Origin: an uncultured Pirellulaceae bacterium | Lineage (GTDB): Bacteria; Planctomycetota; Planctomycetia; Pirellulales; Pirellulaceae | Direction: 5' to 3' | Assembly (NCBI GenBank): GCA_937967505.1 | Contig: CALCJM010000003.1 | Span: forward strand, 1 to 64,000 | Length of the DNA stretch: 64,000 nt | Shown: in pieces, positions 1-64,000 of the stretch | How positions within the stretch are numbered: position 1 is the stretch's first letter | How the letters are laid out: every line of letters begins with the position of its first letter | Position numbers and translations under genes: made by a program | The notes under the pieces: model-generated | Told to the model about the DNA's origin: nothing | The model's input: only the letters and a program-made list of their open reading frames with translations | Database searches by the model: none

Positions 1-262
1 TGGGGAGATGTTTCCACTGCCATCCACCGTCTGGCGACGGTAGCTACGTTTTTTCTGCGCGTTTAAAAACGTGTGCCATTGCTGGGGCAACTTGTCGTGG
101 CTACGCTCGCCAGAGCGTGGAGGCACTGGGGAGATGTTTCCACTGCCATCCACCGTCTGGCGACGGTAGCCACGTTTTTTCTGCGCGTTTAAAAACGTGT
201 GCCATTGCTGGGGCAGCTTGTCGTGGCTACGCTCGCCAGAGCGTGGAAGCACTGGGGAGATG
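1..262. repeat. Tandem 126-bp repeat built of REP-like hairpins
   Basis: Two nearly identical 126-bp units occupy positions 1-126 and 127-252, and a third starts at 253 but breaks off after about 10 bases. Each unit contains two inverted copies of a 25-bp hairpin (CCACCGTCTGGCGACGG with tail, and its variant with CGCTC/GAGCG arms), at 24-48 and 96-120, then 150-174 and 222-246. The loop TGGC is conserved. The array may extend past the left window edge. Related copies lie at 31003-31089 and 49492-49516. Confidence 0.85.
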
Positions 263-408
263 GCTCCGAGAAATCAAACAAAACCTGGAAAATAAACCAC
301 CCGTCAACAATCGTACAATCGTGATAGGGAATGTTTACTGGCTGCGTCTGAAGGATCTTCTTGATGATCTCGATTGCTAAGTGCCGGGAGAAGCCAATTC
401 TCAGGCTG

Positions 409-2079
409 CTACTTTTGTTCGACCTCGTCTCTAACCGAGAGTTCCAGAATGCGGAGGCGATTTTGCTTAATCGGCTGTCCTTCAAAAAAGACAGGCGCTC
501 TCTTGCGATCCGGGCTGTGGAATCCCGTTGCCACGAAGTGCGCGTCTCTGGTTTGATCTGGCTCAAGCGACACGTGGTCGATTAGTCTCACATTGCCAGT
601 GTTCCACTTGAACATGGCTTGGTTTGGATCACCCATTCGCAAGATCTTCCCGTTGCGGTCGCAGATATGAAGAAAGCGGTTTTCACGCCGCCCCTCCCGC
701 AGCTCCCAGACCATTTTCAGGATCCAGGAACCGTCTGGGTTGTGCGACCTTTCCAGCCCCAACAAAATCGCATCCTGGTCGAACCTGACATCTTTAAATT
801 CTTGGGGAGAGGCTGCGATAATTGCGTTTTGGGCTGCTGTGTCAAAATAGTTCATTCTCCCCATATTGATCGAACTGACGCCGGCGCAACCAAGCAATGC
901 AGCGAGACTGGTCAGGCCAAGCCATCGGAGCGCGGAGGTTGATCGGGTTTTGGTCGTTTCGGTTGGCCGTTTCGTTCTCCCTTTCAGTTTCAACAACATC
1001 GACCGACAGGGGAGTTCGACCCAATGGTGCAGCAGCATCGCAGCGGCCAGCGCGGACAACAAACAGCCCGCAATCATCCAAAGCCACGAGAGACTCAATT
1101 CATTCTGCTGATACTTTGAAACCCAGGTCAGGATTGGCAGATGAATCAGGTAAAATGCATAACTGATCTCCCCCAGATACTCCAACGGACGCCAGGAAAG
1201 AACGCGCGTCAAGCCTCCCCTAGATGATGCAAAAATATAAATCAGGGCAGCGAAGAGTGGGGCTGGCCCGTCGATCCGGATCCATTTCGCCAGCGCGCTG
1301 CCGGAGTCGGTGAACATGCCAAATCCCAAATAACACATCCAATAATACCCTGCACAGAGTGCCACAGCGGTGCATTGCGCGAGAGTGCCAAAGGTCAATC
1401 GCGAGGCGGCGGGACGGGATTGCGATCTGACGAATAGTGCGCCGGCCAACATGCCGGTCAGGAAATCGTACAGTCGAAAGATGGGGTTCGCCCGAATCAG
1501 GAAGGTTTGACTCTCCTGCGAAAATCCCGGCAGGTCCTGAAAAGTCAGCACGGCAATCGCGGTTGCGGTCAGGAGACAAATGGCGATTAGCTTACGTGTG
1601 ATCGATTTCACCCCCCCGGCCAGCAGTAGCGGGAACATCAGGTAAAAGAACGCTTCTACCGACAGGCTCCAGGACGGGCCGTTGATACAGAACACCCAGC
1701 GGTCAATCGGCACCCATGATTGAAGTAGGACGGTGTTGAGAACCAACTGCCACCCACCGTAGGGGCGCGCAATCTGTATCGACAATGAATAAATAAAGGT
1801 CAGGAAAATTGCAGCGGTTGCCAGATGCAGTGGCCAGACGCGCGCGACTCGTTTGATGTAGAACGCGCGTGTCGAAAACTCCCGGCCGATGTAGACGTAG
1901 GTCAGAATGAACCCCGACAGCACAAAAAAGAACCCCACACCGGCAAAGCCGAGTGTGTGAGGGTTGAATGTGGCTTCGTCGAACGCTCCGGGAAGGTGAC
2001 TGACAAAGACCAAAAGTGCCGCACAAAAGCGCAGGCCCGTAAGTGATTTGATGCTGTTGCGTGTGCTGGAATCACTCAT
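409..2079 (-). CDS. Membrane-bound O-acyltransferase, acyltransferase-3 family, with extra C-terminal domain
   Basis: The protein is 556 aa when started at the ATG at 2079, giving MSDSSTRNSIKSLTGLRF; that N-terminus matches the family, and a 31-residue upstream extension seems unlikely. The first ~380 residues contain about ten hydrophobic segments and the family hallmark FFFVLSGFILTY near residue 50. Members of this family move acyl groups onto sugars or lipids of the envelope. After the membrane part, residues ~400-556 form a hydrophilic extension that starts after one more hydrophobic stretch and probably sits outside the cytoplasm. I do not recognise this extension. The gene stands alone, divergent from the sulfatase gene with 188 bp between them. 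Family assignment is firm; the acceptor is unknown. Confidence 0.88.
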   Translation of the reverse strand: MSDSSTRNSIKSLTGLRFCAALLVFVSHLPGAFDEATFNPHTLGFAGVGFFFVLSGFILTYVYIGREFSTRAFYIKRVARVWPLHLATAAIFLTFIYSLSIQIARPYGGWQLVLNTVLLQSWVPIDRWVFCINGPSWSLSVEAFFYLMFPLLLAGGVKSITRKLIAICLLTATAIAVLTFQDLPGFSQESQTFLIRANPIFRLYDFLTGMLAGALFVRSQSRPAASRLTFGTLAQCTAVALCAGYYWMCYLGFGMFTDSGSALAKWIRIDGPAPLFAALIYIFASSRGGLTRVLSWRPLEYLGEISYAFYLIHLPILTWVSKYQQNELSLSWLWMIAGCLLSALAAAMLLHHWVELPCRSMLLKLKGRTKRPTETTKTRSTSALRWLGLTSLAALLGCAGVSSINMGRMNYFDTAAQNAIIAASPQEFKDVRFDQDAILLGLERSHNPDGSWILKMVWELREGRRENRFLHICDRNGKILRMGDPNQAMFKWNTGNVRLIDHVSLEPDQTRDAHFVATGFHSPDRKRAPVFFEGQPIKQNRLRILELSVRDEVEQK

Positions 2080-2267
2080 GAGGTGCCTTCGGATAGATCG
2101 TGGTAAGCCCGGCATTTGCTGGTGAAAAATGACAGACCATGGAACGCAGTTTGGATATTCCCAGTCTTGCAACCGGGTAGCAAGTCCAAATTATTCTTGA
2201 TAAAACTGGGCTTTTTCCCGTGTAAATCGCCGCTTGTTGGCTGGCACATTTCTGTTTTGGAGTATCA

Positions 2268-5200
2268 ATGAGGCGACGACTGTGGGGGATCTTGTGGCCA
2301 ATATGGCTTGCCTGTTTAATCGGCATCTTGCACAGCATTCCGGGTCGCATGGCCCATGGTGGCCAACCGCCCAACATTGTGTTGATCGTAGCGGACGATC
2401 TGGGGTACGGCGAGTTAGGCTGCTACGGGCAAACGCAAATACAGACGCCTCACATTGACCGAATGGCAGCTGAGGGGATGCGTTTCACGGATTTTTATGC
2501 GGGATGTACGGTCTGCGCTCCGTCCAGGTCAGTCATGATGACCGGTCAGCATATGGGGCACACGTGGGTGCGTGGCAATGCGCGGGATGACCTTCGTCAT
2601 CAGTCGCTCAGGGACGAGGATGTCACCATCGCCGAAGTCCTGAAATCCGGCGGATACAGAACAGGGATCTGTGGCAAATGGGGGCTTGGAGAGTTTATGG
2701 GGACCGACCGTTCCTGTCCGGGCATCCCCAACCGTCAGGGGTTTGATTTTTTCTTTGGCTATTTAAGCCAACACCATGCGCACAATTACTACCCTGAGTT
2801 TTTGTGGCGCAACCTCGATCAGGTGCCGCTTAAAAACCGGGTCATTGCCTCCCGGTATCAGCATCCTCAATGGCCGTTTCGGGCGGGGCACTCCGGCAAT
2901 CGGGCTGAGTATAGTCACGACCTGATTATGCAGGAGGCGACAAAATTCATCCGCCGGAACAATCGGGGACCGTTTCTGCTCTATCTGCCGGTCACGATTC
3001 CGCATGCCAACAATGAAGGAACCAGGGCAACGGGAAACGGTCTGGAAATCCCCAGCCTGGGAATTTACAAGGACAAAGACTGGTCTCCTCAGAACAAGAG
3101 CCAGGCGGCCATGATCACTTATCTGGACCGGGGGGTTGGTGAGATTCTCGCGCTGTTGAAATCTCTCAAGATCGACGACAACACCATCGTCATCTTTACC
3201 AGTGACAACGGCCACCACAACGAGGGTGCACATTGCCCCGAATTTTTTGACGCCAATGGTCCGTTACGAGGTGCCAAGCGTGATCTGTACGAAGGTGGAA
3301 TTCGTGTGCCGATGATTGTACGGTGGCCCGGGAAGGTTGCGGCAGGCGTAACGACCGACCATGTCAGTTACAGCGGCGACTTGATGGCGACTCTGGGGGA
3401 AATCGCCGAACAAAAACTCCCTGCCAAGATTGATTCTGTCAGTTTCGCCCCGACGCTGTCAGGTCAGGAGCAACTTCAGCAGCATGAGTACTTATACTGG
3501 GAATTCTACGAACAGGGCAGTGCTCAGGCGGCCAGGATTGGCGATTGGAAGGCTGTCCGCCGGCCGATGCTCAGTGGGCCGGTCGAGGTTTACGATTTGA
3601 AAAACGATGTTGGTGAAACCACTGATCTGGCGGCCCAACAGCCGGATCTGGTCGCACGATTTGAACGGTTGTTCTCGGAGGCGCATCGGCCTCACCCGAA
3701 CTGGTCGCCCGTGGGGACCCGACAAGAATCATCCGCAGATCGAAAATACGACAGACGCGCACTTACATTTACCAAAATAGAGGCGCGTGAATTTCTGATG
3801 GGGGCGAATCCCGGTCCCGACGTGTTTAAAAAGGGACGCGCTGATCGCTATGAAGGGCCTGACTGGGACGAGGGGCCTGTACACCGGGTGAAATTGACCC
3901 GTTCATTCTCCTTTGGCAACCGACAAATTTCAGCGGCCGAGTTTCTTTTGTTTCTGCCAAGCTATAAGGAAAGGGTCCGGTCGCGCGGAGAGATTTGGCA
4001 CCCGGACGGTCCCGCAGTGCTGGTGTCCTGGAACGAGGCGCGGGCTTACTGCCGCTGGAGAAGTCAAAAGGACAATGCTCATTATCGTCTGCCCACGGAG
4101 GCTGAGTGGGAATTGGCGGCCAGAAACCGCACCGCGTTTCAGATCGAAGATGTGGCCGACGGCGTTCAGGAATGGTGCGCCGATTGGTGGGCACCCTATC
4201 CGTCAGACTATGAAAACCGGGTCGCGGTCGATCCCGGCGGGCCCGAGACCGGAATGGTTCGAATCGTGCGTGATGGTGGGGGTGGCAGCCTCGAAGACCG
4301 GCGGAAGAACACCGGAGATGCGCACCTCAACCGGCAGCGTACCAGAGCACCAATCGATTTTCGCGTCACCGATCGCTCCGGGACCGTCGCGGATGACCGC
4401 AGGAGGAATCTCGGATTCCGCATGGTCAGCGTTGATAATCCCGCAGTTGTCGAACAGGTTGCCGGGAAACCAAGCACCGACACTGACGGTAGCTTGAAGC
4501 ACATGGCGCTACAGGGAGAGCCGTTTCAAAATGTGCAGTTGCAGGCCCTTCAGTGGGAGCAGCCTAAGGATTCTGACGCGCCCGTATTTTGGGGTGGTGT
4601 GGAATTTATGGCTCAACCATCCGCTGCCGCCACATTGCCGTACTGGGGGCGCCATCATGTTCCAAGCCTGACTTACTGCGACAATGGCGACCTGTTGTTG
4701 ACATCATTTACGGCGGCGTTTGACAACAACGACCAGATGGCAATTCTGCTGACGCGCCTGAGACGTGGTAAGAAAAAATGGGATGCGCCGGCGCTCTTTT
4801 TTGTGGCCCCCGACCGCAATGTGACCTCGGCGACCCTGTACAACGACTCGCGCGGCAACCTGCATCACTACAATGGATTGGGCAGCAATCTATGCGAAGA
4901 TTTTTCGATGGTGAAACGCGCCAGCAGCGACAACGGTGCAACGTGGAGTGCACCGAGAATGGTGCATGACTACCCGACGCGCCCTGCAACGAAGCAGGAC
5001 CCTGCGGGTGAACCGCGATTGTGGCCGCATATGGATCTTAAACGCACGCCGCAGGGGGCGCTGCTGATGTCCACCGATGTGGGCGGTGGAGATGATCCGG
5101 GGTCGGCGCTGTTTATCAGTCGTGACAACGGGGAAAGTTGGGAACAGCGCTCGCGTTACCCGTGGCAGCGCGAGAATTTTGCCATCGCAGGAAAAACGGC

Positions 5201-5717
5201 GGGCTGGATTGCCGGAATTCACGCGCCGGTGGTGACATTGAACAACGGAGATTTACTGGCATTTGGGAGATCCAACAATATCCGGGGAAAAGCTCCGATG
5301 AGCCGTTCGTTGGACGGCGGGAAGACCTGGCACTTTGAGGCAAGTCCGTTTGCTCCGATTCATTCCTCGCAGCGTCCGGTTTTGATGCGGTTGAATGAGG
5401 GGCCGTTGCTGTTGATCAGCTACACCGATTCAAGCGCCCGGGCGGCTGAAAAATCAATCCAGGGAATGGAATTTCGGACCATGTCGGGAGGGACCAGAAA
5501 CGGAGTGGGATTGTTTGCTGCGGTGTCACTGGATGGGGGAAAAACCTGGCGATACAAAAAATTGATCCCCAACTGGTGGAAGAATTCGCCATGGAAGTCG
5601 CGGTTGTACGGTTATTTGTCCTGTGTCCAAACGCCTGATCGCAGAATCCATCTGGTCAGTAGCAGTCACTATTACTGTTTCAATCTCGCCTGGCTACAGG
5701 AGCCGATGGCCGACTGA
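2268..5717 (+). CDS. Secreted triple-domain protein: sulfatase, FGE/SUMF-like domain, BNR sialidase-like domain
   Basis: This 1149-aa protein begins with a hydrophobic signal-like segment (residues ~5-22). The sulfatase domain (~33-500) has the metal-binding DD at 43-44 and the signature C83-A-P-S-R87, whose cysteine is the residue converted to formylglycine in this family. Residues ~507-720 match the formylglycine-generating-enzyme (SUMF1) fold: EFLMG, RLPTEAEWELAAR, VQEWCADWW and NLGFRMVS are all present. The segment that normally carries the catalytic cysteine pair (here GGGGSLEDRRKN and onward) has no cysteine, and the domain is shortened between the AAR and QEW motifs. I therefore infer a non-catalytic, perhaps ligand-binding role. 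Residues ~760-1149 carry four Asp-box motifs (for example SLDGGKTW), as in BNR sialidases. Together the domains suggest degradation of sulfated or sialylated glycans outside the cytoplasm. Confidence 0.9.
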   Translation: MRRRLWGILWPIWLACLIGILHSIPGRMAHGGQPPNIVLIVADDLGYGELGCYGQTQIQTPHIDRMAAEGMRFTDFYAGCTVCAPSRSVMMTGQHMGHTWVRGNARDDLRHQSLRDEDVTIAEVLKSGGYRTGICGKWGLGEFMGTDRSCPGIPNRQGFDFFFGYLSQHHAHNYYPEFLWRNLDQVPLKNRVIASRYQHPQWPFRAGHSGNRAEYSHDLIMQEATKFIRRNNRGPFLLYLPVTIPHANNEGTRATGNGLEIPSLGIYKDKDWSPQNKSQAAMITYLDRGVGEILALLKSLKIDDNTIVIFTSDNGHHNEGAHCPEFFDANGPLRGAKRDLYEGGIRVPMIVRWPGKVAAGVTTDHVSYSGDLMATLGEIAEQKLPAKIDSVSFAPTLSGQEQLQQHEYLYWEFYEQGSAQAARIGDWKAVRRPMLSGPVEVYDLKNDVGETTDLAAQQPDLVARFERLFSEAHRPHPNWSPVGTRQESSADRKYDRRALTFTKIEAREFLMGANPGPDVFKKGRADRYEGPDWDEGPVHRVKLTRSFSFGNRQISAAEFLLFLPSYKERVRSRGEIWHPDGPAVLVSWNEARAYCRWRSQKDNAHYRLPTEAEWELAARNRTAFQIEDVADGVQEWCADWWAPYPSDYENRVAVDPGGPETGMVRIVRDGGGGSLEDRRKNTGDAHLNRQRTRAPIDFRVTDRSGTVADDRRRNLGFRMVSVDNPAVVEQVAGKPSTDTDGSLKHMALQGEPFQNVQLQALQWEQPKDSDAPVFWGGVEFMAQPSAAATLPYWGRHHVPSLTYCDNGDLLLTSFTAAFDNNDQMAILLTRLRRGKKKWDAPALFFVAPDRNVTSATLYNDSRGNLHHYNGLGSNLCEDFSMVKRASSDNGATWSAPRMVHDYPTRPATKQDPAGEPRLWPHMDLKRTPQGALLMSTDVGGGDDPGSALFISRDNGESWEQRSRYPWQRENFAIAGKTAGWIAGIHAPVVTLNNGDLLAFGRSNNIRGKAPMSRSLDGGKTWHFEASPFAPIHSSQRPVLMRLNEGPLLLISYTDSSARAAEKSIQGMEFRTMSGGTRNGVGLFAAVSLDGGKTWRYKKLIPNWWKNSPWKSRLYGYLSCVQTPDRRIHLVSSSHYYCFNLAWLQEPMAD

Positions 5718-5829
5718 GTAGGCAAAGCGATGCGCGCGTTCGTCTTCAGGTTTCTCAGATAACCTGATCGCCGACTGTTGCAGCGTTTCAGCCGCAAAAT
5801 CCCTATAACACCTCGGCACCCCGGGTATT

Positions 5830-6810
5830 TCATTGGGTGCGCTGGGCGACAATGTTGTGATAGCCAGCCAGCGCTTTCTGGCGGGCGTTGGGCCCGATTG
5901 ACTGATAGTGTGCGATGGTCTGACTCAGTCCATCATCAATCGCGGTGACGGGAATTCCTCCAAGAACTTCCGCCGCATTCTTTCTTGTGCCGTGCTTTGG
6001 TGAAGTTGTACTGCACTGTGGCAGGAAGGCTTGGGGCTGTTCAGCAACTTGCATGGGATAACTCGGGTACCTGCTGATCCGGGCGTTGCAAAGCTGTTTG
6101 ATGCGTCGATTCAGTTCCGATACGGCCACTTCCGTCGTAACGCCGGTGGAATAAACATCACCGCTGGCATCATCATTAAAGGTATGTGCGACAATGATTT
6201 TGGCCAGGTCATCGACGAAGGTCAATTCAACGGTTGGTTCTGTCTGTGTCGGGTCGGTCTGTTCCCCGGCATGCGGTTCTAACCCCTCAAGCGTTTCCAG
6301 AATGTGAAGTGCAACGCGCGTTTTCTCGGGTTGAAGTTGTTGTCCCGGACCGTAAGTATTAAGACAGAATAGTCTTCTGAGTTCGACGAAGCCAAGTGAT
6401 TCGAACAAACTACAGAAGGCTTCACCGGCCTGTTTTGTGATGGAATAGGACTTACTGGCTGCTGTTGGTTTTACGGGGTAGAACAAACGCTTGACCCGGG
6501 CGATTTTGGCGGCCTCCAACACGTTTACGGTTCCCTTGATGTTGACATCGACTGAATTCAGATTGTCGAAAACAGTGGAGGGTTCCCCAAAAACGCTGGC
6601 CAGATGAAAGACCACATCCACCTGCTGCATGGCGGTCGCCAGCGCGTCAAAATTGAGAATGTTCCCCTGAACATGGTCGGGATTGGCATCCGGGCGTTTG
6701 TCAAATGATACGACCTGCATCCCGAGTGACCTGAGATGCCGCCTGACCGCGCCGCCGATAAACCCGGATCCACCGGTAATCAATGCTTTTTGGAAGGGCC
6801 TGCGAAACAT
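5830..6810 (-). CDS. NAD-dependent epimerase/dehydratase, extended SDR family
   Basis: The 326-aa protein starts with the Rossmann nucleotide-binding motif GGSGFIGG (residues 13-20) and has the catalytic Y122-S-I-T-K126 pair, as in UDP-glucose 4-epimerase and related nucleotide-sugar enzymes. The usual SSxxVYG stretch before the tyrosine is altered (FYPVKPTAASKSY). That leaves the substrate open: it could be a nucleotide sugar, a sterol-like compound or another extended-SDR substrate. The gene is convergent with the sulfatase gene (112 bp apart) and near an envelope acyltransferase, so nucleotide-sugar metabolism is a reasonable but unproven guess. Confidence 0.85.
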   Translation of the reverse strand: MFRRPFQKALITGGSGFIGGAVRRHLRSLGMQVVSFDKRPDANPDHVQGNILNFDALATAMQQVDVVFHLASVFGEPSTVFDNLNSVDVNIKGTVNVLEAAKIARVKRLFYPVKPTAASKSYSITKQAGEAFCSLFESLGFVELRRLFCLNTYGPGQQLQPEKTRVALHILETLEGLEPHAGEQTDPTQTEPTVELTFVDDLAKIIVAHTFNDDASGDVYSTGVTTEVAVSELNRRIKQLCNARISRYPSYPMQVAEQPQAFLPQCSTTSPKHGTRKNAAEVLGGIPVTAIDDGLSQTIAHYQSIGPNARQKALAGYHNIVAQRTQ

Positions 6811-7283
6811 GTGGACCAGCCAGAAATGGGGTGGAGGTAGCGTCTTCTGTCAAAATCGGATGGAAAAAGGTAGGCCGCCAGCCGCTTGCCTTCGTCAAAA
6901 CGAAGCGACTGGCGACCCAACCAACCAGAAAAGGTGGGTAGGTCCGAAAAGCGCTGGTTCGCGCTTTGTCTGTGTTTGGTCACTAAAACCGGCCAAAGGG
7001 AGGCCGTAACTGTCAAATCTTGGTGGACTGTCGGACTAAAGTTCTCAATTCAGGGCAAGTTACGCTCCCGAATGGTGGTTTTGTGTTAGAATTCAGGGTG
7101 CTTCATGGGGGGATATCCCTCGTTTTTTAGCGCTCCGCCTCCAACTTCCCGGCCGTTCAAAAATTCCTTCCTGCTTTCGATCTTGTTACTGAATATTAGC
7201 GAAACAGGAAATTGTTTGTGCGCACCAAAAGCGCAAAATGGGCTGCTGGAATAATTTTTAATTATTCGTTTGTGTGATTTCTT
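6811..7283. other. Intergenic region with no gene recognised
   Basis: No convincing reading frame was found in these 473 bp. The stretch separates two divergently transcribed genes, so it should hold both promoters. Near its right end lies GTGCGCAC (7218-7225) and a perfect 7-bp inverted repeat (listed separately). The rest shows short GC-rich inverted repeats of no clear class. Confidence 0.6.
7249..7267. promoter_or_regulatory. Perfect inverted repeat, candidate XRE operator
   Basis: GAATAAT and ATTATTC are perfect inverted arms around the spacer TTTTA. The site ends 16 bases before the GTG start of the XRE-family regulator gene, a position typical of autoregulatory operators. That it binds this regulator is inference only. 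Confidence 0.4.
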
Positions 7284-8348
7284 GTGCCATTTGGTAATAA
7301 AGCCATCCGACGCCGCCGAAAAGACTTGGGTTTATCCCAACTGGAGCTTTCTTTGCGCGCCGATGTCGGGATTCGCACCATCCAATTTGCTGAAGGTGGC
7401 AAAAGAGAGGTGACGCGCGGAACTCTGGAAGCCATTGCATTCGCATTAAACCTTGATTACGAGGATGTGATTGAGGGTGGCAATCGAGATGCGTTTCTCG
7501 AGGCTCCGTGGGGACTGTTCAAATTTGTTCAGCGCCGCTTGCGTCTTTCCGATCTTGCATTTTGTCGTCAGGAAGATGATGCGTTGGTTGCGATCGGGCA
7601 AATGCGCGATAGTTGGCGTACTCACCTCCATGCTCCGTCGTCCGAAGACGAAAGAGAAATCTTTCTCAAGGCTGACAGGATATTGAACGAACATTACGAT
7701 TCCTACGAGCAGAGATATTTGTCAATTTGGAAACAGAATCCCGGGACGTTTGTGTTTTCGGTTTCCCAAAGGGAACGGACGGGGATGAGTGTTATTCTTC
7801 CTGTGACCGATTCGGCCTATGAGAGGTTGCGTACCGGGGAAATTTCCTTCATGGACATCTCTGCCAGCGATATTCTTGGGACAAGCCAAAACCTTGTCGT
7901 GGATTCAGCGGTTGAGTTCTCCAACTGTACGGCTCTGCCATGGTATCGAATTACCGAATCATTGAGTTTTGCGGTGTTTTCCCAAATGACAATGTTAGCG
8001 AGCAATCCGGGGGCAAGAGACTTTCGCATGCTTTCGTTCGGTGCAAGTCCTGCCAATATTGAAAGGCTGAAGTCCACCGGTTTTGTATTCAATGGTAGAA
8101 CAATGCCGGTTTTTGAATTCCCCGTTTGCGAATTTACCGGTAACAACAATGATTTGACCGAAGACACCTACGAACGGACATCGACAGTCTCCCACATTTT
8201 GCACTTGCTGAACCGTCGCATCGATTCGAATTCGAGTGTTGAATCCAAACGCCGGATGGTGATTCGCTATCTCAAATTAAGCTCGGTCTCCCTGCCACTC
8301 AATCATCCCGGCGAAGGCACGGTTCCTTTCAAGAAATGGCATGCCTGA
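7284..8348 (+). CDS. XRE-family transcriptional regulator with a large unrecognised C-terminal domain
   Basis: The 354-aa protein starts at GTG. Residues ~6-65 are a lambda-repressor-type helix-turn-helix (IRRRRKDLGLSQLELSLRAD, then GIRTIQFAEGG, then TLEAIAFALNL). Residues ~120-330 do not match a domain I know. They contain DFRMLSFGASPANIERLKSTG followed by a hydrophobic strand, which loosely recalls the acceptor half of a GNAT fold, so a ligand- or acyl-CoA-sensing role is possible. There is no clear Shine-Dalgarno sequence before the GTG. The gene converges on the three-gene minus-strand group and overlaps the last of those genes by 46 bp. It is a plausible local regulator of that group. 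Confidence 0.8.
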   Translation: MPFGNKAIRRRRKDLGLSQLELSLRADVGIRTIQFAEGGKREVTRGTLEAIAFALNLDYEDVIEGGNRDAFLEAPWGLFKFVQRRLRLSDLAFCRQEDDALVAIGQMRDSWRTHLHAPSSEDEREIFLKADRILNEHYDSYEQRYLSIWKQNPGTFVFSVSQRERTGMSVILPVTDSAYERLRTGEISFMDISASDILGTSQNLVVDSAVEFSNCTALPWYRITESLSFAVFSQMTMLASNPGARDFRMLSFGASPANIERLKSTGFVFNGRTMPVFEFPVCEFTGNNNDLTEDTYERTSTVSHILHLLNRRIDSNSSVESKRRMVIRYLKLSSVSLPLNHPGEGTVPFKKWHA

Positions 8349-9262
8349 TTATTCTCTGACTGCTTACCGTTGGAGCAGCGATCCCAACGTGGTTTCGTGG
8401 AGAACGATCCGCCAAACCTGTGCCAGTACAGGTGATAGGGTAGCTCATTGTCCTGGATGTCGTCGTTCGTCGCCTCGACACGATCTCTAAGCTGGAAAAT
8501 GCGGTGTTGATCGACGGTTTGGAAGTAACCGGTGCGGCGTTCCCATTGATGCGGCGACCACGATTCGATTTCACTGACCGATTTTTCTGATGTCCTCCCG
8601 CTTTCGATGGCCCATGAGTTGCCGATTAAGTGCGCCATATCACCCGTGTTGAGGCGTTTGCCGCCGCGCTGTAACACCAGATAATTATCGCTTCCATCAA
8701 GTTCGACCGTAACTTCTCTGGCAATCTGTCGGTATTTTGGCAGTCCGGAAGCAAATCGTTGGGTAGCGGCAAAAATTGTGTGGCCGACCTCGGCGACGCC
8801 ATAGCTGTGCAGGAACTTGATTGAGCATCTCTGTTCTGCCAGTTTCCAAGCGATGAATTCTTCCAGTGAGCGCGGCAGATAGTAGCCACCGGACGCCCAT
8901 AGTATTTGCTTGGGCAGAGGATTCCCGCTGGCCAGCAGCCTCATCAGCAGGTCCGCTCCGGCCAACGGTTGGGCGACCATCACGACAGGCCTCAGTTCGA
9001 TCGCGGCCAGGTGTGCCGCCCGAATAAAGGTGGGCGGGTGAAGGTACGTGTCGACGACCGGAGCCATCCCCTGAAGCCCTAGGGCTGCCGGGTAGGCGCT
9101 GATGATCAACGATCCCGGATTGAGAAAACGGCTCAATTCCGGAAACACCCGCACCAGTTGCACCATGCGCTGGCCTGAAGAACTGTCGATTACGCGGTAG
9201 CCGTAGGGATCCAGCGAGGTCGATCCTGCTGCGAACGAAAGTTGTCGATTGGAACCAATCAT
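8303..9262 (-). CDS. Truncated ANL-superfamily (adenylate-forming enzyme)-like protein
   Basis: With the ATG at 9262 the product is 319 aa. Reading forward, it shows weak forms of the ANL motifs in the right order: AAGSTSLDP near residues 9-17 (A3-like), GG-Y-LP near 125 (A4-like), YGVAE at 154-158 (A5), NTGD at 205-208 (A7) and GRTSEKS from about 222 (A8). Authentic ANL enzymes activate carboxylic acids as acyl-AMP. This copy lacks the usual ~150 N-terminal residues before A3, and its last ~80 residues do not look like the small ANL lid. Its ATG overlaps the stop of the upstream methyltransferase gene by 4 bp (ATGA), implying coupled translation. It may be a minimal or inactive adenylase. 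The ANL assignment rests on motifs alone. Confidence 0.65.
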   Translation of the reverse strand: MIGSNRQLSFAAGSTSLDPYGYRVIDSSSGQRMVQLVRVFPELSRFLNPGSLIISAYPAALGLQGMAPVVDTYLHPPTFIRAAHLAAIELRPVVMVAQPLAGADLLMRLLASGNPLPKQILWASGGYYLPRSLEEFIAWKLAEQRCSIKFLHSYGVAEVGHTIFAATQRFASGLPKYRQIAREVTVELDGSDNYLVLQRGGKRLNTGDMAHLIGNSWAIESGRTSEKSVSEIESWSPHQWERRTGYFQTVDQHRIFQLRDRVEATNDDIQDNELPYHLYWHRFGGSFSTKPRWDRCSNGKQSENNQACHFLKGTVPSPG

Positions 9263-10029
9263 GCTTGCCCTCCGTCGGGGCACCTTCCATCGGGGCATCC
9301 TCCATCGGGACGCAACGTGCCATAAATGATTTCAAAGGGAGGTTCCACGTCAAAATCGCTCAAACGCTGCTCCCGCACCATTGTGCCTTTGACATCCCAC
9401 GACCGGACATCAAAATGTTCATTCAGCAGCCGCATCAGAAAGATTGGTTGCCAGACGGTCGTTGGAATCCACTCATCCCCGTAGGCAAACACACCACGCG
9501 TGAACTCCATTTTCTCTTCGTACCAGGCCTGCTTCCAACCGAAACTTTCCCGGCCAATTTCCTGGGTGCGGCCCGATGTGAATGCCTCGCCGGGCACCAC
9601 CAGCGCAATCGTGCCCTCCGGTTTTAGCAACGATTTGATCTTCGCAATGACTCTTTCCAGTTCAATCTCACTGTGGACATGATTGAGATACCAAGCGGCT
9701 GTCACCACGTCGAACTGCTGATCTCCCGGGTCATAATTTTCGAATGTTGCACATTCGAATTCGAATTTTTTCCCCAGCATTTGTTCATTGGCGATGCGAA
9801 TCAGGTCTTCTGAGCTATCGACACCAACAACGGTGTTGGTGTATCTGGACAGGAGACGTGTCGATTCACCATGGCCGCAGGCGATATCGAGCCCGCGCTG
9901 GCAGTCCGCAGGCAAGGCAGATTCAAGCGCCGATCCAAGACACTGGTGCACCGTGTCATAGTACTCACCGACCCGGTCATTGAGAGTCTTGTACTGGTCG
10001 TAACGTTCCCACTTGTAGACGGTATTCAT
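9259..10029 (-). CDS. Class I SAM-dependent methyltransferase
   Basis: The 256-aa protein carries motif I LDIACGHGE (residues ~47-55) and the post-I acidic strand VVGVDSSEDLI, followed by a FDVVTAAWYLNHV motif-IV-like segment. These define a Rossmann methyltransferase of the Methyltransf_11/25 type. The substrate is unknown. The C-terminus ends in a degenerate short repeat (PDGGCPDGRCPDGG), produced by tandem 12-15 bp DNA repeats near 9262-9305. The stop codon overlaps the start of the ANL-like gene, and the upstream GNAT-like gene is 94 bp away on the same strand. The three probably form one transcription unit. Confidence 0.88.
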   Translation of the reverse strand: MNTVYKWERYDQYKTLNDRVGEYYDTVHQCLGSALESALPADCQRGLDIACGHGESTRLLSRYTNTVVGVDSSEDLIRIANEQMLGKKFEFECATFENYDPGDQQFDVVTAAWYLNHVHSEIELERVIAKIKSLLKPEGTIALVVPGEAFTSGRTQEIGRESFGWKQAWYEEKMEFTRGVFAYGDEWIPTTVWQPIFLMRLLNEHFDVRSWDVKGTMVREQRLSDFDVEPPFEIIYGTLRPDGGCPDGRCPDGGQA

Positions 10030-10123
10030 TCTGGCGTCCTTTTGTTTCTGTTGTGATGGTTATTGAAAAATAGAGCGTCTGAGTTGGAGTTAAGTGAATT
10101 TTGCGATTGTGTTTTAAACGCGA

Positions 10124-10783
10124 CTAAATTGGACAACGCTGGAACTGTGGACCGGCCGCGTATTCCAGCTCAAGAGCGCGTTGCACATCGGCCGCGCGAA
10201 GCGGCGATTCTGCTGCTTCGAAAATATCCCGACAGAAGGAACGTAAACACGGGTCAGCGGGCAGGTACATGACGACACTATCGGTGCCCAGCGTTGGATG
10301 GATGAAATCAGCCCCTTTGATTTGCAGATACCCAATTCGACGGTAAAACGGAACCAGCCTCCGATGAACATTGATGACATCAAGATGGACGCCGGAGGCC
10401 ACTTGGTCTCGCCAACCTTCGCGGAACATAAGCCTTAGTGCAAACATTCCGGTGGTGCGGTTGGGCAGAATCCGCAGTTTGCATCCTGAAAGGATTTGGT
10501 CGCCAAATCGCTGGAATATCTGATCCGGATAGTGCTGCCGGCAGTCAACTTCTCCATCGCGATTGCGTGTGACCGTCAGCGTTCCGATCGCCTCGGCCCC
10601 GTCAAACAACACGTAGTGGTTACTGTAGTGATCAAACGAAAAGATCTCGGCCCGCTGGTTTCCCGCCTCTCTGACGGACAACACCGATTCAAACAAAGTA
10701 TTGTCGGTACCGAAGTCAGAAAGAATCGCAAGGTTTTGTTCTTCGTTCGCATAAAGTTGCCGCTGGCTGGAAACTCTAATCAT
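10124..10783 (-). CDS. N-acyl amino acid synthase / GNAT-type N-acyltransferase-like protein
   Basis: The ATG at 10783 is preceded by AAGGAG nine bases upstream, which decides the start and gives 219 aa; a longer upstream frame lacks such a signal. The middle resembles the GNAT-like N-acyltransferases that make N-acyl amino acids (FeeM type): VLFDGAEAIGTLTVTRN is the strand-turn-strand with a conserved Gly-Thr, followed by LRLMFREG and LDVINVHRRLVPFYRRIGY, the helix and strand before the last sheet. FeeM-like enzymes load the acyl chain from acyl carrier protein and are relatives of the LuxI fold. The downstream methyltransferase and ANL-like genes fit a small acylated product. The superfamily call is fairly firm; the specific reaction is inference. 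Confidence 0.7.
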   Translation of the reverse strand: MIRVSSQRQLYANEEQNLAILSDFGTDNTLFESVLSVREAGNQRAEIFSFDHYSNHYVLFDGAEAIGTLTVTRNRDGEVDCRQHYPDQIFQRFGDQILSGCKLRILPNRTTGMFALRLMFREGWRDQVASGVHLDVINVHRRLVPFYRRIGYLQIKGADFIHPTLGTDSVVMYLPADPCLRSFCRDIFEAAESPLRAADVQRALELEYAAGPQFQRCPI

Positions 10784-11381
10784 GGTGGGGTACTCCTTGG
10801 CTTTCAAGCGCACTGCTGAAGCCGGACAGGGAATGGTTGGAGGTGAGTCAATCGCCGGAGGTGTTTTCAGCCTTGGCGATTGAAGCTGATACCCTTGGGA
10901 GCAAAGGACGCGTTGCGACATTTAGGTGCTAAAGAAGTGTCGCATCCATGTCGATCGGTGCGCAACAGCCACCGCAATTCGGTCTTCATGCGACGGATCA
11001 AATTTGTGAAAGGCCGGTGGTCAAATCCGGAGTGGCAGAGAATCGCCCTGTGTCGCGTCTGAAAACAATCTGGTGTTTTTTTGGTGCTGTCCCAATGCTG
11101 TCACAACCTGATAGCAGAATGCGCACACAATGCGCAAACGAGGGTTTGCCCTCTAGGGTTTCTTTCGGTCGGCGAGGTGATTGACCGTTGGAAGGTGGGA
11201 AAGCCAAGGATGTTTGGCTGTTTTGAATTGCCAATAGAGAAGTAGCCCGTCCATCAATCAACGGGATCTTGACACGAGGTCGCGCCGGTCAACCGAGAGG
11301 TTAGACAACGGCAGTTTTCTGTTGCAAGGTCACCTGATTTTAATCTGCCGGTTGAAGATCGCGACAGATGGTCGCAGTCCG
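10784..11381. other. Intergenic region, no gene recognised
   Basis: These 598 bp contain only short unconvincing frames. The right part precedes the end of the NACHT gene, and the left part should hold the promoter of the three-gene minus-strand cluster. AGGGTTTGCCCT at 11141-11152 is a GGG-N4-CCC palindrome related to, but not identical with, the GGGTTTTCCC motif seen elsewhere in the window. Confidence 0.5.
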
Positions 11382-14300
11382 TCACCGTCGTGGAAGCCCC
11401 AACTCCTTAAGCAGATTTTGACCGTCAATTGAGGCTTCCAGTTTTTGGGCCGCGTGGTTGAGACTGCGCCTCCACGCGGCAAGATTGGGAAAATCCACGC
11501 CTTGATAGAGGTCTTCAAGGTTCTCCTTGATCACAGCAGGAAAGACTTCATCATAACTGTCTATCGCGGAGTGGATTTCCTCGTAGGTCGCATCCGGGCC
11601 AATATACTCGACGACAATCTGAAACGACTTGAGGGCGCGATGTTGCATCGGTGGCAAGGAGCGTAGCATCGAATTCCGAACGGCGACAATCGAATCGTCG
11701 TTGTCCTGACAGGCGGGGCGCGTCAGATCGCCGATGCAACGTCCCTGCCCGTCATAGGCCCTGGTAGAAAATATCGTCGCTCCGCGTTGGACCGACAGAT
11801 CGCGCAGCACGTTTCTTACGCACGCTATATGAGGGGGGTACTGTAGAAGTTCGTTCAGGGAAGAGGTGGACATCACCTGAGCGACCTCTTGGGCAAAGTT
11901 GTCTATTTCTACAGTCGGAGAGCAACTGCCCGGGTATTGGCGGCGGCGCAGGAGTGTTTCCAGCAATGTTCCCATGGGGACAGAACGTCGGTAGCCAAAC
12001 CGGAGCAACTGAAACGCCAGTCGCAGGCGTCCGAGGCTGATCGTTGAGTCACAAAGGCCCCTGTTTAGCGTATAGCGAGCCAGTTGGATCAGTTTGTAGG
12101 GCCAGTTCGCATGGCGCCCGCAATCACCAACCAGAGAAAGTGCAACGCTGATCTCCCGGGCGTCGTCCTGTCGGAACTGATTGACACCCAGCAGAGCGCG
12201 ATGGATTCGCGGTTCCAGAAACGCGCGACATCTGGGCAGATCGTCAGGCGATATCGTGGTCGATTGAGTGAGGTAGATCGCAAGCAGCCGGTTTTGGTCA
12301 AATCCCGGAATTGTCATTGGCCGTCGAACGGGCGTTTCATAGCCGGCAATCGTTTTTTCAATCCAGTTGGTCGAAACAGGAATGGAATGCTTGAGCGCCA
12401 GTGTCAAAATCAATGCAACCAGTTTCAAATTGGGTTCACGCACAATAAAACGGACAACTGCCTGGCCGGCATGGTGTCCGGTGGTCTGCGTTAGCGCGTC
12501 AATCGCAGCAGCGCGTACCGCCTCACTCAGGTCGCGATCGACCGCAAATTCGGCAGCCAGCGCCAGCGCGTGGGGGGCAGGTGTCCTCACTAGGTCTTCC
12601 AGCAGCGGCAATGGGTCGTCATCAGCACAGATCGTCGCCAGCCTGACCACCGGCGACACTGGCTGGCTGGAAAACGATCCGGGACGTGATGCGACGGGGG
12701 GCGGGGGCTGGTCGTCCACAAACTTTCTGATCAGCCCCTGTACTTTGGCAGGGAGGCGTTTTTTCTCCATTGACCGCCGCCTGAGTTCGTCCGGCGCAAG
12801 TCGCTGTAGTGATTCGAGCGACAGGTTCACCAGCTTGAGGTCTGCGCCATTGGAAATTTGAATCCACAATTGGTCAACGATTGCATTCCATGCTACCGGC
12901 TGGTCTGTTCGCCAATTGGCAGACCAGGCGATTTTCGCCAGCCTTGTGGTGATTATTCCGAAACGGTCATTGTCAGCCAGCATTTCCATGGTTCGAGCCG
13001 CGCTAAAGTTCCGCGTGGATTCGCTCATACCGGCAAAAACTTCCAGTGTCAGCAGTCGGCAGCACGAACAGGCCAGTCGTTTCCACTGTTCGGTCATCAC
13101 ATCCCGAGGCTGACGGGCAAGTTCCCGGGCAGCCAGGAAAGCCTGAATCGTGGGGTGAAGAAAAACCCAATGGTTGGTCAGTCCGGAGATACGATAAATA
13201 AATCGGCTTTGTTGAATGGCATCGGGGGACGTCGCGTCCAGTTCCAGTTCGTCTTCCGGGAAGATCTGCCGCGACTCCATTTCCTTGACGGTAATTTTAT
13301 AGGCCAGTTTTTCCAGAGATCGTAATTGTGTGGTGACCGGCGGCGTTGCCCAGTCGCACTGCCGCCTGCTTTGATCTGTCAGCCAGGCGACGATTTGTTG
13401 GAAAATGTCCGCCAGGCTCAGTTGCGTCGGCCCATGCACCAGTCGCATCAACATGCCCAGTAAAAACGGGTTCGCCGCCATGGAGGCGCAATCCGTCCGG
13501 GACTCAATACGTTCGTAAATTTCGTCGGCCGCCGCGGTGCCAAGGCCAATCGAAACGGTGCGTCGTTCAATAAATTGTTTGACCAGCGCGTCGTCCAGAC
13601 CCGCCATCTCGAATATGTCGGTCGATTCCGACGCGCAGCAGGAGAACCCGGTTTTTCGCGTGGTCGTGACGGTTGTGAATGATTTTGAGTCTGCGACGAT
13701 CGCGGCATGAACGGATTCCTGAAGATGGCTGGGAACTTCGTTCCAGCCATCGAGTAACAGAAGAAACTGGCCAGAATTCTCCGCCGCATCTTTCAGGCAC
13801 CTGGCGGCATCGGCAACATTGCACTGGTTGGGCAATTGTGATTGGAGAAAAAATTCCAGTAAACCCGTTGACGGATCTTTGGCGAAGGCATCGGCAAAAC
13901 TGCTCAATTTGATGGCAATTGCAAGTTCGAATCCATGCAGTCGGTTACGGCGAGTGGCCCAGGCCAGACGTTTGATTAATGTCGTTTTGCCAGCGCCCGG
14001 TTCGCCGATCACCAGGTAGTTTTTCCGCGTGCAGGAAAACATGTCTTCGGCAATGGTGGTGGCAGGCAAATGCTCGCGCGTACGTTGAGACCAGTCGGTG
14101 TTGGCAGGAAAAGATTCCAGTTGTTGGTGAGCACCAGTCGCGAGGCGCGTTTGAATATAGACCTCTTCAAGATTCTCACGGTCATCGACGGGGGTCAGCC
14201 CTCCGACCTGCGTCCAGTAAGTGCTGTCCGCCAGAGAGGTTTGCCAGTTCAATAGCGCTTCGGCACATGTGCGTCTGGCGGCGGCACTGATTTCCGCCGA

Positions 14301-14684
14301 AGCGTCACGATTGACGGATTGCGTCCCCGGGGAAATCGCCAGCCAGCGTTCAATCTGGTCTTGATCGACCTTGGATGTGGCGGGGCCCTGTGACCGGGAT
14401 GCCCGCCATTTTCTGATTGATCTGCGAATCTGTTGCAGCGCAACCTGTTGGCCCGGGAGAAACTGCTGGTTGAGAAATCTGATCAAAGGTGCGATCAACG
14501 ATGTCTGGTTCGGGGAAAGCAGACCGTAGTGAATCGCCAATGTGAGGATGCGCGTTTGCAGTTGCGAATCTGACCAGGCTGAGTGCCGGCATTTCAAATC
14601 GCCGCGTTCGAGAGAGGCGAGCAATCGGTAAACGCGTGACAGTTGTTCGGTTGGCAGGTCGATTGGCGTATCAGAGGCAATCAT
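11382..14684 (-). CDS. NACHT-domain STAND NTPase with helical repeat C-terminus
   Basis: The 1100-aa protein has a Walker A motif GEPGAGKTTL (227-236), a Walker B LLLLDGWNE (308-316) and the sensor-like strand VTTTRKTG, then a winged-helix-like segment ending FLHPTIQAFLAAREL. This is the NACHT order, with Asn in place of the second Walker-B acidic residue. Residues 1-200 are a mostly helical region without a recognised effector. Residues ~640-1100 are rich in short helical pairs (for example AVRAAAIDALTQTTG) like HEAT repeats and could sense a ligand. Bacterial NACHT proteins of this build often act in antiphage immunity or regulation. No nuclease, TIR or protease domain was seen, and the gene stands alone. 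Confidence 0.85.
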   Translation of the reverse strand: MIASDTPIDLPTEQLSRVYRLLASLERGDLKCRHSAWSDSQLQTRILTLAIHYGLLSPNQTSLIAPLIRFLNQQFLPGQQVALQQIRRSIRKWRASRSQGPATSKVDQDQIERWLAISPGTQSVNRDASAEISAAARRTCAEALLNWQTSLADSTYWTQVGGLTPVDDRENLEEVYIQTRLATGAHQQLESFPANTDWSQRTREHLPATTIAEDMFSCTRKNYLVIGEPGAGKTTLIKRLAWATRRNRLHGFELAIAIKLSSFADAFAKDPSTGLLEFFLQSQLPNQCNVADAARCLKDAAENSGQFLLLLDGWNEVPSHLQESVHAAIVADSKSFTTVTTTRKTGFSCCASESTDIFEMAGLDDALVKQFIERRTVSIGLGTAAADEIYERIESRTDCASMAANPFLLGMLMRLVHGPTQLSLADIFQQIVAWLTDQSRRQCDWATPPVTTQLRSLEKLAYKITVKEMESRQIFPEDELELDATSPDAIQQSRFIYRISGLTNHWVFLHPTIQAFLAARELARQPRDVMTEQWKRLACSCCRLLTLEVFAGMSESTRNFSAARTMEMLADNDRFGIITTRLAKIAWSANWRTDQPVAWNAIVDQLWIQISNGADLKLVNLSLESLQRLAPDELRRRSMEKKRLPAKVQGLIRKFVDDQPPPPVASRPGSFSSQPVSPVVRLATICADDDPLPLLEDLVRTPAPHALALAAEFAVDRDLSEAVRAAAIDALTQTTGHHAGQAVVRFIVREPNLKLVALILTLALKHSIPVSTNWIEKTIAGYETPVRRPMTIPGFDQNRLLAIYLTQSTTISPDDLPRCRAFLEPRIHRALLGVNQFRQDDAREISVALSLVGDCGRHANWPYKLIQLARYTLNRGLCDSTISLGRLRLAFQLLRFGYRRSVPMGTLLETLLRRRQYPGSCSPTVEIDNFAQEVAQVMSTSSLNELLQYPPHIACVRNVLRDLSVQRGATIFSTRAYDGQGRCIGDLTRPACQDNDDSIVAVRNSMLRSLPPMQHRALKSFQIVVEYIGPDATYEEIHSAIDSYDEVFPAVIKENLEDLYQGVDFPNLAAWRRSLNHAAQKLEASIDGQNLLKELGLPRR

Positions 14685-14932
14685 GAGACAGGACAGATTC
14701 CATCCACGGGGTATTTGTGAATCAAAATCTCCTGAAGGAGTACGCTGCGGGGGAAGTGGTTTTGGTGGCGCAAAACTACAGCGAGCAATTAGTGCTGTCC
14801 ATGCACAGGAGAGAGAAAGTCAAAAATGCCAATCATGTTGTTAACAGATTTTTAACCGATTCCAAGTGGAGGCTCAAGTGCCCTCTGTTGACGCAGTTGG
14901 GGCACGGGGCATTGCGTTTCATTCTCTGAAGA
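14685..14932. other. Intergenic region, no gene recognised
   Basis: This gap upstream of the NACHT gene presumably contains its promoter. A 70-codon plus-strand frame here has no ribosome-binding site, homology or domain signal and is not called. Confidence 0.5.
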
Positions 14933-14964
14933 ACAAAAAAAACTCTCCCGGAAGCGGGAGAGTT
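14933..14964 (-). terminator. Rho-independent terminator of the response-regulator gene
   Basis: A perfect 10-bp stem (AACTCTCCCG / CGGGAGAGTT) with a 4-base loop spans 14941-14964. On the minus strand it is followed by a run of T's (complement of 14935-14940). It lies about 200 bp beyond the stop at 15163. The other side has a weaker T-rich tract, so some bidirectional activity is possible. Confidence 0.85.
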
Positions 14965-15162
14965 TCTGTTTTGTTGATTCAGCGGAAGTTTTGCTGCCGT
15001 TAGGCGGAGGGTGTTTGAGAACATACCATCACGCACCGGCAAACCAACAGAGGTAAGATGACAGGTGGGTAAGGTCAGGGCAGGTCTTTTCTGGCGAAGC
15101 TGGCAATACTTTTAAAAGTGACGTTAGTTCGCGGCGGCAAACTTAATTGGTTCATTGGCCAA

Positions 15163-15720
15163 TTAATTGGTTGGGGCTGCGGCACCCGGCCTGCCGAAAA
15201 GTTCTCGCAATTCGGTTTCCTGCCCAATAATACGGGCGGACGCTTGGGCCTTCTGTTGAATTTCGCAATCAATTTGCTGCTGTTGTTCCTGGTTGATCCG
15301 TTGGTATTTTTCCAAGGTCTCGCACACACATTGAACCAATTGGTCGTTATCCACGGGCTTCACGAGGACGGCATCGGCGCCATACCCCATGATCTTGCGG
15401 GCAACTTCAGGTCTTGCATCGGCCGTCACTGCCACGACCGGCACGGTTTTCATGCCTTTGTGTGACCGCACCAGTTTGGTCAGGAAATTACCACTGGCTT
15501 CAGGCATGTGGATGTCGGTCAGGATTAAATCCGGACGCAGTTGTTCAAAAGTATCAATTGCTTCGACGGAATCCTCGAAACCGTGAATGCGGGAAAACCC
15601 GGCCTCTTGAAGAAATGCGGTCAGCATTTCAATAACAATCTCTTCGTCGTCAATGATAAAAATGACGGAGGTATGAGGGTCGTGGGGGGCTTGGGGCGGG
15701 AGTGGGGGATTCTGGTTCAT
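15163..15720 (-). CDS. CheY-like response regulator with short glutamine-rich tail
   Basis: The 185-aa protein has one receiver domain: the acidic pair DD (24-25), phospho-acceptor D69 in LILTDIHMP, T99 in VAVTADA, and K121 in VLVKPV. After the receiver comes a ~50-residue tail with a QEQQQQ stretch that could form a coiled coil. There is no DNA-binding output domain. It is a close paralogue of the regulator at 20409-20933 (shared FIIDDEEI/HIIDDEEI, LILTDIHMPE and GADAVLVKP/GATHCLAKP). No histidine kinase is encoded nearby. An exact GGGTTTTCCC motif lies about 82 bp upstream, and a strong terminator follows downstream. Confidence 0.92.
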   Translation of the reverse strand: MNQNPPLPPQAPHDPHTSVIFIIDDEEIVIEMLTAFLQEAGFSRIHGFEDSVEAIDTFEQLRPDLILTDIHMPEASGNFLTKLVRSHKGMKTVPVVAVTADARPEVARKIMGYGADAVLVKPVDNDQLVQCVCETLEKYQRINQEQQQQIDCEIQQKAQASARIIGQETELRELFGRPGAAAPTN

Positions 15721-15800
15721 GATTTGCTCGTCGTATTAAAGTTGGACTGAACTTTTAAAACCATAGCCTCCAGTTAACCCGCTGGTGCACTACCTACAGT

Positions 15801-15812
15801 GGGGTTTTCCCT
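15801..15812. promoter_or_regulatory. GGGGTTTTCCCT motif upstream of response regulator
   Basis: This is one of four exact intergenic copies of GGGTTTTCCC in the window. It sits between the LuxR-type gene and the response-regulator gene, about 82 bp before the latter's start. The half-sites GGG and CCC are symmetric around TTTT, as in a dimer-binding operator. The protein that binds is unknown. Confidence 0.45.
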
Positions 15813-15892
15813 AGCACGGTGGCCGCGACAGGTTTGACAGGTTCTTTTCACCTTCCCTTTTCACCTTTCAGTTCTGCTATCTCACCATCCTG

Positions 15893-16594
15893 TTACCAGC
15901 GCGCCGGGTTAAAATCTGACCGGGTCGCGGTTGCGGCGATGCCGTCATCGGGGAGACGGGGCGTGAAATCCAATTGCGCCATCACAGAGTGCTGCCTACA
16001 GTAGCGGTGAAAAGCAACCAGAGTCGCCATCGACGCGGTGCTGGAGACCTTTAGTTTGTCGTAGGCTGCCCTGCGATTCTTTTCGACGGTTTTGATGGAA
16101 ACACCCAGTTTTGCCGCGACCGCTTTATTCGGAAGTCCGTCGGAGGCCATGTTGACGATTGCCAGTTCGCGCTCACTAAGCAGGCCAATCCTTGCGGACT
16201 GTTCTTTGAGACGCAAATAACGTTCCGACCATGCTGTCGCTTCGAGTACGGCCAACGAGAGTTTCTGTGGACAACGGGTGACCGAAACAACGGGGATGGT
16301 CGTTGTAGAACCCGGGAAATCTCCCAATACAATCACCGGAACGTGCGGCAGAAGGAAATTCAACCTAGAGATATCGTCGGTCCCGCAGAGTTCGAAAACC
16401 CTGCGGCTAACGATCAGGCACGATGGTTTGGGAGACGCGCTGTTACGCGTGGGTAAGCCTGCAGGAAATTCCTCCGGCTGAATGTTAACAATCCTTGCTG
16501 TTGATTTCACTGAACGAACCGAGTCTTCTGTCAGTACTCGTTCGCCCTCGTCCGTCACGATAAAGACTAGACACTCATTGTCTTGCGGTTGCAT
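15893..16594 (-). CDS. LuxR-family regulator with atypical N-terminal domain
   Basis: The 233-aa protein ends in a LuxR/FixJ-type helix-turn-helix (about residues 150-215): SERELAIVNMASDGLPNKAV, then AAKLGVSIKTVEKNRRAAYDKL. The N-terminal ~130 residues have the alternating strand/helix pattern of a receiver (VFIVTDEGERV, SCLIVSRRVFEL, VPVIVLGDFPG), but the phosphorylatable Asp is not evident at the usual place, so it may be a phosphorylation-independent pseudo-receiver. It lies directly upstream of the CheY-like gene on the same strand (172 bp apart) and could be the factor that reads the GGGTTTTCCC sites. Confidence 0.85.
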   Translation of the reverse strand: MQPQDNECLVFIVTDEGERVLTEDSVRSVKSTARIVNIQPEEFPAGLPTRNSASPKPSCLIVSRRVFELCGTDDISRLNFLLPHVPVIVLGDFPGSTTTIPVVSVTRCPQKLSLAVLEATAWSERYLRLKEQSARIGLLSERELAIVNMASDGLPNKAVAAKLGVSIKTVEKNRRAAYDKLKVSSTASMATLVAFHRYCRQHSVMAQLDFTPRLPDDGIAATATRSDFNPARW

Positions 16595-16688
16595 AGAACA
16601 CCTGTTTTTTCTTTAGATTGGTCAATTTGATGGCCGGCAGCGGATGTGCTGTCAATGTTTTTCTGGTTGGCTTTCAGATCGACTTTGT

Positions 16689-16772
16689 CTTTTCAACTTC
16701 CGTTGTGTTGAAAAGAAACAACTGGTAAGAGTTGTGGCGGGTTTTGCCTGATTGTGTTGAGGCGAAACCCGC
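16689..16772. promoter_or_regulatory. Two inverted repeats upstream of ECF sigma gene
   Basis: CTTTTCAAC at 16689-16697 and GTTGAAAAG at 16707-16715 are a perfect 9-bp inverted repeat. GCGGGTTTTGCC at 16737-16748 and GGCGAAACCCGC at 16761-16772 match at 11 of 12 positions. Both lie in the divergent control region between the LuxR-type gene and the sigma-factor gene. They could be operators or RNA hairpins in the sigma leader. Confidence 0.4.
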
Positions 16773-16846
16773 AAGTCAAATGGTAATGGAAAGTTCCGGG
16801 TGGAAACGCACAAAAATTTTTTTTCTTTTAACGAAGGGGATCAACC

Positions 16847-17452
16847 TTGGCAGGATCAGTCACCGGATGGCTCGAATCATTCAAGTATGGAAACGACGAC
16901 GCAGCCCATGCGCTCTGGGACAGGTTGTATGGGAGGCTCTGTCGCAGGATAGCGCCTTATGCACGGTCTCTTCGTATGAGCGACGATGAAGATATTGCCA
17001 GCGGCACATTCGCCGAATTTTGCGATGCGATCCGCAAGGGGCAATTTGAAAATGTGACCAACCGTACAGAGCTATGGAAGTTACTGGCAACGATTGCGGT
17101 GCGGAAGACTCGCGACTGTCACAAATATGAAAATGCCATGCGGCGGGGCGGAGGAATTGAGCGCTATTCCTTTGACGAATTGCGTGACCAAAATGGCAGA
17201 GGGAAAAGGTTCGCGCAGAATTTCGATGTCCCTTGCCCGGTCGTTGAGCGCAACTGGGACATATCGATTGCCGATCTACAGAAATCTATTGCCGATGAAG
17301 GCCTGTCAGAAGTACTGCGGCTGAAAGTGCAAGGCCTGGAAAACCGTGAGATCGCCCGGCAAATTGGGTGTTCCCTGCGCACGATCCAGTACATGGTTCG
17401 GGAACTGACCGTGACGGTACTGGCTTGGGGGCAGGCAGAGCAACTGCACTAA
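16847..17452 (+). CDS. ECF-type RNA polymerase sigma factor
   Basis: The 201-aa protein probably starts at TTG, seven bases after AAGGGG. Region 2 is represented by ALWDRLYGRLCRRIAPYARS and the following SDDEDIASGTFAEFCDAI. Region 4 is the C-terminal helix-turn-helix VLRLKVQGLENREIARQIG followed by CSLRTIQYMVREL. It looks like the planctomycete ECF-like group whose regulators are often Ser/Thr kinases. It converges on the pseudokinase gene (64 bp apart) rather than sharing an operon with it. Inverted repeats lie in its upstream region. Confidence 0.85.
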   Translation: MAGSVTGWLESFKYGNDDAAHALWDRLYGRLCRRIAPYARSLRMSDDEDIASGTFAEFCDAIRKGQFENVTNRTELWKLLATIAVRKTRDCHKYENAMRRGGGIERYSFDELRDQNGRGKRFAQNFDVPCPVVERNWDISIADLQKSIADEGLSEVLRLKVQGLENREIARQIGCSLRTIQYMVRELTVTVLAWGQAEQLH

Positions 17453-17516
17453 ATCCCGGGGCTTTTCTGTTGATTCTGTCGATTCTGTTGACGATCAGGC
17501 ATGCGGTTTTCGATGC

Positions 17517-18746
17517 TCATTCCGACGACCTCGAAAACACATTGTAGACGGCATTTTTGGCTTTTCTGAGCAGCGCTCGAAAGATAGATGTGGGGCGATG
17601 TTGTGTAGAGGATACGAAGGCTGCCACCCCAAAGGTTTCGCCGACCGCCTCGCACTGGTGGCGTTCGTGCTCACGGTTTTCCCAGCATCGCAAGGCGTCC
17701 GTAAATTCTTCGAGCAAGAAATAGGTATTCGCGCCAGGCGATCCAACGGCGCGAGAGATGATTGCTGCCAACTCCGGATCGAAAGACGGCGGTGAAACAA
17801 AAGACGGCGGTGAAACCGGGATGGAGGTGGCTGCTGAATCTGAAGCACGGTTTCCGGTGGAATGTTGGGCGTCGCCGTCGCGGGACAAAATTAGCTGCAT
17901 GATGCGGCCCAACGCAGCGATATCCTCACGGAAAATGGTAGGCTCAACCGGGCGCATTTCCCGCACTTCAGCTTTGAAGTGCGATTTTCCGGTCGTTAAC
18001 GATGTCACCATCGAATGCGAAAAACCAAAATTGGTAAGTACGGGTTCGCCGTGTTCGGTAATGATGATATTTTTGGGAGAAATATTCAGGTGGGCGACTC
18101 CGGCCTCATGCGGTTGAGCCAATGCCTGTGCCAATTTGTGGACCACCATGACAGCTTTTTCCGGTGAAGCGCGCCAACTGAGCTGCTTGAGAGCAACGGG
18201 CAGCAGGTCACCGGAAAACTGCCGCTGGCAAAGCAGCGGAAAATTGTCAATGAAAATAATGTCCAGAACACCATCGAGATTGGGGCTGAGCAATGACGCA
18301 AGTTTTCGCGCACAGTCCAATACTTGGCCATCAGGAAAGAAAAATGCACGTATCCGGACGTGGCGATGGACTGAAATCTGGATCGCGTCATAAATCACGC
18401 CAAACCTGTCGCGCGTCATCTCAGAGAGGATCCGATAGTCCTCGACGACCGCCGGTAAACTTGACAGACGATGCGTAACCGGACAGAACGTCGATGCAAA
18501 ATCAGCAATCACCCGGGAAAATACGATCGGCAGTGATTCTTCAAAATGAGGAAAATCGGAAAGATACTCATTCAGATCAGGGGGCTCACACGCTGACAGA
18601 TTGCTGAAAATGTCTTCCTCAATGAGTGCGTTCTGCTCTTTTGAACCGACGATACGCCCTTTGCAGCGCAAAAATTCGGCAGCCGAACAACCGGTCTGCG
18701 ATTTTTGCAATCGGAAAGATTCAATTAGCTTTTTGATGTCGGGCAT
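17517..18746 (-). CDS. Ser/Thr protein kinase-fold pseudokinase
   Basis: The ATG at 18746 gives 409 aa; a TTG nine bases upstream is an alternative. The protein aligns with the divergent kinase at 19238-20440 but has lost key residues. The Gly-rich loop reads TRDRFGVIYDA, the VAxK lysine is replaced (VRIRAF, R133), the HRD motif reads HLN (N221 in place of the catalytic Asp), and DFG reads NFG (N239). The conserved lobe order remains (AHLNISPKNIIITEHGEP). Catalysis is therefore unlikely, and a scaffold or allosteric role is inferred. The N-terminal ~100 residues share a PHF-containing helical domain with the neighbouring kinase. Confidence 0.85.
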   Translation of the reverse strand: MPDIKKLIESFRLQKSQTGCSAAEFLRCKGRIVGSKEQNALIEEDIFSNLSACEPPDLNEYLSDFPHFEESLPIVFSRVIADFASTFCPVTHRLSSLPAVVEDYRILSEMTRDRFGVIYDAIQISVHRHVRIRAFFFPDGQVLDCARKLASLLSPNLDGVLDIIFIDNFPLLCQRQFSGDLLPVALKQLSWRASPEKAVMVVHKLAQALAQPHEAGVAHLNISPKNIIITEHGEPVLTNFGFSHSMVTSLTTGKSHFKAEVREMRPVEPTIFREDIAALGRIMQLILSRDGDAQHSTGNRASDSAATSIPVSPPSFVSPPSFDPELAAIISRAVGSPGANTYFLLEEFTDALRCWENREHERHQCEAVGETFGVAAFVSSTQHRPTSIFRALLRKAKNAVYNVFSRSSE

Positions 18747-19237
18747 AAAAAACAAATACAGAGATCAGAAGCAGGCAAGGTATAGGCAGCAGCGCAACTA
18801 CACCACTGTTTTGCTTATGACGAAGTACTGTTGAAAAGACCCTTTGAACAGCTTTGTCAAACTACCTGAAGAAATTGTGATCAACAATCCCTATACGGCA
18901 GCGTCTGCGGGGTGTTTAAGGGGAAACCCGACGCGCCATTGTGACAGACCGTCGCATCCGCTCGGCAGCTGCCAGCAGTGGGCAAACCCTCGTTAAATGG
19001 ATATATCCTGAATCAAACATGTGTGATAAAACCGCTGTGGGTCACATTCTACATCGTGCTGCATTCTCAATATTGGCGACCCTTTAATGATTTTTTGGCG
19101 GACGGGAATCCTCGCCCGGCCCGCATAAACAACCTTCCATGACAGGACTCCCGCAGGTTTGTCCACCTAACGAAGTCTACGTTTTTGTCTCGCCTCCCCA
19201 ACCATTACTTCCATGTTCTTTCCGCAAGGACGTTCCC
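18747..19237. other. Divergent control region between pseudokinase and kinase genes
   Basis: No gene is seen in this ~490 bp. It must contain the promoters for both divergent genes. GGGGAAACCC near 18920-18929 and GGGCAAACCC near 18979 resemble, but do not match, the GGGTTTTCCC motif found near the response-regulator genes. Confidence 0.5.
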
Positions 19238-20440
19238 ATGTTTTCAGTCTACAGGGATCATGAAATTCTTCGAACCTTTGAAGATGAGTTTTCGCGCGGC
19301 ACGCAGTCACCGGTGGAGTTCATCAATCGATTTTCCAAACGCCTACCCGACCACCTGCAACTGGAAATCATTGCCATCGCGGTCGAACTTGATTTGCAGC
19401 GTGGTGAACGTCCCGACGTTGAAAGGCTTGGCAAACAGTTCCCTCATTTTTCAGACCGCATTCCCGAGGTCTGTGCGCAGACGGTTGGTCAGTTTCTGAA
19501 GAGTTTTTGTCCGATCGGCGACCACTCCAATTCGTTACCGGTTCAATTTGGCAAATATGACATTGTCAGAGAACTGGGGCGGGGAGGGATGGGGGTAATC
19601 TACGAGGCCGTTCAACGCGATCTCAATCGTACCGTTGCACTAAAGACACTCTTCTTTGACCGGCAAAATATTCGCCGGGAGGCAAGGCTGATGGGTGCCT
19701 TTAACCATCCGGGAATCTGCCAGGTCTTCCGGGTGGGAGAGTACCGGAATTTGCCCTTCATGGTGATGGAGCATGTTGCAGGTTCGCCGTTATCGGAAGT
19801 ATTTGGCGGTTTGATGTCGCCGCACGAGGCGGTTCCCCTTGTGTTGGGGATCACCGAGGCGTTGGAGGCCATACATCGGCTGGGGATACTCCACCTGGAT
19901 ATCAAGCCCGAAAATGTGATCATCAAATATAACGACGAACCCATCCTGATTGATTTTGGTTTGGCGATCCGTAACGGAACATCTGTAAGTTGCGGTAGTC
20001 CGGATCCGTTTGGGTCAACCCCCTACTGCGCTCCGGAGCGACTCGATTCCCGATTCGGAAAAGTATCCTTTCAAAGCGATGTCTACAGCGTTGGTTTGCT
20101 GCTGTACGAATTGTTGACCGGACGCCGGCCTTACAATGGGTCTGTTCAGGACACCATTGAACAAATGAAGGTGGATCCGCCTCGACGAATCTCTGATTAC
20201 TCCGACGATGTCGATGAACAGCTTGAGGAGATTTGTCTCAACGCGATTGAAGTGAAGATTAAAAACCGCACGAACTCGATCACGCGATTGCGTGAGCAAT
20301 TGATGTTGTGGCAACAGGAACGCAGCAAACCGGTCGGCGCAGAACCACGACTGTTTCCACGATCCTTTTCGGTAAAATCCGATGCGCCACGCCGAAACGT
20401 TGCAGCACCTAAAAAAGATTATCAGGCAAGTCCGTACTGA
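19238..20440 (+). CDS. Ser/Thr protein kinase, cytoplasmic, apparently active
   Basis: The ATG at 19238 follows AAGGA with a 7-base gap, so I prefer it over an upstream ATG in the same frame; the product is 400 aa. Residues ~20-95 form a helical N-terminal domain. The kinase domain (~107-370) has the loop GRGGMGVIYEA, the VALK lysine (K136), HLDIKPEN with catalytic D221, and IDFG at 238-241. The HRD arginine is Leu, which is tolerated in some kinases. No membrane segment follows the kinase domain, unlike the other complete kinases in the window. It is divergent from its pseudokinase paralogue, and its last 32 bp overlap the convergent response-regulator gene. Confidence 0.9.
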   Translation: MFSVYRDHEILRTFEDEFSRGTQSPVEFINRFSKRLPDHLQLEIIAIAVELDLQRGERPDVERLGKQFPHFSDRIPEVCAQTVGQFLKSFCPIGDHSNSLPVQFGKYDIVRELGRGGMGVIYEAVQRDLNRTVALKTLFFDRQNIRREARLMGAFNHPGICQVFRVGEYRNLPFMVMEHVAGSPLSEVFGGLMSPHEAVPLVLGITEALEAIHRLGILHLDIKPENVIIKYNDEPILIDFGLAIRNGTSVSCGSPDPFGSTPYCAPERLDSRFGKVSFQSDVYSVGLLLYELLTGRRPYNGSVQDTIEQMKVDPPRRISDYSDDVDEQLEEICLNAIEVKIKNRTNSITRLREQLMLWQQERSKPVGAEPRLFPRSFSVKSDAPRRNVAAPKKDYQASPY

Positions 20441-20933
20441 TTCGGGATTCCCGTTCAGATGCTGCCGGTGCTGATGTTGTCTTTCTGGTGTCCGTAGTAA
20501 CCGCGGTGGTGATCGATGTGGTAATCGCAGTGGTAACCGTCGAAATCAAAGCAGCTTCTTCGATCGGTTTAGCCAGACAGTGCGTCGCCCCCAAAAACAT
20601 GACGTTCGCAACCGACCGGTCGGAATAATCAGCGGTAATCACAATGATCGGAATCTGGTAAAGTTGCGGAAAGCTGCGAATGAAGCTGATCAGGAAACCG
20701 CCGCTTATTTCCGGCATGTGAATATCGGTCAAAATGAGATCCGGGGGAGACTTTTTCATTTGCTCCACAGCCGCAACGGCATTGCGAAATAGTGAAATGT
20801 TGGTGAACCCACCGGATCGCAACAACAGCCCGGTTGTCTCGAGAATAATCTCCTCGTCATCGATAATGTGGATCGATGCTTGTTTATAGTCCACGGGATC
20901 TGCATCCTGATTTGTGTCTGCCAGCGTTACCAT
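20409..20933 (-). CDS. CheY-like response regulator with Thr-rich tail
   Basis: The 174-aa protein is one receiver domain: DD at 25-26, D70 in LILTDIHMP, T100 in VITAD and K122 in LAKP. The tail carries a low-complexity repeat (TTAITTSITTAVTT) encoded by repeated ACxGC-like DNA. There is no DNA-binding domain. It is a paralogue of the regulator at 15163-15720 and, like it, has no partner histidine kinase nearby. Its 3' end overlaps the convergent kinase gene by 32 bp. Two GGGTTTTCCC copies lie 105 and 159 bp upstream of its start. Confidence 0.92.
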   Translation of the reverse strand: MVTLADTNQDADPVDYKQASIHIIDDEEIILETTGLLLRSGGFTNISLFRNAVAAVEQMKKSPPDLILTDIHMPEISGGFLISFIRSFPQLYQIPIIVITADYSDRSVANVMFLGATHCLAKPIEEAALISTVTTAITTSITTAVTTDTRKTTSAPAASERESRISTDLPDNLF

Positions 20934-21305
20934 CTGTTCCGGTCTCCGGATATTGCGTTAGGCCGGCTACATATACCAGCGAGTGATTGCAGCGAAGTCT
21001 AGGTTGCTAGCCGAATACACCGCACAATTATTTGGCAGGGTTTTCCCTTGCGTTTGCCGGCAAGTGGCCGCAAAAAAGGTCGTTGTTGCAGGGGTTTTCC
21101 CCCAACACGGTGCTTTACCGGGGGAAATGACCGGTCCCGTCTTCCCCAGTAAGAAACGTCGTCTAAGATTATTGCAGTGGTGTAACCGAGAATTTTTCAT
21201 TACGAATGACCATTAATTGGTCAGAAGGAAAACTCCACCTCACCCCCCTCCTCCCAACCAACCGTACACCAACCACTTGCCCGCGCGGCAGACTGAAAGG
21301 GAAAT
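20934..21305. promoter_or_regulatory. Control region with two GGGTTTTCCC motifs
   Basis: This 372-bp divergent region between the response-regulator gene (minus) and the PilZ-like gene (plus) has no gene. Exact GGGTTTTCCC copies lie at 21038-21047 and 21092-21101, 54 bp apart, about five helical turns, so both could lie on the same face of the DNA. The second copy is extended to AGGGGTTTTCCCCC. Confidence 0.5.
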
Positions 21306-21668
21306 ATGCCGATGCCTGAATCATCTTCAGCATTCCATGACCTTTGTAATGAACTTTGTGGCCCTGTTGATTCGTCGGTAGATCGACGAACCGACTCCCG
21401 GTGCCCGCGTAGTCTTTCGGCTCTGATCGAGCCTCTGGATGGAGATTTCCAGAGATGCGGTGATCCGTTTTTTGTCACCTCGCGCGACATTACCGAACAG
21501 GGGATGGGTTTTGTGAACCCGGTCAAGTTGGAAAATGAATATGTGAGAGTGGCGCTTGTTGATCACAATGCCAGTCTCATCGGCCGGGTTTGCCACAACA
21601 CCAATGTGGGATCTGCATTTCCTGTCTACCTGATCGGTATTCAGTTTCTTGGCGTGGATCACGACTGA
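21306..21668 (+). CDS. PilZ-domain-like protein
   Basis: The 120-aa protein has RRTDSR followed by a ~35-residue interval and DITEQGMGF. This matches the RxxxR plus DxSxxG pattern of PilZ c-di-GMP receptors, with Thr in place of Ser. The closing strand reads YLIGIQFLG, also PilZ-like. It would be a stand-alone cytoplasmic c-di-GMP effector. A second in-frame ATG two codons later (21312) sits better relative to AAGGGA and may be the real start. A strong terminator follows at 21732-21773. The RxxxR and DxTxxG motifs are seen directly; c-di-GMP binding is inferred. Confidence 0.7.
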   Translation: MPMPESSSAFHDLCNELCGPVDSSVDRRTDSRCPRSLSALIEPLDGDFQRCGDPFFVTSRDITEQGMGFVNPVKLENEYVRVALVDHNASLIGRVCHNTNVGSAFPVYLIGIQFLGVDHD

Positions 21669-21731
21669 AGAACACGTCATTGGCAAACGAGCCGGTGGGC
21701 AAAAACGCAAACCGGAGAAAACTGAAAACGC

Positions 21732-21773
21732 AAACCCGTCCCCGGCAACCAACGTCACCGGAGACGGGTTTTT
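21732..21773 (+). terminator. Rho-independent terminator after the PilZ-like gene
   Basis: AAACCCGTCCCCGG (21732-21745) pairs with CCGGAGACGGGTTT (21758-21771) with a single mismatch, and T's follow. It lies 64 bp after the stop at 21668. The minus strand has no long T run, so I call it one-sided. Confidence 0.8.
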
Positions 21774-21884
21774 GGCATGCTTGATTTGCATTCCAACACC
21801 CGGGGTGTCCCGACCGAACCCTTTGAATGATTCAAATGGAACAACGGCCCTCCACACCGGGAAAGCCGATGTTCAATCCACCAG

Positions 21885-23903
21885 CTATCGGCGACCGCCC
21901 AAACGGTTGCGTTGGCGTTTTCGTTCACCAAACATGTCCTCAAATACGGAGTCGATCGCCTCGGGGCTGCGGTGGTGGTTACGTTGGTCGGAACGATGGT
22001 TCGTTACGGGTTCAGTGATTTCGTTATTCACGCCGGGGCGTCGGTGCAATTCCGGTTTCTGTTCCGGTTGTTGATCGGCGCTGAAAAAGACGTTGTCCTG
22101 CAAACTGTCAATCGTTGAGTTACGTTCAATCACGTCAGCCAGCGTTGTATTCTCAATCGACTTCAGCTCCCGACCGTTGAACACGTTTTGATACCACAGG
22201 CGGTCACCGTCACGGATGCGTTGAAACTGATCGGCGATGATCGTGGAAAACAGTGTCCCAAGGCTGGATCCTTCGGCGTGATCTTCAGCCAAACCACCAA
22301 CCCAAACGTCGATATTATCCACATCTCCGTACAGTTGCTCAAGTTTTGCGGCCACCTCCGGATCGGAAGAGATATCTGCGAATGTGGTTGCCCGCGTCAG
22401 CCCAAAATCTTCACGCACCTGATTGTAGTCCGTCAGGCCATGGTCGCGCCCGCGCTGGATGTTCAGTGACACGAGGTCAAAACCACCTGCGCCCGGCGGG
22501 CCGAACAGGAAATTACGCACGTCATCGACGACCTGATTGTCAATTTCATTGGCCAGTTGAACGCTTGCTCCCAACAAGATCGACTCAACACCGTTGGCCG
22601 TAAGCTCTTCAGGAGAAAAAAAGGCGTTCTGCAACGAGAGGTTTCCTTCATCTGCGGTCGTCAAATCGCTCTCCAACCGAAGTAGCTCGGTCGGCAGCAT
22701 CGTATGCCCGAACCGGAAGGCAGCTGTGGAAAATACGTTATTGATGCCCGGATCGACCGACGAATCATACCCGTCCCACGCATCAATCGCGTTTTCCCCC
22801 AGCAATGCCGGAAGAAATTCGTTGTAGGTGATTGCCTGAAGTTCTGCGGTAACGATCGAGCGGGCGGCCTGGAACAGTGCTTCGTCAGTCAATGTCGGAT
22901 CTTTGGCGGCGAGGCGTTCGGCGTGCCAATTGTGTTCACGCACCCAGATCGTATGCATTGCCGAAAGCGCCACATTTTCATTGGCTCGTATGTCGCCTGC
23001 CAGAAACAGTGTTTCAGCGGTACCGCCAGCATTTTCATGGCCCTCGGTATTGAAAGGAAGAAAATCGCCTTCGGAGGTTGCCAGCAGACCGCCGGAAAAA
23101 GTCCGCAGCGTATCGGCGCGCGTCTCATCCGAGCCATAGATTACCGATCCGTCTAGGAACGCGGATATCTGATTAATCTGCTGTCGTGGATTGTCGATCG
23201 CATCTCCAGTTGCTTCATCATAGATGCTACGTGAAAGGTCAATTTCAACCTCGCCGGTGGAAAATGGATCGAAAAACGGGTCGCCCTGCGGCACTTCGAT
23301 CGCAAATGATTCATCCGTTTCAGCCGGTTCAGACAGGTCGATATCATGATCAATGAACTGCCCAAACAACCACGCCAGATCGGTCAGCGCCCGGTCATTT
23401 GGGTCGGTGGTCGTCTGCGCCGCCAGTTCATTACTGATGATTCGCGCACTTACCCGGTCCTGGCCCGCAGGTGCGGCAATGCCATCGGCGTAGGCAGGTT
23501 CGGACGCCCGTAGCAGCTGACTTCCTGTGGAGCCCAATTCCTCATTGGTCAGGTGGTTGCCGGTGCCGTCGATCGACCGTACTTCGATAGCACGGTCACC
23601 GTCATCGCTCCGTCCGGTTTTGGTTCGATGGTCTTTTTCCAGTCGCTGCCGCTGTTGTCTGTCGGAAGATCGATTGTCTTGCCGGTGACCGGAATGGTTT
23701 TCCTGAACGGAACGCTGCAGGGAGGTTTGGGTAGATGGTGGGTGAGTTTCGAACGCCGGTGGCAGGGGGGCAAGATCAGCGGCCAATAAATTGCGTTCTT
23801 CGAGTTTTTGATGCCGGAGTTTGCCGGGGCGCGGGCGTTTTTTACCCGGCCGTCGTGGTAGATTACGTGACCTTGTCTTTCTGTTGCTACGTTTTTCCAT
23901 CAT
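21885..23903 (-). CDS. Secreted animal-type heme peroxidase
   Basis: The ATG at 23903 follows AGGAG by seven bases and gives 672 aa; an upstream in-frame extension is less likely. The N-terminus is highly basic and leads to LEERNLLAAD, the planctomycete LExRxLxA surface-protein motif. The central part has the peroxidasin-type signatures: GQFIDHDIDL near 184 with the distal His, AFLDGSVIYGS, HTIWVREHNW near 323 with the catalytic Arg, and RFGHTML near 395 with the proximal heme His. Family members oxidise halides or phenols with hydrogen peroxide. The C-terminal ~60 residues are low-complexity, basic and polar. I expect an exported or cell-wall enzyme. Confidence 0.93.
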   Translation of the reverse strand: MMEKRSNRKTRSRNLPRRPGKKRPRPGKLRHQKLEERNLLAADLAPLPPAFETHPPSTQTSLQRSVQENHSGHRQDNRSSDRQQRQRLEKDHRTKTGRSDDGDRAIEVRSIDGTGNHLTNEELGSTGSQLLRASEPAYADGIAAPAGQDRVSARIISNELAAQTTTDPNDRALTDLAWLFGQFIDHDIDLSEPAETDESFAIEVPQGDPFFDPFSTGEVEIDLSRSIYDEATGDAIDNPRQQINQISAFLDGSVIYGSDETRADTLRTFSGGLLATSEGDFLPFNTEGHENAGGTAETLFLAGDIRANENVALSAMHTIWVREHNWHAERLAAKDPTLTDEALFQAARSIVTAELQAITYNEFLPALLGENAIDAWDGYDSSVDPGINNVFSTAAFRFGHTMLPTELLRLESDLTTADEGNLSLQNAFFSPEELTANGVESILLGASVQLANEIDNQVVDDVRNFLFGPPGAGGFDLVSLNIQRGRDHGLTDYNQVREDFGLTRATTFADISSDPEVAAKLEQLYGDVDNIDVWVGGLAEDHAEGSSLGTLFSTIIADQFQRIRDGDRLWYQNVFNGRELKSIENTTLADVIERNSTIDSLQDNVFFSADQQPEQKPELHRRPGVNNEITEPVTNHRSDQRNHHRSPEAIDSVFEDMFGERKRQRNRLGGRR

Positions 23904-24227
23904 CAGACTTCTCCTCATGTTGAAATGACATGTGCGAAACCAAATTGGTCGCGGCACTAAGGAGTGGCGTTGGAAAAGAGAGAGGCTGTTGTTGTCAGAG
24001 CATTATCGAAGCACTGTCAGAGTGCGATCGACTGGAAGTTACATCGATGCGCTGCCCGGCTGTCCTGATAAACGCGATCAGAGCCGGACGATCTACAGCA
24101 TTAATTAGAAATTTCGATATGTTTTATTCTTGTGTAAGATAGACCGGGTTTGTCGGGAGAGCGCCGTGCAAAAAATTATTGGCTTTCGTGTAGATTGTCC
24201 CTGTGCCAATTCGTTTAATATTGAAGT
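23904..24227. other. Divergent intergenic region, no gene recognised
   Basis: These 324 bp separate the peroxidase gene (minus) from the sigma-factor gene (plus). It is AT-rich between 24100 and 24220, as expected for a promoter region. I could not define a convincing promoter or operator. Confidence 0.4.
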
Positions 24228-24884
24228 ATGAACACTATGGAAGACGTGTCCGATGATCCAGACGACATGCGTGAGAGGCTGATTGGTGGCGATCAGCAGG
24301 CACTGGCGGAGTTGCTTGCACTTCACCGTCAGCGTTTGTGGCGGGTCGCTCATTTTCGCACCGACGCGCAACTTTCGTCGCGCATCGACCCCGACGACAT
24401 CCTCCAGGATGCTTTCCTAGATGCCTCGCGCAGGTTGCATCATTACTCCGCTGCTTCGCCGTATTCTCCGTTTGTCTGGCTGAGAATGATTGTTGCACAA
24501 ACGTTATCGGATGCTCACCGCAGGCATCTGGGGACGCAGCAGCGCGATGCGCGACGGGAGGCTCGCACCCCGGCGGGCGGTTCACCGGACGACACCGTTG
24601 TTTCGATCGCCCACTTTCTGATCGGTCACTTTACCTCCCCCAGTATGGCGGCAGTCAAAACGGAGCAATCGGAAAAAATCAGAGAGATTGTCGCACGAAT
24701 GGGAGCCACCGACCGCGAGGTTTTGGCACTGCGTCATTTCGAGGAACTGACCAACAGTGAGGTTGCCGAAGTTCTGGGGATCACCCAAAAGACAGCCAGC
24801 ATTCGATATGTACGGGCGATCATCAGGCTGAAGGACGAGTTTTCAGAATTGCCCGAGTTCGCCAATTTTTTCAACCGCGTATAG
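24228..24884 (+). CDS. ECF-type RNA polymerase sigma factor
   Basis: The 218-aa protein has region 2 (QALAELLALHRQRLWRVAHF, IDPDDILQDAFLDA) and region 4 (ATDREVLALRHFEELTNSEV, then AEVLGITQKTASIRYVRAI). It lies 15 bp upstream of a kinase gene in the same direction, a layout common in planctomycetes, where the kinase is thought to regulate the sigma factor. Whether phosphorylation occurs here is unknown. No anti-sigma gene is present. Confidence 0.93.
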   Translation: MNTMEDVSDDPDDMRERLIGGDQQALAELLALHRQRLWRVAHFRTDAQLSSRIDPDDILQDAFLDASRRLHHYSAASPYSPFVWLRMIVAQTLSDAHRRHLGTQQRDARREARTPAGGSPDDTVVSIAHFLIGHFTSPSMAAVKTEQSEKIREIVARMGATDREVLALRHFEELTNSEVAEVLGITQKTASIRYVRAIIRLKDEFSELPEFANFFNRV

Positions 24885-24899
24885 CAGGAGCCAGATCCC

Positions 24900-27782
24900 G
24901 TGCCGCCGACCGAATCAGAACGTGACTCCGTTGAACTGATTGCGACAGAATTTATCGAGGGATGTCGGGAGGGAAGTGCGCCTCCGATTGAGCAATACAT
25001 CAAACGGTATCCTCATCTGGCGGACACGATCACGGATTTGTTTCCGATGATCGCAGCACTGGAGACCGTCAAAAAAGAAGACGATTTGGCCACCGCACGT
25101 TTGGCGACGACCCGGCCGCTACATTTAAGCGAACTGGGCGATTTCAGAATCGTCAAGGAAATCGGCAGGGGTGGGATGGGCGTGGTTTACCAGGCGTTTC
25201 AAGAAACACTGGATCGTCACGTGGCGTTGAAAGTTCTCCCCAAAGCCAGCCTGTTGGACGCTGAGCTGCTGAAGCGTTTTCGGCAGGAGGCCAGAATGGC
25301 GGCGCGGTTGCACCACAGCAATATCGTTTCGTTGTTCGGTGTGGGCGAACATCAAGGGTATCATTTTTTGGTGATGGAGTTGGTCGATGGTGTGTCGCTA
25401 GATGAGGTGATTTACGTGTTGGCCGGCGGTGCGGATCACCCCGCTGACCCACATTCGCCTGCCGGTGCGGCACAAATGTGGGAGCAGCAACGGGCGCTAA
25501 AGATCGCAGCGCACCTCAACAATGCCGGGAAGGGACGGAACTGGCAGGCCATCGCGCAGCTGGCACGCGATGCGGCGCAGTCGCTTCAGTACGCGTTTGA
25601 GCATGGTGTTTTACATCGCGATATCAAACCCGCCAATCTGCTGTTGGATGTTAATGGCAGGGTTTGGATCAGCGATTTCGGATTGGCCCAACCACTTTCG
25701 CACGATCGCGTGCAGGAATCACAGACGGGCGGCACACCCAGGTATCTGCCTCCGGAGGCAATCGAGGGAGAGCGTGATCATTCCAGCGACATCTACAGTT
25801 TGGGGCTGACGATCTATGAATTGCTGACGCTACAGCCGGCATTCGCCGAATCGACGCCCCAACAGGCAGCGCAGCGTGTGGCGAACCACCAACAAAAACC
25901 GGTCGCCCCATGCACCGTCGATCACAACATACCGGCAGACCTTGAAGCGATTGTTCTCAAGTCCATCGAAAATAGCGCTAGCGATCGTTATGCAACGGCA
26001 GGCCACCTGGCCGCAGATCTTGATCGATACATCGAGGGATTTCCGGTTAGGGCGCGGCCGGTAGGGGTGATTACGCAAGGAATGCGGTGGTGCCAGCGCA
26101 ACCGGCTGGTGGCAGGGCTGTTGGCATTGGTGGGATCACTGCTGGTAATGATTGCGGCCATTTCACTGGCCGGGTTTCTCAATGTGTTGTCCACCCAGGA
26201 AGAAGTCTCCAACGCGCTGCAACGCGAAAAATACGCTCGTCAACGATTTGAATCAACACTAAAAGTCGCAACCCATGCACTTGACGATATCTACACACAG
26301 TTCTCACCAGACGGTCTTCAGGAGGAATTTTCAGAAGAAATGTTGAACCCGGATGCGGAGGCATCCGGTGAGAGACGCGTCGTGTTGTCCGGCGAATCTG
26401 CGGCAGTTTTGGAAAGTTTATTGGGATTCTACGATACGCTTGCCAGCCAATCAGGCGATAGCCTTGAGATTCGGCAGGCAGCCGCCAGAGCGATGCAACG
26501 CCTAGGCGATGTGCACCTGCGATTGGGACAGGTCGAACAGGCACAGCGACACTTTGAAAACGCGCTCAGGGCATGGCGGAGGATCTCCGAATCAACGCCG
26601 GAAAACCGCGCACCGCGGCTGGCGATGGCGATGGTGATGAATGAACTGGGGAGACTGGCCGTGCTCGCAGAGGATCACGAATCTTCACTGGAGTATCACC
26701 AACTGGCCGTAAAAACACTAGAACCGATTGAAGACCACGACGCGGATCTGGTCTACCAACGCGCGCGATCCCTTTACTTTCTGGGACGCCCACGCAAGGT
26801 GAGAGCCTCGTTGGTGGCGGTGGAACAGTTGGCCGTCACCCGGGCGGAACGACACAGGGAGCCGCCCGGTGGCAGACATCGGTTTCCCCGGCGGCCCGGT
26901 TTTTGGGGGATTCCCGGATTTGAATTTCCAGGCAGAAGCAGACCGGGACCGCCGGACGATACGGGGAATCGGGCTTCTCTGGAAAGGGCTGTGGAGTGGT
27001 TAAGGAAGTTCCGCACGTACAGTAAACAGCCGCGATTTCAGTTTCTGTTGGCCTGTTGTTATCGAGATCTTGAACAGGTCGCCGAGAGAGCACCGCATGA
27101 GCAATTCGGTGATCAGAGTAACGACCACGATGTGATGTATCGGGAGATGGCGATCATTTTACTGACCGAATTGGTTGATGATTACCCAGGCCAAGCCAGC
27201 TACCGGTATGAGTTGGCCGAAACCCTGCGACGGCCTCCAACCACAAAACATTTTGGCCCTCAGGGGAATCGAGACGACATCGAGGCGTTGAACGTATCAC
27301 TGTTGCACATCGATCTTCTAGTCGAGCGACATCCCAATCAGCCAAGGTACCTCGAATCGCGTATGCATGCCCATCATCGCATGGGGCACACCGTGGCGGC
27401 GACCGTTGAGGAACCGGAACTCGATCGTGACGCCCGGATAGTGGCGTTTACTGCCGCCTTAAGCGCCCTAGAAAATGCCCGGAAAGACGTTGACCGACTG
27501 GTCGAAGGTTGGCCGGATGTGATCCTGTGGCGATTGTGGAGCGTGGTGGTCAATATTTCTGCTGCGGACTTGCTGATCGTTGCCGAAGACAACGCCGCCG
27601 CGCTGGAAAAGCTTGAAAGTTCCGTGGTCGCTTTTGAAAAAATTTGTAACGATCAGGTTGGCCGGACACGATACTCAGATGAACTGCCGGCGCTCAATCG
27701 CGTGTTGATCCGGTTCCTGCAAAAGGTTGACGGAGAGGATCTGATACTCAGGCTGAAGTCAGCGACTCACGCCGATAATTGA
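24900..27782 (+). CDS. Transmembrane Ser/Thr protein kinase with TPR-like C-terminal region
   Basis: The 960-aa product starts at GTG, nine bases after AGGAG. The kinase domain (~82-370) is complete: GRGGMGVVYQA, VALKVL with K111, VLHRDIKPAN at ~237-246 and SDFGLA with DFG at 259-261. One membrane segment follows (~400-425: RLVAGLLALVGSLLVMIAA). The outer part (~500-960) contains repeated helical pairs such as AMQRLGDVHLRLGQVEQAQR and LAMAMVMNELGRLAVLAEDH that look like TPR repeats. It is transcribed with the sigma gene and is the probable sensor-regulator of the pair. Confidence 0.93.
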   Translation: MPPTESERDSVELIATEFIEGCREGSAPPIEQYIKRYPHLADTITDLFPMIAALETVKKEDDLATARLATTRPLHLSELGDFRIVKEIGRGGMGVVYQAFQETLDRHVALKVLPKASLLDAELLKRFRQEARMAARLHHSNIVSLFGVGEHQGYHFLVMELVDGVSLDEVIYVLAGGADHPADPHSPAGAAQMWEQQRALKIAAHLNNAGKGRNWQAIAQLARDAAQSLQYAFEHGVLHRDIKPANLLLDVNGRVWISDFGLAQPLSHDRVQESQTGGTPRYLPPEAIEGERDHSSDIYSLGLTIYELLTLQPAFAESTPQQAAQRVANHQQKPVAPCTVDHNIPADLEAIVLKSIENSASDRYATAGHLAADLDRYIEGFPVRARPVGVITQGMRWCQRNRLVAGLLALVGSLLVMIAAISLAGFLNVLSTQEEVSNALQREKYARQRFESTLKVATHALDDIYTQFSPDGLQEEFSEEMLNPDAEASGERRVVLSGESAAVLESLLGFYDTLASQSGDSLEIRQAAARAMQRLGDVHLRLGQVEQAQRHFENALRAWRRISESTPENRAPRLAMAMVMNELGRLAVLAEDHESSLEYHQLAVKTLEPIEDHDADLVYQRARSLYFLGRPRKVRASLVAVEQLAVTRAERHREPPGGRHRFPRRPGFWGIPGFEFPGRSRPGPPDDTGNRASLERAVEWLRKFRTYSKQPRFQFLLACCYRDLEQVAERAPHEQFGDQSNDHDVMYREMAIILLTELVDDYPGQASYRYELAETLRRPPTTKHFGPQGNRDDIEALNVSLLHIDLLVERHPNQPRYLESRMHAHHRMGHTVAATVEEPELDRDARIVAFTAALSALENARKDVDRLVEGWPDVILWRLWSVVVNISAADLLIVAEDNAAALEKLESSVVAFEKICNDQVGRTRYSDELPALNRVLIRFLQKVDGEDLILRLKSATHADN

Positions 27783-27794
27783 TCTATTGTTCTG

Positions 27795-28295
27795 TTAATC
27801 GTCATGGTGGTCCACAACTTCACCATCGATAATGTTTGGGTCATTGGACGGATGCTGCGATGGCAGGGGTGGCATTTGGAAATCGTGGATCTCAAAAATG
27901 GATATGAATTTTTCCAAGATGACCCGTTTGTAAAAGGTGCGGCCGACCGGAATCAGCAAGGAAAACCCCAGAAGGTCCGTCAGCAACCCCGGTGTCAACA
28001 GCAGCCCTGCGGCAAGCATGATCATCGCCCCGTCGCTGATCAGGTCCGTTGGGACTTGCTGTCGCGCGAGGCGATCCTTGATTTGCCGTTTGACAAAGAT
28101 GCCCTGCTGGCGCGCCAGCCAGGCTCCAATCACCCCCGTGATAACCACCAGTCCGATCGTGAACAGCAGGCCGGTATGCTGTGAAATCCAGATCAGCAAA
28201 AACAGATCGACCAATGGCACAACAATAAACAGAAACAACAGGCGTCCAAACAAAGCGCTCTCGGGAAGAAAGTTGGTGAATTGTGAATGCGACAT
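27795..28295 (-). CDS. FxsA-family membrane protein
   Basis: The 166-aa protein has about three hydrophobic segments (residues ~16-30, 33-52 and ~80-105), with the FxsA pattern LFIVVPLVDLFLLI and GLLLTPGLLTDLLGFSLLIP. Its hydrophilic C-terminus is rich in acidic and His residues. In E. coli, FxsA overproduction relieves exclusion of phage T7 by the F plasmid. The normal role is unclear. The gene converges on the kinase gene with 12 bp between the stops. Confidence 0.88.
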   Translation of the reverse strand: MSHSQFTNFLPESALFGRLLFLFIVVPLVDLFLLIWISQHTGLLFTIGLVVITGVIGAWLARQQGIFVKRQIKDRLARQQVPTDLISDGAMIMLAAGLLLTPGLLTDLLGFSLLIPVGRTFYKRVILEKFISIFEIHDFQMPPLPSQHPSNDPNIIDGEVVDHHDD

Positions 28296-28372
28296 CCGAA
28301 GTCAGCCGCCATTTTACCGGGAAAACAGTGGCTGCGATTGATATTCGGGCAGCGTGTCGCTTTTGGTAATGT

Positions 28373-29305
28373 ATGCCATCACTCTGCCAGCTTCTACCCT
28401 TATCAGCAACAGCTTTGTTTCAGCCCCTCAAAACTTTCTGCGGCCCGTTCCAAGCAATGTCACTGATTGTCGGGCTGGCGGCTGGCCTGCTGGCGATTGC
28501 GGGGTGCCGAATTGACGCACTCAACAGCGCTCTGGCCGCTCAATCAGGACGCGCCGCCTCCGTCCTGGTCAAAGACAAAATTCGCGTCCACGCACTGTCG
28601 CACAATCCGGCCGAAAATCTGTTGATTGACGAACTGGTTGAACTCAAGACAGAAATTGAATCCAAAACGGGGCTCGATCTATCGGCCGCGTCGCCGATTG
28701 ATGTCTATTTGTTCAAGGACGAGACGTCGTTCCACGAATTTACCGCACAGGCAAACGCGGTATTCGCCGATCGCCGAGCGTTCTTCATCAAAACCGAAGA
28801 TGCGTTGAACGTTTATGGGTTTTGGGGAATGCGGGTTGCCGAAGACCTCAGACACGAAACGACACACGGATACCTGCACGGTACTTTCCCGGAAATTGAC
28901 CTTTGGATCGATGAAGGGTTGGCCGAGTATTTCGAGGTTCCCCCTGACGCGCGCGGCGTCAACACGCCACATGTTCGATTGTTGATCGACCTTCATCAAA
29001 AGGGGCTTTGGCAGCCGTCACTGGAACGGCTTGAGTCCATCACCGATCCAAGACAACTGACGCAGATCGACTATGCGGAAGCTTGGCTGTGGGTGCACTT
29101 GCTGATGTCATCCCCTGTTGGCAAGGAAGTACTGACGACGGGACTGAAGCCGGTCGAGCACCTGGCAAGGGTTCCGTGGGCGGTGGAGGTTTCCAACATG
29201 CTGGGCGACGCGCACTCACAGCTACTGGATCATCTGGAAAAACTTCACCGAGGGATCGGCACTTACCGACCAAAATTGTCAGTAACCAGTCATTTTAACC
29301 GTTAA
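28373..29305 (+). CDS. Putative lipoprotein metallopeptidase, gluzincin type (DUF1570-like)
   Basis: The 310-aa product contains the zinc motif H161-E-T-T-H165 and, 16 residues later, the third-ligand motif DEGLAEYFE (E181), matching gluzincin peptidases such as those in DUF1570-like proteins. A hydrophobic N-terminal stretch ends in LAIAGC (C45), a lipobox, so the mature protein could be lipid-anchored. An in-frame ATG at 28457 is a possible later start. It sits 21 bp upstream of a GT39-type gene and is probably co-transcribed with it. Peptidase activity is inferred from the motif; the substrate is unknown. Confidence 0.8.
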   Translation: MPSLCQLLPLSATALFQPLKTFCGPFQAMSLIVGLAAGLLAIAGCRIDALNSALAAQSGRAASVLVKDKIRVHALSHNPAENLLIDELVELKTEIESKTGLDLSAASPIDVYLFKDETSFHEFTAQANAVFADRRAFFIKTEDALNVYGFWGMRVAEDLRHETTHGYLHGTFPEIDLWIDEGLAEYFEVPPDARGVNTPHVRLLIDLHQKGLWQPSLERLESITDPRQLTQIDYAEAWLWVHLLMSSPVGKEVLTTGLKPVEHLARVPWAVEVSNMLGDAHSQLLDHLEKLHRGIGTYRPKLSVTSHFNR

Positions 29306-29326
29306 CCCAATCGACGACTTGCTTTC

Positions 29327-30991
29327 ATGGTGCAACGCGCTGAATCGAACCGATCCAATACCGCATTGGATCCTGTTTTTCTGAATGACGGATCGAGCAG
29401 GCCGGACAGGACTGTGACATTTTTCTGGATATTTATCGCATTGCACGTTGCCGTGTGGATGGCGATTTGCCTGATCACGCAGCCCAACATGCCGCTGGAC
29501 ATGGTGGAAATGCTTTACTGGGGCCAGCAATGGCAACTGGGCTATCACAAACACCCACCACTGCCGGCATGGACGGCTGCCACGATGTGGGAGGTTGGAC
29601 AGCATCATCCGTGGACCATGTATCTCACCGCGCAACTCACCATCGCGCTCACTTATTGGGCCGTCTGGCAACTGGCGCGGGAAGTGCTTTCATCAAAACT
29701 GGCGCTGTGCAGCGTGTTGGTCATGGAGGGCTGTTATTACGGTACCTATATGATCAACGACATCAACAATACGATTATGACACGTCCATTTTGGGCGTTG
29801 ACGATCCTGTTTATGTATCGCTCACTGACCCGCCCAAGGCAGCGCTCCGGTATGCTGTATTGGTGCCTGACCGGTGCAGCGATCGGATTGGGGATGCTGT
29901 GCAAATACTACATGGGGGTGCTGGTGCTGGCGTTGTTAATGATTCCGGTTTTCCTGCCAGCGACGCGTAAGACGCTGCGGACCGCCGGACCGTGGGTGAT
30001 GGGGGCGATCGCCTGTCTGATTTTCCTGCCGCATTTTCTATGGATGATCGAAAATGACTTCATCACCATTCGCTATATCTTTAATCGCAGCGGGGATGCG
30101 GCGGCCTCATCTGCGGTGTCGGGCCTTGCCGCCTGGATGAAACATGTTACCTCGCCCGTGGGATTTCTGGCATCTCAACTGGGGGCGGTGGTTCCGATTG
30201 TGATGCTGCTGTGGCCGCTGCTAAAACGCTCTCAATACCTCAATCAGATAGAGACGGATGCACACTGTACAGTTGGCGACTGCCCGGAGGGATTGGCTTC
30301 GGTGGCATTTTTCCGCAAGTATCTGATGATCGCCGTCGGTGGACCGGTAGCGCTCTATTTATTGCTGGCGGTGCTGACCGGTGCTTCGATTCGCAGCATG
30401 TGGGGCGGACCGTTGTTCAGTTTTCTGGGGCTGCTGCTGATTGTGCTGTTAAAGGTCGAATTTGACCGCGCAGCCTGCCGCAAGGTCATTCGTGATTCAT
30501 TGATTGTGGGCTGTCTGATGGCGCTGGGATTGTTTGTGCGAAATGGCTTTGGGCCTGCCGTGCGGGGCGAGTTGTCCAAAGTGCATTTTCCCGGTACCGC
30601 AGTGGCGCGGAAGATTAATCAGCGCTGGGAGCAGCGGTATGCCGTACCGCTTCAGGTTGTCGGTGGAGAGATGTTTGTTTCGGGATGCGTAGGGGTCTAC
30701 TCAGAGCAGCGCGTGGACGTTTTTGGTGATCTACTTCCGGAAGCCAATCCGTGGGTAACTGACCAACGGCTGAAGCAGTCCGGCGGGATGATCGTGTGGG
30801 ACATCGACGAACAGGGGCCAACGGCACCGGCCGCCTGGCTAGATCGATTTCCTCGCGCGGAAGTTCTTGCTCCGGTAGTTTGTAAAACCCACGCATTAAC
30901 GGGAGACGTTGATGCCAACGTCGGCGTATTGCTGATCCCTCCGCGCAATCCGAACATTGCCCGGCGCCCCGTTATCGATCAGTTGCGGTAG
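29327..30991 (+). CDS. Glycosyltransferase family 39-type membrane protein
   Basis: The 554-aa protein has roughly ten hydrophobic segments. A conserved first loop, LDMVEMLYWGQQWQLGYHKH, holds the acidic residues expected for GT-C enzymes of the ArnT/PMT_2 kind, which use polyprenyl-phosphate sugars. Residues ~410-554 form a hydrophilic domain that ends the chain. The upstream metallopeptidase gene is close (21 bp), suggesting co-transcription, perhaps in envelope glycosylation. The acceptor is unknown. REP-like hairpins start 11 bp after the stop. Confidence 0.85.
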   Translation: MVQRAESNRSNTALDPVFLNDGSSRPDRTVTFFWIFIALHVAVWMAICLITQPNMPLDMVEMLYWGQQWQLGYHKHPPLPAWTAATMWEVGQHHPWTMYLTAQLTIALTYWAVWQLAREVLSSKLALCSVLVMEGCYYGTYMINDINNTIMTRPFWALTILFMYRSLTRPRQRSGMLYWCLTGAAIGLGMLCKYYMGVLVLALLMIPVFLPATRKTLRTAGPWVMGAIACLIFLPHFLWMIENDFITIRYIFNRSGDAAASSAVSGLAAWMKHVTSPVGFLASQLGAVVPIVMLLWPLLKRSQYLNQIETDAHCTVGDCPEGLASVAFFRKYLMIAVGGPVALYLLLAVLTGASIRSMWGGPLFSFLGLLLIVLLKVEFDRAACRKVIRDSLIVGCLMALGLFVRNGFGPAVRGELSKVHFPGTAVARKINQRWEQRYAVPLQVVGGEMFVSGCVGVYSEQRVDVFGDLLPEANPWVTDQRLKQSGGMIVWDIDEQGPTAPAAWLDRFPRAEVLAPVVCKTHALTGDVDANVGVLLIPPRNPNIARRPVIDQLR

Positions 30992-31002
30992 TCACTAAAA
31001 AA

Positions 31003-31089
31003 CGTGGCTACGCTCGCCAGAGCGTGGTTGGCTTACCCTGTCACCTTCTATCCTCTGCCGCACTCCACCGTCTGGCAACGGCAGCTACA
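31003..31089. repeat. Inverted pair of REP-like hairpins
   Basis: The 25-bp hairpin occurs at 31003-31027 (CGTGGCTACGCTCGCCAGAG type) and in opposite orientation at 31065-31089 (CCACCGTCTGGCAACGGCAG type, with one arm decayed). The pair sits just after the glycosyltransferase stop codon, the usual position of REP/BIME elements. It belongs to the same family as positions 1-262 and 49492-49516. Confidence 0.8.
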
Positions 31090-31164
31090 TTTTTATTACG
31101 GGTAGTTTGAACAGCCTTGGCCGAACATATTGGCGCATCCTGAACGGACATGGACTGTTGGTCC

Positions 31165-31878
31165 TTACTCAAATCGTACCCATTGGCCATCGATCAGCCG
31201 ATCATTGGGTTTAAACCGTGACTTGTAGGTCATGTGCGAACAGCCATCAACGTAGTAACCCAGATAAAGAAACCTGAGTTGCTTCTGTTGGCAAAACTGA
31301 ATCTGTTTCAGAATCGAATAGGTGCCGATTGAATCGCCTTCAATGCCGGGATCGTAAAAGGTGTAGACTGCCGACATGGCTCGCATTCCCAAATCGTTGA
31401 TGGACACCGCGATCAACCGGTCGTCAATCCAGTAGGTCATCTCGAATGAATCAAAACAGCTTTTTACAAACCCCCAGACGTATTCCTCCAAATCGATATC
31501 TGTATCACGTTTGGCCAGGTTACGTTGCCGGCGGTGGCGGTTGAACAATTCCGTTCTGGCCTGATCACCGCGCATCTCGTTAACCTCTTGACGAAATTTC
31601 CGGTCACCGCGGTTGAGCACGCGACGTTGATTCTTGCTAAAACGGAATTCGCCAATGTCTATCCGCAGCGGCTCGCAGGCGCGGCAGTTGGGACAGCGCG
31701 TCTGGTAGATGAACTCTCCGGTGCGACGATGTCCCTGTGCCAACCGTAGGTCGGTTTCGGCGGCGGTAATTTTTGTCAGCGGCATGCGCAGCGGCATTCT
31801 GGCGATTTGATCCGGAAGATACGGGCAGCTTTCCGGTTCATCGATAATGACGATGTCAGTTACTGGTTTGGCCTTCAT
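31165..31878 (-). CDS. bpt: Aspartate/glutamate leucyl- or arginyl-tRNA-protein transferase (Bpt/ATE family)
   Basis: The start ATG at 31878 gives 237 aa; a TTG further upstream would add 26 residues. The family signatures are clear: ESCPYLPDQIARMPL, the CPNCRACEPLRI zinc-type cluster, and YLGYYVDGCSHMTYKSRFKP near the end. Bpt transfers leucine (or arginine) from an aminoacyl-tRNA onto N-terminal acidic residues, which marks proteins for ClpAP/ClpS degradation. No adjacent clpS or clpA is present in the window. The assignment is secure at family level; whether it adds Leu or Arg cannot be told from sequence. Confidence 0.92.
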   Translation of the reverse strand: MKAKPVTDIVIIDEPESCPYLPDQIARMPLRMPLTKITAAETDLRLAQGHRRTGEFIYQTRCPNCRACEPLRIDIGEFRFSKNQRRVLNRGDRKFRQEVNEMRGDQARTELFNRHRRQRNLAKRDTDIDLEEYVWGFVKSCFDSFEMTYWIDDRLIAVSINDLGMRAMSAVYTFYDPGIEGDSIGTYSILKQIQFCQQKQLRFLYLGYYVDGCSHMTYKSRFKPNDRLIDGQWVRFE

Positions 31879-33035
31879 CGAATCTATGCCAGTTGAAAAC
31901 CGTGTAGAAAACCGTTTAAAGAATCCGGAGAATACCCTCCGGGAAGCGATTCCCAAACTGGGGAATGACGACTATTTAATTACGCCCACATTGTAGAGGT
32001 GCGGAGGAATAGTGCAAGAATTTGCTGTGCTTTCACGTGCCGTAATTCTCATTCAGGGTAAAACGGTTCGAAGTCTGCACTGGACAACCCCGCAAGTAGT
32101 GGCAGTTTTCACCGCACGCCGCATTTTTGCCCTGTCATTGGCGACTTTTGACATTTCTTCTTTGCTTTGAGGCACGAGGTGTGCAACGGTAAGAACATGG
32201 AGGATAACGTCAAGGCTACGGCTGTCTGTTCCTCCAGCAGCTTCTTTCGTTTCGTCAGGAGAACCTCGCAGACCAGCAGTCGTGGTATTGATGAGCTTGA
32301 TACGCTCGATAATGATCCTGCGGCCGGTCGTGTACGTCGCCCAGGCGCAGGCCGAAAAAAAGTATCGCGCCCGGCTCCGCGATAGAGCAGAATTTGAATT
32401 CGCTAACCGAAACGAGAACCACCGGTGATCCAAATGATCCAGAAACCATCCGGTCAACTGTTCTTTTCCACAAACTGTTGCCAAAATGGAACTACACAAT
32501 CCGGCCGAAAATCGGACAGTAATTCATCGAGCGATCCTTAGCCACGTTGCAGTCAAAATTTTGGCAGGTACTGCAAGATTTTATTTTCACTCGTTGCTTG
32601 ACAACGGCATGACAAACGGTGAAACCGAAAAAGAACAACATTGAGTTTCCGCAACAGATTCCTGCACGAAAGATAACGACCTTTTTTTGGATTCCTTCAC
32701 GCACCGCCGCGAATATTTCGAAGCGATCATGCCGGTCGGCTTGTGATCTGCCATTCAATGACCCTTGCGTTTAATCAATACTTCAACCGAAGCGACTTGG
32801 TCAATTGACGCGTCGAAGGTTGCTGTAATTCCCATCCCGCTCGCTCCTCCAGATGAAGTCGATATTGAGCCACTGGAGAAATCATCCATGCCATCGTGAT
32901 AGCTGGCCGCTGCTTTAATGTCGGATAGCTCCAGAATAATCCAGGTGGCATGGAATTTGTCTTCCGTGTTTTCGGTTTTACTATGCCCGTATAGCACGAT
33001 TCCCTTGCCGTTATTGCGCATACTGCTACGATACT
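31879..33035. other. Gene-poor region with decayed insertion-sequence pieces
   Basis: No intact gene was found in these ~1.15 kb. The segment near 32260-32390 encodes an ISAzo13-like fragment (listed separately). A 96-codon minus-strand frame (32755-33045) has a plausible but unrecognised sequence and runs into the next IS remnant, so it may be a truncated gene. The rest is unremarkable. Confidence 0.5.
32260..32390 (+). pseudogene. Remnant of ISAzo13-like transposase
   Basis: A short plus-strand frame reads SSRGIDELDTLDNDPAAGRV then RRPGAGRKKVS before a stop. GIxEL followed by GRVRRPGAGRKK is the usual N-terminal signature of ISAzo13-family transposases. Only about 40 codons are readable, with no catalytic core downstream. 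Confidence 0.5.
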
Positions 33036-33045
33036 TTGCCAGCAC
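32755..33045 (-). CDS. Small unidentified protein or truncated gene fragment
   Basis: The 96-aa frame has a mixed strand pattern (IVLYGHSK, HATWIILELSD, GITATFDASIDQVASVEVLI) and a Gly/Ser-rich middle, which does not look like a random shadow. I recognise no family. Its 5' end overlaps the ISL3-like remnant on the opposite strand by ten bases, so it may be the surviving end of a gene cut by that element. It has no obvious ribosome-binding site. Low confidence as a real gene. Confidence 0.3.
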   Translation of the reverse strand: MLAKYRSSMRNNGKGIVLYGHSKTENTEDKFHATWIILELSDIKAAASYHDGMDDFSSGSISTSSGGASGMGITATFDASIDQVASVEVLIKRKGH

Positions 33046-33524
33046 GGCGTTTCGACTTCATTCCGCTCTGGATGATTCCGGTCGTTTTGATCTATGCCCG
33101 CCGCCGGGTCGACTGCCAGAAGTGCGGCGTAAAAAGTCGAATGGATTCTATGGGCTACGGGCAAGAATCATCTGACGACCGAATATCAGCGGTTCCGCGC
33201 TGGCTGGGCCAGGCGGATGAGTTGGAACGAGGTGGCCAACAGCTTTCGTGTCTTGGGAAAGAGCGCACCAAGAGTCTGCAATGTAAGATTGAGCCTATGA
33301 AAGCAGCCGCCCGAACGCTACTTTCGAAACGAGAGTTGTTATTGAACTGGTTTCGCGCTGAGGGCAAGCTATCTTCGGGCGTTGTCGAGGGTTTCAACAA
33401 CAAAGCAGAGCGGGTTACCAGAAAGTCCTATAGGCTCAGAACCCAAAATGGCTATGGAACCACGCTGTATCACAACTTGGGCGAGCTGCCTGAGCCAGAA
33501 GAATTCACCCACAAATTCTTCTGA
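33036..33524 (+). pseudogene. Decayed ISL3-family transposase, frameshifted and internally deleted
   Basis: The beginning reads RRFDFIPLWMIPVVLIYARR followed by RVDCQKCGVK, the zinc-finger part of ISL3 (IS204/IS1001-like) transposases. At an A run (33131-33135) the frame shifts; the next frame continues with WATGKNHLTTEYQRFRAGWA then RRMSWNEVANSFRV, the expected continuation. The text then jumps to the C-terminal end in the first frame (LLNWFRAEGKLSSGVVEGFN, then NKAERVTRKSYRLRTQNGYG). The DDE core of about 200 codons is missing. The element is inactive. Confidence 0.85.
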
Positions 33525-33610
33525 CGAGGCTTTTTAAAAGAGAAGATCCGAAGAATGGGCAGACTGGTGGGACTGCGCGACGGTGAAATATCTATCTGGT
33601 GGGAAATCAA

Positions 33611-36265
33611 TTACTGTTTGCGGCGATAGGTATCCGATCTTCCATCCCCCCAAGTGACCGAAATTTCATCAGCCTTAAAGCGAAATGATTCGAGGTTCAA
33701 GTGGAGGATTTCGCCTTTCTTAAACTGCGTCTGGTGAGGCCCCAACAGGATTGCCGGAGACTTTGAGTCCCAAATGACGCTTACGTTTGTTGTCGCCACG
33801 TCGAATCCACCACGGCCATCGGTGACCTGAGTCACTAACGGATCCGTTCCCAACCAGCCCTTGGGCGGTGTGTACAAAACTAGCCCGTCTTTGATCACAG
33901 CGCTTCCCGCGCCTGGCGGGGTGATAGCGGAACTGGCCACGATGGAATCTCCATCCTTGTCATTGGTTATCACATTGATGGCAAGCCCTTTCGGGTTGAC
34001 CGGGGCCTCAACAAGGTCGGGGTTGGCGTAGGGGACCCTCTCATTGTTCGGTAACCGCGTTAGATTCTTGACAGGCGATTGGTTTCCATCGCCGACCGGT
34101 TCGTCAAACGCAACCAAATACATATCCTCAGTTGCAGGCAGCGCGGGGTTTCGGCTCGGATTTAGAGTTACCCGTATGGCCCCCCGTTTTTCAATCGCAT
34201 TCTCCGCCCAGCGCAGCAGCACGCGGTCCGCCCCCATCACCCCGACGCCCCTCAATAGCGTAATGGAATCCGGTTCCGGACCACTTAGTGTGTCTACGCC
34301 GTCCGCCCCACTCGCACGGCGGACAAATTCGAAATCGCCTCGGGATAGCCCTTGGTTTTCCTTCAGCCGTTTGAGATCCAAAGCAAGCGTCATGCCAGCT
34401 GGGATTCCCACTCCAACAGGATTGGAAAACAACTCACGTTTCAGAACTCCGGTTTCTGCAGCCCAAACGACCTCATCCGGCCGAATATCGCCGGGCGTTT
34501 GCGAGCCCACCACAAAGTTATCCAGATGGGCGTAAGCGTTTGGGAACTTCAGCTCCACAGACCGCGCTCCAAAAATTTGCAGTCCACGAAGCACCTTCTG
34601 CGGCAACGCCTCGGTAACCTCAGCCCGCCGAACCAGCACCCGTTTTTGCTGACCGAAAGAATCATAGTTGGCCCACACTTCACATACGGCATCAGTATTT
34701 CTTCGTTTCAGCAAAAACGAATGAAGATCGATGGTGTTTCGCTTCCCGATAGTACCTTGAATCATCACAGAACGTTGAAATTCACCCGATCGCAGGTAGT
34801 TGTTCCCCAAATGAGACTCAACCACCAACCCGTCGAGTTCTGTTCCGTATCCCAAATTCCGGAAACAGACACCAATCTCGCTGGAAGTAGTTGGGGTAAA
34901 GGCGTCGTCCTGCCCGGCAACATACCGCATCACACGAGGATGCCAGCGCGGATCGATCGCGTCCTTCGTCATGCCAACAGTGTCTTCGAAATCGATCATT
35001 ACGGTTGGCACAGCGAAACGTTTTGCGTTGCTGGTCGCCGCATCGTTACGGTCAACCATCAGGCCATACCACCGCGCCGGTGCCCGAACGTCTTGAACGC
35101 GATAGTAGGTGCCAGTCGTTGGAACGTCAAAATCATCCTGGCTGGCAGTTGAAACAGATTGCATGAAAACCGGGGACGTAGCGCTGTTGGTCAGTCCTGT
35201 CAGGGCAACGAAAACCAGCGCAGCACAGCCCGAGATACCGGACCACCGACTTTTCGGCCGTTCGCTGGCCAGACGCTCAATCCGGTATACCATGGCCTTA
35301 TAGCTGGACGCCATCGGGCATACTCCCACCGCTACTTGCCGGCGGTTAAGGGTCGCCAGTTGGATCAATACCTCGGCATAGTTCTGCGCAGTCCCAGTGG
35401 CCGCAACGGCAATGTCATCGCAGGCGGCTTCTCGATTTCGCCGAAGACGCGCGGCGGTGATCCAGACGACAGGATGGAACCAGTAAAGATTTCTGATAAT
35501 TAGCGTCAGCAACTCGACCGCAACATCCTGACGCTTGATGTGCGCAACTTCATGCAACAGCACAGCTGAAACCTGCTCATCGGTGAGCGTCTCAAGCACC
35601 GATTCTGGCAAATAGATCTTGGGACGAAAAATCCCGGAAACAAAAGGACTGTCGCCGCACGGCAACACCCGCAGACCAGGCAGACGTGCCAGTCGCAATT
35701 TCTGACAACAGTCTGCCAAATTAGCCCGCAAAACCGTCCCGGTGGCTGCAGTGGCTCGCCTGAGAAGCTGTCTTGTCCGCACAAACGATGCCAGCAGGTG
35801 CAACATTAAAACGGTCACCCCACCCAACCAGCAAACAAACAAAAGAGACCATACCGGCAATAGCCAATCTCTACTCGGCGAGAAAGCAACTGCGAGCGGC
35901 CCCCCGGCTTCCCGGATCATGCTGAGGCCTGGAGGTTCGGGGGGAACAACAAGGTCGGCTTGGGGGCGAGTCGGGCCGGCCAGTTGGCTGGAAAATTCCA
36001 AATTCGTGACTGCGGAACTTTCTACCCGAACACTTTCACCTGTTGTATCGAAAAGATTAAAGAGACTGATAGATGTTTGCGGTGCAAGCGGCGCTGAAAT
36101 GAGTCTCAACAAAACCATGGTCCACAGCCAAAATTGCCAACGCGGCGCAATTTGGTGACGGAAAACAAATGTGAGGCCTGCGACAACCGCAAACAAAAGC
36201 GTCGCCTGCCAACTACAAACCCACATCTGTTTGGCCCACATTGATTGAAAACTGGTGTAATCCAT
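33611..36265 (-). CDS. BlaR1/MecR1-type M56 membrane metallopeptidase with large extracellular region
   Basis: The 884-aa protein has several N-terminal membrane segments and the zinc motif HEVAH near residues 237-241, followed by NREAACDDIA, the third-ligand region of M56 peptidases. In BlaR1 the outer part is a penicillin-binding domain; here residues ~370-884 instead resemble beta-rich or lectin-like adhesive modules, ending in a cadherin-like repeat (NDKDGDSIVASS, TPPKGWLGTDPLVTQVTDGR). No SxxK/KTG penicillin-binding motif is seen. The gene follows the BlaI-type repressor by 19 bp. The pair is probably a sensor-protease/repressor system for a signal other than beta-lactam. Confidence 0.9.
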   Translation of the reverse strand: MDYTSFQSMWAKQMWVCSWQATLLFAVVAGLTFVFRHQIAPRWQFWLWTMVLLRLISAPLAPQTSISLFNLFDTTGESVRVESSAVTNLEFSSQLAGPTRPQADLVVPPEPPGLSMIREAGGPLAVAFSPSRDWLLPVWSLLFVCWLGGVTVLMLHLLASFVRTRQLLRRATAATGTVLRANLADCCQKLRLARLPGLRVLPCGDSPFVSGIFRPKIYLPESVLETLTDEQVSAVLLHEVAHIKRQDVAVELLTLIIRNLYWFHPVVWITAARLRRNREAACDDIAVAATGTAQNYAEVLIQLATLNRRQVAVGVCPMASSYKAMVYRIERLASERPKSRWSGISGCAALVFVALTGLTNSATSPVFMQSVSTASQDDFDVPTTGTYYRVQDVRAPARWYGLMVDRNDAATSNAKRFAVPTVMIDFEDTVGMTKDAIDPRWHPRVMRYVAGQDDAFTPTTSSEIGVCFRNLGYGTELDGLVVESHLGNNYLRSGEFQRSVMIQGTIGKRNTIDLHSFLLKRRNTDAVCEVWANYDSFGQQKRVLVRRAEVTEALPQKVLRGLQIFGARSVELKFPNAYAHLDNFVVGSQTPGDIRPDEVVWAAETGVLKRELFSNPVGVGIPAGMTLALDLKRLKENQGLSRGDFEFVRRASGADGVDTLSGPEPDSITLLRGVGVMGADRVLLRWAENAIEKRGAIRVTLNPSRNPALPATEDMYLVAFDEPVGDGNQSPVKNLTRLPNNERVPYANPDLVEAPVNPKGLAINVITNDKDGDSIVASSAITPPGAGSAVIKDGLVLYTPPKGWLGTDPLVTQVTDGRGGFDVATTNVSVIWDSKSPAILLGPHQTQFKKGEILHLNLESFRFKADEISVTWGDGRSDTYRRKQ

Positions 36266-36284
36266 GTTCAGAAATCCAATGGGG

Positions 36285-36665
36285 TCACTTTGAACGTTTT
36301 TTGGAAGAAAGCAAGCGTCTCAAGGTCTTGATTTGGTCAGGTGAAAGATCTGCATCCTCCACAAAGTGTGCGACCAAAGCCGATGTGTCGCCACCAAACA
36401 CTTTTGACAAGAACGACTCACTGCGCACCCGCACGCACGCCTCTTGTTCAATGGCAGCGCTGTAGAGGTACTTGTGGCCGGCAACCTGGTAGTCCAACGC
36501 ACCTTTCTCGACTAGCCTGCCTAACATGGTGCGAATCGTACGGTGGTTCCAGCCTTGTGGCTCACTTAACTCTTGGATCACTTCAGCCGCGGTACGCGGT
36601 TCCTTGTTCCAGACGATCCGCATCACTTCCCACTCGGCATCGGAAATTTTCACTGGCTTCTCCAA
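36285..36665 (-). CDS. BlaI/MecI/CopY-family repressor
   Basis: The 126-aa protein matches the family closely: ISDAEWEVMRIVWNKEPRTA, then AEVIQELSEPQGWNHRTIRT, then MLGRLVEKGAL, a winged helix with the NHRTIRTML recognition helix, and a C-terminal dimer part. It probably starts at TTG (36665). It lies immediately upstream of the M56 gene, as blaI/blaR1 do. In BlaI systems the M56 protease triggers cleavage of the repressor. Candidate operators lie between this gene and the divergent exported-protein gene. Confidence 0.92.
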   Translation of the reverse strand: MEKPVKISDAEWEVMRIVWNKEPRTAAEVIQELSEPQGWNHRTIRTMLGRLVEKGALDYQVAGHKYLYSAAIEQEACVRVRSESFLSKVFGGDTSALVAHFVEDADLSPDQIKTLRRLLSSKKRSK

Positions 36666-36809
36666 AGATCTATCAGGCAGTTTCCTGAAAAATTACTGCA
36701 CCGAAACTGCTACAAACGTAATCAATTTACAGTGTGGAGGCGCCCATTGCCAGTTCAGGGAGCCCCTTTGGCAAAAAATAGCGTTGGAAAAAACTCGACC
36801 GCATGTTGA

Positions 36810-36859
36810 CTACGCGCGTAGCCATCCCTTAGACTCAAATGTATGATACGTGTAGTCAT
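36810..36859. promoter_or_regulatory. Two palindromes, candidate BlaI-type operators
   Basis: CTACGCGCGTAG at 36810-36821 is a perfect 12-bp palindrome. ATGATACGTGTAGTCAT at 36843-36859 is an imperfect one with a similar TACGTGTA core. Their centres are ~35 bp apart. BlaI-type boxes typically have TAC/GTA arms, and this is the divergent region between the repressor gene and the frameshifted gene. Binding is unproven. Confidence 0.4.
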
Positions 36860-36991
36860 TATTGTTTCAGTCACATTCGCCTACCGTGATGTCCCTCACG
36901 TTTTTGGTTGAACGGCCGTTGTGCCTGTCGCAAGTCCCTCTTCCGTGAACGAAAGTTCGATTTTTTCTCTATGTTTTTTTGAGGCTCTCAA

Positions 36992-38873
36992 ATGTCTGGA
37001 ATTTCAATTACAAAATTTTTAATGGTGAACTGTGCCACGTTCGCCCTTGTCGCCTGGACTACGTTCTACGCACGGCTACCGACGGTTTCTGCGCAAACTA
37101 TGGATGTCGGGATGAACCTGAGTTATTTCCCGGCACCGGCGTACACCCCAGAGTCAACGCCGAATGCTGTGTTACTCAATCAGCGCTACAATCCGTTTGA
37201 TTCGGTCGAGCATAGACGTTTAAGCGCATACACCAATTGGAAGAACGCGGATCCCTTTCGCGTAGAGTTCAAGCGAGAGATCGCGCCATTCCATGTACTC
37301 CGATTCATGGACTGGGTCAGCATCAATAACAATCCACGTCAGGTCAATTGGAGTGACAGAACGGACTGGAGAAAAGTAGGGCAGCGATCGCAGTTTGTCG
37401 GTTTCGCGCCCCCTACCCAGGCCAACCCGGAGATACGTCCCGACCTTTCGGTGCTGCAGGGTGGCGGAGGTCGACAGATCGCCTGGGAGTGGATGATCCG
37501 CTTATGCAATATCAATCATTCTCACATGTGGGTCTGCATTCCGACCGGGGCTACGCCAGCTTACTGCGAAGAACTTGCGAAACTGATTCGGGACAACCTG
37601 GACCCAGGACTCAAGGTTTATGTCGAATGGTCCAACGAGACATGGAACGACCAGTTTTGGCAAAATCAATATGCCGTCACCGAAATCTGGAAAAAATTCG
37701 GGGCCAACCGTTGGGCGCGTCCGTTCAAAACCTTCTTTCGCAATACCAACGGTGCCCCCCCGACGGAAGTGGGACGAATCCTGCAGGCGCGATCTTCCCC
37801 AGATGCGGGCCGCATCCCACGTCTACTTTGCCTCCAAAGCCTTTGTTTCATTTGAAAAGGTCTTTGGCAGAAATTCGGATCGCCTAGTAAAAGTACTCGC
37901 CGGCCAAGCTGTCAATGAATATCTGAACACACTGATTCTCGATGCGGTCGATAACCCCACCTTCAATCCGAGCAACGTACGTCCCGATGTATTCGCGACA
38001 GCCCCTTACTTTGGTGATTACCAGGATGATGGCCGTGATGAAAACATCCTCGCCAAACTGAGAGTTAAGATGGAGGCCTCCATCGCCACCCAGAGATCAA
38101 TGAAGACACTGATTGAGTCGCGAGGTCTGAAGTTGGTCGGCTACGAAGGGGGGCATCATGTCACGACCAACGGTGGAAGTGTCGTCGCCAACCCGGGAAT
38201 TCGTCAATTGTACGTTGATTACTACCGGCAACTGGATGACATTTTCGGGACGTTCTGCCACTACAACCATGTCAAATCGTGGCAAAACTCCGGCTTCGGT
38301 GTGAAGAGCTATATCGGACAACCAGATTCAGAATGTCCTGCGTGGCAGGGACTGGCGGACTACATCGGTGTCGGTACAGAACCGGAGGAGCCAGCAGACT
38401 GCGATGAGATCCATGAGGATACCAAATGGCTGGATTACCCTACGGCCTTCAAACTGCTGGCTCCGCGGGGCACCGTGGTCGACATCTTCCGGGTGGATCC
38501 TGATGGAATGGAGATTCAAGTTGCTGCCAACTTGGAGGTGCGATGGACGCCGTTCTGGTTTCACGATGATGCCCCGTCTCTCGTTCATGGAGAAAACTAT
38601 CTTTATTGCGTCGTTTATGCCACACCCGGTGATAACAAAAACCAGCGTTCTTTTCGCGACCTTGCATGGGAGTGGAATGGAACTCCGACCACTGCTCTGC
38701 AGCTCGACCATTTAAAGGCAGGTGACTTTATCAAGGTCACACGAACCAATCCCAATGGCACTACCCAAATCCTCGAAAGCCGTCTGGAACTGCTGTGGAA
38801 CGACTACTGGTATATTGATACGAGGGAACTTCAACATGGAGAGTACTACGACTACGTCGTTGAAAAACTCTAA
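36992..38873 (+). pseudogene. Exported hypothetical protein, interrupted by a frameshift
   Basis: The two parts belong to one ~626-aa protein. The first frame (from 36992) has a signal segment (residues ~8-35) and a region like planctomycete exported proteins with a cellulose-binding or glycosidase-like fold (YVEWSNETWNDQFWQNQYAV). It continues to a stop at 37855, but after about 37797 the coding reading is in the next frame, which begins in the C run TTCCCC (37795-37800) and runs to 38873. An extra C restores continuity (RSSQMRAASHVYF). The second half ends in two similar ~75-residue C-terminal repeats (EIQVAANLEVRWTPFWFHDD and QILESRLELLWNDYWYIDT). This could be a sequencing error, a real mutation or phase variation. 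Function is unknown. Confidence 0.75.
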
Positions 38874-39090
38874 AGGGATCAGACAGAAGAGTCTGTCCAG
38901 ATACCCGGTTTATCAAATTTACTCAACCGTTGTTTGGCCGCAGCCGAAAAGCAATCTCCCATAGCCCGGGGGTTTGCAGGTTCTCGGGCAGCCTCCTAGG
39001 AGTCTGTCTGAGAACCTATCCTGCCTTGGTTTTGAATTGTTGAAATGGACAAAGAAACGTGGACAGGTCCAATAGTGTTCGGCACGGCAG

Positions 39091-39450
39091 ATGCTATTCG
39101 GTGCACGGTTGCAAAACAGGGGGATGCGGCAAGTAAGTAGACTTGCGCTGTCTTTGGCAGTGGCGCATAATCAGCAATATGACGCAGCCAACCGCCTTGA
39201 GCAAAACAAGTTTGGCATCGATGGAACATCGGTGGAGTCCACCGTTTATTCGTACAACGCCAACGATCAGTTACTGACAGAGGAATTCACCAATGGTAAC
39301 GCCTTTGGTGACAGGGCAACGACTTACAGTTACGTCGATCCACTGACTGGCATCCATGGCACGCACCAGCAATCCAGCACTGCGCTGTCACAGGAGCAGG
39401 TTGATTATGACTCATTCGTGACCGCCACAACGGTAAAAACGTTCAGTTAG
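39091..39450 (+). pseudogene. RHS/YD-repeat fragment
   Basis: The 119-codon frame contains QQYDAANRLEQNKFGIDGTS, VYSYNANDQLLTEEFTNGNA and TTYSYVDPLTG, the YD-repeat pattern of RHS proteins, which are normally well over 1000 aa. No start signal or remaining N- or C-terminal domains were seen, and the frame ends right before a repeat element (39459). It looks like a leftover of a larger RHS gene. Confidence 0.6.
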
Positions 39451-39458
39451 GCGTTCAG

Positions 39459-39565
39459 TTAGGCGACCGGCAGTTAGGAATTTACCATCCGTTGACGACG
39501 CTGCCAGCGTCGGAACGAAGCTGGCAGCATCGCCAACGGTAAGCTTTCAACTGCCGATCGCCTAA
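39459..39565. repeat. 107-bp miniature element with terminal inverted repeats, copy 1
   Basis: The element starts TTAGGCGACCGGCAGTT and ends AACTGCCGATCGCCTAA, imperfect terminal inverted repeats. Inside are more hairpins built from GACGCTGCCAGCGTC-like and GCTGGCAGCATCGCC segments. Similar complete copies are at 59704-59809 and, inverted, at 61488-61595. No coding capacity is present, so this is a MITE-like non-autonomous element. Confidence 0.85.
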
Positions 39566-39589
39566 AAAGGTGTCAGCGTCGCTGACACC
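39564..39589 (-). terminator. Rho-independent terminator of the protease gene
   Basis: GGTGTCAGC (39569-39577) and GCTGACACC (39581-39589) form a perfect 9-bp stem with a 3-base loop. On the minus strand, T's (complement of 39564-39568) follow the stem. It lies 24 bp past the stop at 39613. Its T tract coincides with the right end of the miniature element. Confidence 0.8.
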
Positions 39590-39612
39590 CTGGTTGGTCG
39601 GCTCAGTTGCAG

Positions 39613-41628
39613 CTATAGACTATTACGGTAATTGGCAAAAACCTGATCCGTAGCCGTCAGACGATGGTCGGCGGGCAGAACCGAATTGTTTGCCATGCGG
39701 CGACGGCGCGAGTTTCGATCGCGGTTGTGATTGGCATCATTGTCAGACCCACTATGAGAAGCTTGACTTCCCGCCAGTTGCGCGGGGGTTTGACGGTGTG
39801 CCCGGTTTTGCTGTAAATGCTGATCTTGTCTGTTCTCTGCTGGCTGACCATGTGTATCGCCGGCAGATGAGGGATCAAAATTGGTGCGACCCGATGGGAG
39901 GTCGGTTTGCCGGTTGGCTGTTGTGCTCAACTCCAGCGAAAAGCTCTTGATCGTACCGACGTTGCCACGAGAGTAGTCGATCGCAACCAGCAACCATAGA
40001 CCATTAGGACCGGTGCCGTTGAGGGCCGCCAACGACATCACGGGGCGGTAAGACCCGGTGTAGTTGCCGGAGCCATGATTGATGTGCGGCCTGGCCTGGT
40101 CATCAAAAGTTGTCGCAACGAACTGTGTGCCGTCGCCGCCCTGTCGATTTTCCAACACGATACGCTGCTTATTTGGAGCGATCAGAACCAGTCTCAAATC
40201 GGAGATTTTCTGATGCTCAATATCCACCGTCACATTAACATCTGTCACACGTCCGGACACGTCGTTGACGTTAATCCAGGAGACACCCCAGGGGCTCGCT
40301 TGCCCACCGTCGCGAATTGGACGATCAAGATTGTTGGTGAACACGCGACCTTGCTCGACTGCCGGTTGGTCAGCGACGTGGGACACGTCAATTTTGAAGC
40401 TGCCGGTTTCCGAGTCTGCGTAGGTTCCGGCGACCGCAAAGTAAGTGCCGGGGGCCAAGTTTTTCGTCACGCGACTATTTAGCGAATTGCCGGCGTCATC
40501 ATTTTGTGCGACCAGCTTTCCGGTTTTATCGTACACACGGAGGTAGGTATCGACATCGTTGCGCGATCCGTCGAGTGCAATGGTGGTGCGGCCGTTTTGA
40601 GTGATCGTGAATTGAAACGCGTCACGGTCACCTTTGGTTTCCAACGTCCCCTGCGCAGATCCATTACCGAGTTGGTTCAATGTAATTTTTGTTGCGTCGG
40701 CATTGGGGTGGTTAGAGTGATCGTCGGCTGCCGTCGGCGGTTGGACGGGAGGTTGCACTGGCGGTTGGACCGGTGTGGTCGCCCCCACAATGCCGTCAAT
40801 CCACGCCGCGTGTACATCGACGCGCGTGTCGAACGAGTAGTCGCCCAAGCTTTGCGCATTGCCATCGCCTCCAGAGGTGACGCCCGCGATAACCTGTTGA
40901 CCGTTGACGGTAATGAACGCTGGTCCGCCGGAGTCACCGGGCGCCGTGTTGGCCTCGGTGTGACGATCAAAGTTCCATGCGATATGTTCACCGGTGACAC
41001 GTTCCAATTGAGTTGTGCCAACTTGCTTGCCCGTGTCATTTGGGTCAAATCCGCCGGTGCTGGTTCCGCCTTCGCCAAACCCCACCAAAGTCAACATCGT
41101 TCCGACTTGAGGCGCTGTGCGGTTAATCTGCATTGGGGTCACATTGGTGACCGCGCGATCGAGTTCGATGATCGCCAGATCGTCACCCCGGCCGAAGTTA
41201 TTTGGGTCGTAGTCGGGATGAGTAATGACGCGGACGGAGTTGTAGGTTCTTCCGCCCACTTCAAAAGTCATTCCCCGGTCCGAAGCCCCTTCAACGCAGT
41301 GAGCGGCGGTTAGAACATGCGTGGGTGAAATTAGAGTGCCGGTGCAACCGTCGCCGACCAATCCAACCGCTGGAAATCCACTGGTTTGTTCGCCGTTGAC
41401 GATCCGGGCGGTTGCTTCGCGCTGAGTGGAGTGAGTAGATTGACCGGTTTGGATGATGCCGGTGGTGGCTTGCGTTTGATGGGCCATGTGACTGGCCGCC
41501 TCGAACCCGACGGCCGCCATCAACTGGCGTGATTCGAGTGTTTCAAAACCCAGCTGTGCGGATTTATTTTTCCGTTGGCTGGTGCGACTCTTTTGCTTAT
41601 GGTTCGAACGTTTTGGGTGTTTGAACAT
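39613..41628 (-). CDS. Secreted trypsin-like serine protease with PPC and P domains
   Basis: The ATG at 41628 follows GGAG by nine bases and gives 671 aa; a TTG five codons upstream is less likely. A basic N-terminus leads to LESRQLMAA (LExRxLxA motif). The trypsin domain starts at RIVNGEQTS (~75) and contains H110 in LTAAHC, D150 in DDLAIIE and S233 in GDSGGP. A pre-peptidase C-terminal domain (~310-420: GDRDAFQFTITQNGRTTIAL, TYLRVYDKTGKLVAQNDDAG) and a P-proprotein domain (~440-560: INVNDVSGRVTDVNVTVDIE, then KISDLRLVLIAPNKQRIVL) follow. The C-terminus is low-complexity and polar. It is a close paralogue of the protease at 45199-47172. Confidence 0.93.
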   Translation of the reverse strand: MFKHPKRSNHKQKSRTSQRKNKSAQLGFETLESRQLMAAVGFEAASHMAHQTQATTGIIQTGQSTHSTQREATARIVNGEQTSGFPAVGLVGDGCTGTLISPTHVLTAAHCVEGASDRGMTFEVGGRTYNSVRVITHPDYDPNNFGRGDDLAIIELDRAVTNVTPMQINRTAPQVGTMLTLVGFGEGGTSTGGFDPNDTGKQVGTTQLERVTGEHIAWNFDRHTEANTAPGDSGGPAFITVNGQQVIAGVTSGGDGNAQSLGDYSFDTRVDVHAAWIDGIVGATTPVQPPVQPPVQPPTAADDHSNHPNADATKITLNQLGNGSAQGTLETKGDRDAFQFTITQNGRTTIALDGSRNDVDTYLRVYDKTGKLVAQNDDAGNSLNSRVTKNLAPGTYFAVAGTYADSETGSFKIDVSHVADQPAVEQGRVFTNNLDRPIRDGGQASPWGVSWINVNDVSGRVTDVNVTVDIEHQKISDLRLVLIAPNKQRIVLENRQGGDGTQFVATTFDDQARPHINHGSGNYTGSYRPVMSLAALNGTGPNGLWLLVAIDYSRGNVGTIKSFSLELSTTANRQTDLPSGRTNFDPSSAGDTHGQPAENRQDQHLQQNRAHRQTPAQLAGSQASHSGSDNDANHNRDRNSRRRRMANNSVLPADHRLTATDQVFANYRNSL

Positions 41629-42204
41629 GGCTCGGTTCTCCAAGGTGGTTTGTTTGGGGCTGCCCCGTTTTGTATGTAATTGAAAGCGAACCTAGTGATC
41701 AGTGTGAGGCACCAGAATCAGGGAAAATCAGGAAAAACTTCCTGAAAACCTTCAAAACTGGCCGTTTCCCGAGTGTTTTGCTGTCTTCGATCCAAAAGAT
41801 CGGAAAAATCTCTTCTGGCGATCGGTGACTTACGTGTTGCGCCTTGACGTGCAGGAACGTTTGAAATCCCGGCCTTTGAAATTGCGACTGCGAGTGGCGT
41901 TGAACAAGCTCGACCAATGCGTCTCGTGGTTGACAACGCAACGCGGCATTCTGGCAGTGGCGCGTCGTTTGTGAAGCTCCCTATAACTGACCTTGGTGAA
42001 GGCGACACGGTTCAGATCATCCAACGTCGCGGCGACTGGCTCCAAATTGGGTCGGTAATAGGGGATATTGACTGGAGGAAGGCAGCGGATTTGAAAAGCG
42101 TTTAAGTTCCGGGTTTTTAGGGCTAAATTGATTCCGGGGCTGCACCATTTGCTTTTAGGTGGTCTTGATCTGTTCTGAATGTGGATGTCGTGTAAAATGG
42201 CTTC
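41629..42204. other. Intergenic region with a possible SH3-like gene scrap
   Basis: In the plus strand, after a stop near 41851, a frame without ATG at its start encodes FEIPAFEIATASGVEQARP, then MRLVVDNATRHSGSG, and later VQIIQRRGDWLQIG, which resembles a bacterial SH3-type fold. The frame ends at 42105 and upstream frames are closed, so I regard it as a possible remnant. The rest has no recognised gene and should hold the promoter of the sigma-factor gene. Confidence 0.4.
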
Positions 42205-42819
42205 ATGGAGATCTCAGACAAAACGACTGACGAGATGCAGGCTGCGATGGACTCAGCACTGCGGGGAGATCAGGTGGCACTGAACACGTTGCTGATGCGT
42301 TTTGAAGATCGGTTTCGTCTGCTGACCCGGAAAATGCTCCGGGGATTCCCTGCTTTGAAGCGCTGGGAAGAGACAGACGATGTGTTGCAGAACGCCATGC
42401 TGCGGTTGCACAAAAGCGTACGAGATGCGCGGCCCGATTCTCCCCGGCAGTTCGTCGGTTTGGCAGCCACCCAGATTCGTAGAACGCTGCTTGACTTGAG
42501 CCGACATCACTTTGGCAAACGTGGACAAGGCAAGAATCATCAAACGGCTGGCGGCGGTCGCGCCGCGGATGATCCCGGAGGTGCGATCGAATCGGTGCAA
42601 AAGAGCGACGAGCCAATTTCGCTCGCCGACTGGTCGGCGTTCCATCTGGCGGTCGAGAACCTGCCGACTGACGAGTGCGAAGTGTTTCAATTGGTCTGGT
42701 ATACCGGACTGGGGCAACAGGAGGTCGCCGATTTGCTGGGCGTCAATCGACGTACCGTTGTCCGGCGTCTACAGTCGGCTAGACTGCAACTGACGCACCT
42801 GCTGGCAGAGTCGCCATGA
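42205..42819 (+). CDS. ECF-type RNA polymerase sigma factor
   Basis: The 204-aa protein has region 2 (NTLLMRFEDRFRLLTRKMLR then ALKRWEETDDVLQNAMLRLH, the DVLQ motif typical of planctomycete ECFs) and region 4 (DECEVFQLVWYTGLGQQEVA then DLLGVNRRTVVRRLQSARLQ). Its stop overlaps the kinase start by 4 bp (ATGA), so the two are almost certainly co-translated. The kinase is the expected regulator. This is the second sigma/kinase pair in the window. Confidence 0.93.
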   Translation: MEISDKTTDEMQAAMDSALRGDQVALNTLLMRFEDRFRLLTRKMLRGFPALKRWEETDDVLQNAMLRLHKSVRDARPDSPRQFVGLAATQIRRTLLDLSRHHFGKRGQGKNHQTAGGGRAADDPGGAIESVQKSDEPISLADWSAFHLAVENLPTDECEVFQLVWYTGLGQQEVADLLGVNRRTVVRRLQSARLQLTHLLAESP

Positions 42820-45167
42820 CACACCGCAACGAAAGTAAGATTGCCGCGCTATTGGCGGATTGGCAGATCGCCAAAGAGGATGGCCGAGCTGTCACGCCCG
42901 AGCAACTGTGCCACGAAAACGGTTGCCCCGAAGTGACGGACGCCCTGCGGGTACAAATCGCTTTGCTAAGTCGGTCGGACTGGATGTTTCCTGCTTCAAC
43001 GCCATGGTTGTCAGACGAGAACGGCAATTCGCTTACGCTGGATCGCTACGAGATCATTTGCAAGATCGGCGAGGGCGGCATGGGAACGGTCTATCGGGCG
43101 CGTCACAAAGCGATGCGGCGCGAAGTTGCCCTGAAGACGATCAGCGATGGCTCGATTTCGCCCAAACAGTTGCAGCGTTTTCAACGTGAAATCCGCAACG
43201 TCGCTTCGCTCAATCACGTCGGCATCGTGACGGCGTACGATGCGTTGGAATTTGAGGGCCGATGGTACCTCGTCATGGAACTGGTCGATGGCGAAAACCT
43301 GCGGCAGGTCGTTGATCGTCGGGGCGCTTTGCCGTGGGAGGAGGTTTGCGACATTCTGATTCAAACCTCGGAATCGATCGCGGCGGCTCATGAAATCGGC
43401 ATCACCCATCGCGACATTAAGCCTTCGAATATTTTGCTGACCGGCGACGGGAAAACAAAACTGTTGGACTTGGGCGTTTCCAATGTCAGAACCCCCAATC
43501 CCGACGCCGGCGATCAATCGACGCACGCTTCGGCCTTGGACCTGACGGACACCAACGTCCCGGTGGGGACGCTTTCGTTCATGGCCCCAGAGCAAGCGCT
43601 GGACGCTCAATCCGCCGACGCCCGCAGCGATATTTACTCGCTTGGTTGCACCGCCTATTACCTGTTGTCGGGGCAGGTGCTGTTTCCGTCGGACAGCGTG
43701 GTCGCCACGATCGTGGGGCATCGTGAAACTGATGTTACACCGGTGGTTGGCAAGTTGGATATTTCGCGCGACATCAAAACGATGCTGGCCAAGATGCTGG
43801 CCAAATCGCCTGATGATCGTTTTCAAACCATGGCGGAGGTCACGGAGGCGTTGCGGGACGCGCGAACGGGCAAATCCAGCGCGGCAGCGTGGGCCTTGCA
43901 AGGCCCGCGAAGTGCTGCGGCAGCCCCCAATCGCATGTCGCCCGGCGCGTTGACATCGATCATTGCCAGCGCCGTGTTGCTGGTTTCCGCTGCGACGATT
44001 TTTATCTACCCAAAATTCGGTTCGCTTGCGGATTCAGGTTCAACCGCAACTGAAATTACAGGAACGTCAACGAGTAACGGAAGTGATCGAGTTGCCAATT
44101 TTGCGCGTTGGGTTTTCAATCAGCAAGGCGAGCTTGAGATCGAGGACGAATTTGGACTGCAAACCGTGGATCAGGTTGACGGATTGCCCGACGCGCCCTT
44201 TCAGGTGCGAGGCGTTTTTCTTGCTGACTTGCTGCCATCGCTTTCACTGGGGATATTTCAAACGCTTGGCGACCTGCAATCGCTGGAGTTAGTCGCTTGC
44301 GAGATCGACAATGAAGATTCGACCGACCTCAGCAGGTTACGATCACTTCGCAGCGTGTACCTTGATCAGTGTGAGATTGCGGCCGGCACGTTTGAGATGT
44401 TCACGACGATTCCGTCTCTGGAGGAGTTGCGAGTCGTTGATTGTCCGTTGCCGGAGGGAGAGCAGCTTGAGTTGCAGCCCATGCCTGGGTTGCAGTCGCT
44501 ACAGTTGAACGGTCTCCCGGTGGTGGATCGGCATGTCAAACAGCTTGGCAAAATGCCAAACCTCATTTCGCTTGACTTGTCCAGTACACAAATCCGCACG
44601 AGCGCATTTGAATTGTGCGATGGCCGAACCGATGTCGAGTCGCTGGATATTTCATCGACGCCGATCACTGACAAGGACTTCGAAGGGTATTCAATCCCGG
44701 GACTGCGGAACCTCTACCTGGGTGAACTGCGATTGGGCAGCAATGCAATCAAGTTTATTCTTGGCTCTCCAGAACTCGAGTATTTGTATTTGCAAAAGAA
44801 TGATCTGGCGGCCAATATGCTGACTGAGCTGGCGAAATGTCCTTCGTTGGTTTGGCTAAGTCTGAATGAGATTCCGTTGACGGTGCGAGAGATCGAAAAG
44901 CTGAATGGTCTTGTGAATCTCAAGTCGCTGGACGTATCGCACTGTGAGCTGTCGGATGAAAAACTGGCGCACCTGCAAATTGGCCATTTGAATGCGCTCT
45001 TCGTGACCGGGAACCCCATTACGGATGCCTTTCTGGACTCACTTGAAGCAGGTAGTTTAGAGCAGTTGGACATCACCGATTGCAACATCTCGAAAGATGC
45101 AAAACGCCGTTTTCGAAGACGGTACCCGTCGTGCGAGCTGCTGACCGGCACCGCCTTCATCTATTAG
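42816..45167 (+). CDS. Transmembrane Ser/Thr kinase with leucine-rich-repeat-like outer domain
   Basis: The 783-aa protein has a kinase domain (~78-350): GEGGMGTVYRA, VALKTIS with K107, THRDIKPSN (198-200 HRD) and LLDLGVSN, where DFG is DLG (218-220), a tolerated variant. A membrane segment near 385-410 (ALTSIIASAVLLVSAATIFI) is followed by an outer region of leucine-rich-like repeats (LQSLELVACEIDNEDSTDLS, LRSVYLDQCEIAAGTFEMFT, LKSLDVSHCELSDEKLAHLQ). The outer repeats could bind a ligand and control the kinase, which in turn would regulate the coupled sigma factor. The role is inference. Confidence 0.92.
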   Translation: MTHRNESKIAALLADWQIAKEDGRAVTPEQLCHENGCPEVTDALRVQIALLSRSDWMFPASTPWLSDENGNSLTLDRYEIICKIGEGGMGTVYRARHKAMRREVALKTISDGSISPKQLQRFQREIRNVASLNHVGIVTAYDALEFEGRWYLVMELVDGENLRQVVDRRGALPWEEVCDILIQTSESIAAAHEIGITHRDIKPSNILLTGDGKTKLLDLGVSNVRTPNPDAGDQSTHASALDLTDTNVPVGTLSFMAPEQALDAQSADARSDIYSLGCTAYYLLSGQVLFPSDSVVATIVGHRETDVTPVVGKLDISRDIKTMLAKMLAKSPDDRFQTMAEVTEALRDARTGKSSAAAWALQGPRSAAAAPNRMSPGALTSIIASAVLLVSAATIFIYPKFGSLADSGSTATEITGTSTSNGSDRVANFARWVFNQQGELEIEDEFGLQTVDQVDGLPDAPFQVRGVFLADLLPSLSLGIFQTLGDLQSLELVACEIDNEDSTDLSRLRSLRSVYLDQCEIAAGTFEMFTTIPSLEELRVVDCPLPEGEQLELQPMPGLQSLQLNGLPVVDRHVKQLGKMPNLISLDLSSTQIRTSAFELCDGRTDVESLDISSTPITDKDFEGYSIPGLRNLYLGELRLGSNAIKFILGSPELEYLYLQKNDLAANMLTELAKCPSLVWLSLNEIPLTVREIEKLNGLVNLKSLDVSHCELSDEKLAHLQIGHLNALFVTGNPITDAFLDSLEAGSLEQLDITDCNISKDAKRRFRRRYPSCELLTGTAFIY

Positions 45168-45198
45168 CGTTTCTACGGCATAGTCAATGCTTCAGTGA

Positions 45199-47172
45199 TC
45201 AAACCATCCAGTCGATCTCGCTGAAAACTTGGTCCACTATATTCCGACGGCATACCGCGTCATTGTCCCGCTGGTTCCGCCCGGATGACGACTCGTTGTT
45301 CTCGAATGATGCGAATGATGCGAACGCAGCGAAGCCGTACGAGGGCGAGACCGGGGTAACTTCATCGGCCCCGTGGAGTTGATCGGACGAATCGTCTGAA
45401 TCGGCCAAGTTAGCAAATGAGCTTTCCGCGCGACTGCCGTCGCTGGTTGCGATGTCCAGCGACCATCCGTTCAGTTGTCCTCCATCAAGGTCGGCGCGAT
45501 CCTGAACGATCAAACGCCATTGACCATTTGCGTCCTGACCATCCAAACGATCGAGTGATCGTGCCGGGCGGAACGTGCCCGAAAACGGTGCTCGTCCGCG
45601 ATTGATCGACTGATCCGCATCGCTGTCGAAGACCGTGTTATCGAAACCGTTGCCAGAACCACCTTGCTGATTGACCAGCACAACGCGCTGGCCGCTGGGC
45701 GACACCAAGACCAATCGCAAGTCGCTGACGTAGCTGTGGTCGATGTCGACCGTAACATTCACATCGGTGATCGCACCCTGTGTGCCGGAAACGTTGATGG
45801 TCGAAACCACGCGGTCAGTGCCAAATTCACTGATCTCTTGCGACTGATTGTTTTCAAAGGTGTAGGTGCCTGATTCATCACCGCCGCCATTATCATCCGC
45901 AACGTGATTGACTTGCAGGCTGTACTCTCCGGTGGACTCATCGGCGTATGCACCGGCAACCGCGTAGTAGTCTCCCGCACCGAGTGACGTGGTCAGCTGG
46001 CTGTTTAAGCTGCCGCCGGCGTCGTCATTTTGAGCGACCAATCGTCCGCCGGAATCGTAGACTCGCAAGTAGGTATCCAAGCCGCGATCCGTCGCAGTTA
46101 ACGCGATCGTAGTTTCGCCCGCAGCATCAACGGTGAACCGGAACGCGTCGCGGTCACCGGATTCTTCGAGTGTACCGGTGGTGGTCCCGTTGCCGCTGCT
46201 GTTGAGTGTCAACAGCGTGGCGTTGCTGTCCGGTCGACTGCTGTGGTCATCGGTTTCGTTTCCTCCATCATCACCACCGTCGGTGTCGCTTTCGTCGCCG
46301 CCATCGTTGTCGTTGCCGCTATCACTGTTGCCAACGATGCCGTCAATCCACGCGGCGTGAATGTCGATGCGTGTATCAAAGGAGTAATCGCCCAGTGATT
46401 GAGCATTGCCGGTGCCCCCCGAAGTGACGCCAGCGATCTGGAAGTTTCCGTTGATGTTGACGAATGCCGGCCCGCCCGAGTCGCCCGGTGCGGTGTTCGC
46501 TTCATTGTGGCTGTCGAAGTTCCATGCAATGTGTTCGCCGGTAACGACGTCCAATCGAGTCTCTCCGACTTGCTTGCCGTCGTCATTCGGATCAAAGCCA
46601 CCGGTGCTGGTTCCGCCTTCACCGAAACCGACCAGCGTCAGATTCATACCAACCTGCGGCGTCTGGCGAAACAACTCCATCGGCGTAATGCCGGTGACCG
46701 GGCGACTGAGCGTAATGATGGCGAGGTCATTACCCGCATCAAAACGATTGGCGTTGTATTCCGGATGCAGCGTCACCGCAGATGAGCGATACGTTTGGCC
46801 GCCCACCTCAAACGTGACACCTCGATTGCCGACGTTTTCTAAACAGTGGGCAGCAGTCAACACATGGCTTGGAGAAATCAGCGTGCCAGTGCATCCCGTC
46901 CCCACGTATCCCACGGCGGTGAATTCGCTCGTCTGCTGACCATTGACAATGCGCGCGGAGGGCGCATTCGCGCCCTGATCCGTCGATATCGCGTGTTGGT
47001 GGACAGTCGATGGAGCAACCATCGCCGGTGCCGTATCTGGGGAAGACATCAGCGATTGAAGATCGATCGCCGCGATATCGGCTGCCATCAGTTTTCGGTT
47101 TTCCAGTGGTTCAAACTCGAGTACGTTCTTTTGAGAGCGCCGACGTAGGCGGGCGGAGAGTCGATTTTTCAT
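45199..47172 (-). CDS. Secreted trypsin-like serine protease with PPC and P domains, paralogue 2
   Basis: The ATG at 47172 follows AAGGA with nine bases, giving 657 aa. The N-terminus has LENRKLMAAD, the LExRxLxA motif. The trypsin domain has H109 in LTAAHC, D149 in NDLAII and S232 in GDSGGP. An acidic Asp/Gly/Glu linker (residues ~285-315) leads to a PPC domain (~325-420, DRDAFRFTVDAAGETTIALT) and a P-proprotein domain (~445-560). The last ~80 residues are polar. It is highly similar to the protease at 39613-41628, and the two flank a sigma/kinase pair, so the locus may be one duplicated unit. It converges on the kinase gene with 31 bp between stops. Confidence 0.93.
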   Translation of the reverse strand: MKNRLSARLRRRSQKNVLEFEPLENRKLMAADIAAIDLQSLMSSPDTAPAMVAPSTVHQHAISTDQGANAPSARIVNGQQTSEFTAVGYVGTGCTGTLISPSHVLTAAHCLENVGNRGVTFEVGGQTYRSSAVTLHPEYNANRFDAGNDLAIITLSRPVTGITPMELFRQTPQVGMNLTLVGFGEGGTSTGGFDPNDDGKQVGETRLDVVTGEHIAWNFDSHNEANTAPGDSGGPAFVNINGNFQIAGVTSGGTGNAQSLGDYSFDTRIDIHAAWIDGIVGNSDSGNDNDGGDESDTDGGDDGGNETDDHSSRPDSNATLLTLNSSGNGTTTGTLEESGDRDAFRFTVDAAGETTIALTATDRGLDTYLRVYDSGGRLVAQNDDAGGSLNSQLTTSLGAGDYYAVAGAYADESTGEYSLQVNHVADDNGGGDESGTYTFENNQSQEISEFGTDRVVSTINVSGTQGAITDVNVTVDIDHSYVSDLRLVLVSPSGQRVVLVNQQGGSGNGFDNTVFDSDADQSINRGRAPFSGTFRPARSLDRLDGQDANGQWRLIVQDRADLDGGQLNGWSLDIATSDGSRAESSFANLADSDDSSDQLHGADEVTPVSPSYGFAAFASFASFENNESSSGRNQRDNDAVCRRNIVDQVFSEIDWMV

Positions 47173-48540
47173 GTTCGTAAGTCCTTGGCACACAGGAAGA
47201 AATGGCCTCACGGCGAAGTGTCATGAGACCGGCCAACGCTTGGCCACCGATGAAAGCGGAGGCTGCGACACAATTGAGACATGAAACTGAAAATTTCTTT
47301 CGCCGGTTGCCCAACTGGCCCTTGGCAACTGGCATTGGGGACAGGCTTCGGGGTAGATCAAAAAACAGAAAACTCCGACAGCTCTCGGTGAACACCAGCA
47401 TCTTTCTCCCCTGTTAGGCGATTGGCAGTTTTCGCTCTTTCTCGGGCTGTTCACCGGTCTTGCACTTCTGTGGCCGCCCGGGATTTTTCCTCTTCTTTTT
47501 ACCTTTGCCGGCCCCGTGCTATCGCTTGACGGCGATTTCGAGGAATTGGACGAGCCTTTGCTGGCTTTGGTCAGCCGAAGTATCGAAGTCGGAAGTTGGA
47601 CGATGCCTGTGAGCGTCGCGCGCTTCACTTCCGAGTTTGGCCCAATGCGAAAAACCTGAGCATGTCAGCGAGTTCTGATACGCCAGATTTCGCTATTTTC
47701 ACCCTCAAAACTTGAACTCAAAATTCTTGAACTCAAAATTCCGGTTCTCGCTGAACCGAGAGATGATTATCGCAGATTACTCCTGAGTCAGTGCCTGTAA
47801 GGGGTGATTTGAAGCCGTTCGAGTGCGGGTTTCTTCCTGTTTCTCGGCTCTGAGCCGATATCTCCATCACAACTCCCGCATTGGCAAAAACTGCCAGTCC
47901 AAAAACTGCAGGATTGGAAACACAGCAGCTAGGAAAGCTACATCTACAAACGCGACTCATGCCGATGGGGGCTGAGATTAAAAATCGCGCCAGCCAAGAA
48001 ATGAAAAACAAGGCTGTTCCCGGCGAAGCTCTCCCGGTTGCCGTTGCGGCGGGAGTTGGCACGGGCGCTTAGGCATGTTAACCGCATCCGCTGATTATGA
48101 CGGGAGGGCGTGTTCGGAAGTCGTTAAACAGATGCACAAGTACATCGGGAGGTCGATCATCAAATGACGATTGGTGGTATTGATCGAGCAGCACCTTAAG
48201 TTGTATGAACGGTGCCATGCAGGATGCGACAAGACGCAGAAGAGTGTCTGACGGTTGGGCTCTAACGCTTTATCGCAGCCAAATATCAGGTTCACGAGCA
48301 TATGCCATTTAGGACTCGGGTTTATCATGCCGAAACCGCAGGTCTTACTACTCTACTACGCATCGATGCGACTGCCTGTAGGGTTTTCCCGCGAGTTGTC
48401 AGTTTGCATCCAAAACCAATTTTTCCTTAGCTTTTTTGGTGGTTATTGGACGTTAGGTTGTCTCAATTGTTAGCGCGCACTTCTTACGATGAATTCTTTA
48501 GGATTAGTTCTTTACATGCCGTTGTAAACCGATATGTTGA
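47173..48540. other. Gene-poor region with half a miniature element
   Basis: No gene is convincing in this 1.37 kb. A single end of the 107-bp element (TTAGGCGATTGGCAGTT) is present at 47414-47430, without the other end. At about 47705-47740, TTGAACTCAAAATTC occurs twice in tandem. GGGTTTTCCC at 48381-48390 matches the motif near the response-regulator genes. The 135- and 109-codon frames on the minus strand are not called. Confidence 0.5.
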
Positions 48541-48543
48541 TTC

Positions 48544-48596
48544 GCGAGCGGGCAGACCACGTTTGCGTTTACGCAGGTCTACTTTTTTTTGCTCGC
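48544..48596 (+). terminator. Terminator or attenuator hairpin in the leader of a secreted-protein gene
   Basis: AGACC (48554-48558) pairs with GGTCT (48576-48580), with GCG/CGC adding an inner stem, followed by eight T's (48583-48590). The flanking GCGAGC (48544-48549) and GCTCGC (48591-48596) could pair outside it. It sits 37-90 bp upstream of the ATG at 48633. It may terminate an unseen upstream transcript or act as an attenuator. Confidence 0.55.
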
Positions 48597-48632
48597 ACTC
48601 TTTAACTCGTTTCCAAACATAGAGGTTCTAAA

Positions 48633-49085
48633 ATGATGACATCCAATTTCATTAAGGCCACGCTCTTGGCTTTAAGCGTCGCAGTATTGTTTCTTGGTTC
48701 TTCGACGACGGCGATGGCTCAGAAGAATAAAGTTATCCTGCGAGATGCGGACAAGCCGAAAACGCCGCTTTACTCTGCATCCTATGATCGAAGAAATGGT
48801 CGGCTTAACCTTATTTTCCATTATCAGAAAGTTCTGTTTGATGCAAAGCACAGCCGTGCCCGGCATATTGATTCTCTTACCTTGGGTGGCAAGGTTTATA
48901 AGGTTGAACTTCATGCAGACAGCGGTCCAAGAGTCAACGGACGTTACATTTACAACCGCAACACTGTAAAAAATAATTTTTCAATTTTTGTGGGTAAATG
49001 GAGAAATCTATCGAAGGGCTTGGTCTTCAGGTTGAATGATCATCCCGGTGGTGGTGGTCTGATTTACTGGGTCAGGCTTAGGTAG
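48633..49085 (+). CDS. Small secreted protein of unknown function
   Basis: The 150-aa protein has a clean signal peptide (residues ~1-30: KATLLALSVAVLFLGSSTTA then MAQ), and the mature part is basic (~120 aa), with PLYSASYDRRNGRLNLIFHY and a C-terminal NDHPGGGGLIYWVRLR. No family is recognised. GAGG seven bases upstream fixes the start. A hairpin with a T run lies in its leader and a strong terminator follows at 49207, so it is probably a single-gene transcript. Confidence 0.7.
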   Translation: MMTSNFIKATLLALSVAVLFLGSSTTAMAQKNKVILRDADKPKTPLYSASYDRRNGRLNLIFHYQKVLFDAKHSRARHIDSLTLGGKVYKVELHADSGPRVNGRYIYNRNTVKNNFSIFVGKWRNLSKGLVFRLNDHPGGGGLIYWVRLR

Positions 49086-49206
49086 TGATCGTCGGCGAAT
49101 ACTTGCCATCGGATCTGGTCGCGACGGCGGCCCGACAAGCTTATCTTGAACCAAAGCGGTTTGAGGTTGGCTGATGGATCACACCGAAAAATCTTTTTAA
49201 TACGTG

Positions 49207-49240
49207 AAAACGCAAGTCGGTAAAACGGCTTGCGTTTTTC
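49207..49240 (+). terminator. Rho-independent terminator after the small secreted-protein gene
   Basis: AAAACGCAAGTCGG pairs with CGGCTTGCGTTTTT across a short TAAAA loop, and the 3' arm ends in T's. It lies about 120 bp past the stop at 49085. Confidence 0.8.
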
Positions 49241-49336
49241 GTTGGCGTTACGATAACTCGATCCGTCAGTTACTAACGTTATTACGTTGTTATCCGGGGG
49301 GCTCGACGGCGGCCATCTGTAGTCTGTCTTGGTTCA

Positions 49337-49480
49337 GCGTGAACTCGAATTTTGAGTTCGCGTTGTCTCGTACCAACGTTCTTTTTTGCCGTTGCTTTGC
49401 GGGTAGTAAAGACTGGTTCTGGCATGCGACAGATCAAAGACTCGCAAGAAGATTTTGATGCCTTTCCGGTGGAGGTGTCT
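49337..49480 (-). pseudogene. Fragment of an integrase-core (rve/DDE) transposase
   Basis: The minus-strand frame reads HLHRKGIKIFLRVFDLSHAR and then TSLYYPQSNGKKERWYETTR. TSxYYPQSNGKxERW is a strong signature of the IS3/IS481-like integrase core around the last catalytic Glu. Only about 50 codons are left, and one end is adjacent to a REP-like repeat. Not functional. Confidence 0.75.
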
Positions 49481-49565
49481 TACCGCTGCTTCCACGCTCT
49501 GGCGAGCGTAGCCACGACAACTTGCTTCAATAAATTGCATGTGTTCTTAAACGCGCAGAAAAACA
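49478..49565. repeat. REP-like element, inverted and diverged copy
   Basis: CCACGCTCTGGCGAGCGTAG at 49492 onward (hairpin 49492-49516) followed by CCACGACAA and, after a diverged stretch, TTAAACGCGCAGAAAAA matches the reverse complement of the 126-bp unit at the left edge over about 85 bp. It is a lone copy, next to the integrase remnant. Confidence 0.75.
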
Positions 49566-49712
49566 ATAATTTACGCGAGCGACAACTGGGCGTTGCGGAA
49601 CGGGCTGATATGGTATCATGGCGGCAAAACCGAGTTCCCTGAGGGACTTTCTTAAGCCACTTTACGGCACGTTGATTCGTATTGGCGAAAACATAAATGC
49701 GTTGAACCACCC

Positions 49713-51029
49713 ATGTTTTTACTTGTCCATTTATTGCTCCCCCTGATTGGATTGTCCTTGCTTTGCTTTGGCACAATGTCTCAAGTTGCTGTCGCCCAAG
49801 TTGAGACCGCACACGTGTCGGTGCGTACTGCCGATGGCGGGACCCTCAGTGCAGAGCTGATGGCGATTGACGGCCAGCTGGTGGAGCTGAAAACCGATCA
49901 AACCGATCAAACCGATCAAAAAAGCCAATTCATCAACTTTGATAGCATCGAGAGCATTACTTTTGATAACCAACGAAGCACACAAAACGCGAGTGCAGGA
50001 ACGTTCCAATGCCAATTGGCGGATGGATCGCTGATTAATGGGGCGTCTATTTCAATTTCCGGGTCCGAGGTGCAAATTGAACTGGCCGCCGGTGGGCGCA
50101 TCGAACTGGCCAAAAGTAGTCTCAGGTATTTACTGCTGTTCAATTCGACCACCAATCCAAAAACCCGACAGCAATGGAATGAGTTTCTGACAACCTTCAG
50201 CTCGACCAGCGACGCGATCATCGCCAGCAAAAATGAAAGTCTGCAAGCAATCGAAGGAGTTGTCGGTGACGTTACGGAAGCCGGTTTTCAATTCGCGATG
50301 GGGGAACGCGCGGTGACGGTAAGGGCTGAAAAACTGACGGGAGTCTGCTTCTACCGCGCTGACCGCGAGTTCCCCGAACCTGTCTGTGAAATCAGGCTGG
50401 TTAACGGGTCCGGAATTGCCGTCCAACAAGCGGTCTATGTTGAGGAAGTGCTCAACTGCGTTACCTGTACCGGCGATCAAATCAGCCTGCCGATTGACCA
50501 AGTCACCCAGTTGAATTTTGCTGCGGGGCGCACAATCTATTTAAGCGATCTGGTGCCGACGACCAATGCCTGGCTGCCACTGGTCGCAAGCCCGGCGAAT
50601 TTGGATGCGCTGGTAAAATTAAATTCTGCCATTGCTGACCAGGCTTTCTCGGGACAGCCACTTACGCTACGTAACACGCCAGCCGACGGGCTCGGTCTTG
50701 CGGTCACAACGCAGACCTACGCCAAGGGATTTGCAATCGCCGGAGGTGGCCGGTTGGCGTTTAATCTGAACGGCCAATTCAAAAGACTGACAGCGCTGGT
50801 TGGTTTCGATCCGGAAACCGAAGGGTTAGAGGGGAATGTGAGACTGGAATTTCGGGTTGACGATAAAAAAGTGATCAACGAAGTGCTCCAGAACCGGGAA
50901 GTCACCCGGCCGCTGCCTGTCGATATCGATGTTGAGGGAGTGCAGCGGCTGGTGATAAGAGTTGACTACCATGACAGGCGTTCTGTCGGTGATAGAATTC
51001 ATATCGTCGAAGCGCGAGTGTCGAGGTGA
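49713..51029 (+). CDS. Exported NPCBM/NEW2-domain protein
   Basis: The 438-aa protein has a signal peptide (residues ~1-28, ending VAVAQ). The C-terminal ~120 residues match the NPCBM fold: TYAKGFAIAGGGRLAFNLNG, then FKRLTALVGFDPETEGLEGN and GVQRLVIRVDYHDRRSVGDR, a sugar-binding module typical of GH98-like and planctomycete secreted proteins. The central part is unrecognised. A triplicated 9-bp DNA repeat (ACCGATCAA at 49893-49919) yields TDQTDQTDQ. The downstream HtrA gene starts five bases after the stop, so the genes form one operon. Confidence 0.85.
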   Translation: MFLLVHLLLPLIGLSLLCFGTMSQVAVAQVETAHVSVRTADGGTLSAELMAIDGQLVELKTDQTDQTDQKSQFINFDSIESITFDNQRSTQNASAGTFQCQLADGSLINGASISISGSEVQIELAAGGRIELAKSSLRYLLLFNSTTNPKTRQQWNEFLTTFSSTSDAIIASKNESLQAIEGVVGDVTEAGFQFAMGERAVTVRAEKLTGVCFYRADREFPEPVCEIRLVNGSGIAVQQAVYVEEVLNCVTCTGDQISLPIDQVTQLNFAAGRTIYLSDLVPTTNAWLPLVASPANLDALVKLNSAIADQAFSGQPLTLRNTPADGLGLAVTTQTYAKGFAIAGGGRLAFNLNGQFKRLTALVGFDPETEGLEGNVRLEFRVDDKKVINEVLQNREVTRPLPVDIDVEGVQRLVIRVDYHDRRSVGDRIHIVEARVSR

Positions 51030-51034
51030 TCTCA

Positions 51035-52885
51035 ATGAAAGCGATGAAAAACCTGAATCGGCAGCGCCCCAAAATCAGACGCGCACGTTCTGTTGTGAAT
51101 TTTGTGTGGATCGTGGGGTGGGTATTCGGATTGTCGGGGGTACTGTCGTGGGATGTTTCGATCGCAACAGCGCAGCAACCAAAGCTGGACCAAAGACTGA
51201 TTGACGTTCAGGAGCGACGCATCGCAGCCATTGCCAAAGCAACGCGTTCGAGCATTTCCATTTTCGGCCCGGAATCTCGGGGCGGTGGCAGTGGGGTGAT
51301 CATATCGTCCGATGGATACGCATTGACGAACTACCACGTTGTTGAATCCAACGGGGCGTTTATGAATTGCAGCTTGCCGGATGGAAACCTCTATCGTGCG
51401 GTGATTGTGGGTATTGATCCAACCGGGGACGTTGCGTTGATCAAATTACTGGGCAGGGAAGATTTCCCTGCCGCCGGTATGGTGGACAGCGATGCCGTTA
51501 TGCCTGGTGACGCCTGTTTTGCCATCGGCAATCCGTTTCTGCTGGCCACCAATTTTCAGCCGTCGGTATCGTGGGGCATCGTCTCAGGTACACACCGATA
51601 TCAGTATCCGGCCGGTACCTTGTTGGAGTATGCCGACTGCATTCAGACTGACGCAGCGATCAATCCCGGCAATTCTGGCGGCCCACTGTTCAACGAGAAC
51701 GGTGACCTGATCGGTGTCAACGGACGTGGTAGTTTTGAGAAACGCGGACGCGTGAATGTGGGTGTCGGTTACGCCATCTCTATTAATCAAATCAACTACT
51801 TTCTTGACCATTTGAAAAGCGGGCGACTGGTGGATCACGCGACGCTGGGAGCGACGGTTGCCTCGAATGAAGATGGGGCGGTGCGAGTCGATGAAATTCT
51901 GGAATCGTCAGATGCATGGCGGCAAGGACTTCGTTATGGTGACGAAATCGTGGCCTTTGGAGGGCGCGCTGTCGCCACCGTCAATCAGTTCAAAAATGTG
52001 TTGGGGATTTTCCCGAAAGGGTTCCGTGTGCCGTTGATCTTCCGCAGGGAAGGTGACCAGACAGAGATTGTGGTGCGTCTGACAGGCGTTCATGCCACCA
52101 GTCAGCTGGCCGAGATCATTGAAGGAAAGCCACTGGAACACTCTATGCCCCAGCCGAAGCCGACTCCTGAGCCACCGGGGGACTCCGGTGAGCCCCGGGA
52201 TGCCAGCAGTGTCGAAGCACAGGAGCCGGTCAAAAATCCGTTCGCACACATGTTCGTGAATCGACCGGGTTTTACAAACTACTATTTCAACGCGCTCAAT
52301 CGTGATCGAATCTGGCAGGAGTTTTGCGATCGCTGCGGAGATTGGAGTTCTGCCGGAGAGCGCTGGCGGATATCGGGCACTGATGAAAACGGAACCGAGG
52401 TGCTGATATTGCTGGGAGATGAAAAATCCGGCGTCAGGATTGGCGGAGATTCCTGGGCACTCGATCCGGAAGTTGACTTTTCGGCGCAACTCTTTCCGCC
52501 ACGTTCCAACGGACTGCTGGTCGCGCTGCACTACTGGCGAAAGATGTTGGTCGCTGGGCCTGCACGATATGGCGACGTGATCTACTTCGGTAGTCTCCCG
52601 GGTGAGAGGCCGGGAATGCTCAATACTCTGATTGGTACCACCGGTGTGATTGAGACGTGGTTTCTGTTTGCTCCGGATACCAGTATGCTGGAGACCGTTG
52701 AAATGTATCCCGAGATCAACAGCACGCCCTGCCGATTCACGTTGCTTGATTACCGTAAGGCCAACGATTTGTTGGTGCCCGGTGCGATTGAATACCAAGA
52801 CATCGACGGACAGGATCACAAGATTTCGATTGAAGGGATTGAGTTTTTGCCAGACACCGAATCGCCTATTGAGAGGGTGGAATGA
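51035..52885 (+). CDS. Secreted HtrA/DegP-like serine protease with PDZ domain
   Basis: The ATG at 51035 follows GAGGTGA and gives 616 aa, 5 bp after the NPCBM gene. Signal-like segment ~22-45. The triad is intact: H101 in LTNYHVV, D132 in DPTGDVALIK and S214 in NPGNSGGP. A PDZ domain (~255-360) follows (VDEILESSDAWRQGLRYGDE, IVAFGGRAV). Residues ~370-400 are Pro-rich. The last ~190 residues form a separate unrecognised domain (NYYFNALNRDRIWQEFCDRC, ETWFLFAPDTSMLETVEMYP). It is coupled to the downstream pseudo-protease by ATG overlap. Confidence 0.92.
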   Translation: MKAMKNLNRQRPKIRRARSVVNFVWIVGWVFGLSGVLSWDVSIATAQQPKLDQRLIDVQERRIAAIAKATRSSISIFGPESRGGGSGVIISSDGYALTNYHVVESNGAFMNCSLPDGNLYRAVIVGIDPTGDVALIKLLGREDFPAAGMVDSDAVMPGDACFAIGNPFLLATNFQPSVSWGIVSGTHRYQYPAGTLLEYADCIQTDAAINPGNSGGPLFNENGDLIGVNGRGSFEKRGRVNVGVGYAISINQINYFLDHLKSGRLVDHATLGATVASNEDGAVRVDEILESSDAWRQGLRYGDEIVAFGGRAVATVNQFKNVLGIFPKGFRVPLIFRREGDQTEIVVRLTGVHATSQLAEIIEGKPLEHSMPQPKPTPEPPGDSGEPRDASSVEAQEPVKNPFAHMFVNRPGFTNYYFNALNRDRIWQEFCDRCGDWSSAGERWRISGTDENGTEVLILLGDEKSGVRIGGDSWALDPEVDFSAQLFPPRSNGLLVALHYWRKMLVAGPARYGDVIYFGSLPGERPGMLNTLIGTTGVIETWFLFAPDTSMLETVEMYPEINSTPCRFTLLDYRKANDLLVPGAIEYQDIDGQDHKISIEGIEFLPDTESPIERVE

Positions 52886-53913
52886 TGAATCGATCCTGTT
52901 TACGTTTGGCGATGGCATTGGGCATTTGGATCATCGGGTCGGTCTGCGGAGCAAAATCGGAGGCCCAAATAATGCGCTTCCGATCGGCGATCACGGAGAC
53001 ATTACCGAAGATTGTCAAGATCGTCGGCAGTGGCGGATCACGTGGTTTGGAGGCCTATCAAAGTGGCGTATTGATCTCGGCGGAGGGCCATGTGTTGACC
53101 ACATGGAGTTACGTGCTGGACAGCGGTGTGATTACACTGACCACCGGTGAAGGATTTAAACACGAGGCGACCCTGGTGGGCTTTGATCCGAAGCTGGATA
53201 TTGCGATTTTGAAGATCGATGTCGCCGACGCACCGCACTTCAGCATCGACAATATCAGTACCACCGAAGCGGGGGATCGCGTGCTGGCGTTCAGCAACCT
53301 GTACAATGTGGCCACCGGAAATGAACCTGTCAGCATCCAGCAAGGCTTTGTTTCAGCCGTTTCAAATTTGTCGGCCATCCGTGGCACCTGGCAGTCGCCC
53401 TATCAGGGAACCGCTTATTTTTTGGATGCGATGACCAATAACCCGGGGGCCACAGGAGGAGCCCTGACCGATCGAAACGGGAGCCTGATCGGTTTAATCG
53501 GTAAGGAGATGCGTGACAGCCGCACCGGTGCCTGGCTGAACTTTGGTGTGCCGATTGGAGAACTTAAATCTTCCATTCGCGCGATAATCGATGGCCAGCA
53601 ACAGAGTTCATTATCCGAACGAGACACCAATCCGCGGCCGTCCGAACCGATGTCGTTGGAATTGATGGGCGCCTGGTTGGTTCCCGAGATTGTCAAACGT
53701 ACGCCACCTTACGTGGATCGCGTTGCGGCAGGATCGGCGGCGGCCAAGGCAGGGATGGTCGTGGACGATTTAATTATTGAAGTCGATGGGGTGATGACGC
53801 CTTCGAGCGCCGATGTCACGCAGCGCTTAAAGGGCATCGATCGAGATGCGGCGGTCCCCATCACTGTCCAGCGCGGAAACCAGTTTGTGGAACTGACCGT
53901 CAAACTGAACTAG
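52882..53913 (+). CDS. HtrA-like pseudo-protease with PDZ domain
   Basis: The 343-aa protein has a signal-like segment (residues ~5-24) and the HtrA fold, but lacks two catalytic residues. Aligned with its neighbour, LTNYHVV is LTTWSYV (His replaced by Ser76) and NPGNSGGP is NPGATGGA (Ser replaced by Thr191). The Asp is kept (D106 in DPKLDIAIL). A PDZ domain (~260-343: VDRVAAGSAAAKAGMVVDDL) ends the chain. Its start overlaps the stop of the active HtrA by 4 bp. It is therefore a likely non-catalytic partner or substrate-binding protein of the active protease. A sequence error at two independent sites is improbable. Confidence 0.88.
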   Translation: MMNRSCLRLAMALGIWIIGSVCGAKSEAQIMRFRSAITETLPKIVKIVGSGGSRGLEAYQSGVLISAEGHVLTTWSYVLDSGVITLTTGEGFKHEATLVGFDPKLDIAILKIDVADAPHFSIDNISTTEAGDRVLAFSNLYNVATGNEPVSIQQGFVSAVSNLSAIRGTWQSPYQGTAYFLDAMTNNPGATGGALTDRNGSLIGLIGKEMRDSRTGAWLNFGVPIGELKSSIRAIIDGQQQSSLSERDTNPRPSEPMSLELMGAWLVPEIVKRTPPYVDRVAAGSAAAKAGMVVDDLIIEVDGVMTPSSADVTQRLKGIDRDAAVPITVQRGNQFVELTVKLN

Positions 53914-54141
53914 TAGTCGTTTGGATAATTTTTCCTGACAACAACGGACTGACAAGTCGGCAGGCCGGACTGTTGTCTATATGCGCGGGGCAGGTGCCTG
54001 TTCCTGTGTCCAGCGACAGAACGAAATCTACCTGCCGTGGTGGGATGTTCTCAACTGCCATTTGCCTTATTTTGCTCTTCCACCGGTGTTTTTCAAAGGT
54101 TTCACCGGTGTGTGAATTGAGGCAGCTGAAGCTCAATAAAG

Positions 54142-54220
54142 TTGACCAGTAGTCAATATTTTGGCTTTCTGGGTATAATTATAATGTTTTTCAGTTAAAA
54201 AATCTGACGTGGCGTCAGAT
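54142..54220. promoter_or_regulatory. Two TGAC-N5-GTCA palindromes around a -10-like TATAAT: TetR operator candidates
   Basis: TTGAC-N5-GTCAA (54142-54156) and ATCTGAC-N5-GTCAGAT (54202-54220) are perfect inverted repeats that share the TGAC-N5-GTCA core. TATAAT occurs at 54174-54179 and again at 54180-54185 between them. The second palindrome ends ten bases before the TetR ATG at 54230. The arrangement suggests autoregulation of the TetR-RND operon. Confidence 0.65.
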
Positions 54221-54229
54221 AATAGCTGT

Positions 54230-54973
54230 ATGAACCAACGCCAAACAACCAAAAAGCAGGAGATCGAGTCACGCGAGGCCACGCTACTGGAAACGGCGTC
54301 CCGTATCCTGCTGGCTGAAGGGTTCGCAGCCCTGTCGATGGAACGGCTGGCCGACGAGCTTAACACTGCCAAAGGCACGATCTATAACCACTTTCCCAAC
54401 CGGGAAGAGGTGTTACTGGCCATCGCAGTAAAAGCCATCAACAAACGTCAATCGTTGTTCGACATTGCTTCGCTGGCCCAACGTCCATCGCGTGAACGTA
54501 TGATGGCAGTCATGGTGGCTTGTGAAATCTACGTGACTCACTACCCACATTACTTCCACGTCGAAAGTCTCGTCCGCCATGCGGCAATCTGGGAGCGCTG
54601 TACGGAGGCTCGTCGGGCACTGCTACAGAAGCAGGAGGAGCGCTGTATGGGCCTCGTGTCCAGTATTGTCCGCGGCGGTGTTGCCAACGGCGACCTGCGA
54701 TTGCCGCAAGAAATCAGTCCGGAAGAGATGACACTGTCGCTGTGGGCGCTGACGTATGGATCTTACCTGATCAATGCCAGCAGTCCATCCTTGGAAGAAA
54801 TCGGCATTAAATCGGTACACCGATCGGTTCGTTTGGGCTGCATGTGTGTTCTGGACGGATATCACTGGCAACCCATCTGGACGAACGAACAACGCAACCA
54901 CCTTTTCCGGGAGATTTGCAGGGATGTCTTTCCTGATGAACCGGCACCGGTTGATTTCCACCTGCTTCCATAA
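54230..54973 (+). CDS. TetR-family transcriptional repressor
   Basis: The ATG at 54230 gives 247 aa. The longer GTG frame (54209) is unlikely because its start lies inside the operator palindrome. The N-terminal helix-turn-helix is typical: LLETASRILLAEGFAALSME, then RLADELNTAKGTIYNHFPNR and EEVLLAIAVKAI. The C-terminal part is the variable ligand-binding domain. It lies upstream of and co-directional with RND efflux genes and is the likely repressor of that operon. The inducer is unknown. Confidence 0.92.
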   Translation: MNQRQTTKKQEIESREATLLETASRILLAEGFAALSMERLADELNTAKGTIYNHFPNREEVLLAIAVKAINKRQSLFDIASLAQRPSRERMMAVMVACEIYVTHYPHYFHVESLVRHAAIWERCTEARRALLQKQEERCMGLVSSIVRGGVANGDLRLPQEISPEEMTLSLWALTYGSYLINASSPSLEEIGIKSVHRSVRLGCMCVLDGYHWQPIWTNEQRNHLFREICRDVFPDEPAPVDFHLLP

Positions 54974-54998
54974 ATAGAATTCCGATTCCTGGAGACGA

Positions 54999-56555
54999 TT
55001 GCGATTACGCATCATGAATGTTTCGCCCCCCCAAGCCCAACCGGCCGCGCCTGCTGCCGCCGGTGTTCAAAGCGCAGCACGTGTCGCGACCGCACGATCG
55101 TCACCGGCGTTGATTTTCCGGCATCGCTGGTACTGGATCGCGCTGCCGTGCGTCGTGGTTGCTGGTGTGGTTAGCGCAATGACGTGGCTGACCTCTGGAC
55201 CTGCCGCGCCCTCTTTGTCCGGTGCGGACGACGAAGTGATTTATCAGACCGTTGGCGTGATGCAGGTCTCAGAAACGTCAAACACCTGGACACCTCATCG
55301 CTATACCGCAACCGTTGTCCCCCGTCGCACCAGTCGGCTTGGTTTTGAGGCTTCCGAGCGTGTGATTGAGATTCTGGTTGATGAAGGAGATTCTGTAACC
55401 CGGGGGCAGGTGCTGGCCAAACAGGATGCCACTGTATTGCAATCGCGTGTCAGCGCCGCGGCGGCCAGCCTCGCCCAAGCGGAAGCGCTTTTGGCGGAAC
55501 TGATTCAGGGGCCGCGTCGGGAGACCATCAATGCCGCCCGATCCGAGCTGGTGCGTTTGAAAAACCAGGTCAAACTTGCCGAAGTTACCTTGAAACGACA
55601 AAAAAGCATGCGTGCATCCAACGCCGGTTCAGCTCAGGAGTACGACACGGCGCGGTTCGAGACTGCCGCCACCCGCGCGGCGGTTGATTCGGCCGCACAT
55701 CGGCTGGCCGAACTGGAATCCGGTACCCGAAAAGAAAAAATAGATGCTCAACGCGCCACGGTAGATTTTTCCCGGGCGGCATTGCAACAGGCCAAAATTC
55801 GTCTGAAGCAAACCGTTCTCAGAGCGCCGTTTTCGGGAAAGATCGCCAAACGGCTTGGCGATGAAGGAGCGCTGCCTGCCCGGGGCGAGGCAATTTTGGA
55901 AATCATCGAAAGCGATCAACTGGAGGTTCGTTTTGGAGCCGCGCTGGCGATCGCCGCAGGTCTCAAATCGGGTGACATCATTCCTTTCACCGCCGCCAAC
56001 CAACAATTCGAAGGCACGCTGGCTCAGGTGAGTGCCAGATTGGATACCGCAACCCGCACGCGCGAGGTGATCGTCAATCTGTCACCCGGCGACGCCAACA
56101 GTGTGGTTGCCGGTCAGACGGTCAAGATCGAATTCGCGTTACCTTCCAATCAGCCGGGGTTCTGGTTGCCCTCGGAGGCGCTTCAACCTCAGGTGAGGGG
56201 ACTGTGGTCGGTGCTGGTCGCAAACAGGAACACGCAACCACGCACGTCATCGGTCGATGGCCCGCCCGCCGTCCAAACACTCACCCAACGGCCCACCGTG
56301 GTTCGGCGCGATGTTGAAGTTTTGTCTACTTGGGGAAGCTGGAGTCGGGTGCGCGGGACGCTGTCTGCTGGCGAACAGGTGATCGTTCAGGGGGCAGCGC
56401 GGGTATCGCCCGGCCAGCGTGTGGAAACCAGACCCGTTCAACTTACACCCCCGTGGAAGAACTCATCAACCGTCCTTGGCGGCCCTCATCAGGTCACCCA
56501 ATTTCCTGCCACCACCCCGATTAAAATTGACTCCGCTGCCCGGGAGGTTCGGTGA
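54999..56555 (+). CDS. RND efflux periplasmic adaptor (membrane fusion protein)
   Basis: The start at TTG (54999), four bases after GGAG, gives 518 aa; the ATG at 55014 is an alternative. A membrane anchor lies near residues 45-68 (WYWIALPCVVVAGVVSAMTW). The biotinyl/lipoyl half is seen as YTATVVPRRTSRLGFEASER and LVDEGDSVTRGQVLAKQDAT, a coiled-coil hairpin runs ~145-260, and the second lipoyl half carries RLKQTVLRAPFSGKIAKRLG. The C-terminal ~100 residues are a beta-barrel and a polar tail. Its stop overlaps the permease start by 4 bp (GTGA). Confidence 0.92.
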   Translation: MRLRIMNVSPPQAQPAAPAAAGVQSAARVATARSSPALIFRHRWYWIALPCVVVAGVVSAMTWLTSGPAAPSLSGADDEVIYQTVGVMQVSETSNTWTPHRYTATVVPRRTSRLGFEASERVIEILVDEGDSVTRGQVLAKQDATVLQSRVSAAAASLAQAEALLAELIQGPRRETINAARSELVRLKNQVKLAEVTLKRQKSMRASNAGSAQEYDTARFETAATRAAVDSAAHRLAELESGTRKEKIDAQRATVDFSRAALQQAKIRLKQTVLRAPFSGKIAKRLGDEGALPARGEAILEIIESDQLEVRFGAALAIAAGLKSGDIIPFTAANQQFEGTLAQVSARLDTATRTREVIVNLSPGDANSVVAGQTVKIEFALPSNQPGFWLPSEALQPQVRGLWSVLVANRNTQPRTSSVDGPPAVQTLTQRPTVVRRDVEVLSTWGSWSRVRGTLSAGEQVIVQGAARVSPGQRVETRPVQLTPPWKNSSTVLGGPHQVTQFPATTPIKIDSAAREVR

Positions 56556-59500
56556 CGCAGGACACAACTGACACAGGAAACCGCGACGGTGGCCTTCGAC
56601 CGGAAAGTGAATGTCATTGGTCCACCATCGGCATCAGCAACGGTCGATTGTTGATCCTGATGATTGCATTTTTGGTTGTCGGCGGACTGTCATCACTATC
56701 GGTGTTGCCCCGCATGGAAGACCCGGTTCTGACACCGCGCGCCGCGACGATCACCACGCTGTATCCGGTCGCGGATGCCGAACAGGTCGAATCGCTGGTG
56801 ACCGATCGAATCGAGCAGGCCATCCGGGAAGTCGAAGCGATCAAGGAATTGCGATCGCAAAGTCGTTCCGGCGTTTCACTGATTACGATCGAACTGCGGG
56901 ATGACGTTTACAACCCCGGACCGATCTGGAGTAGGATTCGGGGCAAGGTCGAGGATTCGATTGCCCTGCTGCCTCGGGAAGCCTCACGCCCGCAGTTTGA
57001 AGATCTGGACGTGCGTGCATTCGCCTGGATTGGCGGTCTGGTTTGGAAGGCTGACACCCCGCCGAATTATGCCATTTTGGGGCGCTTTGCCAAAGATCTT
57101 GAGGATCGCATTCGCGCCGTTGGCGGCACCGACGATGTGGAACAGTTCGGTCGTCCTGACGAAGAGATTATCGTGGATATCGATCCTGGCCAACTGGCCC
57201 AAGTAGGGCTGTCGGCGGCACAAGTTGCCCGCGCTATCGGTGACAACGACGCCAGAAACGCGGCCGGTTTCGTGCGATCGGATGATGAATCCATACCGGT
57301 TGAACTGACAAACCAGCTGGCATCGCTATCCTCAATACAGCAGCTGCCGTTGAAGAGCGATTCGATGGGACAGTTCGTGGTGCTGGGAGATGTGGCACGT
57401 GTCGATCGACGGATCGCAGACCCTCCTGCGCAAATGGGGCAGATCGATGGCCGCAAGGCAATGATGGTCGGCGCGATGGTCAGGCAAACCAGCCGCATCG
57501 ACCGTTGGCGATCCGATCTGGAACTGGCCATCAACGAATTTAGCGCGACATTGCCGCCTGCGGTCGAACTGGCAACGGTGCTGGACCAGAATCGATACGT
57601 GCGGGAGCGATTGGGCGAACTGCTGTCGAACCTGGTCATCGGATCACTGGCCGTGATGGTGGTCGTCTGGATTCTGATGGGTTGGAAAAACGCGCTGATG
57701 GTTTCCACTGCACTGCCGCTGGTCTCCATGGCGGTTCTATCGGGGATGAGAATTATGTCCATCCCGGTTCATCAAATGTCCGTGGCAGGATTGATTATTG
57801 CCCTTGGATTGCTGATCGATAACGCGATTGTCATCGTCGATTCGGTCAGCAACCACTTGGCAAGTGGCAAATCAAAACGCGCGGCCGTATCGGCAACGGG
57901 AAAAATCCTGTTTATTCCCCTGCTGGCGTCCACGCTGACCACCGCGTTTGCGTTTGCACCGATTTGCCTGATGGGGGGACCGGCCGGGGAGTTCGTCGGG
58001 TCGATGGCAACCAATGTGATTCTGGCGATTGGCAGTTCGCTGTTTATTAGCCTGCTGATTATCGCTCCGTTGGCGACGATTCTGCACAAGGAGGGCTCCG
58101 GTAAAAATATGAAGGTATCGACAGGTGTCAGTACGGCGTGGTTCAAACCGGTGTTTCGCCGATTTCTTGGTGTTGTTATTTCATGGCCCAAGACCACGAT
58201 GGTCCTTTGTGCGGGGGCGTCAGCAGTTGGTTTTTTCTGTTTGGGGCAGCTTCCGGATCAGTTTTTCCCACCGGCGGACCGGGATCAGTTCCACATTGAA
58301 CTGGAATTGCCGCAGAACGCGTCCTTCGCCGAACTTGAACGCGTCACTGCGGACATCACTGAACAATTAAATATGCACCCGCGTGTACAGCAGACGACGT
58401 GGCTATTGGGGCGCAGTGCGCCGACATTTTACTACAACATCATTACCCGCCGCCAAAACGCTAAAGAGTACGCTCAGGCGATCATCCAACTGGATTCCAA
58501 TGAGGGTTCGGTCAGCGTGATTCGCAGCCTACAGAAGCAACTACAGGATTCTTTCCCCGAGGCCCGGTTACTGGCGCGGCAGTTGGAGCAGGGACCACCG
58601 TTTGCGGCACCGATCGAGGTTCGTTTCTTTGGGCCGGACCTCGACATTCTGAGAACGCTGGGCAGTGCGACCCGCAAACTGCTCTCCGAACTGCCCAACG
58701 TGGTCCACACGCGTGTTGAACTGAATGATGCCACGCCCACCATCGCCGTCAATGTCGAAACTGATGAGGCGCAACTGGCCGGATTCACTCCCGGAGAAAT
58801 CGCCCGTCAGTTGAACTCGCAAATGGAGGGGGCCACTGGCGGATTTGTGCTACAGGCTACCGAGCAAATTCCGGTGCGTGTGCGAACGATGAAAAGCCGG
58901 CGGCAGAGTTTGGCGGATCTACAGGACATTGACCTTGTTCTGGCGGCCCCCCCCGGAAGTGCAGGAGGATCAGCCAATGTTTCTGCAAAACGGGTTCCTC
59001 TGAACGCGGTGGCGACACTGGGGTTAAAACCCAAAACCGCAACGGTCTCGCGGGAGAACAGCATCCGGATGCAGGAGGTTCAGGCGTATCTTGCCGCGGG
59101 TACGCTGCCGTCAACGGTGTTGGCCAGACTTAAGCAGCGGCTGAATGACGGCGCAATTGAGATTCCTCCCGGCTACCGGATGACGTTTGGTGGCGAGGCC
59201 TCCAAACGTAACGATGCGGTCGGGAACCTGCTGGCCAGCGTCGGCGTGCTGGTCGCCGCCATCATCATGACGCTGGTGTTGTCCATCGGCTCCTTTCGTT
59301 CCGCGGCGGTGATCGGAGCGGTTGCGATTATGGCGATCGGATTTGGTGGAATTTCACTGTACGCGTTTGGGTATCCGTTTGGATTTATGGCCATTGTCGG
59401 GATCATGGGACTATTGGGCATTGCGATTAACGATTCAATCGTCGTGCTGACGGCGTTGCGACATCACCCGGAGGCCAGTCGCGGCAGTGCCACAGCAATC

Positions 59501-59704
59501 GTGGATGTGACGCTGCACGAGACGCGCCACGTGCTGGCAACGACCTTCACGACCATCGCCGGTTTTGTTCCACTGATCCTTTCAGGGGGGGGATTCTGGC
59601 CACCGATGGCCATCGCCATCGCCGGCGGAGTGGTTGGTTGCACTATCCTGGCACTCATTTTCGTACCGGCCACTTTTGCCTGGATGGTGACAAACCCCAA
59701 TTAA
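56552..59704 (+). CDS. RND-family efflux permease (AcrB/Swr type)
   Basis: The 1050-aa protein starts at GTG, overlapping the adaptor's stop. It shows the RND plan: N-terminal transmembrane helix (~30-50), two periplasmic loops, and twelve expected membrane segments. The proton-relay helix reads GLLIDNAIVIVDSV; the second Asp of AcrB is Asn here, a variant seen in other RND proteins. The late signature GFMAIVGIMGLLGIAINDSI is present. The stop codon lies at the very left edge of a 106-bp miniature element. No outer-membrane channel gene is linked. Substrate unknown. Confidence 0.94.
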   Translation: MTQDTTDTGNRDGGLRPESECHWSTIGISNGRLLILMIAFLVVGGLSSLSVLPRMEDPVLTPRAATITTLYPVADAEQVESLVTDRIEQAIREVEAIKELRSQSRSGVSLITIELRDDVYNPGPIWSRIRGKVEDSIALLPREASRPQFEDLDVRAFAWIGGLVWKADTPPNYAILGRFAKDLEDRIRAVGGTDDVEQFGRPDEEIIVDIDPGQLAQVGLSAAQVARAIGDNDARNAAGFVRSDDESIPVELTNQLASLSSIQQLPLKSDSMGQFVVLGDVARVDRRIADPPAQMGQIDGRKAMMVGAMVRQTSRIDRWRSDLELAINEFSATLPPAVELATVLDQNRYVRERLGELLSNLVIGSLAVMVVVWILMGWKNALMVSTALPLVSMAVLSGMRIMSIPVHQMSVAGLIIALGLLIDNAIVIVDSVSNHLASGKSKRAAVSATGKILFIPLLASTLTTAFAFAPICLMGGPAGEFVGSMATNVILAIGSSLFISLLIIAPLATILHKEGSGKNMKVSTGVSTAWFKPVFRRFLGVVISWPKTTMVLCAGASAVGFFCLGQLPDQFFPPADRDQFHIELELPQNASFAELERVTADITEQLNMHPRVQQTTWLLGRSAPTFYYNIITRRQNAKEYAQAIIQLDSNEGSVSVIRSLQKQLQDSFPEARLLARQLEQGPPFAAPIEVRFFGPDLDILRTLGSATRKLLSELPNVVHTRVELNDATPTIAVNVETDEAQLAGFTPGEIARQLNSQMEGATGGFVLQATEQIPVRVRTMKSRRQSLADLQDIDLVLAAPPGSAGGSANVSAKRVPLNAVATLGLKPKTATVSRENSIRMQEVQAYLAAGTLPSTVLARLKQRLNDGAIEIPPGYRMTFGGEASKRNDAVGNLLASVGVLVAAIIMTLVLSIGSFRSAAVIGAVAIMAIGFGGISLYAFGYPFGFMAIVGIMGLLGIAINDSIVVLTALRHHPEASRGSATAIVDVTLHETRHVLATTFTTIAGFVPLILSGGGFWPPMAIAIAGGVVGCTILALIFVPATFAWMVTNPN

Positions 59705-59809
59705 GGCGACTGGCAGTTAGGAATTTACCACCTGTTGGCGACGCTGAGAGCGTCGGAGCGCAGCTGGCAGCATCGCCACAACGGTAAGCTTTCAACTGCC
59801 AATCGCCTA
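59704..59809. repeat. 106-bp miniature element with terminal inverted repeats, copy 2
   Basis: Starts at AGGCGACTGGCAGTTAGG and ends AACTGCCAATCGCCTA. It shares the internal CTGGCAGCATCGCC and GCTGAGAGCGTCGGAGC segments with copies 1 and 3. The left end abuts the stop TAA of the RND permease gene (59702-59704), which suggests the element was inserted just after, or provided, that stop. Confidence 0.85.
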
Positions 59810-59935
59810 AAGTGATTGCACCACCGGATATTCATTCGTTTGATTACTTATTGCTGGTACCGCTATATGCCGTCATCGACCAGGCACTACCAGCCAAAAC
59901 TGTTTGTGCGAAAGCTGTCGGCCGGGAGCCAGCAT

Positions 59936-60844
59936 TCAGAATTGGCGTTCCGTATAGAAACGTGCTTCCGCTGTGGCGACCGTTGCGAAGTGCAGATCGA
60001 CAATTGTGTGGACGTTGTCGGCATACCCGCCAGCCATGCAGGTCGCCACGGGCACGCTCCGATCCCGAAAGTAATCGAAAACCAGCCTGTCGCGTTCCCG
60101 CAACCCGGCCCGCGAAAGGCATAATTGCCCCAATCGATCCTCCAAAAACGGATCGGCACCCGCCAGATAAAACACCATATCCGGTGACAAACGGCTCCAA
60201 ATTTGTTTCAGCGATTGCTCTAACTGACTTATATAGATGTCATCGCCTGTGCCGGGCGGTAGCGCCACATCCAAATCCCCGTCCGTTTTTTGAAATGGAA
60301 AATTCTTGCCGCAGTGCATCGAAAATGCGAACAGGCTGGGATCACCGACTGCGATCGACGCAGTTCCATTTCCCTGATGAACGTCACAGTCAACAACCAG
60401 TGCGGTTTTGATTACACCAGCGGATTGCAGCGTTTTGGCGGCAACACACGTGTCATTAAATACGCAGTACCCTTGTCCGGCATTGGCAAAAGCGTGATGC
60501 GTACCGCCAGCCAAATTGAAAGCCATGCCGTCTTGGGCCGCCGCAAAACCGGCGGCGATGGTGGCACCGGTCGATCGGCGAGACCGTTCCACCATTTTTT
60601 CCGACCAGGGGAAACCAATCCGACGTTGCTCAAGGGCTGATAATTCACCCGTTTTTATTTTCCTTAGATAGTCTGGCGAATGCACCAGCAAAATCTGGTC
60701 GTCCGTGGCCGCCGGTGGAATCAATAGTTCTACATTTAACTCTGATTGGGCAATGCGTTCCCGCAACAGTCGATACTTTGCCATCGGAAATCGATGCGAA
60801 TCCGGCAGCGGTAACTCAAAGGTATCGGAATAGAACAGTTTCAC
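59936..60844 (-). CDS. Histone deacetylase-family (acetylpolyamine/acetoin utilisation-like) amidohydrolase
   Basis: The 302-aa protein begins MKLFYSDTFELPLPDSHRFP and contains the class II HDAC-like motifs: GGTHHAF (catalytic His pair), DCDVHQGNG (zinc ligands Asp and His), GADPFLEDRLG (third ligand Asp) and MAGGYADN (Tyr region). Members remove acetyl groups from lysine, polyamines or small molecules. The gene is separate from its neighbours. The right family is clear; the substrate is not. Confidence 0.92.
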   Translation of the reverse strand: MKLFYSDTFELPLPDSHRFPMAKYRLLRERIAQSELNVELLIPPAATDDQILLVHSPDYLRKIKTGELSALEQRRIGFPWSEKMVERSRRSTGATIAAGFAAAQDGMAFNLAGGTHHAFANAGQGYCVFNDTCVAAKTLQSAGVIKTALVVDCDVHQGNGTASIAVGDPSLFAFSMHCGKNFPFQKTDGDLDVALPPGTGDDIYISQLEQSLKQIWSRLSPDMVFYLAGADPFLEDRLGQLCLSRAGLRERDRLVFDYFRDRSVPVATCMAGGYADNVHTIVDLHFATVATAEARFYTERQF

Positions 60845-60940
60845 GGTGGCGGAACGCAGGCAGGCGAGGTCCGGGGAGAAATTATTTCAGGTTTCGCCGG
60901 ATTTCAAATAAAGGCTATTTCCATAAGCGGCTGCTGATGG

Positions 60941-61441
60941 CTATCCAATGACTCGTTGAGCTTTGTGTGCGTTTTGCAGGACGGCATCGGCCTGGTTAAG
61001 GCTGACGTTGTTGGTAACTTCTGCATACGCGTGCTCGGTTTCCCATAGAACGACTTTCTTCATTCGCAAGTCGTAGCCTTTGATCGAACGGATCAGATCC
61101 GGGCAAATCTCGGCCATCAGGTATCGAGCCATATTCTCCGCCGTGGGGTTATACGGCATCAGATACAATCGGTGCGGCTGGGCTGAACGGATGGCGTCAA
61201 TGGCGTTTTGGTCCTCGTCCCACAACACAAACCCGTGGTCCCAATTATCGTCGATCCAGCCTTTGAACAGTTTGTTCAGAACTGAAAAATCAACGACGCG
61301 CCCCAACGAATCTACCTCGTTGCCAGTCACATGGAATTCGACCAGATAATTGTGGCCGTGCAGGTTGGCACACTTCCCCTCGTGGTTCAGCAGCCGGTGC
61401 CCCGCACAAAACTTGACCTGACGCATTATCGTGATACTCAT
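60941..61441 (-). CDS. queD: 6-carboxytetrahydropterin synthase / 6-pyruvoyltetrahydropterin synthase homologue (QueD)
   Basis: The 166-aa protein has the zinc ligands H15 (FCAGHRLL) and H28-x-H30 (NLHGHNY), the catalytic Cys24 in GKCANLHGH, and VDFSVLNKLFKGWIDDNWDH. QueD converts dihydroneopterin triphosphate to carboxytetrahydropterin in queuosine synthesis. No other queuosine gene is in the window. I see no preQ1-type riboswitch in the 46 bp to the adjacent repeat. Confidence 0.93.
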   Translation of the reverse strand: MSITIMRQVKFCAGHRLLNHEGKCANLHGHNYLVEFHVTGNEVDSLGRVVDFSVLNKLFKGWIDDNWDHGFVLWDEDQNAIDAIRSAQPHRLYLMPYNPTAENMARYLMAEICPDLIRSIKGYDLRMKKVVLWETEHAYAEVTNNVSLNQADAVLQNAHKAQRVIG

Positions 61442-61487
61442 GAGACTTCCGGTGGTGATGGGTTGCGATCAGCATTGCGGCTGCTGT

Positions 61488-61595
61488 TAAGGTGATTGGC
61501 AGTTGAGAGTTTACCGTTGGCGATGCTGCCAGCTTCGCTCCGACGCTCTCAGCGTCGGCAACGGGTGGTAAATTCCCAACTGTCAGTCGCCTAAG
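61488..61595. repeat. 108-bp miniature element, copy 3 (inverted)
   Basis: On the plus strand it runs TTAAGGTGATTGGCAGTTGAG to TGTCAGTCGCCTAAG. It is the reverse orientation of the copies at 39459 and 59704, with matching GCTGCCAGCTTCGCTCC and CGACGCTCTCAGCGTC. It lies between the queD and MazG-like genes. Confidence 0.85.
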
Positions 61596-61598
61596 AGG

Positions 61599-61973
61599 CT
61601 ACTGATTGGGTTGATGGTTGGGTGTCTGATTTAGTTTGGGGTTGCTCTTGTGACGGTCTTTATCTCGCCGCGTTTTCTTGTCCAGATTTTGCTTCATTGC
61701 TTCGGTTAAATCTACTCCTGTTTGGTTGGCGATACAGATTACCACAAACAAAATATCGGCCAGTTCGTCGCTGATCGATCCTTGAACATCGGACGCTTTG
61801 AAGCTCTGTTCCCCGTAGGTGCGTGACATAATGCGTGCCAGTTCACCGACCTCTTCAGTCAATTGGGCCAGATTGGTCAGTTCAGAAAAATATCGGACGC
61901 CAATGTTTCGAATCCAGTCATCGACGGACGCCTGCGCCTGTGCGATTGTGATGTCTGCTGCCTGCTGAGTCAT
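61599..61973 (-). CDS. MazG-like nucleotide pyrophosphohydrolase
   Basis: The 124-aa protein has the MazG metal-binding pattern: LTEEVGELARI (EExxE) and SDELADILFVVICIA (ExxD). The C-terminal 20 residues are a low-complexity Lys/Asn/Pro-rich tail not seen in the core fold. MazG-like proteins hydrolyse non-canonical or excess NTPs. It is divergent from the dehydrogenase gene. Family assignment is firm. Confidence 0.92.
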   Translation of the reverse strand: MTQQAADITIAQAQASVDDWIRNIGVRYFSELTNLAQLTEEVGELARIMSRTYGEQSFKASDVQGSISDELADILFVVICIANQTGVDLTEAMKQNLDKKTRRDKDRHKSNPKLNQTPNHQPNQ

Positions 61974-62235
61974 GGTGGCCCATTTTCCTGAAGGTTATTG
62001 GCGACACAGAATCCGCTATCGGGGACCAGTGATCACCCTTAGTGACAATGTAGCGGTCTGCTTGCCGGCAAAAATTGGATTATATCAGATTCCGTTAATG
62101 CTTCGATGCTCAAGTCGGCTTGTCGAGAACCGTTCTACAGAACATATTTACCAGATCGGGGTGATTGGCCTGTCGCCTGTGAGTCGCGCTTTTCCAGCCT
62201 TGTTTTACCCCCTGCCCCTTCCTGAATACTGTTTG

Positions 62236-63255
62236 ATGACCAAGCCGCGAATCGTAACCTGTTTTCCGCTTACTGACGCTCACGTGGACCAGATCCGTGA
62301 CGCCGCTGGTGCGGGCTATGAAGTGTTGAAATCTTCCCAGGAGACCATCCACGAAGATATCTTCTCCGCCGACATATTCTGCGGCCATGTTAAAACGAAA
62401 CGTCCGGTTGACTGGTCGGCGATCGTCGCAGCGCGCAAACTTAAATGGATCCAGTCTTCTGCGGCCGGGCTGGACCATTGTCTGGCCCCTCCGGTGATCG
62501 CGTCTGATATCGTTGTCAGCGGCTGTAGTGCGCTTTTCGCGCGTCAGGTCGCCGAAACATCAATGGCGCTGTTGATTGCGTTGGTCCGCAGCATGCCTGT
62601 TTTTTTTCGAGCCCAACAAAGAAAAGAATACATCCGCCGCCCCACCGATGACATGCATCAAAAAAAGGTTGGGATCATTGGATTCGGAGGAAACGGATAC
62701 CGCATTGCCAAAACGTTGCGTCCCATGGTGGGACAGGTCGTGGCGACGGATCTATTTCCCCAATCCGTTCAACATGCGATCGAAGATGGTGTGGTAGATG
62801 CCGTCTATCCTGCGGATGCCCTAGAAGAAATGATTGGCCAAACTGACGTGAACATTGTGACGCTACCGTTGTCCGAGGCAAATGAGAAACGAATTGGCGA
62901 GGCCCAGTTTTCTGCGATGAAACGTGGTGCGTATTTTATCAACGTCGGGCGCGGCAGCGTCGTTGACCAAGATGCACTGATCCGACATTTGCAAAATGGG
63001 CGAATTGCCGGTGCAGGTCTGGACGTGGCGGATCCCGAACCGATTGAAGTCCAATGCCCGTTATGGGAGATGGAAAATGTAGTCATTACGCCGCACGTGG
63101 GCGCGCAGTCCGCATGGAGGGTTCCGGTGACAGTTGAGTTCTTTTGCGAAAATCTTCGGCGTTACGCACAGGGGCAACCGCCGATGAATCTGGTCGATAA
63201 ACCGCTTGGTTTTCCGCGGCCGCAGCATCGTGTTGAGTTAGGAGGACATTGGTAG
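62236..63255 (+). CDS. D-isomer-specific 2-hydroxyacid dehydrogenase family protein
   Basis: The ATG at 62236 gives 339 aa; the frame extends a further 88 codons upstream without family similarity. NAD-binding GFGGNG (~145) and the catalytic set are present: NVGRGSVVDQDALI (Arg), DPEP (Glu) and ITPHVGAQS (His). These enzymes reduce 2-oxoacids to D-2-hydroxyacids or oxidise related compounds. The next gene, a kinase, starts at the base after this stop plus one, suggesting co-transcription. Substrate unknown. Confidence 0.92.
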   Translation: MTKPRIVTCFPLTDAHVDQIRDAAGAGYEVLKSSQETIHEDIFSADIFCGHVKTKRPVDWSAIVAARKLKWIQSSAAGLDHCLAPPVIASDIVVSGCSALFARQVAETSMALLIALVRSMPVFFRAQQRKEYIRRPTDDMHQKKVGIIGFGGNGYRIAKTLRPMVGQVVATDLFPQSVQHAIEDGVVDAVYPADALEEMIGQTDVNIVTLPLSEANEKRIGEAQFSAMKRGAYFINVGRGSVVDQDALIRHLQNGRIAGAGLDVADPEPIEVQCPLWEMENVVITPHVGAQSAWRVPVTVEFFCENLRRYAQGQPPMNLVDKPLGFPRPQHRVELGGHW

Positions 63256-63256
63256 T

Positions 63257-64000
63257 ATGGATACCGAAGACGAAAGATCATTGTTTATGACCTCGGGGGA
63301 TGACCTGTCGCCGACGGTCTCGCACCTCGAATCCCAGGTGGCGATGCGAAACGGAGACCTGCTGGATTGTTACGAACAGATCATCGACGGGAGGCGGCAA
63401 AGCTGGACGACACATTTGCGGTTTCTGAAAAAGCTAGGGTCTGGCGGACAGGGCGAGGTCTATTTGACGCGGCGGCGAGGATCGGACGATTTTACGCTGC
63501 CGGTTGCGCTGAAGATCTTTTCCCCCGAAAGATACCCCTCTCTGGACGATTATGAGGAGGACATGGGGCGGATGGCGCGTGTGGCCTCGAAGGTCGCTCG
63601 TATCCAACACGAAAATCTGCTTCAGGTGGAGAATTTTCTTGAACAGGACCAAATTCGGATGATGGTCATGGAATGGGTCGAAGGGTTCGACCTGCGACGA
63701 TTACTGACGCCTAAAATGTTCGGTTTGTTGAAGCAGCGTGTGAGCACGAAACGCTGGAACCATGTCAACGATGTGCTGGTGACTTCCGGGCCGGTCCAAC
63801 CACGATTTAAGGCGGGTGTCGCGGTAGCGATTGTGCGCGATTGCCTAGAGGCATTGGCAGCAATGCATCGCAACGGCATTGTTCACGGCGACGTGAAACC
63901 GGGAAATATCATGCTCAAACGAACCGGTCACGCGAAAATGATCGATATCGGGGCCGCGTTTGACATGGATGATCCACCATCCAAACGCGCCTGTACGCCA
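63257..64000 (+). CDS. Ser/Thr protein kinase, N-terminal part (runs off window)
   Basis: The ATG at 63257 lies two bases after the dehydrogenase stop, with AGGAGG about 11 bases upstream. The frame is open to the window end (248 codons). The kinase domain shows GSGGQGEVYL (61-70), VALKIF (K86), VHGDVKPGN (HGD 210-212 in place of HRD) and MIDIGA (DIG 230-232 in place of DFG). The catalytic Asp and metal Asp are kept, so activity is plausible. The 5' ~50 residues are unrecognised. The rest of the gene is outside the window. Confidence 0.88.
   Translation, partial: MDTEDERSLFMTSGDDLSPTVSHLESQVAMRNGDLLDCYEQIIDGRRQSWTTHLRFLKKLGSGGQGEVYLTRRRGSDDFTLPVALKIFSPERYPSLDDYEEDMGRMARVASKVARIQHENLLQVENFLEQDQIRMMVMEWVEGFDLRRLLTPKMFGLLKQRVSTKRWNHVNDVLVTSGPVQPRFKAGVAVAIVRDCLEALAAMHRNGIVHGDVKPGNIMLKRTGHAKMIDIGAAFDMDDPPSKRACTP

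Follow-up and report, generated by a model that had tools for sequence, protein, structure and literature searches.

A conserved FeeM-family acyltransferase cassette with an XRE-type regulator and a candidate operator in the planctomycete family Pirellulaceae

Background

The described systems closest to the locus reported here are the FeeM and NasY synthases and the stieleriacine clusters, which, in the available parts of the sources describing them, share with it the PF21926 acyltransferase family, the phylum and, in some cases, a methyltransferase nearby. The Stieleria clusters pair the N-acyl amino acid synthase (NAS) with ThiF-family and nitroreductase genes (PMC12479983, available text), and the words "ligase", "HTH" and "regulator" are absent from the main text of that paper. 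For the S. maiorica cluster an unspecified putative transcriptional regulator is mentioned in the accessible portion of PMC7293339, where the authors state that they can only speculate about quorum sensing by stieleriacines. Unlike in the Stieleria clusters, it is a LuxE-like protein and an XRE regulator bearing an unnamed domain that constantly accompany the acyltransferase at our locus. Among the open-access papers on planctomycete acyl signalling that our searches retrieved, none describes such a system for the phylum in its title or abstract opening.

The locus resembles LuxI/LuxR in combining a GNAT-like acyltransferase with a dedicated DNA-binding protein, and regulators found apart from the operon are distributed like LuxR solos. 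It differs in that LuxI and LuxR families are absent among the Pfam matches listed (FeeM and GNAT for the synthase, HTH families for the regulator), that the regulator is of the XRE type, and that the locus has an ANL-like protein and a methyltransferase in addition. The ANL-like protein shows distant in-register profile similarity to LuxE (PF04443) and PaaK-like ANL enzymes over about 150 columns, but it has only about 320 residues, falls below Pfam detection and, as we read the alignment, is missing the N-terminal part that usually precedes the P-loop-like stretch. The N-acyl alanine methyl esters of Roseovarius (PMC11580390, available text) are an acylated, methylated amino acid class that could be expected from a synthase and a methyltransferase, a likeness of product class only. 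Bacterial defence proteins of the NACHT/STAND type have the NACHT domain in common with an ATPase next to our locus, but this ATPase has no full-length match to the defence models of PADLOC or NCBIfam, and its C-terminal region matches nothing in Pfam or the PDB.

Results and Discussion

Layout of the locus

The window analysed here, a stretch of 64,000 nucleotides from an uncultured Pirellulaceae bacterium, carries at 7284-10783 a four-gene cassette encoding an XRE regulator, a LuxE/ANL-like protein, a methyltransferase and a FeeM-family acyltransferase. A sequence-only reading had located these four ORFs and described the acyltransferase, methyltransferase and ANL-like genes as co-directional and the XRE gene as convergent to them; the ORF positions bear out both statements, with the three genes on the minus strand and the XRE gene on the plus strand. 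The features of the region are:

7219..7235, no strand: candidate operator preceding the XRE gene, TGCGCA-N5-TGCGCA with 1 mismatch (site with at most 1 mismatch in 15 of 16 loci)
7249..7267, no strand: AT-rich inverted repeat with 8-bp arms and a 3-bp loop, probably incidental
7284..8348, plus: XRE regulator with GTG start, N-terminal HTH_3 and a C-terminal domain of about 270 residues without a named family
8303..8348, no strand: 46-bp tail-to-tail overlap of the convergent XRE and ANL-like genes
8303..9298 as listed, likely start 9262, minus: gene for the minimal LuxE/ANL-like protein (profile comparison; 17 homologues aligned)
9259..9262, minus: ATGA overlap of methyltransferase stop and ANL-like start (sequence, relatives, and a fused ORF in L008)
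9259..10029, minus: class I SAM-dependent methyltransferase (Methyltransf_25; 10 of 17 loci)
10124..10783, minus: FeeM-family N-acyl amino acid synthase-like acyltransferase (PF21926; 17 of 17 loci)
11120..11136, no strand: second candidate operator, a TGCGCA-N5-TGCGCA copy free of mismatches that lies 337 bp ahead of the acyltransferase start
11382..14684, minus: NACHT-domain (STAND-type) ATPase (PF05729; homologues adjoin the module in 9 other loci)

The alignments of relatives begin at the same residue as the GTG start of the regulator. For the ANL-like gene we consider 9262 the likely start, because ATGA is found at 9259-9262, where a 4-bp overlap with the methyltransferase stop had been reported before, and because the start overlaps the preceding gene by 4 bp also in L040, L041, L043, L044 and L051; in L008 the two proteins are fused in one ORF. 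Tail-to-tail overlap of the regulator and ANL-like genes is seen in 16 of 16 pairs, measuring 44-55 bp in 14 of them (exactly 53 bp in 10) and 81 and 299 bp in two, with overlaps of at least 40 bp seen in 2 of the 48 other convergent pairs of ORFs. The 46-bp convergent overlap, the tandem TGCGCA sites and the conserved NACHT gene were all absent from the sequence-only reading. Rfam gave no match near the module in six loci and in positions 1-20000 of the window.

An inverted repeat at the start of the XRE gene had also been pointed out; it is present at 7249-7267, but a regulatory role could not be upheld. An arm as long arose in 9 of 300 dinucleotide shuffles of a 200-bp stretch, and no counterpart was seen in the upstream regions of relatives, so we give the repeat no weight.

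Conservation across the family

Conservation of the neighbourhood had been proposed as a check, and it is found: the ANL-like gene is present in 17 of the 241 genomes of the family, and its neighbour is the acyltransferase in 17 of 17 loci. The convergent regulator adjoins it in 16 of the 17, and a methyltransferase accompanies it in 10, the fusion included. The synthase profile matches 18 of the 241 genomes, which are those 17 and one weaker match, and the regulator family occurs in 26, including all 17 with the ANL-like gene. For one genome (G400) the regulator fragment sits on another contig and is not joined to the ANL-like gene on the available contigs. Five loci (L049-L053) are without methyltransferase and NACHT genes and keep the synthase, the ANL-like gene and the regulator. 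Gene families common to most loci are the four module genes and NACHT only, families common to at least three loci comprise these and lineage-specific neighbours, and no exporter or acyl carrier protein gene conserved beside the module was found. The initial contig scan for ANL-like loci returned none, and the two loci from a second scan are the same MAG contigs as G394 and G400.

Pairwise protein distances of the regulator, the ANL-like protein and the synthase are strongly correlated (r 0.95-0.97 over 16 loci), a pattern also expected from plain vertical inheritance, and dN/dS is low (0.03-0.22) in the pairs measured.

The assignment of the acyltransferase to the FeeM family is upheld by Pfam, since the window protein scores 36.4 bits against PF21926 (curated cut-off 27, E 5.5e-9) and the family is matched at E ≤ 1 by 13 of the 17 homologues, the other four being without a match. 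The methyltransferase matches Methyltransf_25 with 65.8 bits (cut-off 27, E 5.8e-18).

The ANL-like protein

Homology of the minimal LuxE/ANL-like protein to ANL enzymes is weakly supported by sequence comparison, and a rival explanation, possible if somewhat doubtful, is that it is an unrelated binding or scaffold protein in an operon that merely acylates and methylates a substrate. The rival would account for the window protein having no Pfam or NCBIfam match at E ≤ 1, for AMP-binding being touched by only two of the 17 members (best E 0.1, Pfam), and for PDB sequences giving nothing better than E 0.26. The structure model is of low confidence (pLDDT 54.5, pTM 0.56), with 0 Foldseek matches at E ≤ 0.001, as the rival would also have it, and with the adenylation domain 5n9w at rank 6 (E 0.056). 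The rival is less easily reconciled with the profile-profile comparisons, which give E 7.4e-4 for LuxE (reversed control 0.36) and 6.6e-4 for AMP-binding (reversed control 0.099), at hhalign probabilities of only 26-27% for these single comparisons. The protein aligns in register with both families across the GG and YGxxE stretches, and all 17 members conserve AGS.S, GGY, GVAE and, at the TGD position, an acidic residue. The ANL identity suggested earlier finds support in the profiles only, and none in the low-confidence structure prediction.

The LuxE reference consisted of the longer 7 of 21 matches, drawn from other planctomycetes, with L113, L114 and 12 short or weak ones left out, and the AMP-binding reference of 16 of 17 matches, with the partial L147 left out; no LuxE genes were found in five genomes (module-bearing or the window's own). 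A single-sequence match of the ANL-like protein in another family (E 7.7e-4, 30% over 115 residues) is treated as chance, because the 17-sequence profile did not recover it across 392 genomes of the phylum.

The regulator and its candidate operator

The window's regulator matches HTH_3 with 28.7 bits (Pfam cut-off 23), and 16 of 16 members match this domain. For its C-terminal domain, which had been called novel, we found no convincing Pfam family and no PDB sequence match at E ≤ 10. The structure model is poor (pLDDT 51.4, pTM 0.33), and Foldseek returned 0 matches at E ≤ 0.001, with the listed ones aligning to the HTH end. The order of strands and helices, judged by eye, suggested a GNAT relative of the synthase; this idea was dropped, with an hhalign probability of 0.2% and no support from Pfam or the PDB.

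The tandem repeat TGCGCA-N5-TGCGCA (at most one mismatch, 11-bp period) precedes the regulator gene in 15 of 16 loci, and the same pair at four other spacings has no match in 239,360 bases. The repeat of L007, which the scan missed, has a spacing of 12 and one mismatch per half. The window's own genome contains four sites in total, two of them flanking the module, and the site at 11120-11136 is its sole perfect copy. A tandem site near the synthase is found in the window only, with none at that position in the other loci, and in five of those loci the synthase is instead preceded by an inverted repeat of another kind (GGGACA..TGTC), so control of the operon may differ.

In 9 genomes there are related regulators that stand apart from the operon, and the six strong ones were compared for recognition helix and repeat. 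The three that keep the R-T-x-Q residues of the recognition helix keep the repeat (0, 1 and 2 mismatches), and in the three that have lost these residues the repeat is absent. We read these patterns as indicating that the XRE protein would bind the TGCGCA tandem repeat and that the cassette would be autoregulated. One genome, G549, retains the regulator, and its close relatives have the synthase and ANL-like genes too. Both this case and the operon-free regulators are expected for a receptor able to respond alone, and it is plausible that the regulator is the receptor of the cassette's product.

The same regulators bear on a second alternative, an unlikely one in our estimation, which holds that the locus is an ordinary small lipopeptide-like or N-acyl amino acid cluster, its product acting, like the stieleriacines, as an antimicrobial, a surfactant or a modulator of biofilms, with the XRE protein sensing a metabolic or stress cue instead of the product and with no cell-to-cell signalling. 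XRE regulators are common in metabolite clusters, and the synthase does belong to the FeeM family. Planctomycete N-acyl tyrosines are described as altering biofilms in the available parts of PMC7293339 and PMC12479983. However, ThiF and nitroreductase are not among the recognised gene families common to at least three loci, and operon-free regulators exist and retain the operator.

The adjoining NACHT ATPase

The NACHT ATPase is a probable fifth member of the cassette. The window protein matches PF05729 with 36.8 bits (cut-off 26.7), a gene of this type adjoins the module in 10 of 17 loci, and the homologues align over most of their length (best E 1.7e-54), their genes being oriented divergently to the regulator in 9 of 9 cases outside the window. 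NACHT is the most divergent of the cassette proteins: its identity to the window copy is 18-25%, whereas the regulators of the same nine loci reach 40-49%, and it has a dN above that of the other proteins in both pairs measured. When the four module proteins and four NACHT proteins were compared with PADLOC, all matches were partial or generic (P-loop fragments for NACHT at E 6.4e-4 or weaker; a mad2 methyltransferase region at 7.8e-17), and the NCBIfam EruA match reaches 26 bits against a cut-off of 1000. The recurrence, orientation and divergence of this gene would suit a conflict or anti-phage system built around NACHT. The operon would then supply an acylated messenger, or modify a lipid or a protein, while the XRE protein would hold the system in the off state. 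We consider this very unlikely, since the defence models match generic domains only, L049-L053 do without NACHT, and the cassette, so far as the distances show, follows the lineage in its inheritance and is not scattered.

Proposed function and significance

The reading we prefer, with a probability of roughly one half, is that the cassette is self-contained, produces a small acylated molecule and adjusts its own expression to a cue, most likely the molecule or a precursor. Judging by its family, the FeeM-type enzyme would take a fatty acyl group, probably supplied by acyl carrier protein, and join it to an amine such as, in all probability, an amino acid or a related amine, and the methyltransferase, where present, may cap the product. 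The LuxE-like protein might activate a carboxylate as an acyl adenylate, either feeding the synthase with acyl groups or processing the carboxyl group of the product. The comparison of relatives suggests that the XRE protein would bind the TGCGCA tandem repeat at its own promoter and, in the window, also upstream of the synthase. Its unnamed C-terminal domain could sense the molecule, so that the pair would act as synthase and receptor, and the NACHT ATPase, which diverges rapidly, may have an accessory part in this circuit as transducer or effector.

A more far-reaching version, speculative and doubtful, would see here a new synthase-receptor module, with FeeM-class and LuxE-like signal makers, an XRE receptor that would have a hitherto unnamed ligand-binding domain and act on tandem TGCGCA sites, a NACHT readout in some lineages and receptor solos eavesdropping elsewhere.

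Three conserved families here have no Pfam name: the ANL-like protein and the C-terminal parts of the regulator and of the NACHT ATPase. Because the cassette comes with its own DNA-binding regulator, one half of which is sensor-like and matched none of the catalogued families searched, it may represent a planctomycete system of chemical signalling that has not been described, and it would offer for this phylum a concrete and testable synthase, regulator and operator.

Conservation of the gene set

The cassette is a conserved gene set whose members are coupled, and a conserved tandem DNA repeat is tied to its regulator. The assembly that carries the window (5.03 Mb in 183 contigs, 88.9% complete, with the window on contig C3) contains the following features:

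7284-8348, + strand, XRE regulator
8303-9298, - strand, minimal LuxE/ANL-like protein
9259-10029, - strand, methyltransferase
10124-10783, - strand, acyltransferase (the synthase; FeeM family, PF21926)
11382-14684, - strand, STAND-type ATPase (the NACHT gene)
7219-7235 and 11120-11136, candidate operator, TGCGCA-N5-TGCGCA

The coordinates that the sequence-only reading gave for the first four ORFs are borne out in the sequence, and the 4-bp overlap it described between the methyltransferase and ANL-like genes is real provided that the latter starts at 9262. The acyltransferase scores above the Pfam FeeM cut-off, and the methyltransferase and the helix-turn-helix of the regulator have clear Pfam assignments; the ANL-like protein of the window matches nothing in Pfam or NCBIfam.

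With the ANL-like protein as query, 28 genomes of the genus yielded two strong relatives in addition to the window, and the acyltransferase recovered the identical two genomes among 40 relatives. Across 241 family genomes, a three-sequence ANL-like profile gave 17 matches spread over four genera. The neighbourhood conservation for which the earlier reading had proposed a search is thus present: the acyltransferase adjoins the ANL-like gene in all 17 loci, and the regulator is adjacent and convergent to it in 16. The methyltransferase occurs in 10 (window, L007, L008, L040, L041, L043, L044, L045, L047, L048) and was not found around the ANL-like gene in the other seven (L042, L046, L049-L053). 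At L008, on a MAG contig, a single 589-residue ORF joins methyltransferase and ANL-like protein; the regulator-family match of the same genome (G400) is a fragment at the beginning of a different contig, and the 193 bases past the ANL-like stop encode no regulator end. Outside the family, a 17-sequence ANL-like profile had no matches in the other 391 genomes sampled from the phylum, eight of them family members. Genome G611 has two neighbouring acyltransferase-like genes (L108, 8458-9387 and 10934-11560) that match the synthase profile weakly (E 1.3e-40 and 3.9e-5), with neither ANL-like gene nor regulator.

When ORFs from all loci were grouped, the only families common to more than six loci were the module genes and the NACHT gene, which has homologues in 10 of the 17 (window and L040-L048), a count in which the sequence of L007 and L008 ends too close on one side to judge. 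It was not seen in L049-L053, nor beside operon-free regulators. In its nine non-window loci it is divergent from the regulator, with 93-647 bp between them, and the operator is located in this gap; the window copy is on the opposite side of the module, upstream of the synthase and in the same orientation. The homologues share 18-25% identity with the window copy. For the C-terminal region of the NACHT protein neither Pfam nor PDB gave a match, and PADLOC and NCBIfam gave no defence assignment.

Coupling of the genes

The tail ends of the regulator and ANL-like genes overlap in all 16 loci where the two are paired: the overlap measures 44-55 bp in 14 (10 of them at exactly 53 bp), 81 bp in L047 and, at its longest, 299 bp in L048. 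Of 48 other convergent pairs in the same loci, 2 overlap by at least 40 bp, a crude background of ORFs rather than annotated genes. In the window (8303-8348) the overlapping ends encode G-T-V-P on both strands around a near-palindrome, which differs from the relatives and may be a small inserted repeat.

Over 16 loci, protein distances correlate strongly [regulator-ANL r = 0.97, regulator-synthase r = 0.97, ANL-synthase r = 0.95; each equalled in 0 of 2000 permutations], which shows shared inheritance, not interaction. dN/dS was estimated from four pairs each for the synthase (0.05-0.08) and the ANL-like gene (0.10-0.22, with the listed ORF starts), from two pairs each for the methyltransferase (0.03-0.04) and the NACHT gene (0.11-0.16), and from three pairs for the regulator (0.03-0.08), whose fourth pair was saturated; dS is saturated in the L040/L044 pair.

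A candidate operator upstream of the regulator

Aligned regulator upstream regions share little apart from GTGCGCAA....GCGCAA. A scan for paired TGCGCA hexamers, allowing a single mismatch across the pair, detected them at an 11-bp period ahead of the regulator in 15 of 16 loci, the far end lying 52-75 bp before the start codon (distances put on one footing across strands). Such pairs occur 15 times in the 239,360 bases that make up the 15 non-window loci: 14 are at regulators and the remaining one is 453 bp upstream in L043. Periods of 9, 10, 12 and 13 gave no match. The scan missed the L007 regulator even with two mismatches allowed; by eye, a repeat with period 12 and one mismatch per half is present there. 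Genome-wide, sites at this threshold number 4 vs 7 for a reversed-pattern control in the window's own genome, 8 vs 23 in G550, 6 vs 26 in G560 and 9 vs 24 in G568, the last three each having one site at the regulator. Two of the four own-genome sites are at the module, at 7219 and at 11120, the latter the sole perfect one and 337 bp upstream of the synthase. No second operator was found near the synthase in the non-window loci at one mismatch or fewer; in L040, L041, L042, L043 and L048 the synthase is instead preceded, at a distance of 91-167 bp, by a GGGACA-TGTC(C/T)C inverted repeat, extended by eye with more TGTC boxes in L041 and others, which is possibly a site for another regulator.

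The regulator C-terminal-domain profile matched 26 of the 241 family genomes, namely the 17 and nine without the ANL-like gene, of which six are strong matches and three weak (G447, G495, G538). The repeat occurs at the operon-free regulators L103, L100 and L099 with 0, 1 and 2 mismatches, respectively, and these three, like all 16 module regulators, keep R-T-x-Q in the recognition-helix region, a position assigned by reading the HTH alignment. L101, L102 and L104 have lost these residues and have no repeat within 300 bp, two mismatches allowed. Of the evidence for direct binding of the repeat by the regulator, this co-segregation is the strongest. In G549, where profile searches of the family genomes found neither ANL-like gene nor synthase, a PriA-like gene is 30 bp away from the regulator (L099), unlike in L050, where the ANL-like gene and synthase sit between regulator and PriA. 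Distant relatives of the C-terminal domain are encoded at L105 7177-8304, L106 7385-8683 and L107 7386-8513; Pfam found no HTH in L105 or L106, the two of these weak matches scanned.

Fourteen of the 16 module loci (L040-L053), and L099, share a second conserved element roughly 140-170 nt upstream of the regulator; it is absent from the window and L007. An invariant TGCCCC sits inside a stem whose sequence varies while base pairing persists: 7 of 10 pairs changed on both sides, and 84.7% of cells are paired vs 34-41% after a shift of 1-3 columns, with the structure derived from the same alignment. No Rfam match was found in six loci scanned. It may be a structured element of RNA or DNA.

The ANL-like protein

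Pfam AMP-binding touches 2 of 17 ANL-like homologues (best E 0.1), and HMMER against PDB sequences gave chance-level matches only (best E 0.26). In profile-profile comparisons with 7 planctomycete LuxE and 16 AMP-binding sequences, the ANL-like profile reached E 7.4e-4 (probability 26%) and 6.6e-4 (27%), respectively, vs 0.36 and 0.099 for reversed-profile controls; LuxE against AMP-binding, as a reference, gave 97%. The alignments place GGYY and YGVAE on corresponding ANL stretches. A24, G25, S26, S28, G137, G138, Y139, G167-E170, T256, G257, Q269, R271, K302, P303 and W305 are invariant in 17 of 17, and the TGD-like position is D in 15 and E in 2. A structure model from three sequences (pLDDT 54.5) had no significant match in a structure search. 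ANL chemistry of the protein is weakly supported.

Relation to known clusters

We found no description of this cassette in the open-access literature searched, outside which most subscription papers lie. In the published stieleriacine clusters, ThiF, nitroreductase and methyltransferase genes stand beside NAS (PMC12479983). An unspecified regulator is mentioned for the cluster in PMC7293339 and may overlap with the module regulator family. The cassette does not belong to the catalogued defence systems or to LuxI/LuxR, though its way of working may be like the latter. We file it as a variant of NAS-type clusters. FeeM-type chemistry of the synthase and autoregulation by the regulator are supported; the regulator would also sense the product, with a role for the NACHT protein, and the cassette would serve in signalling.
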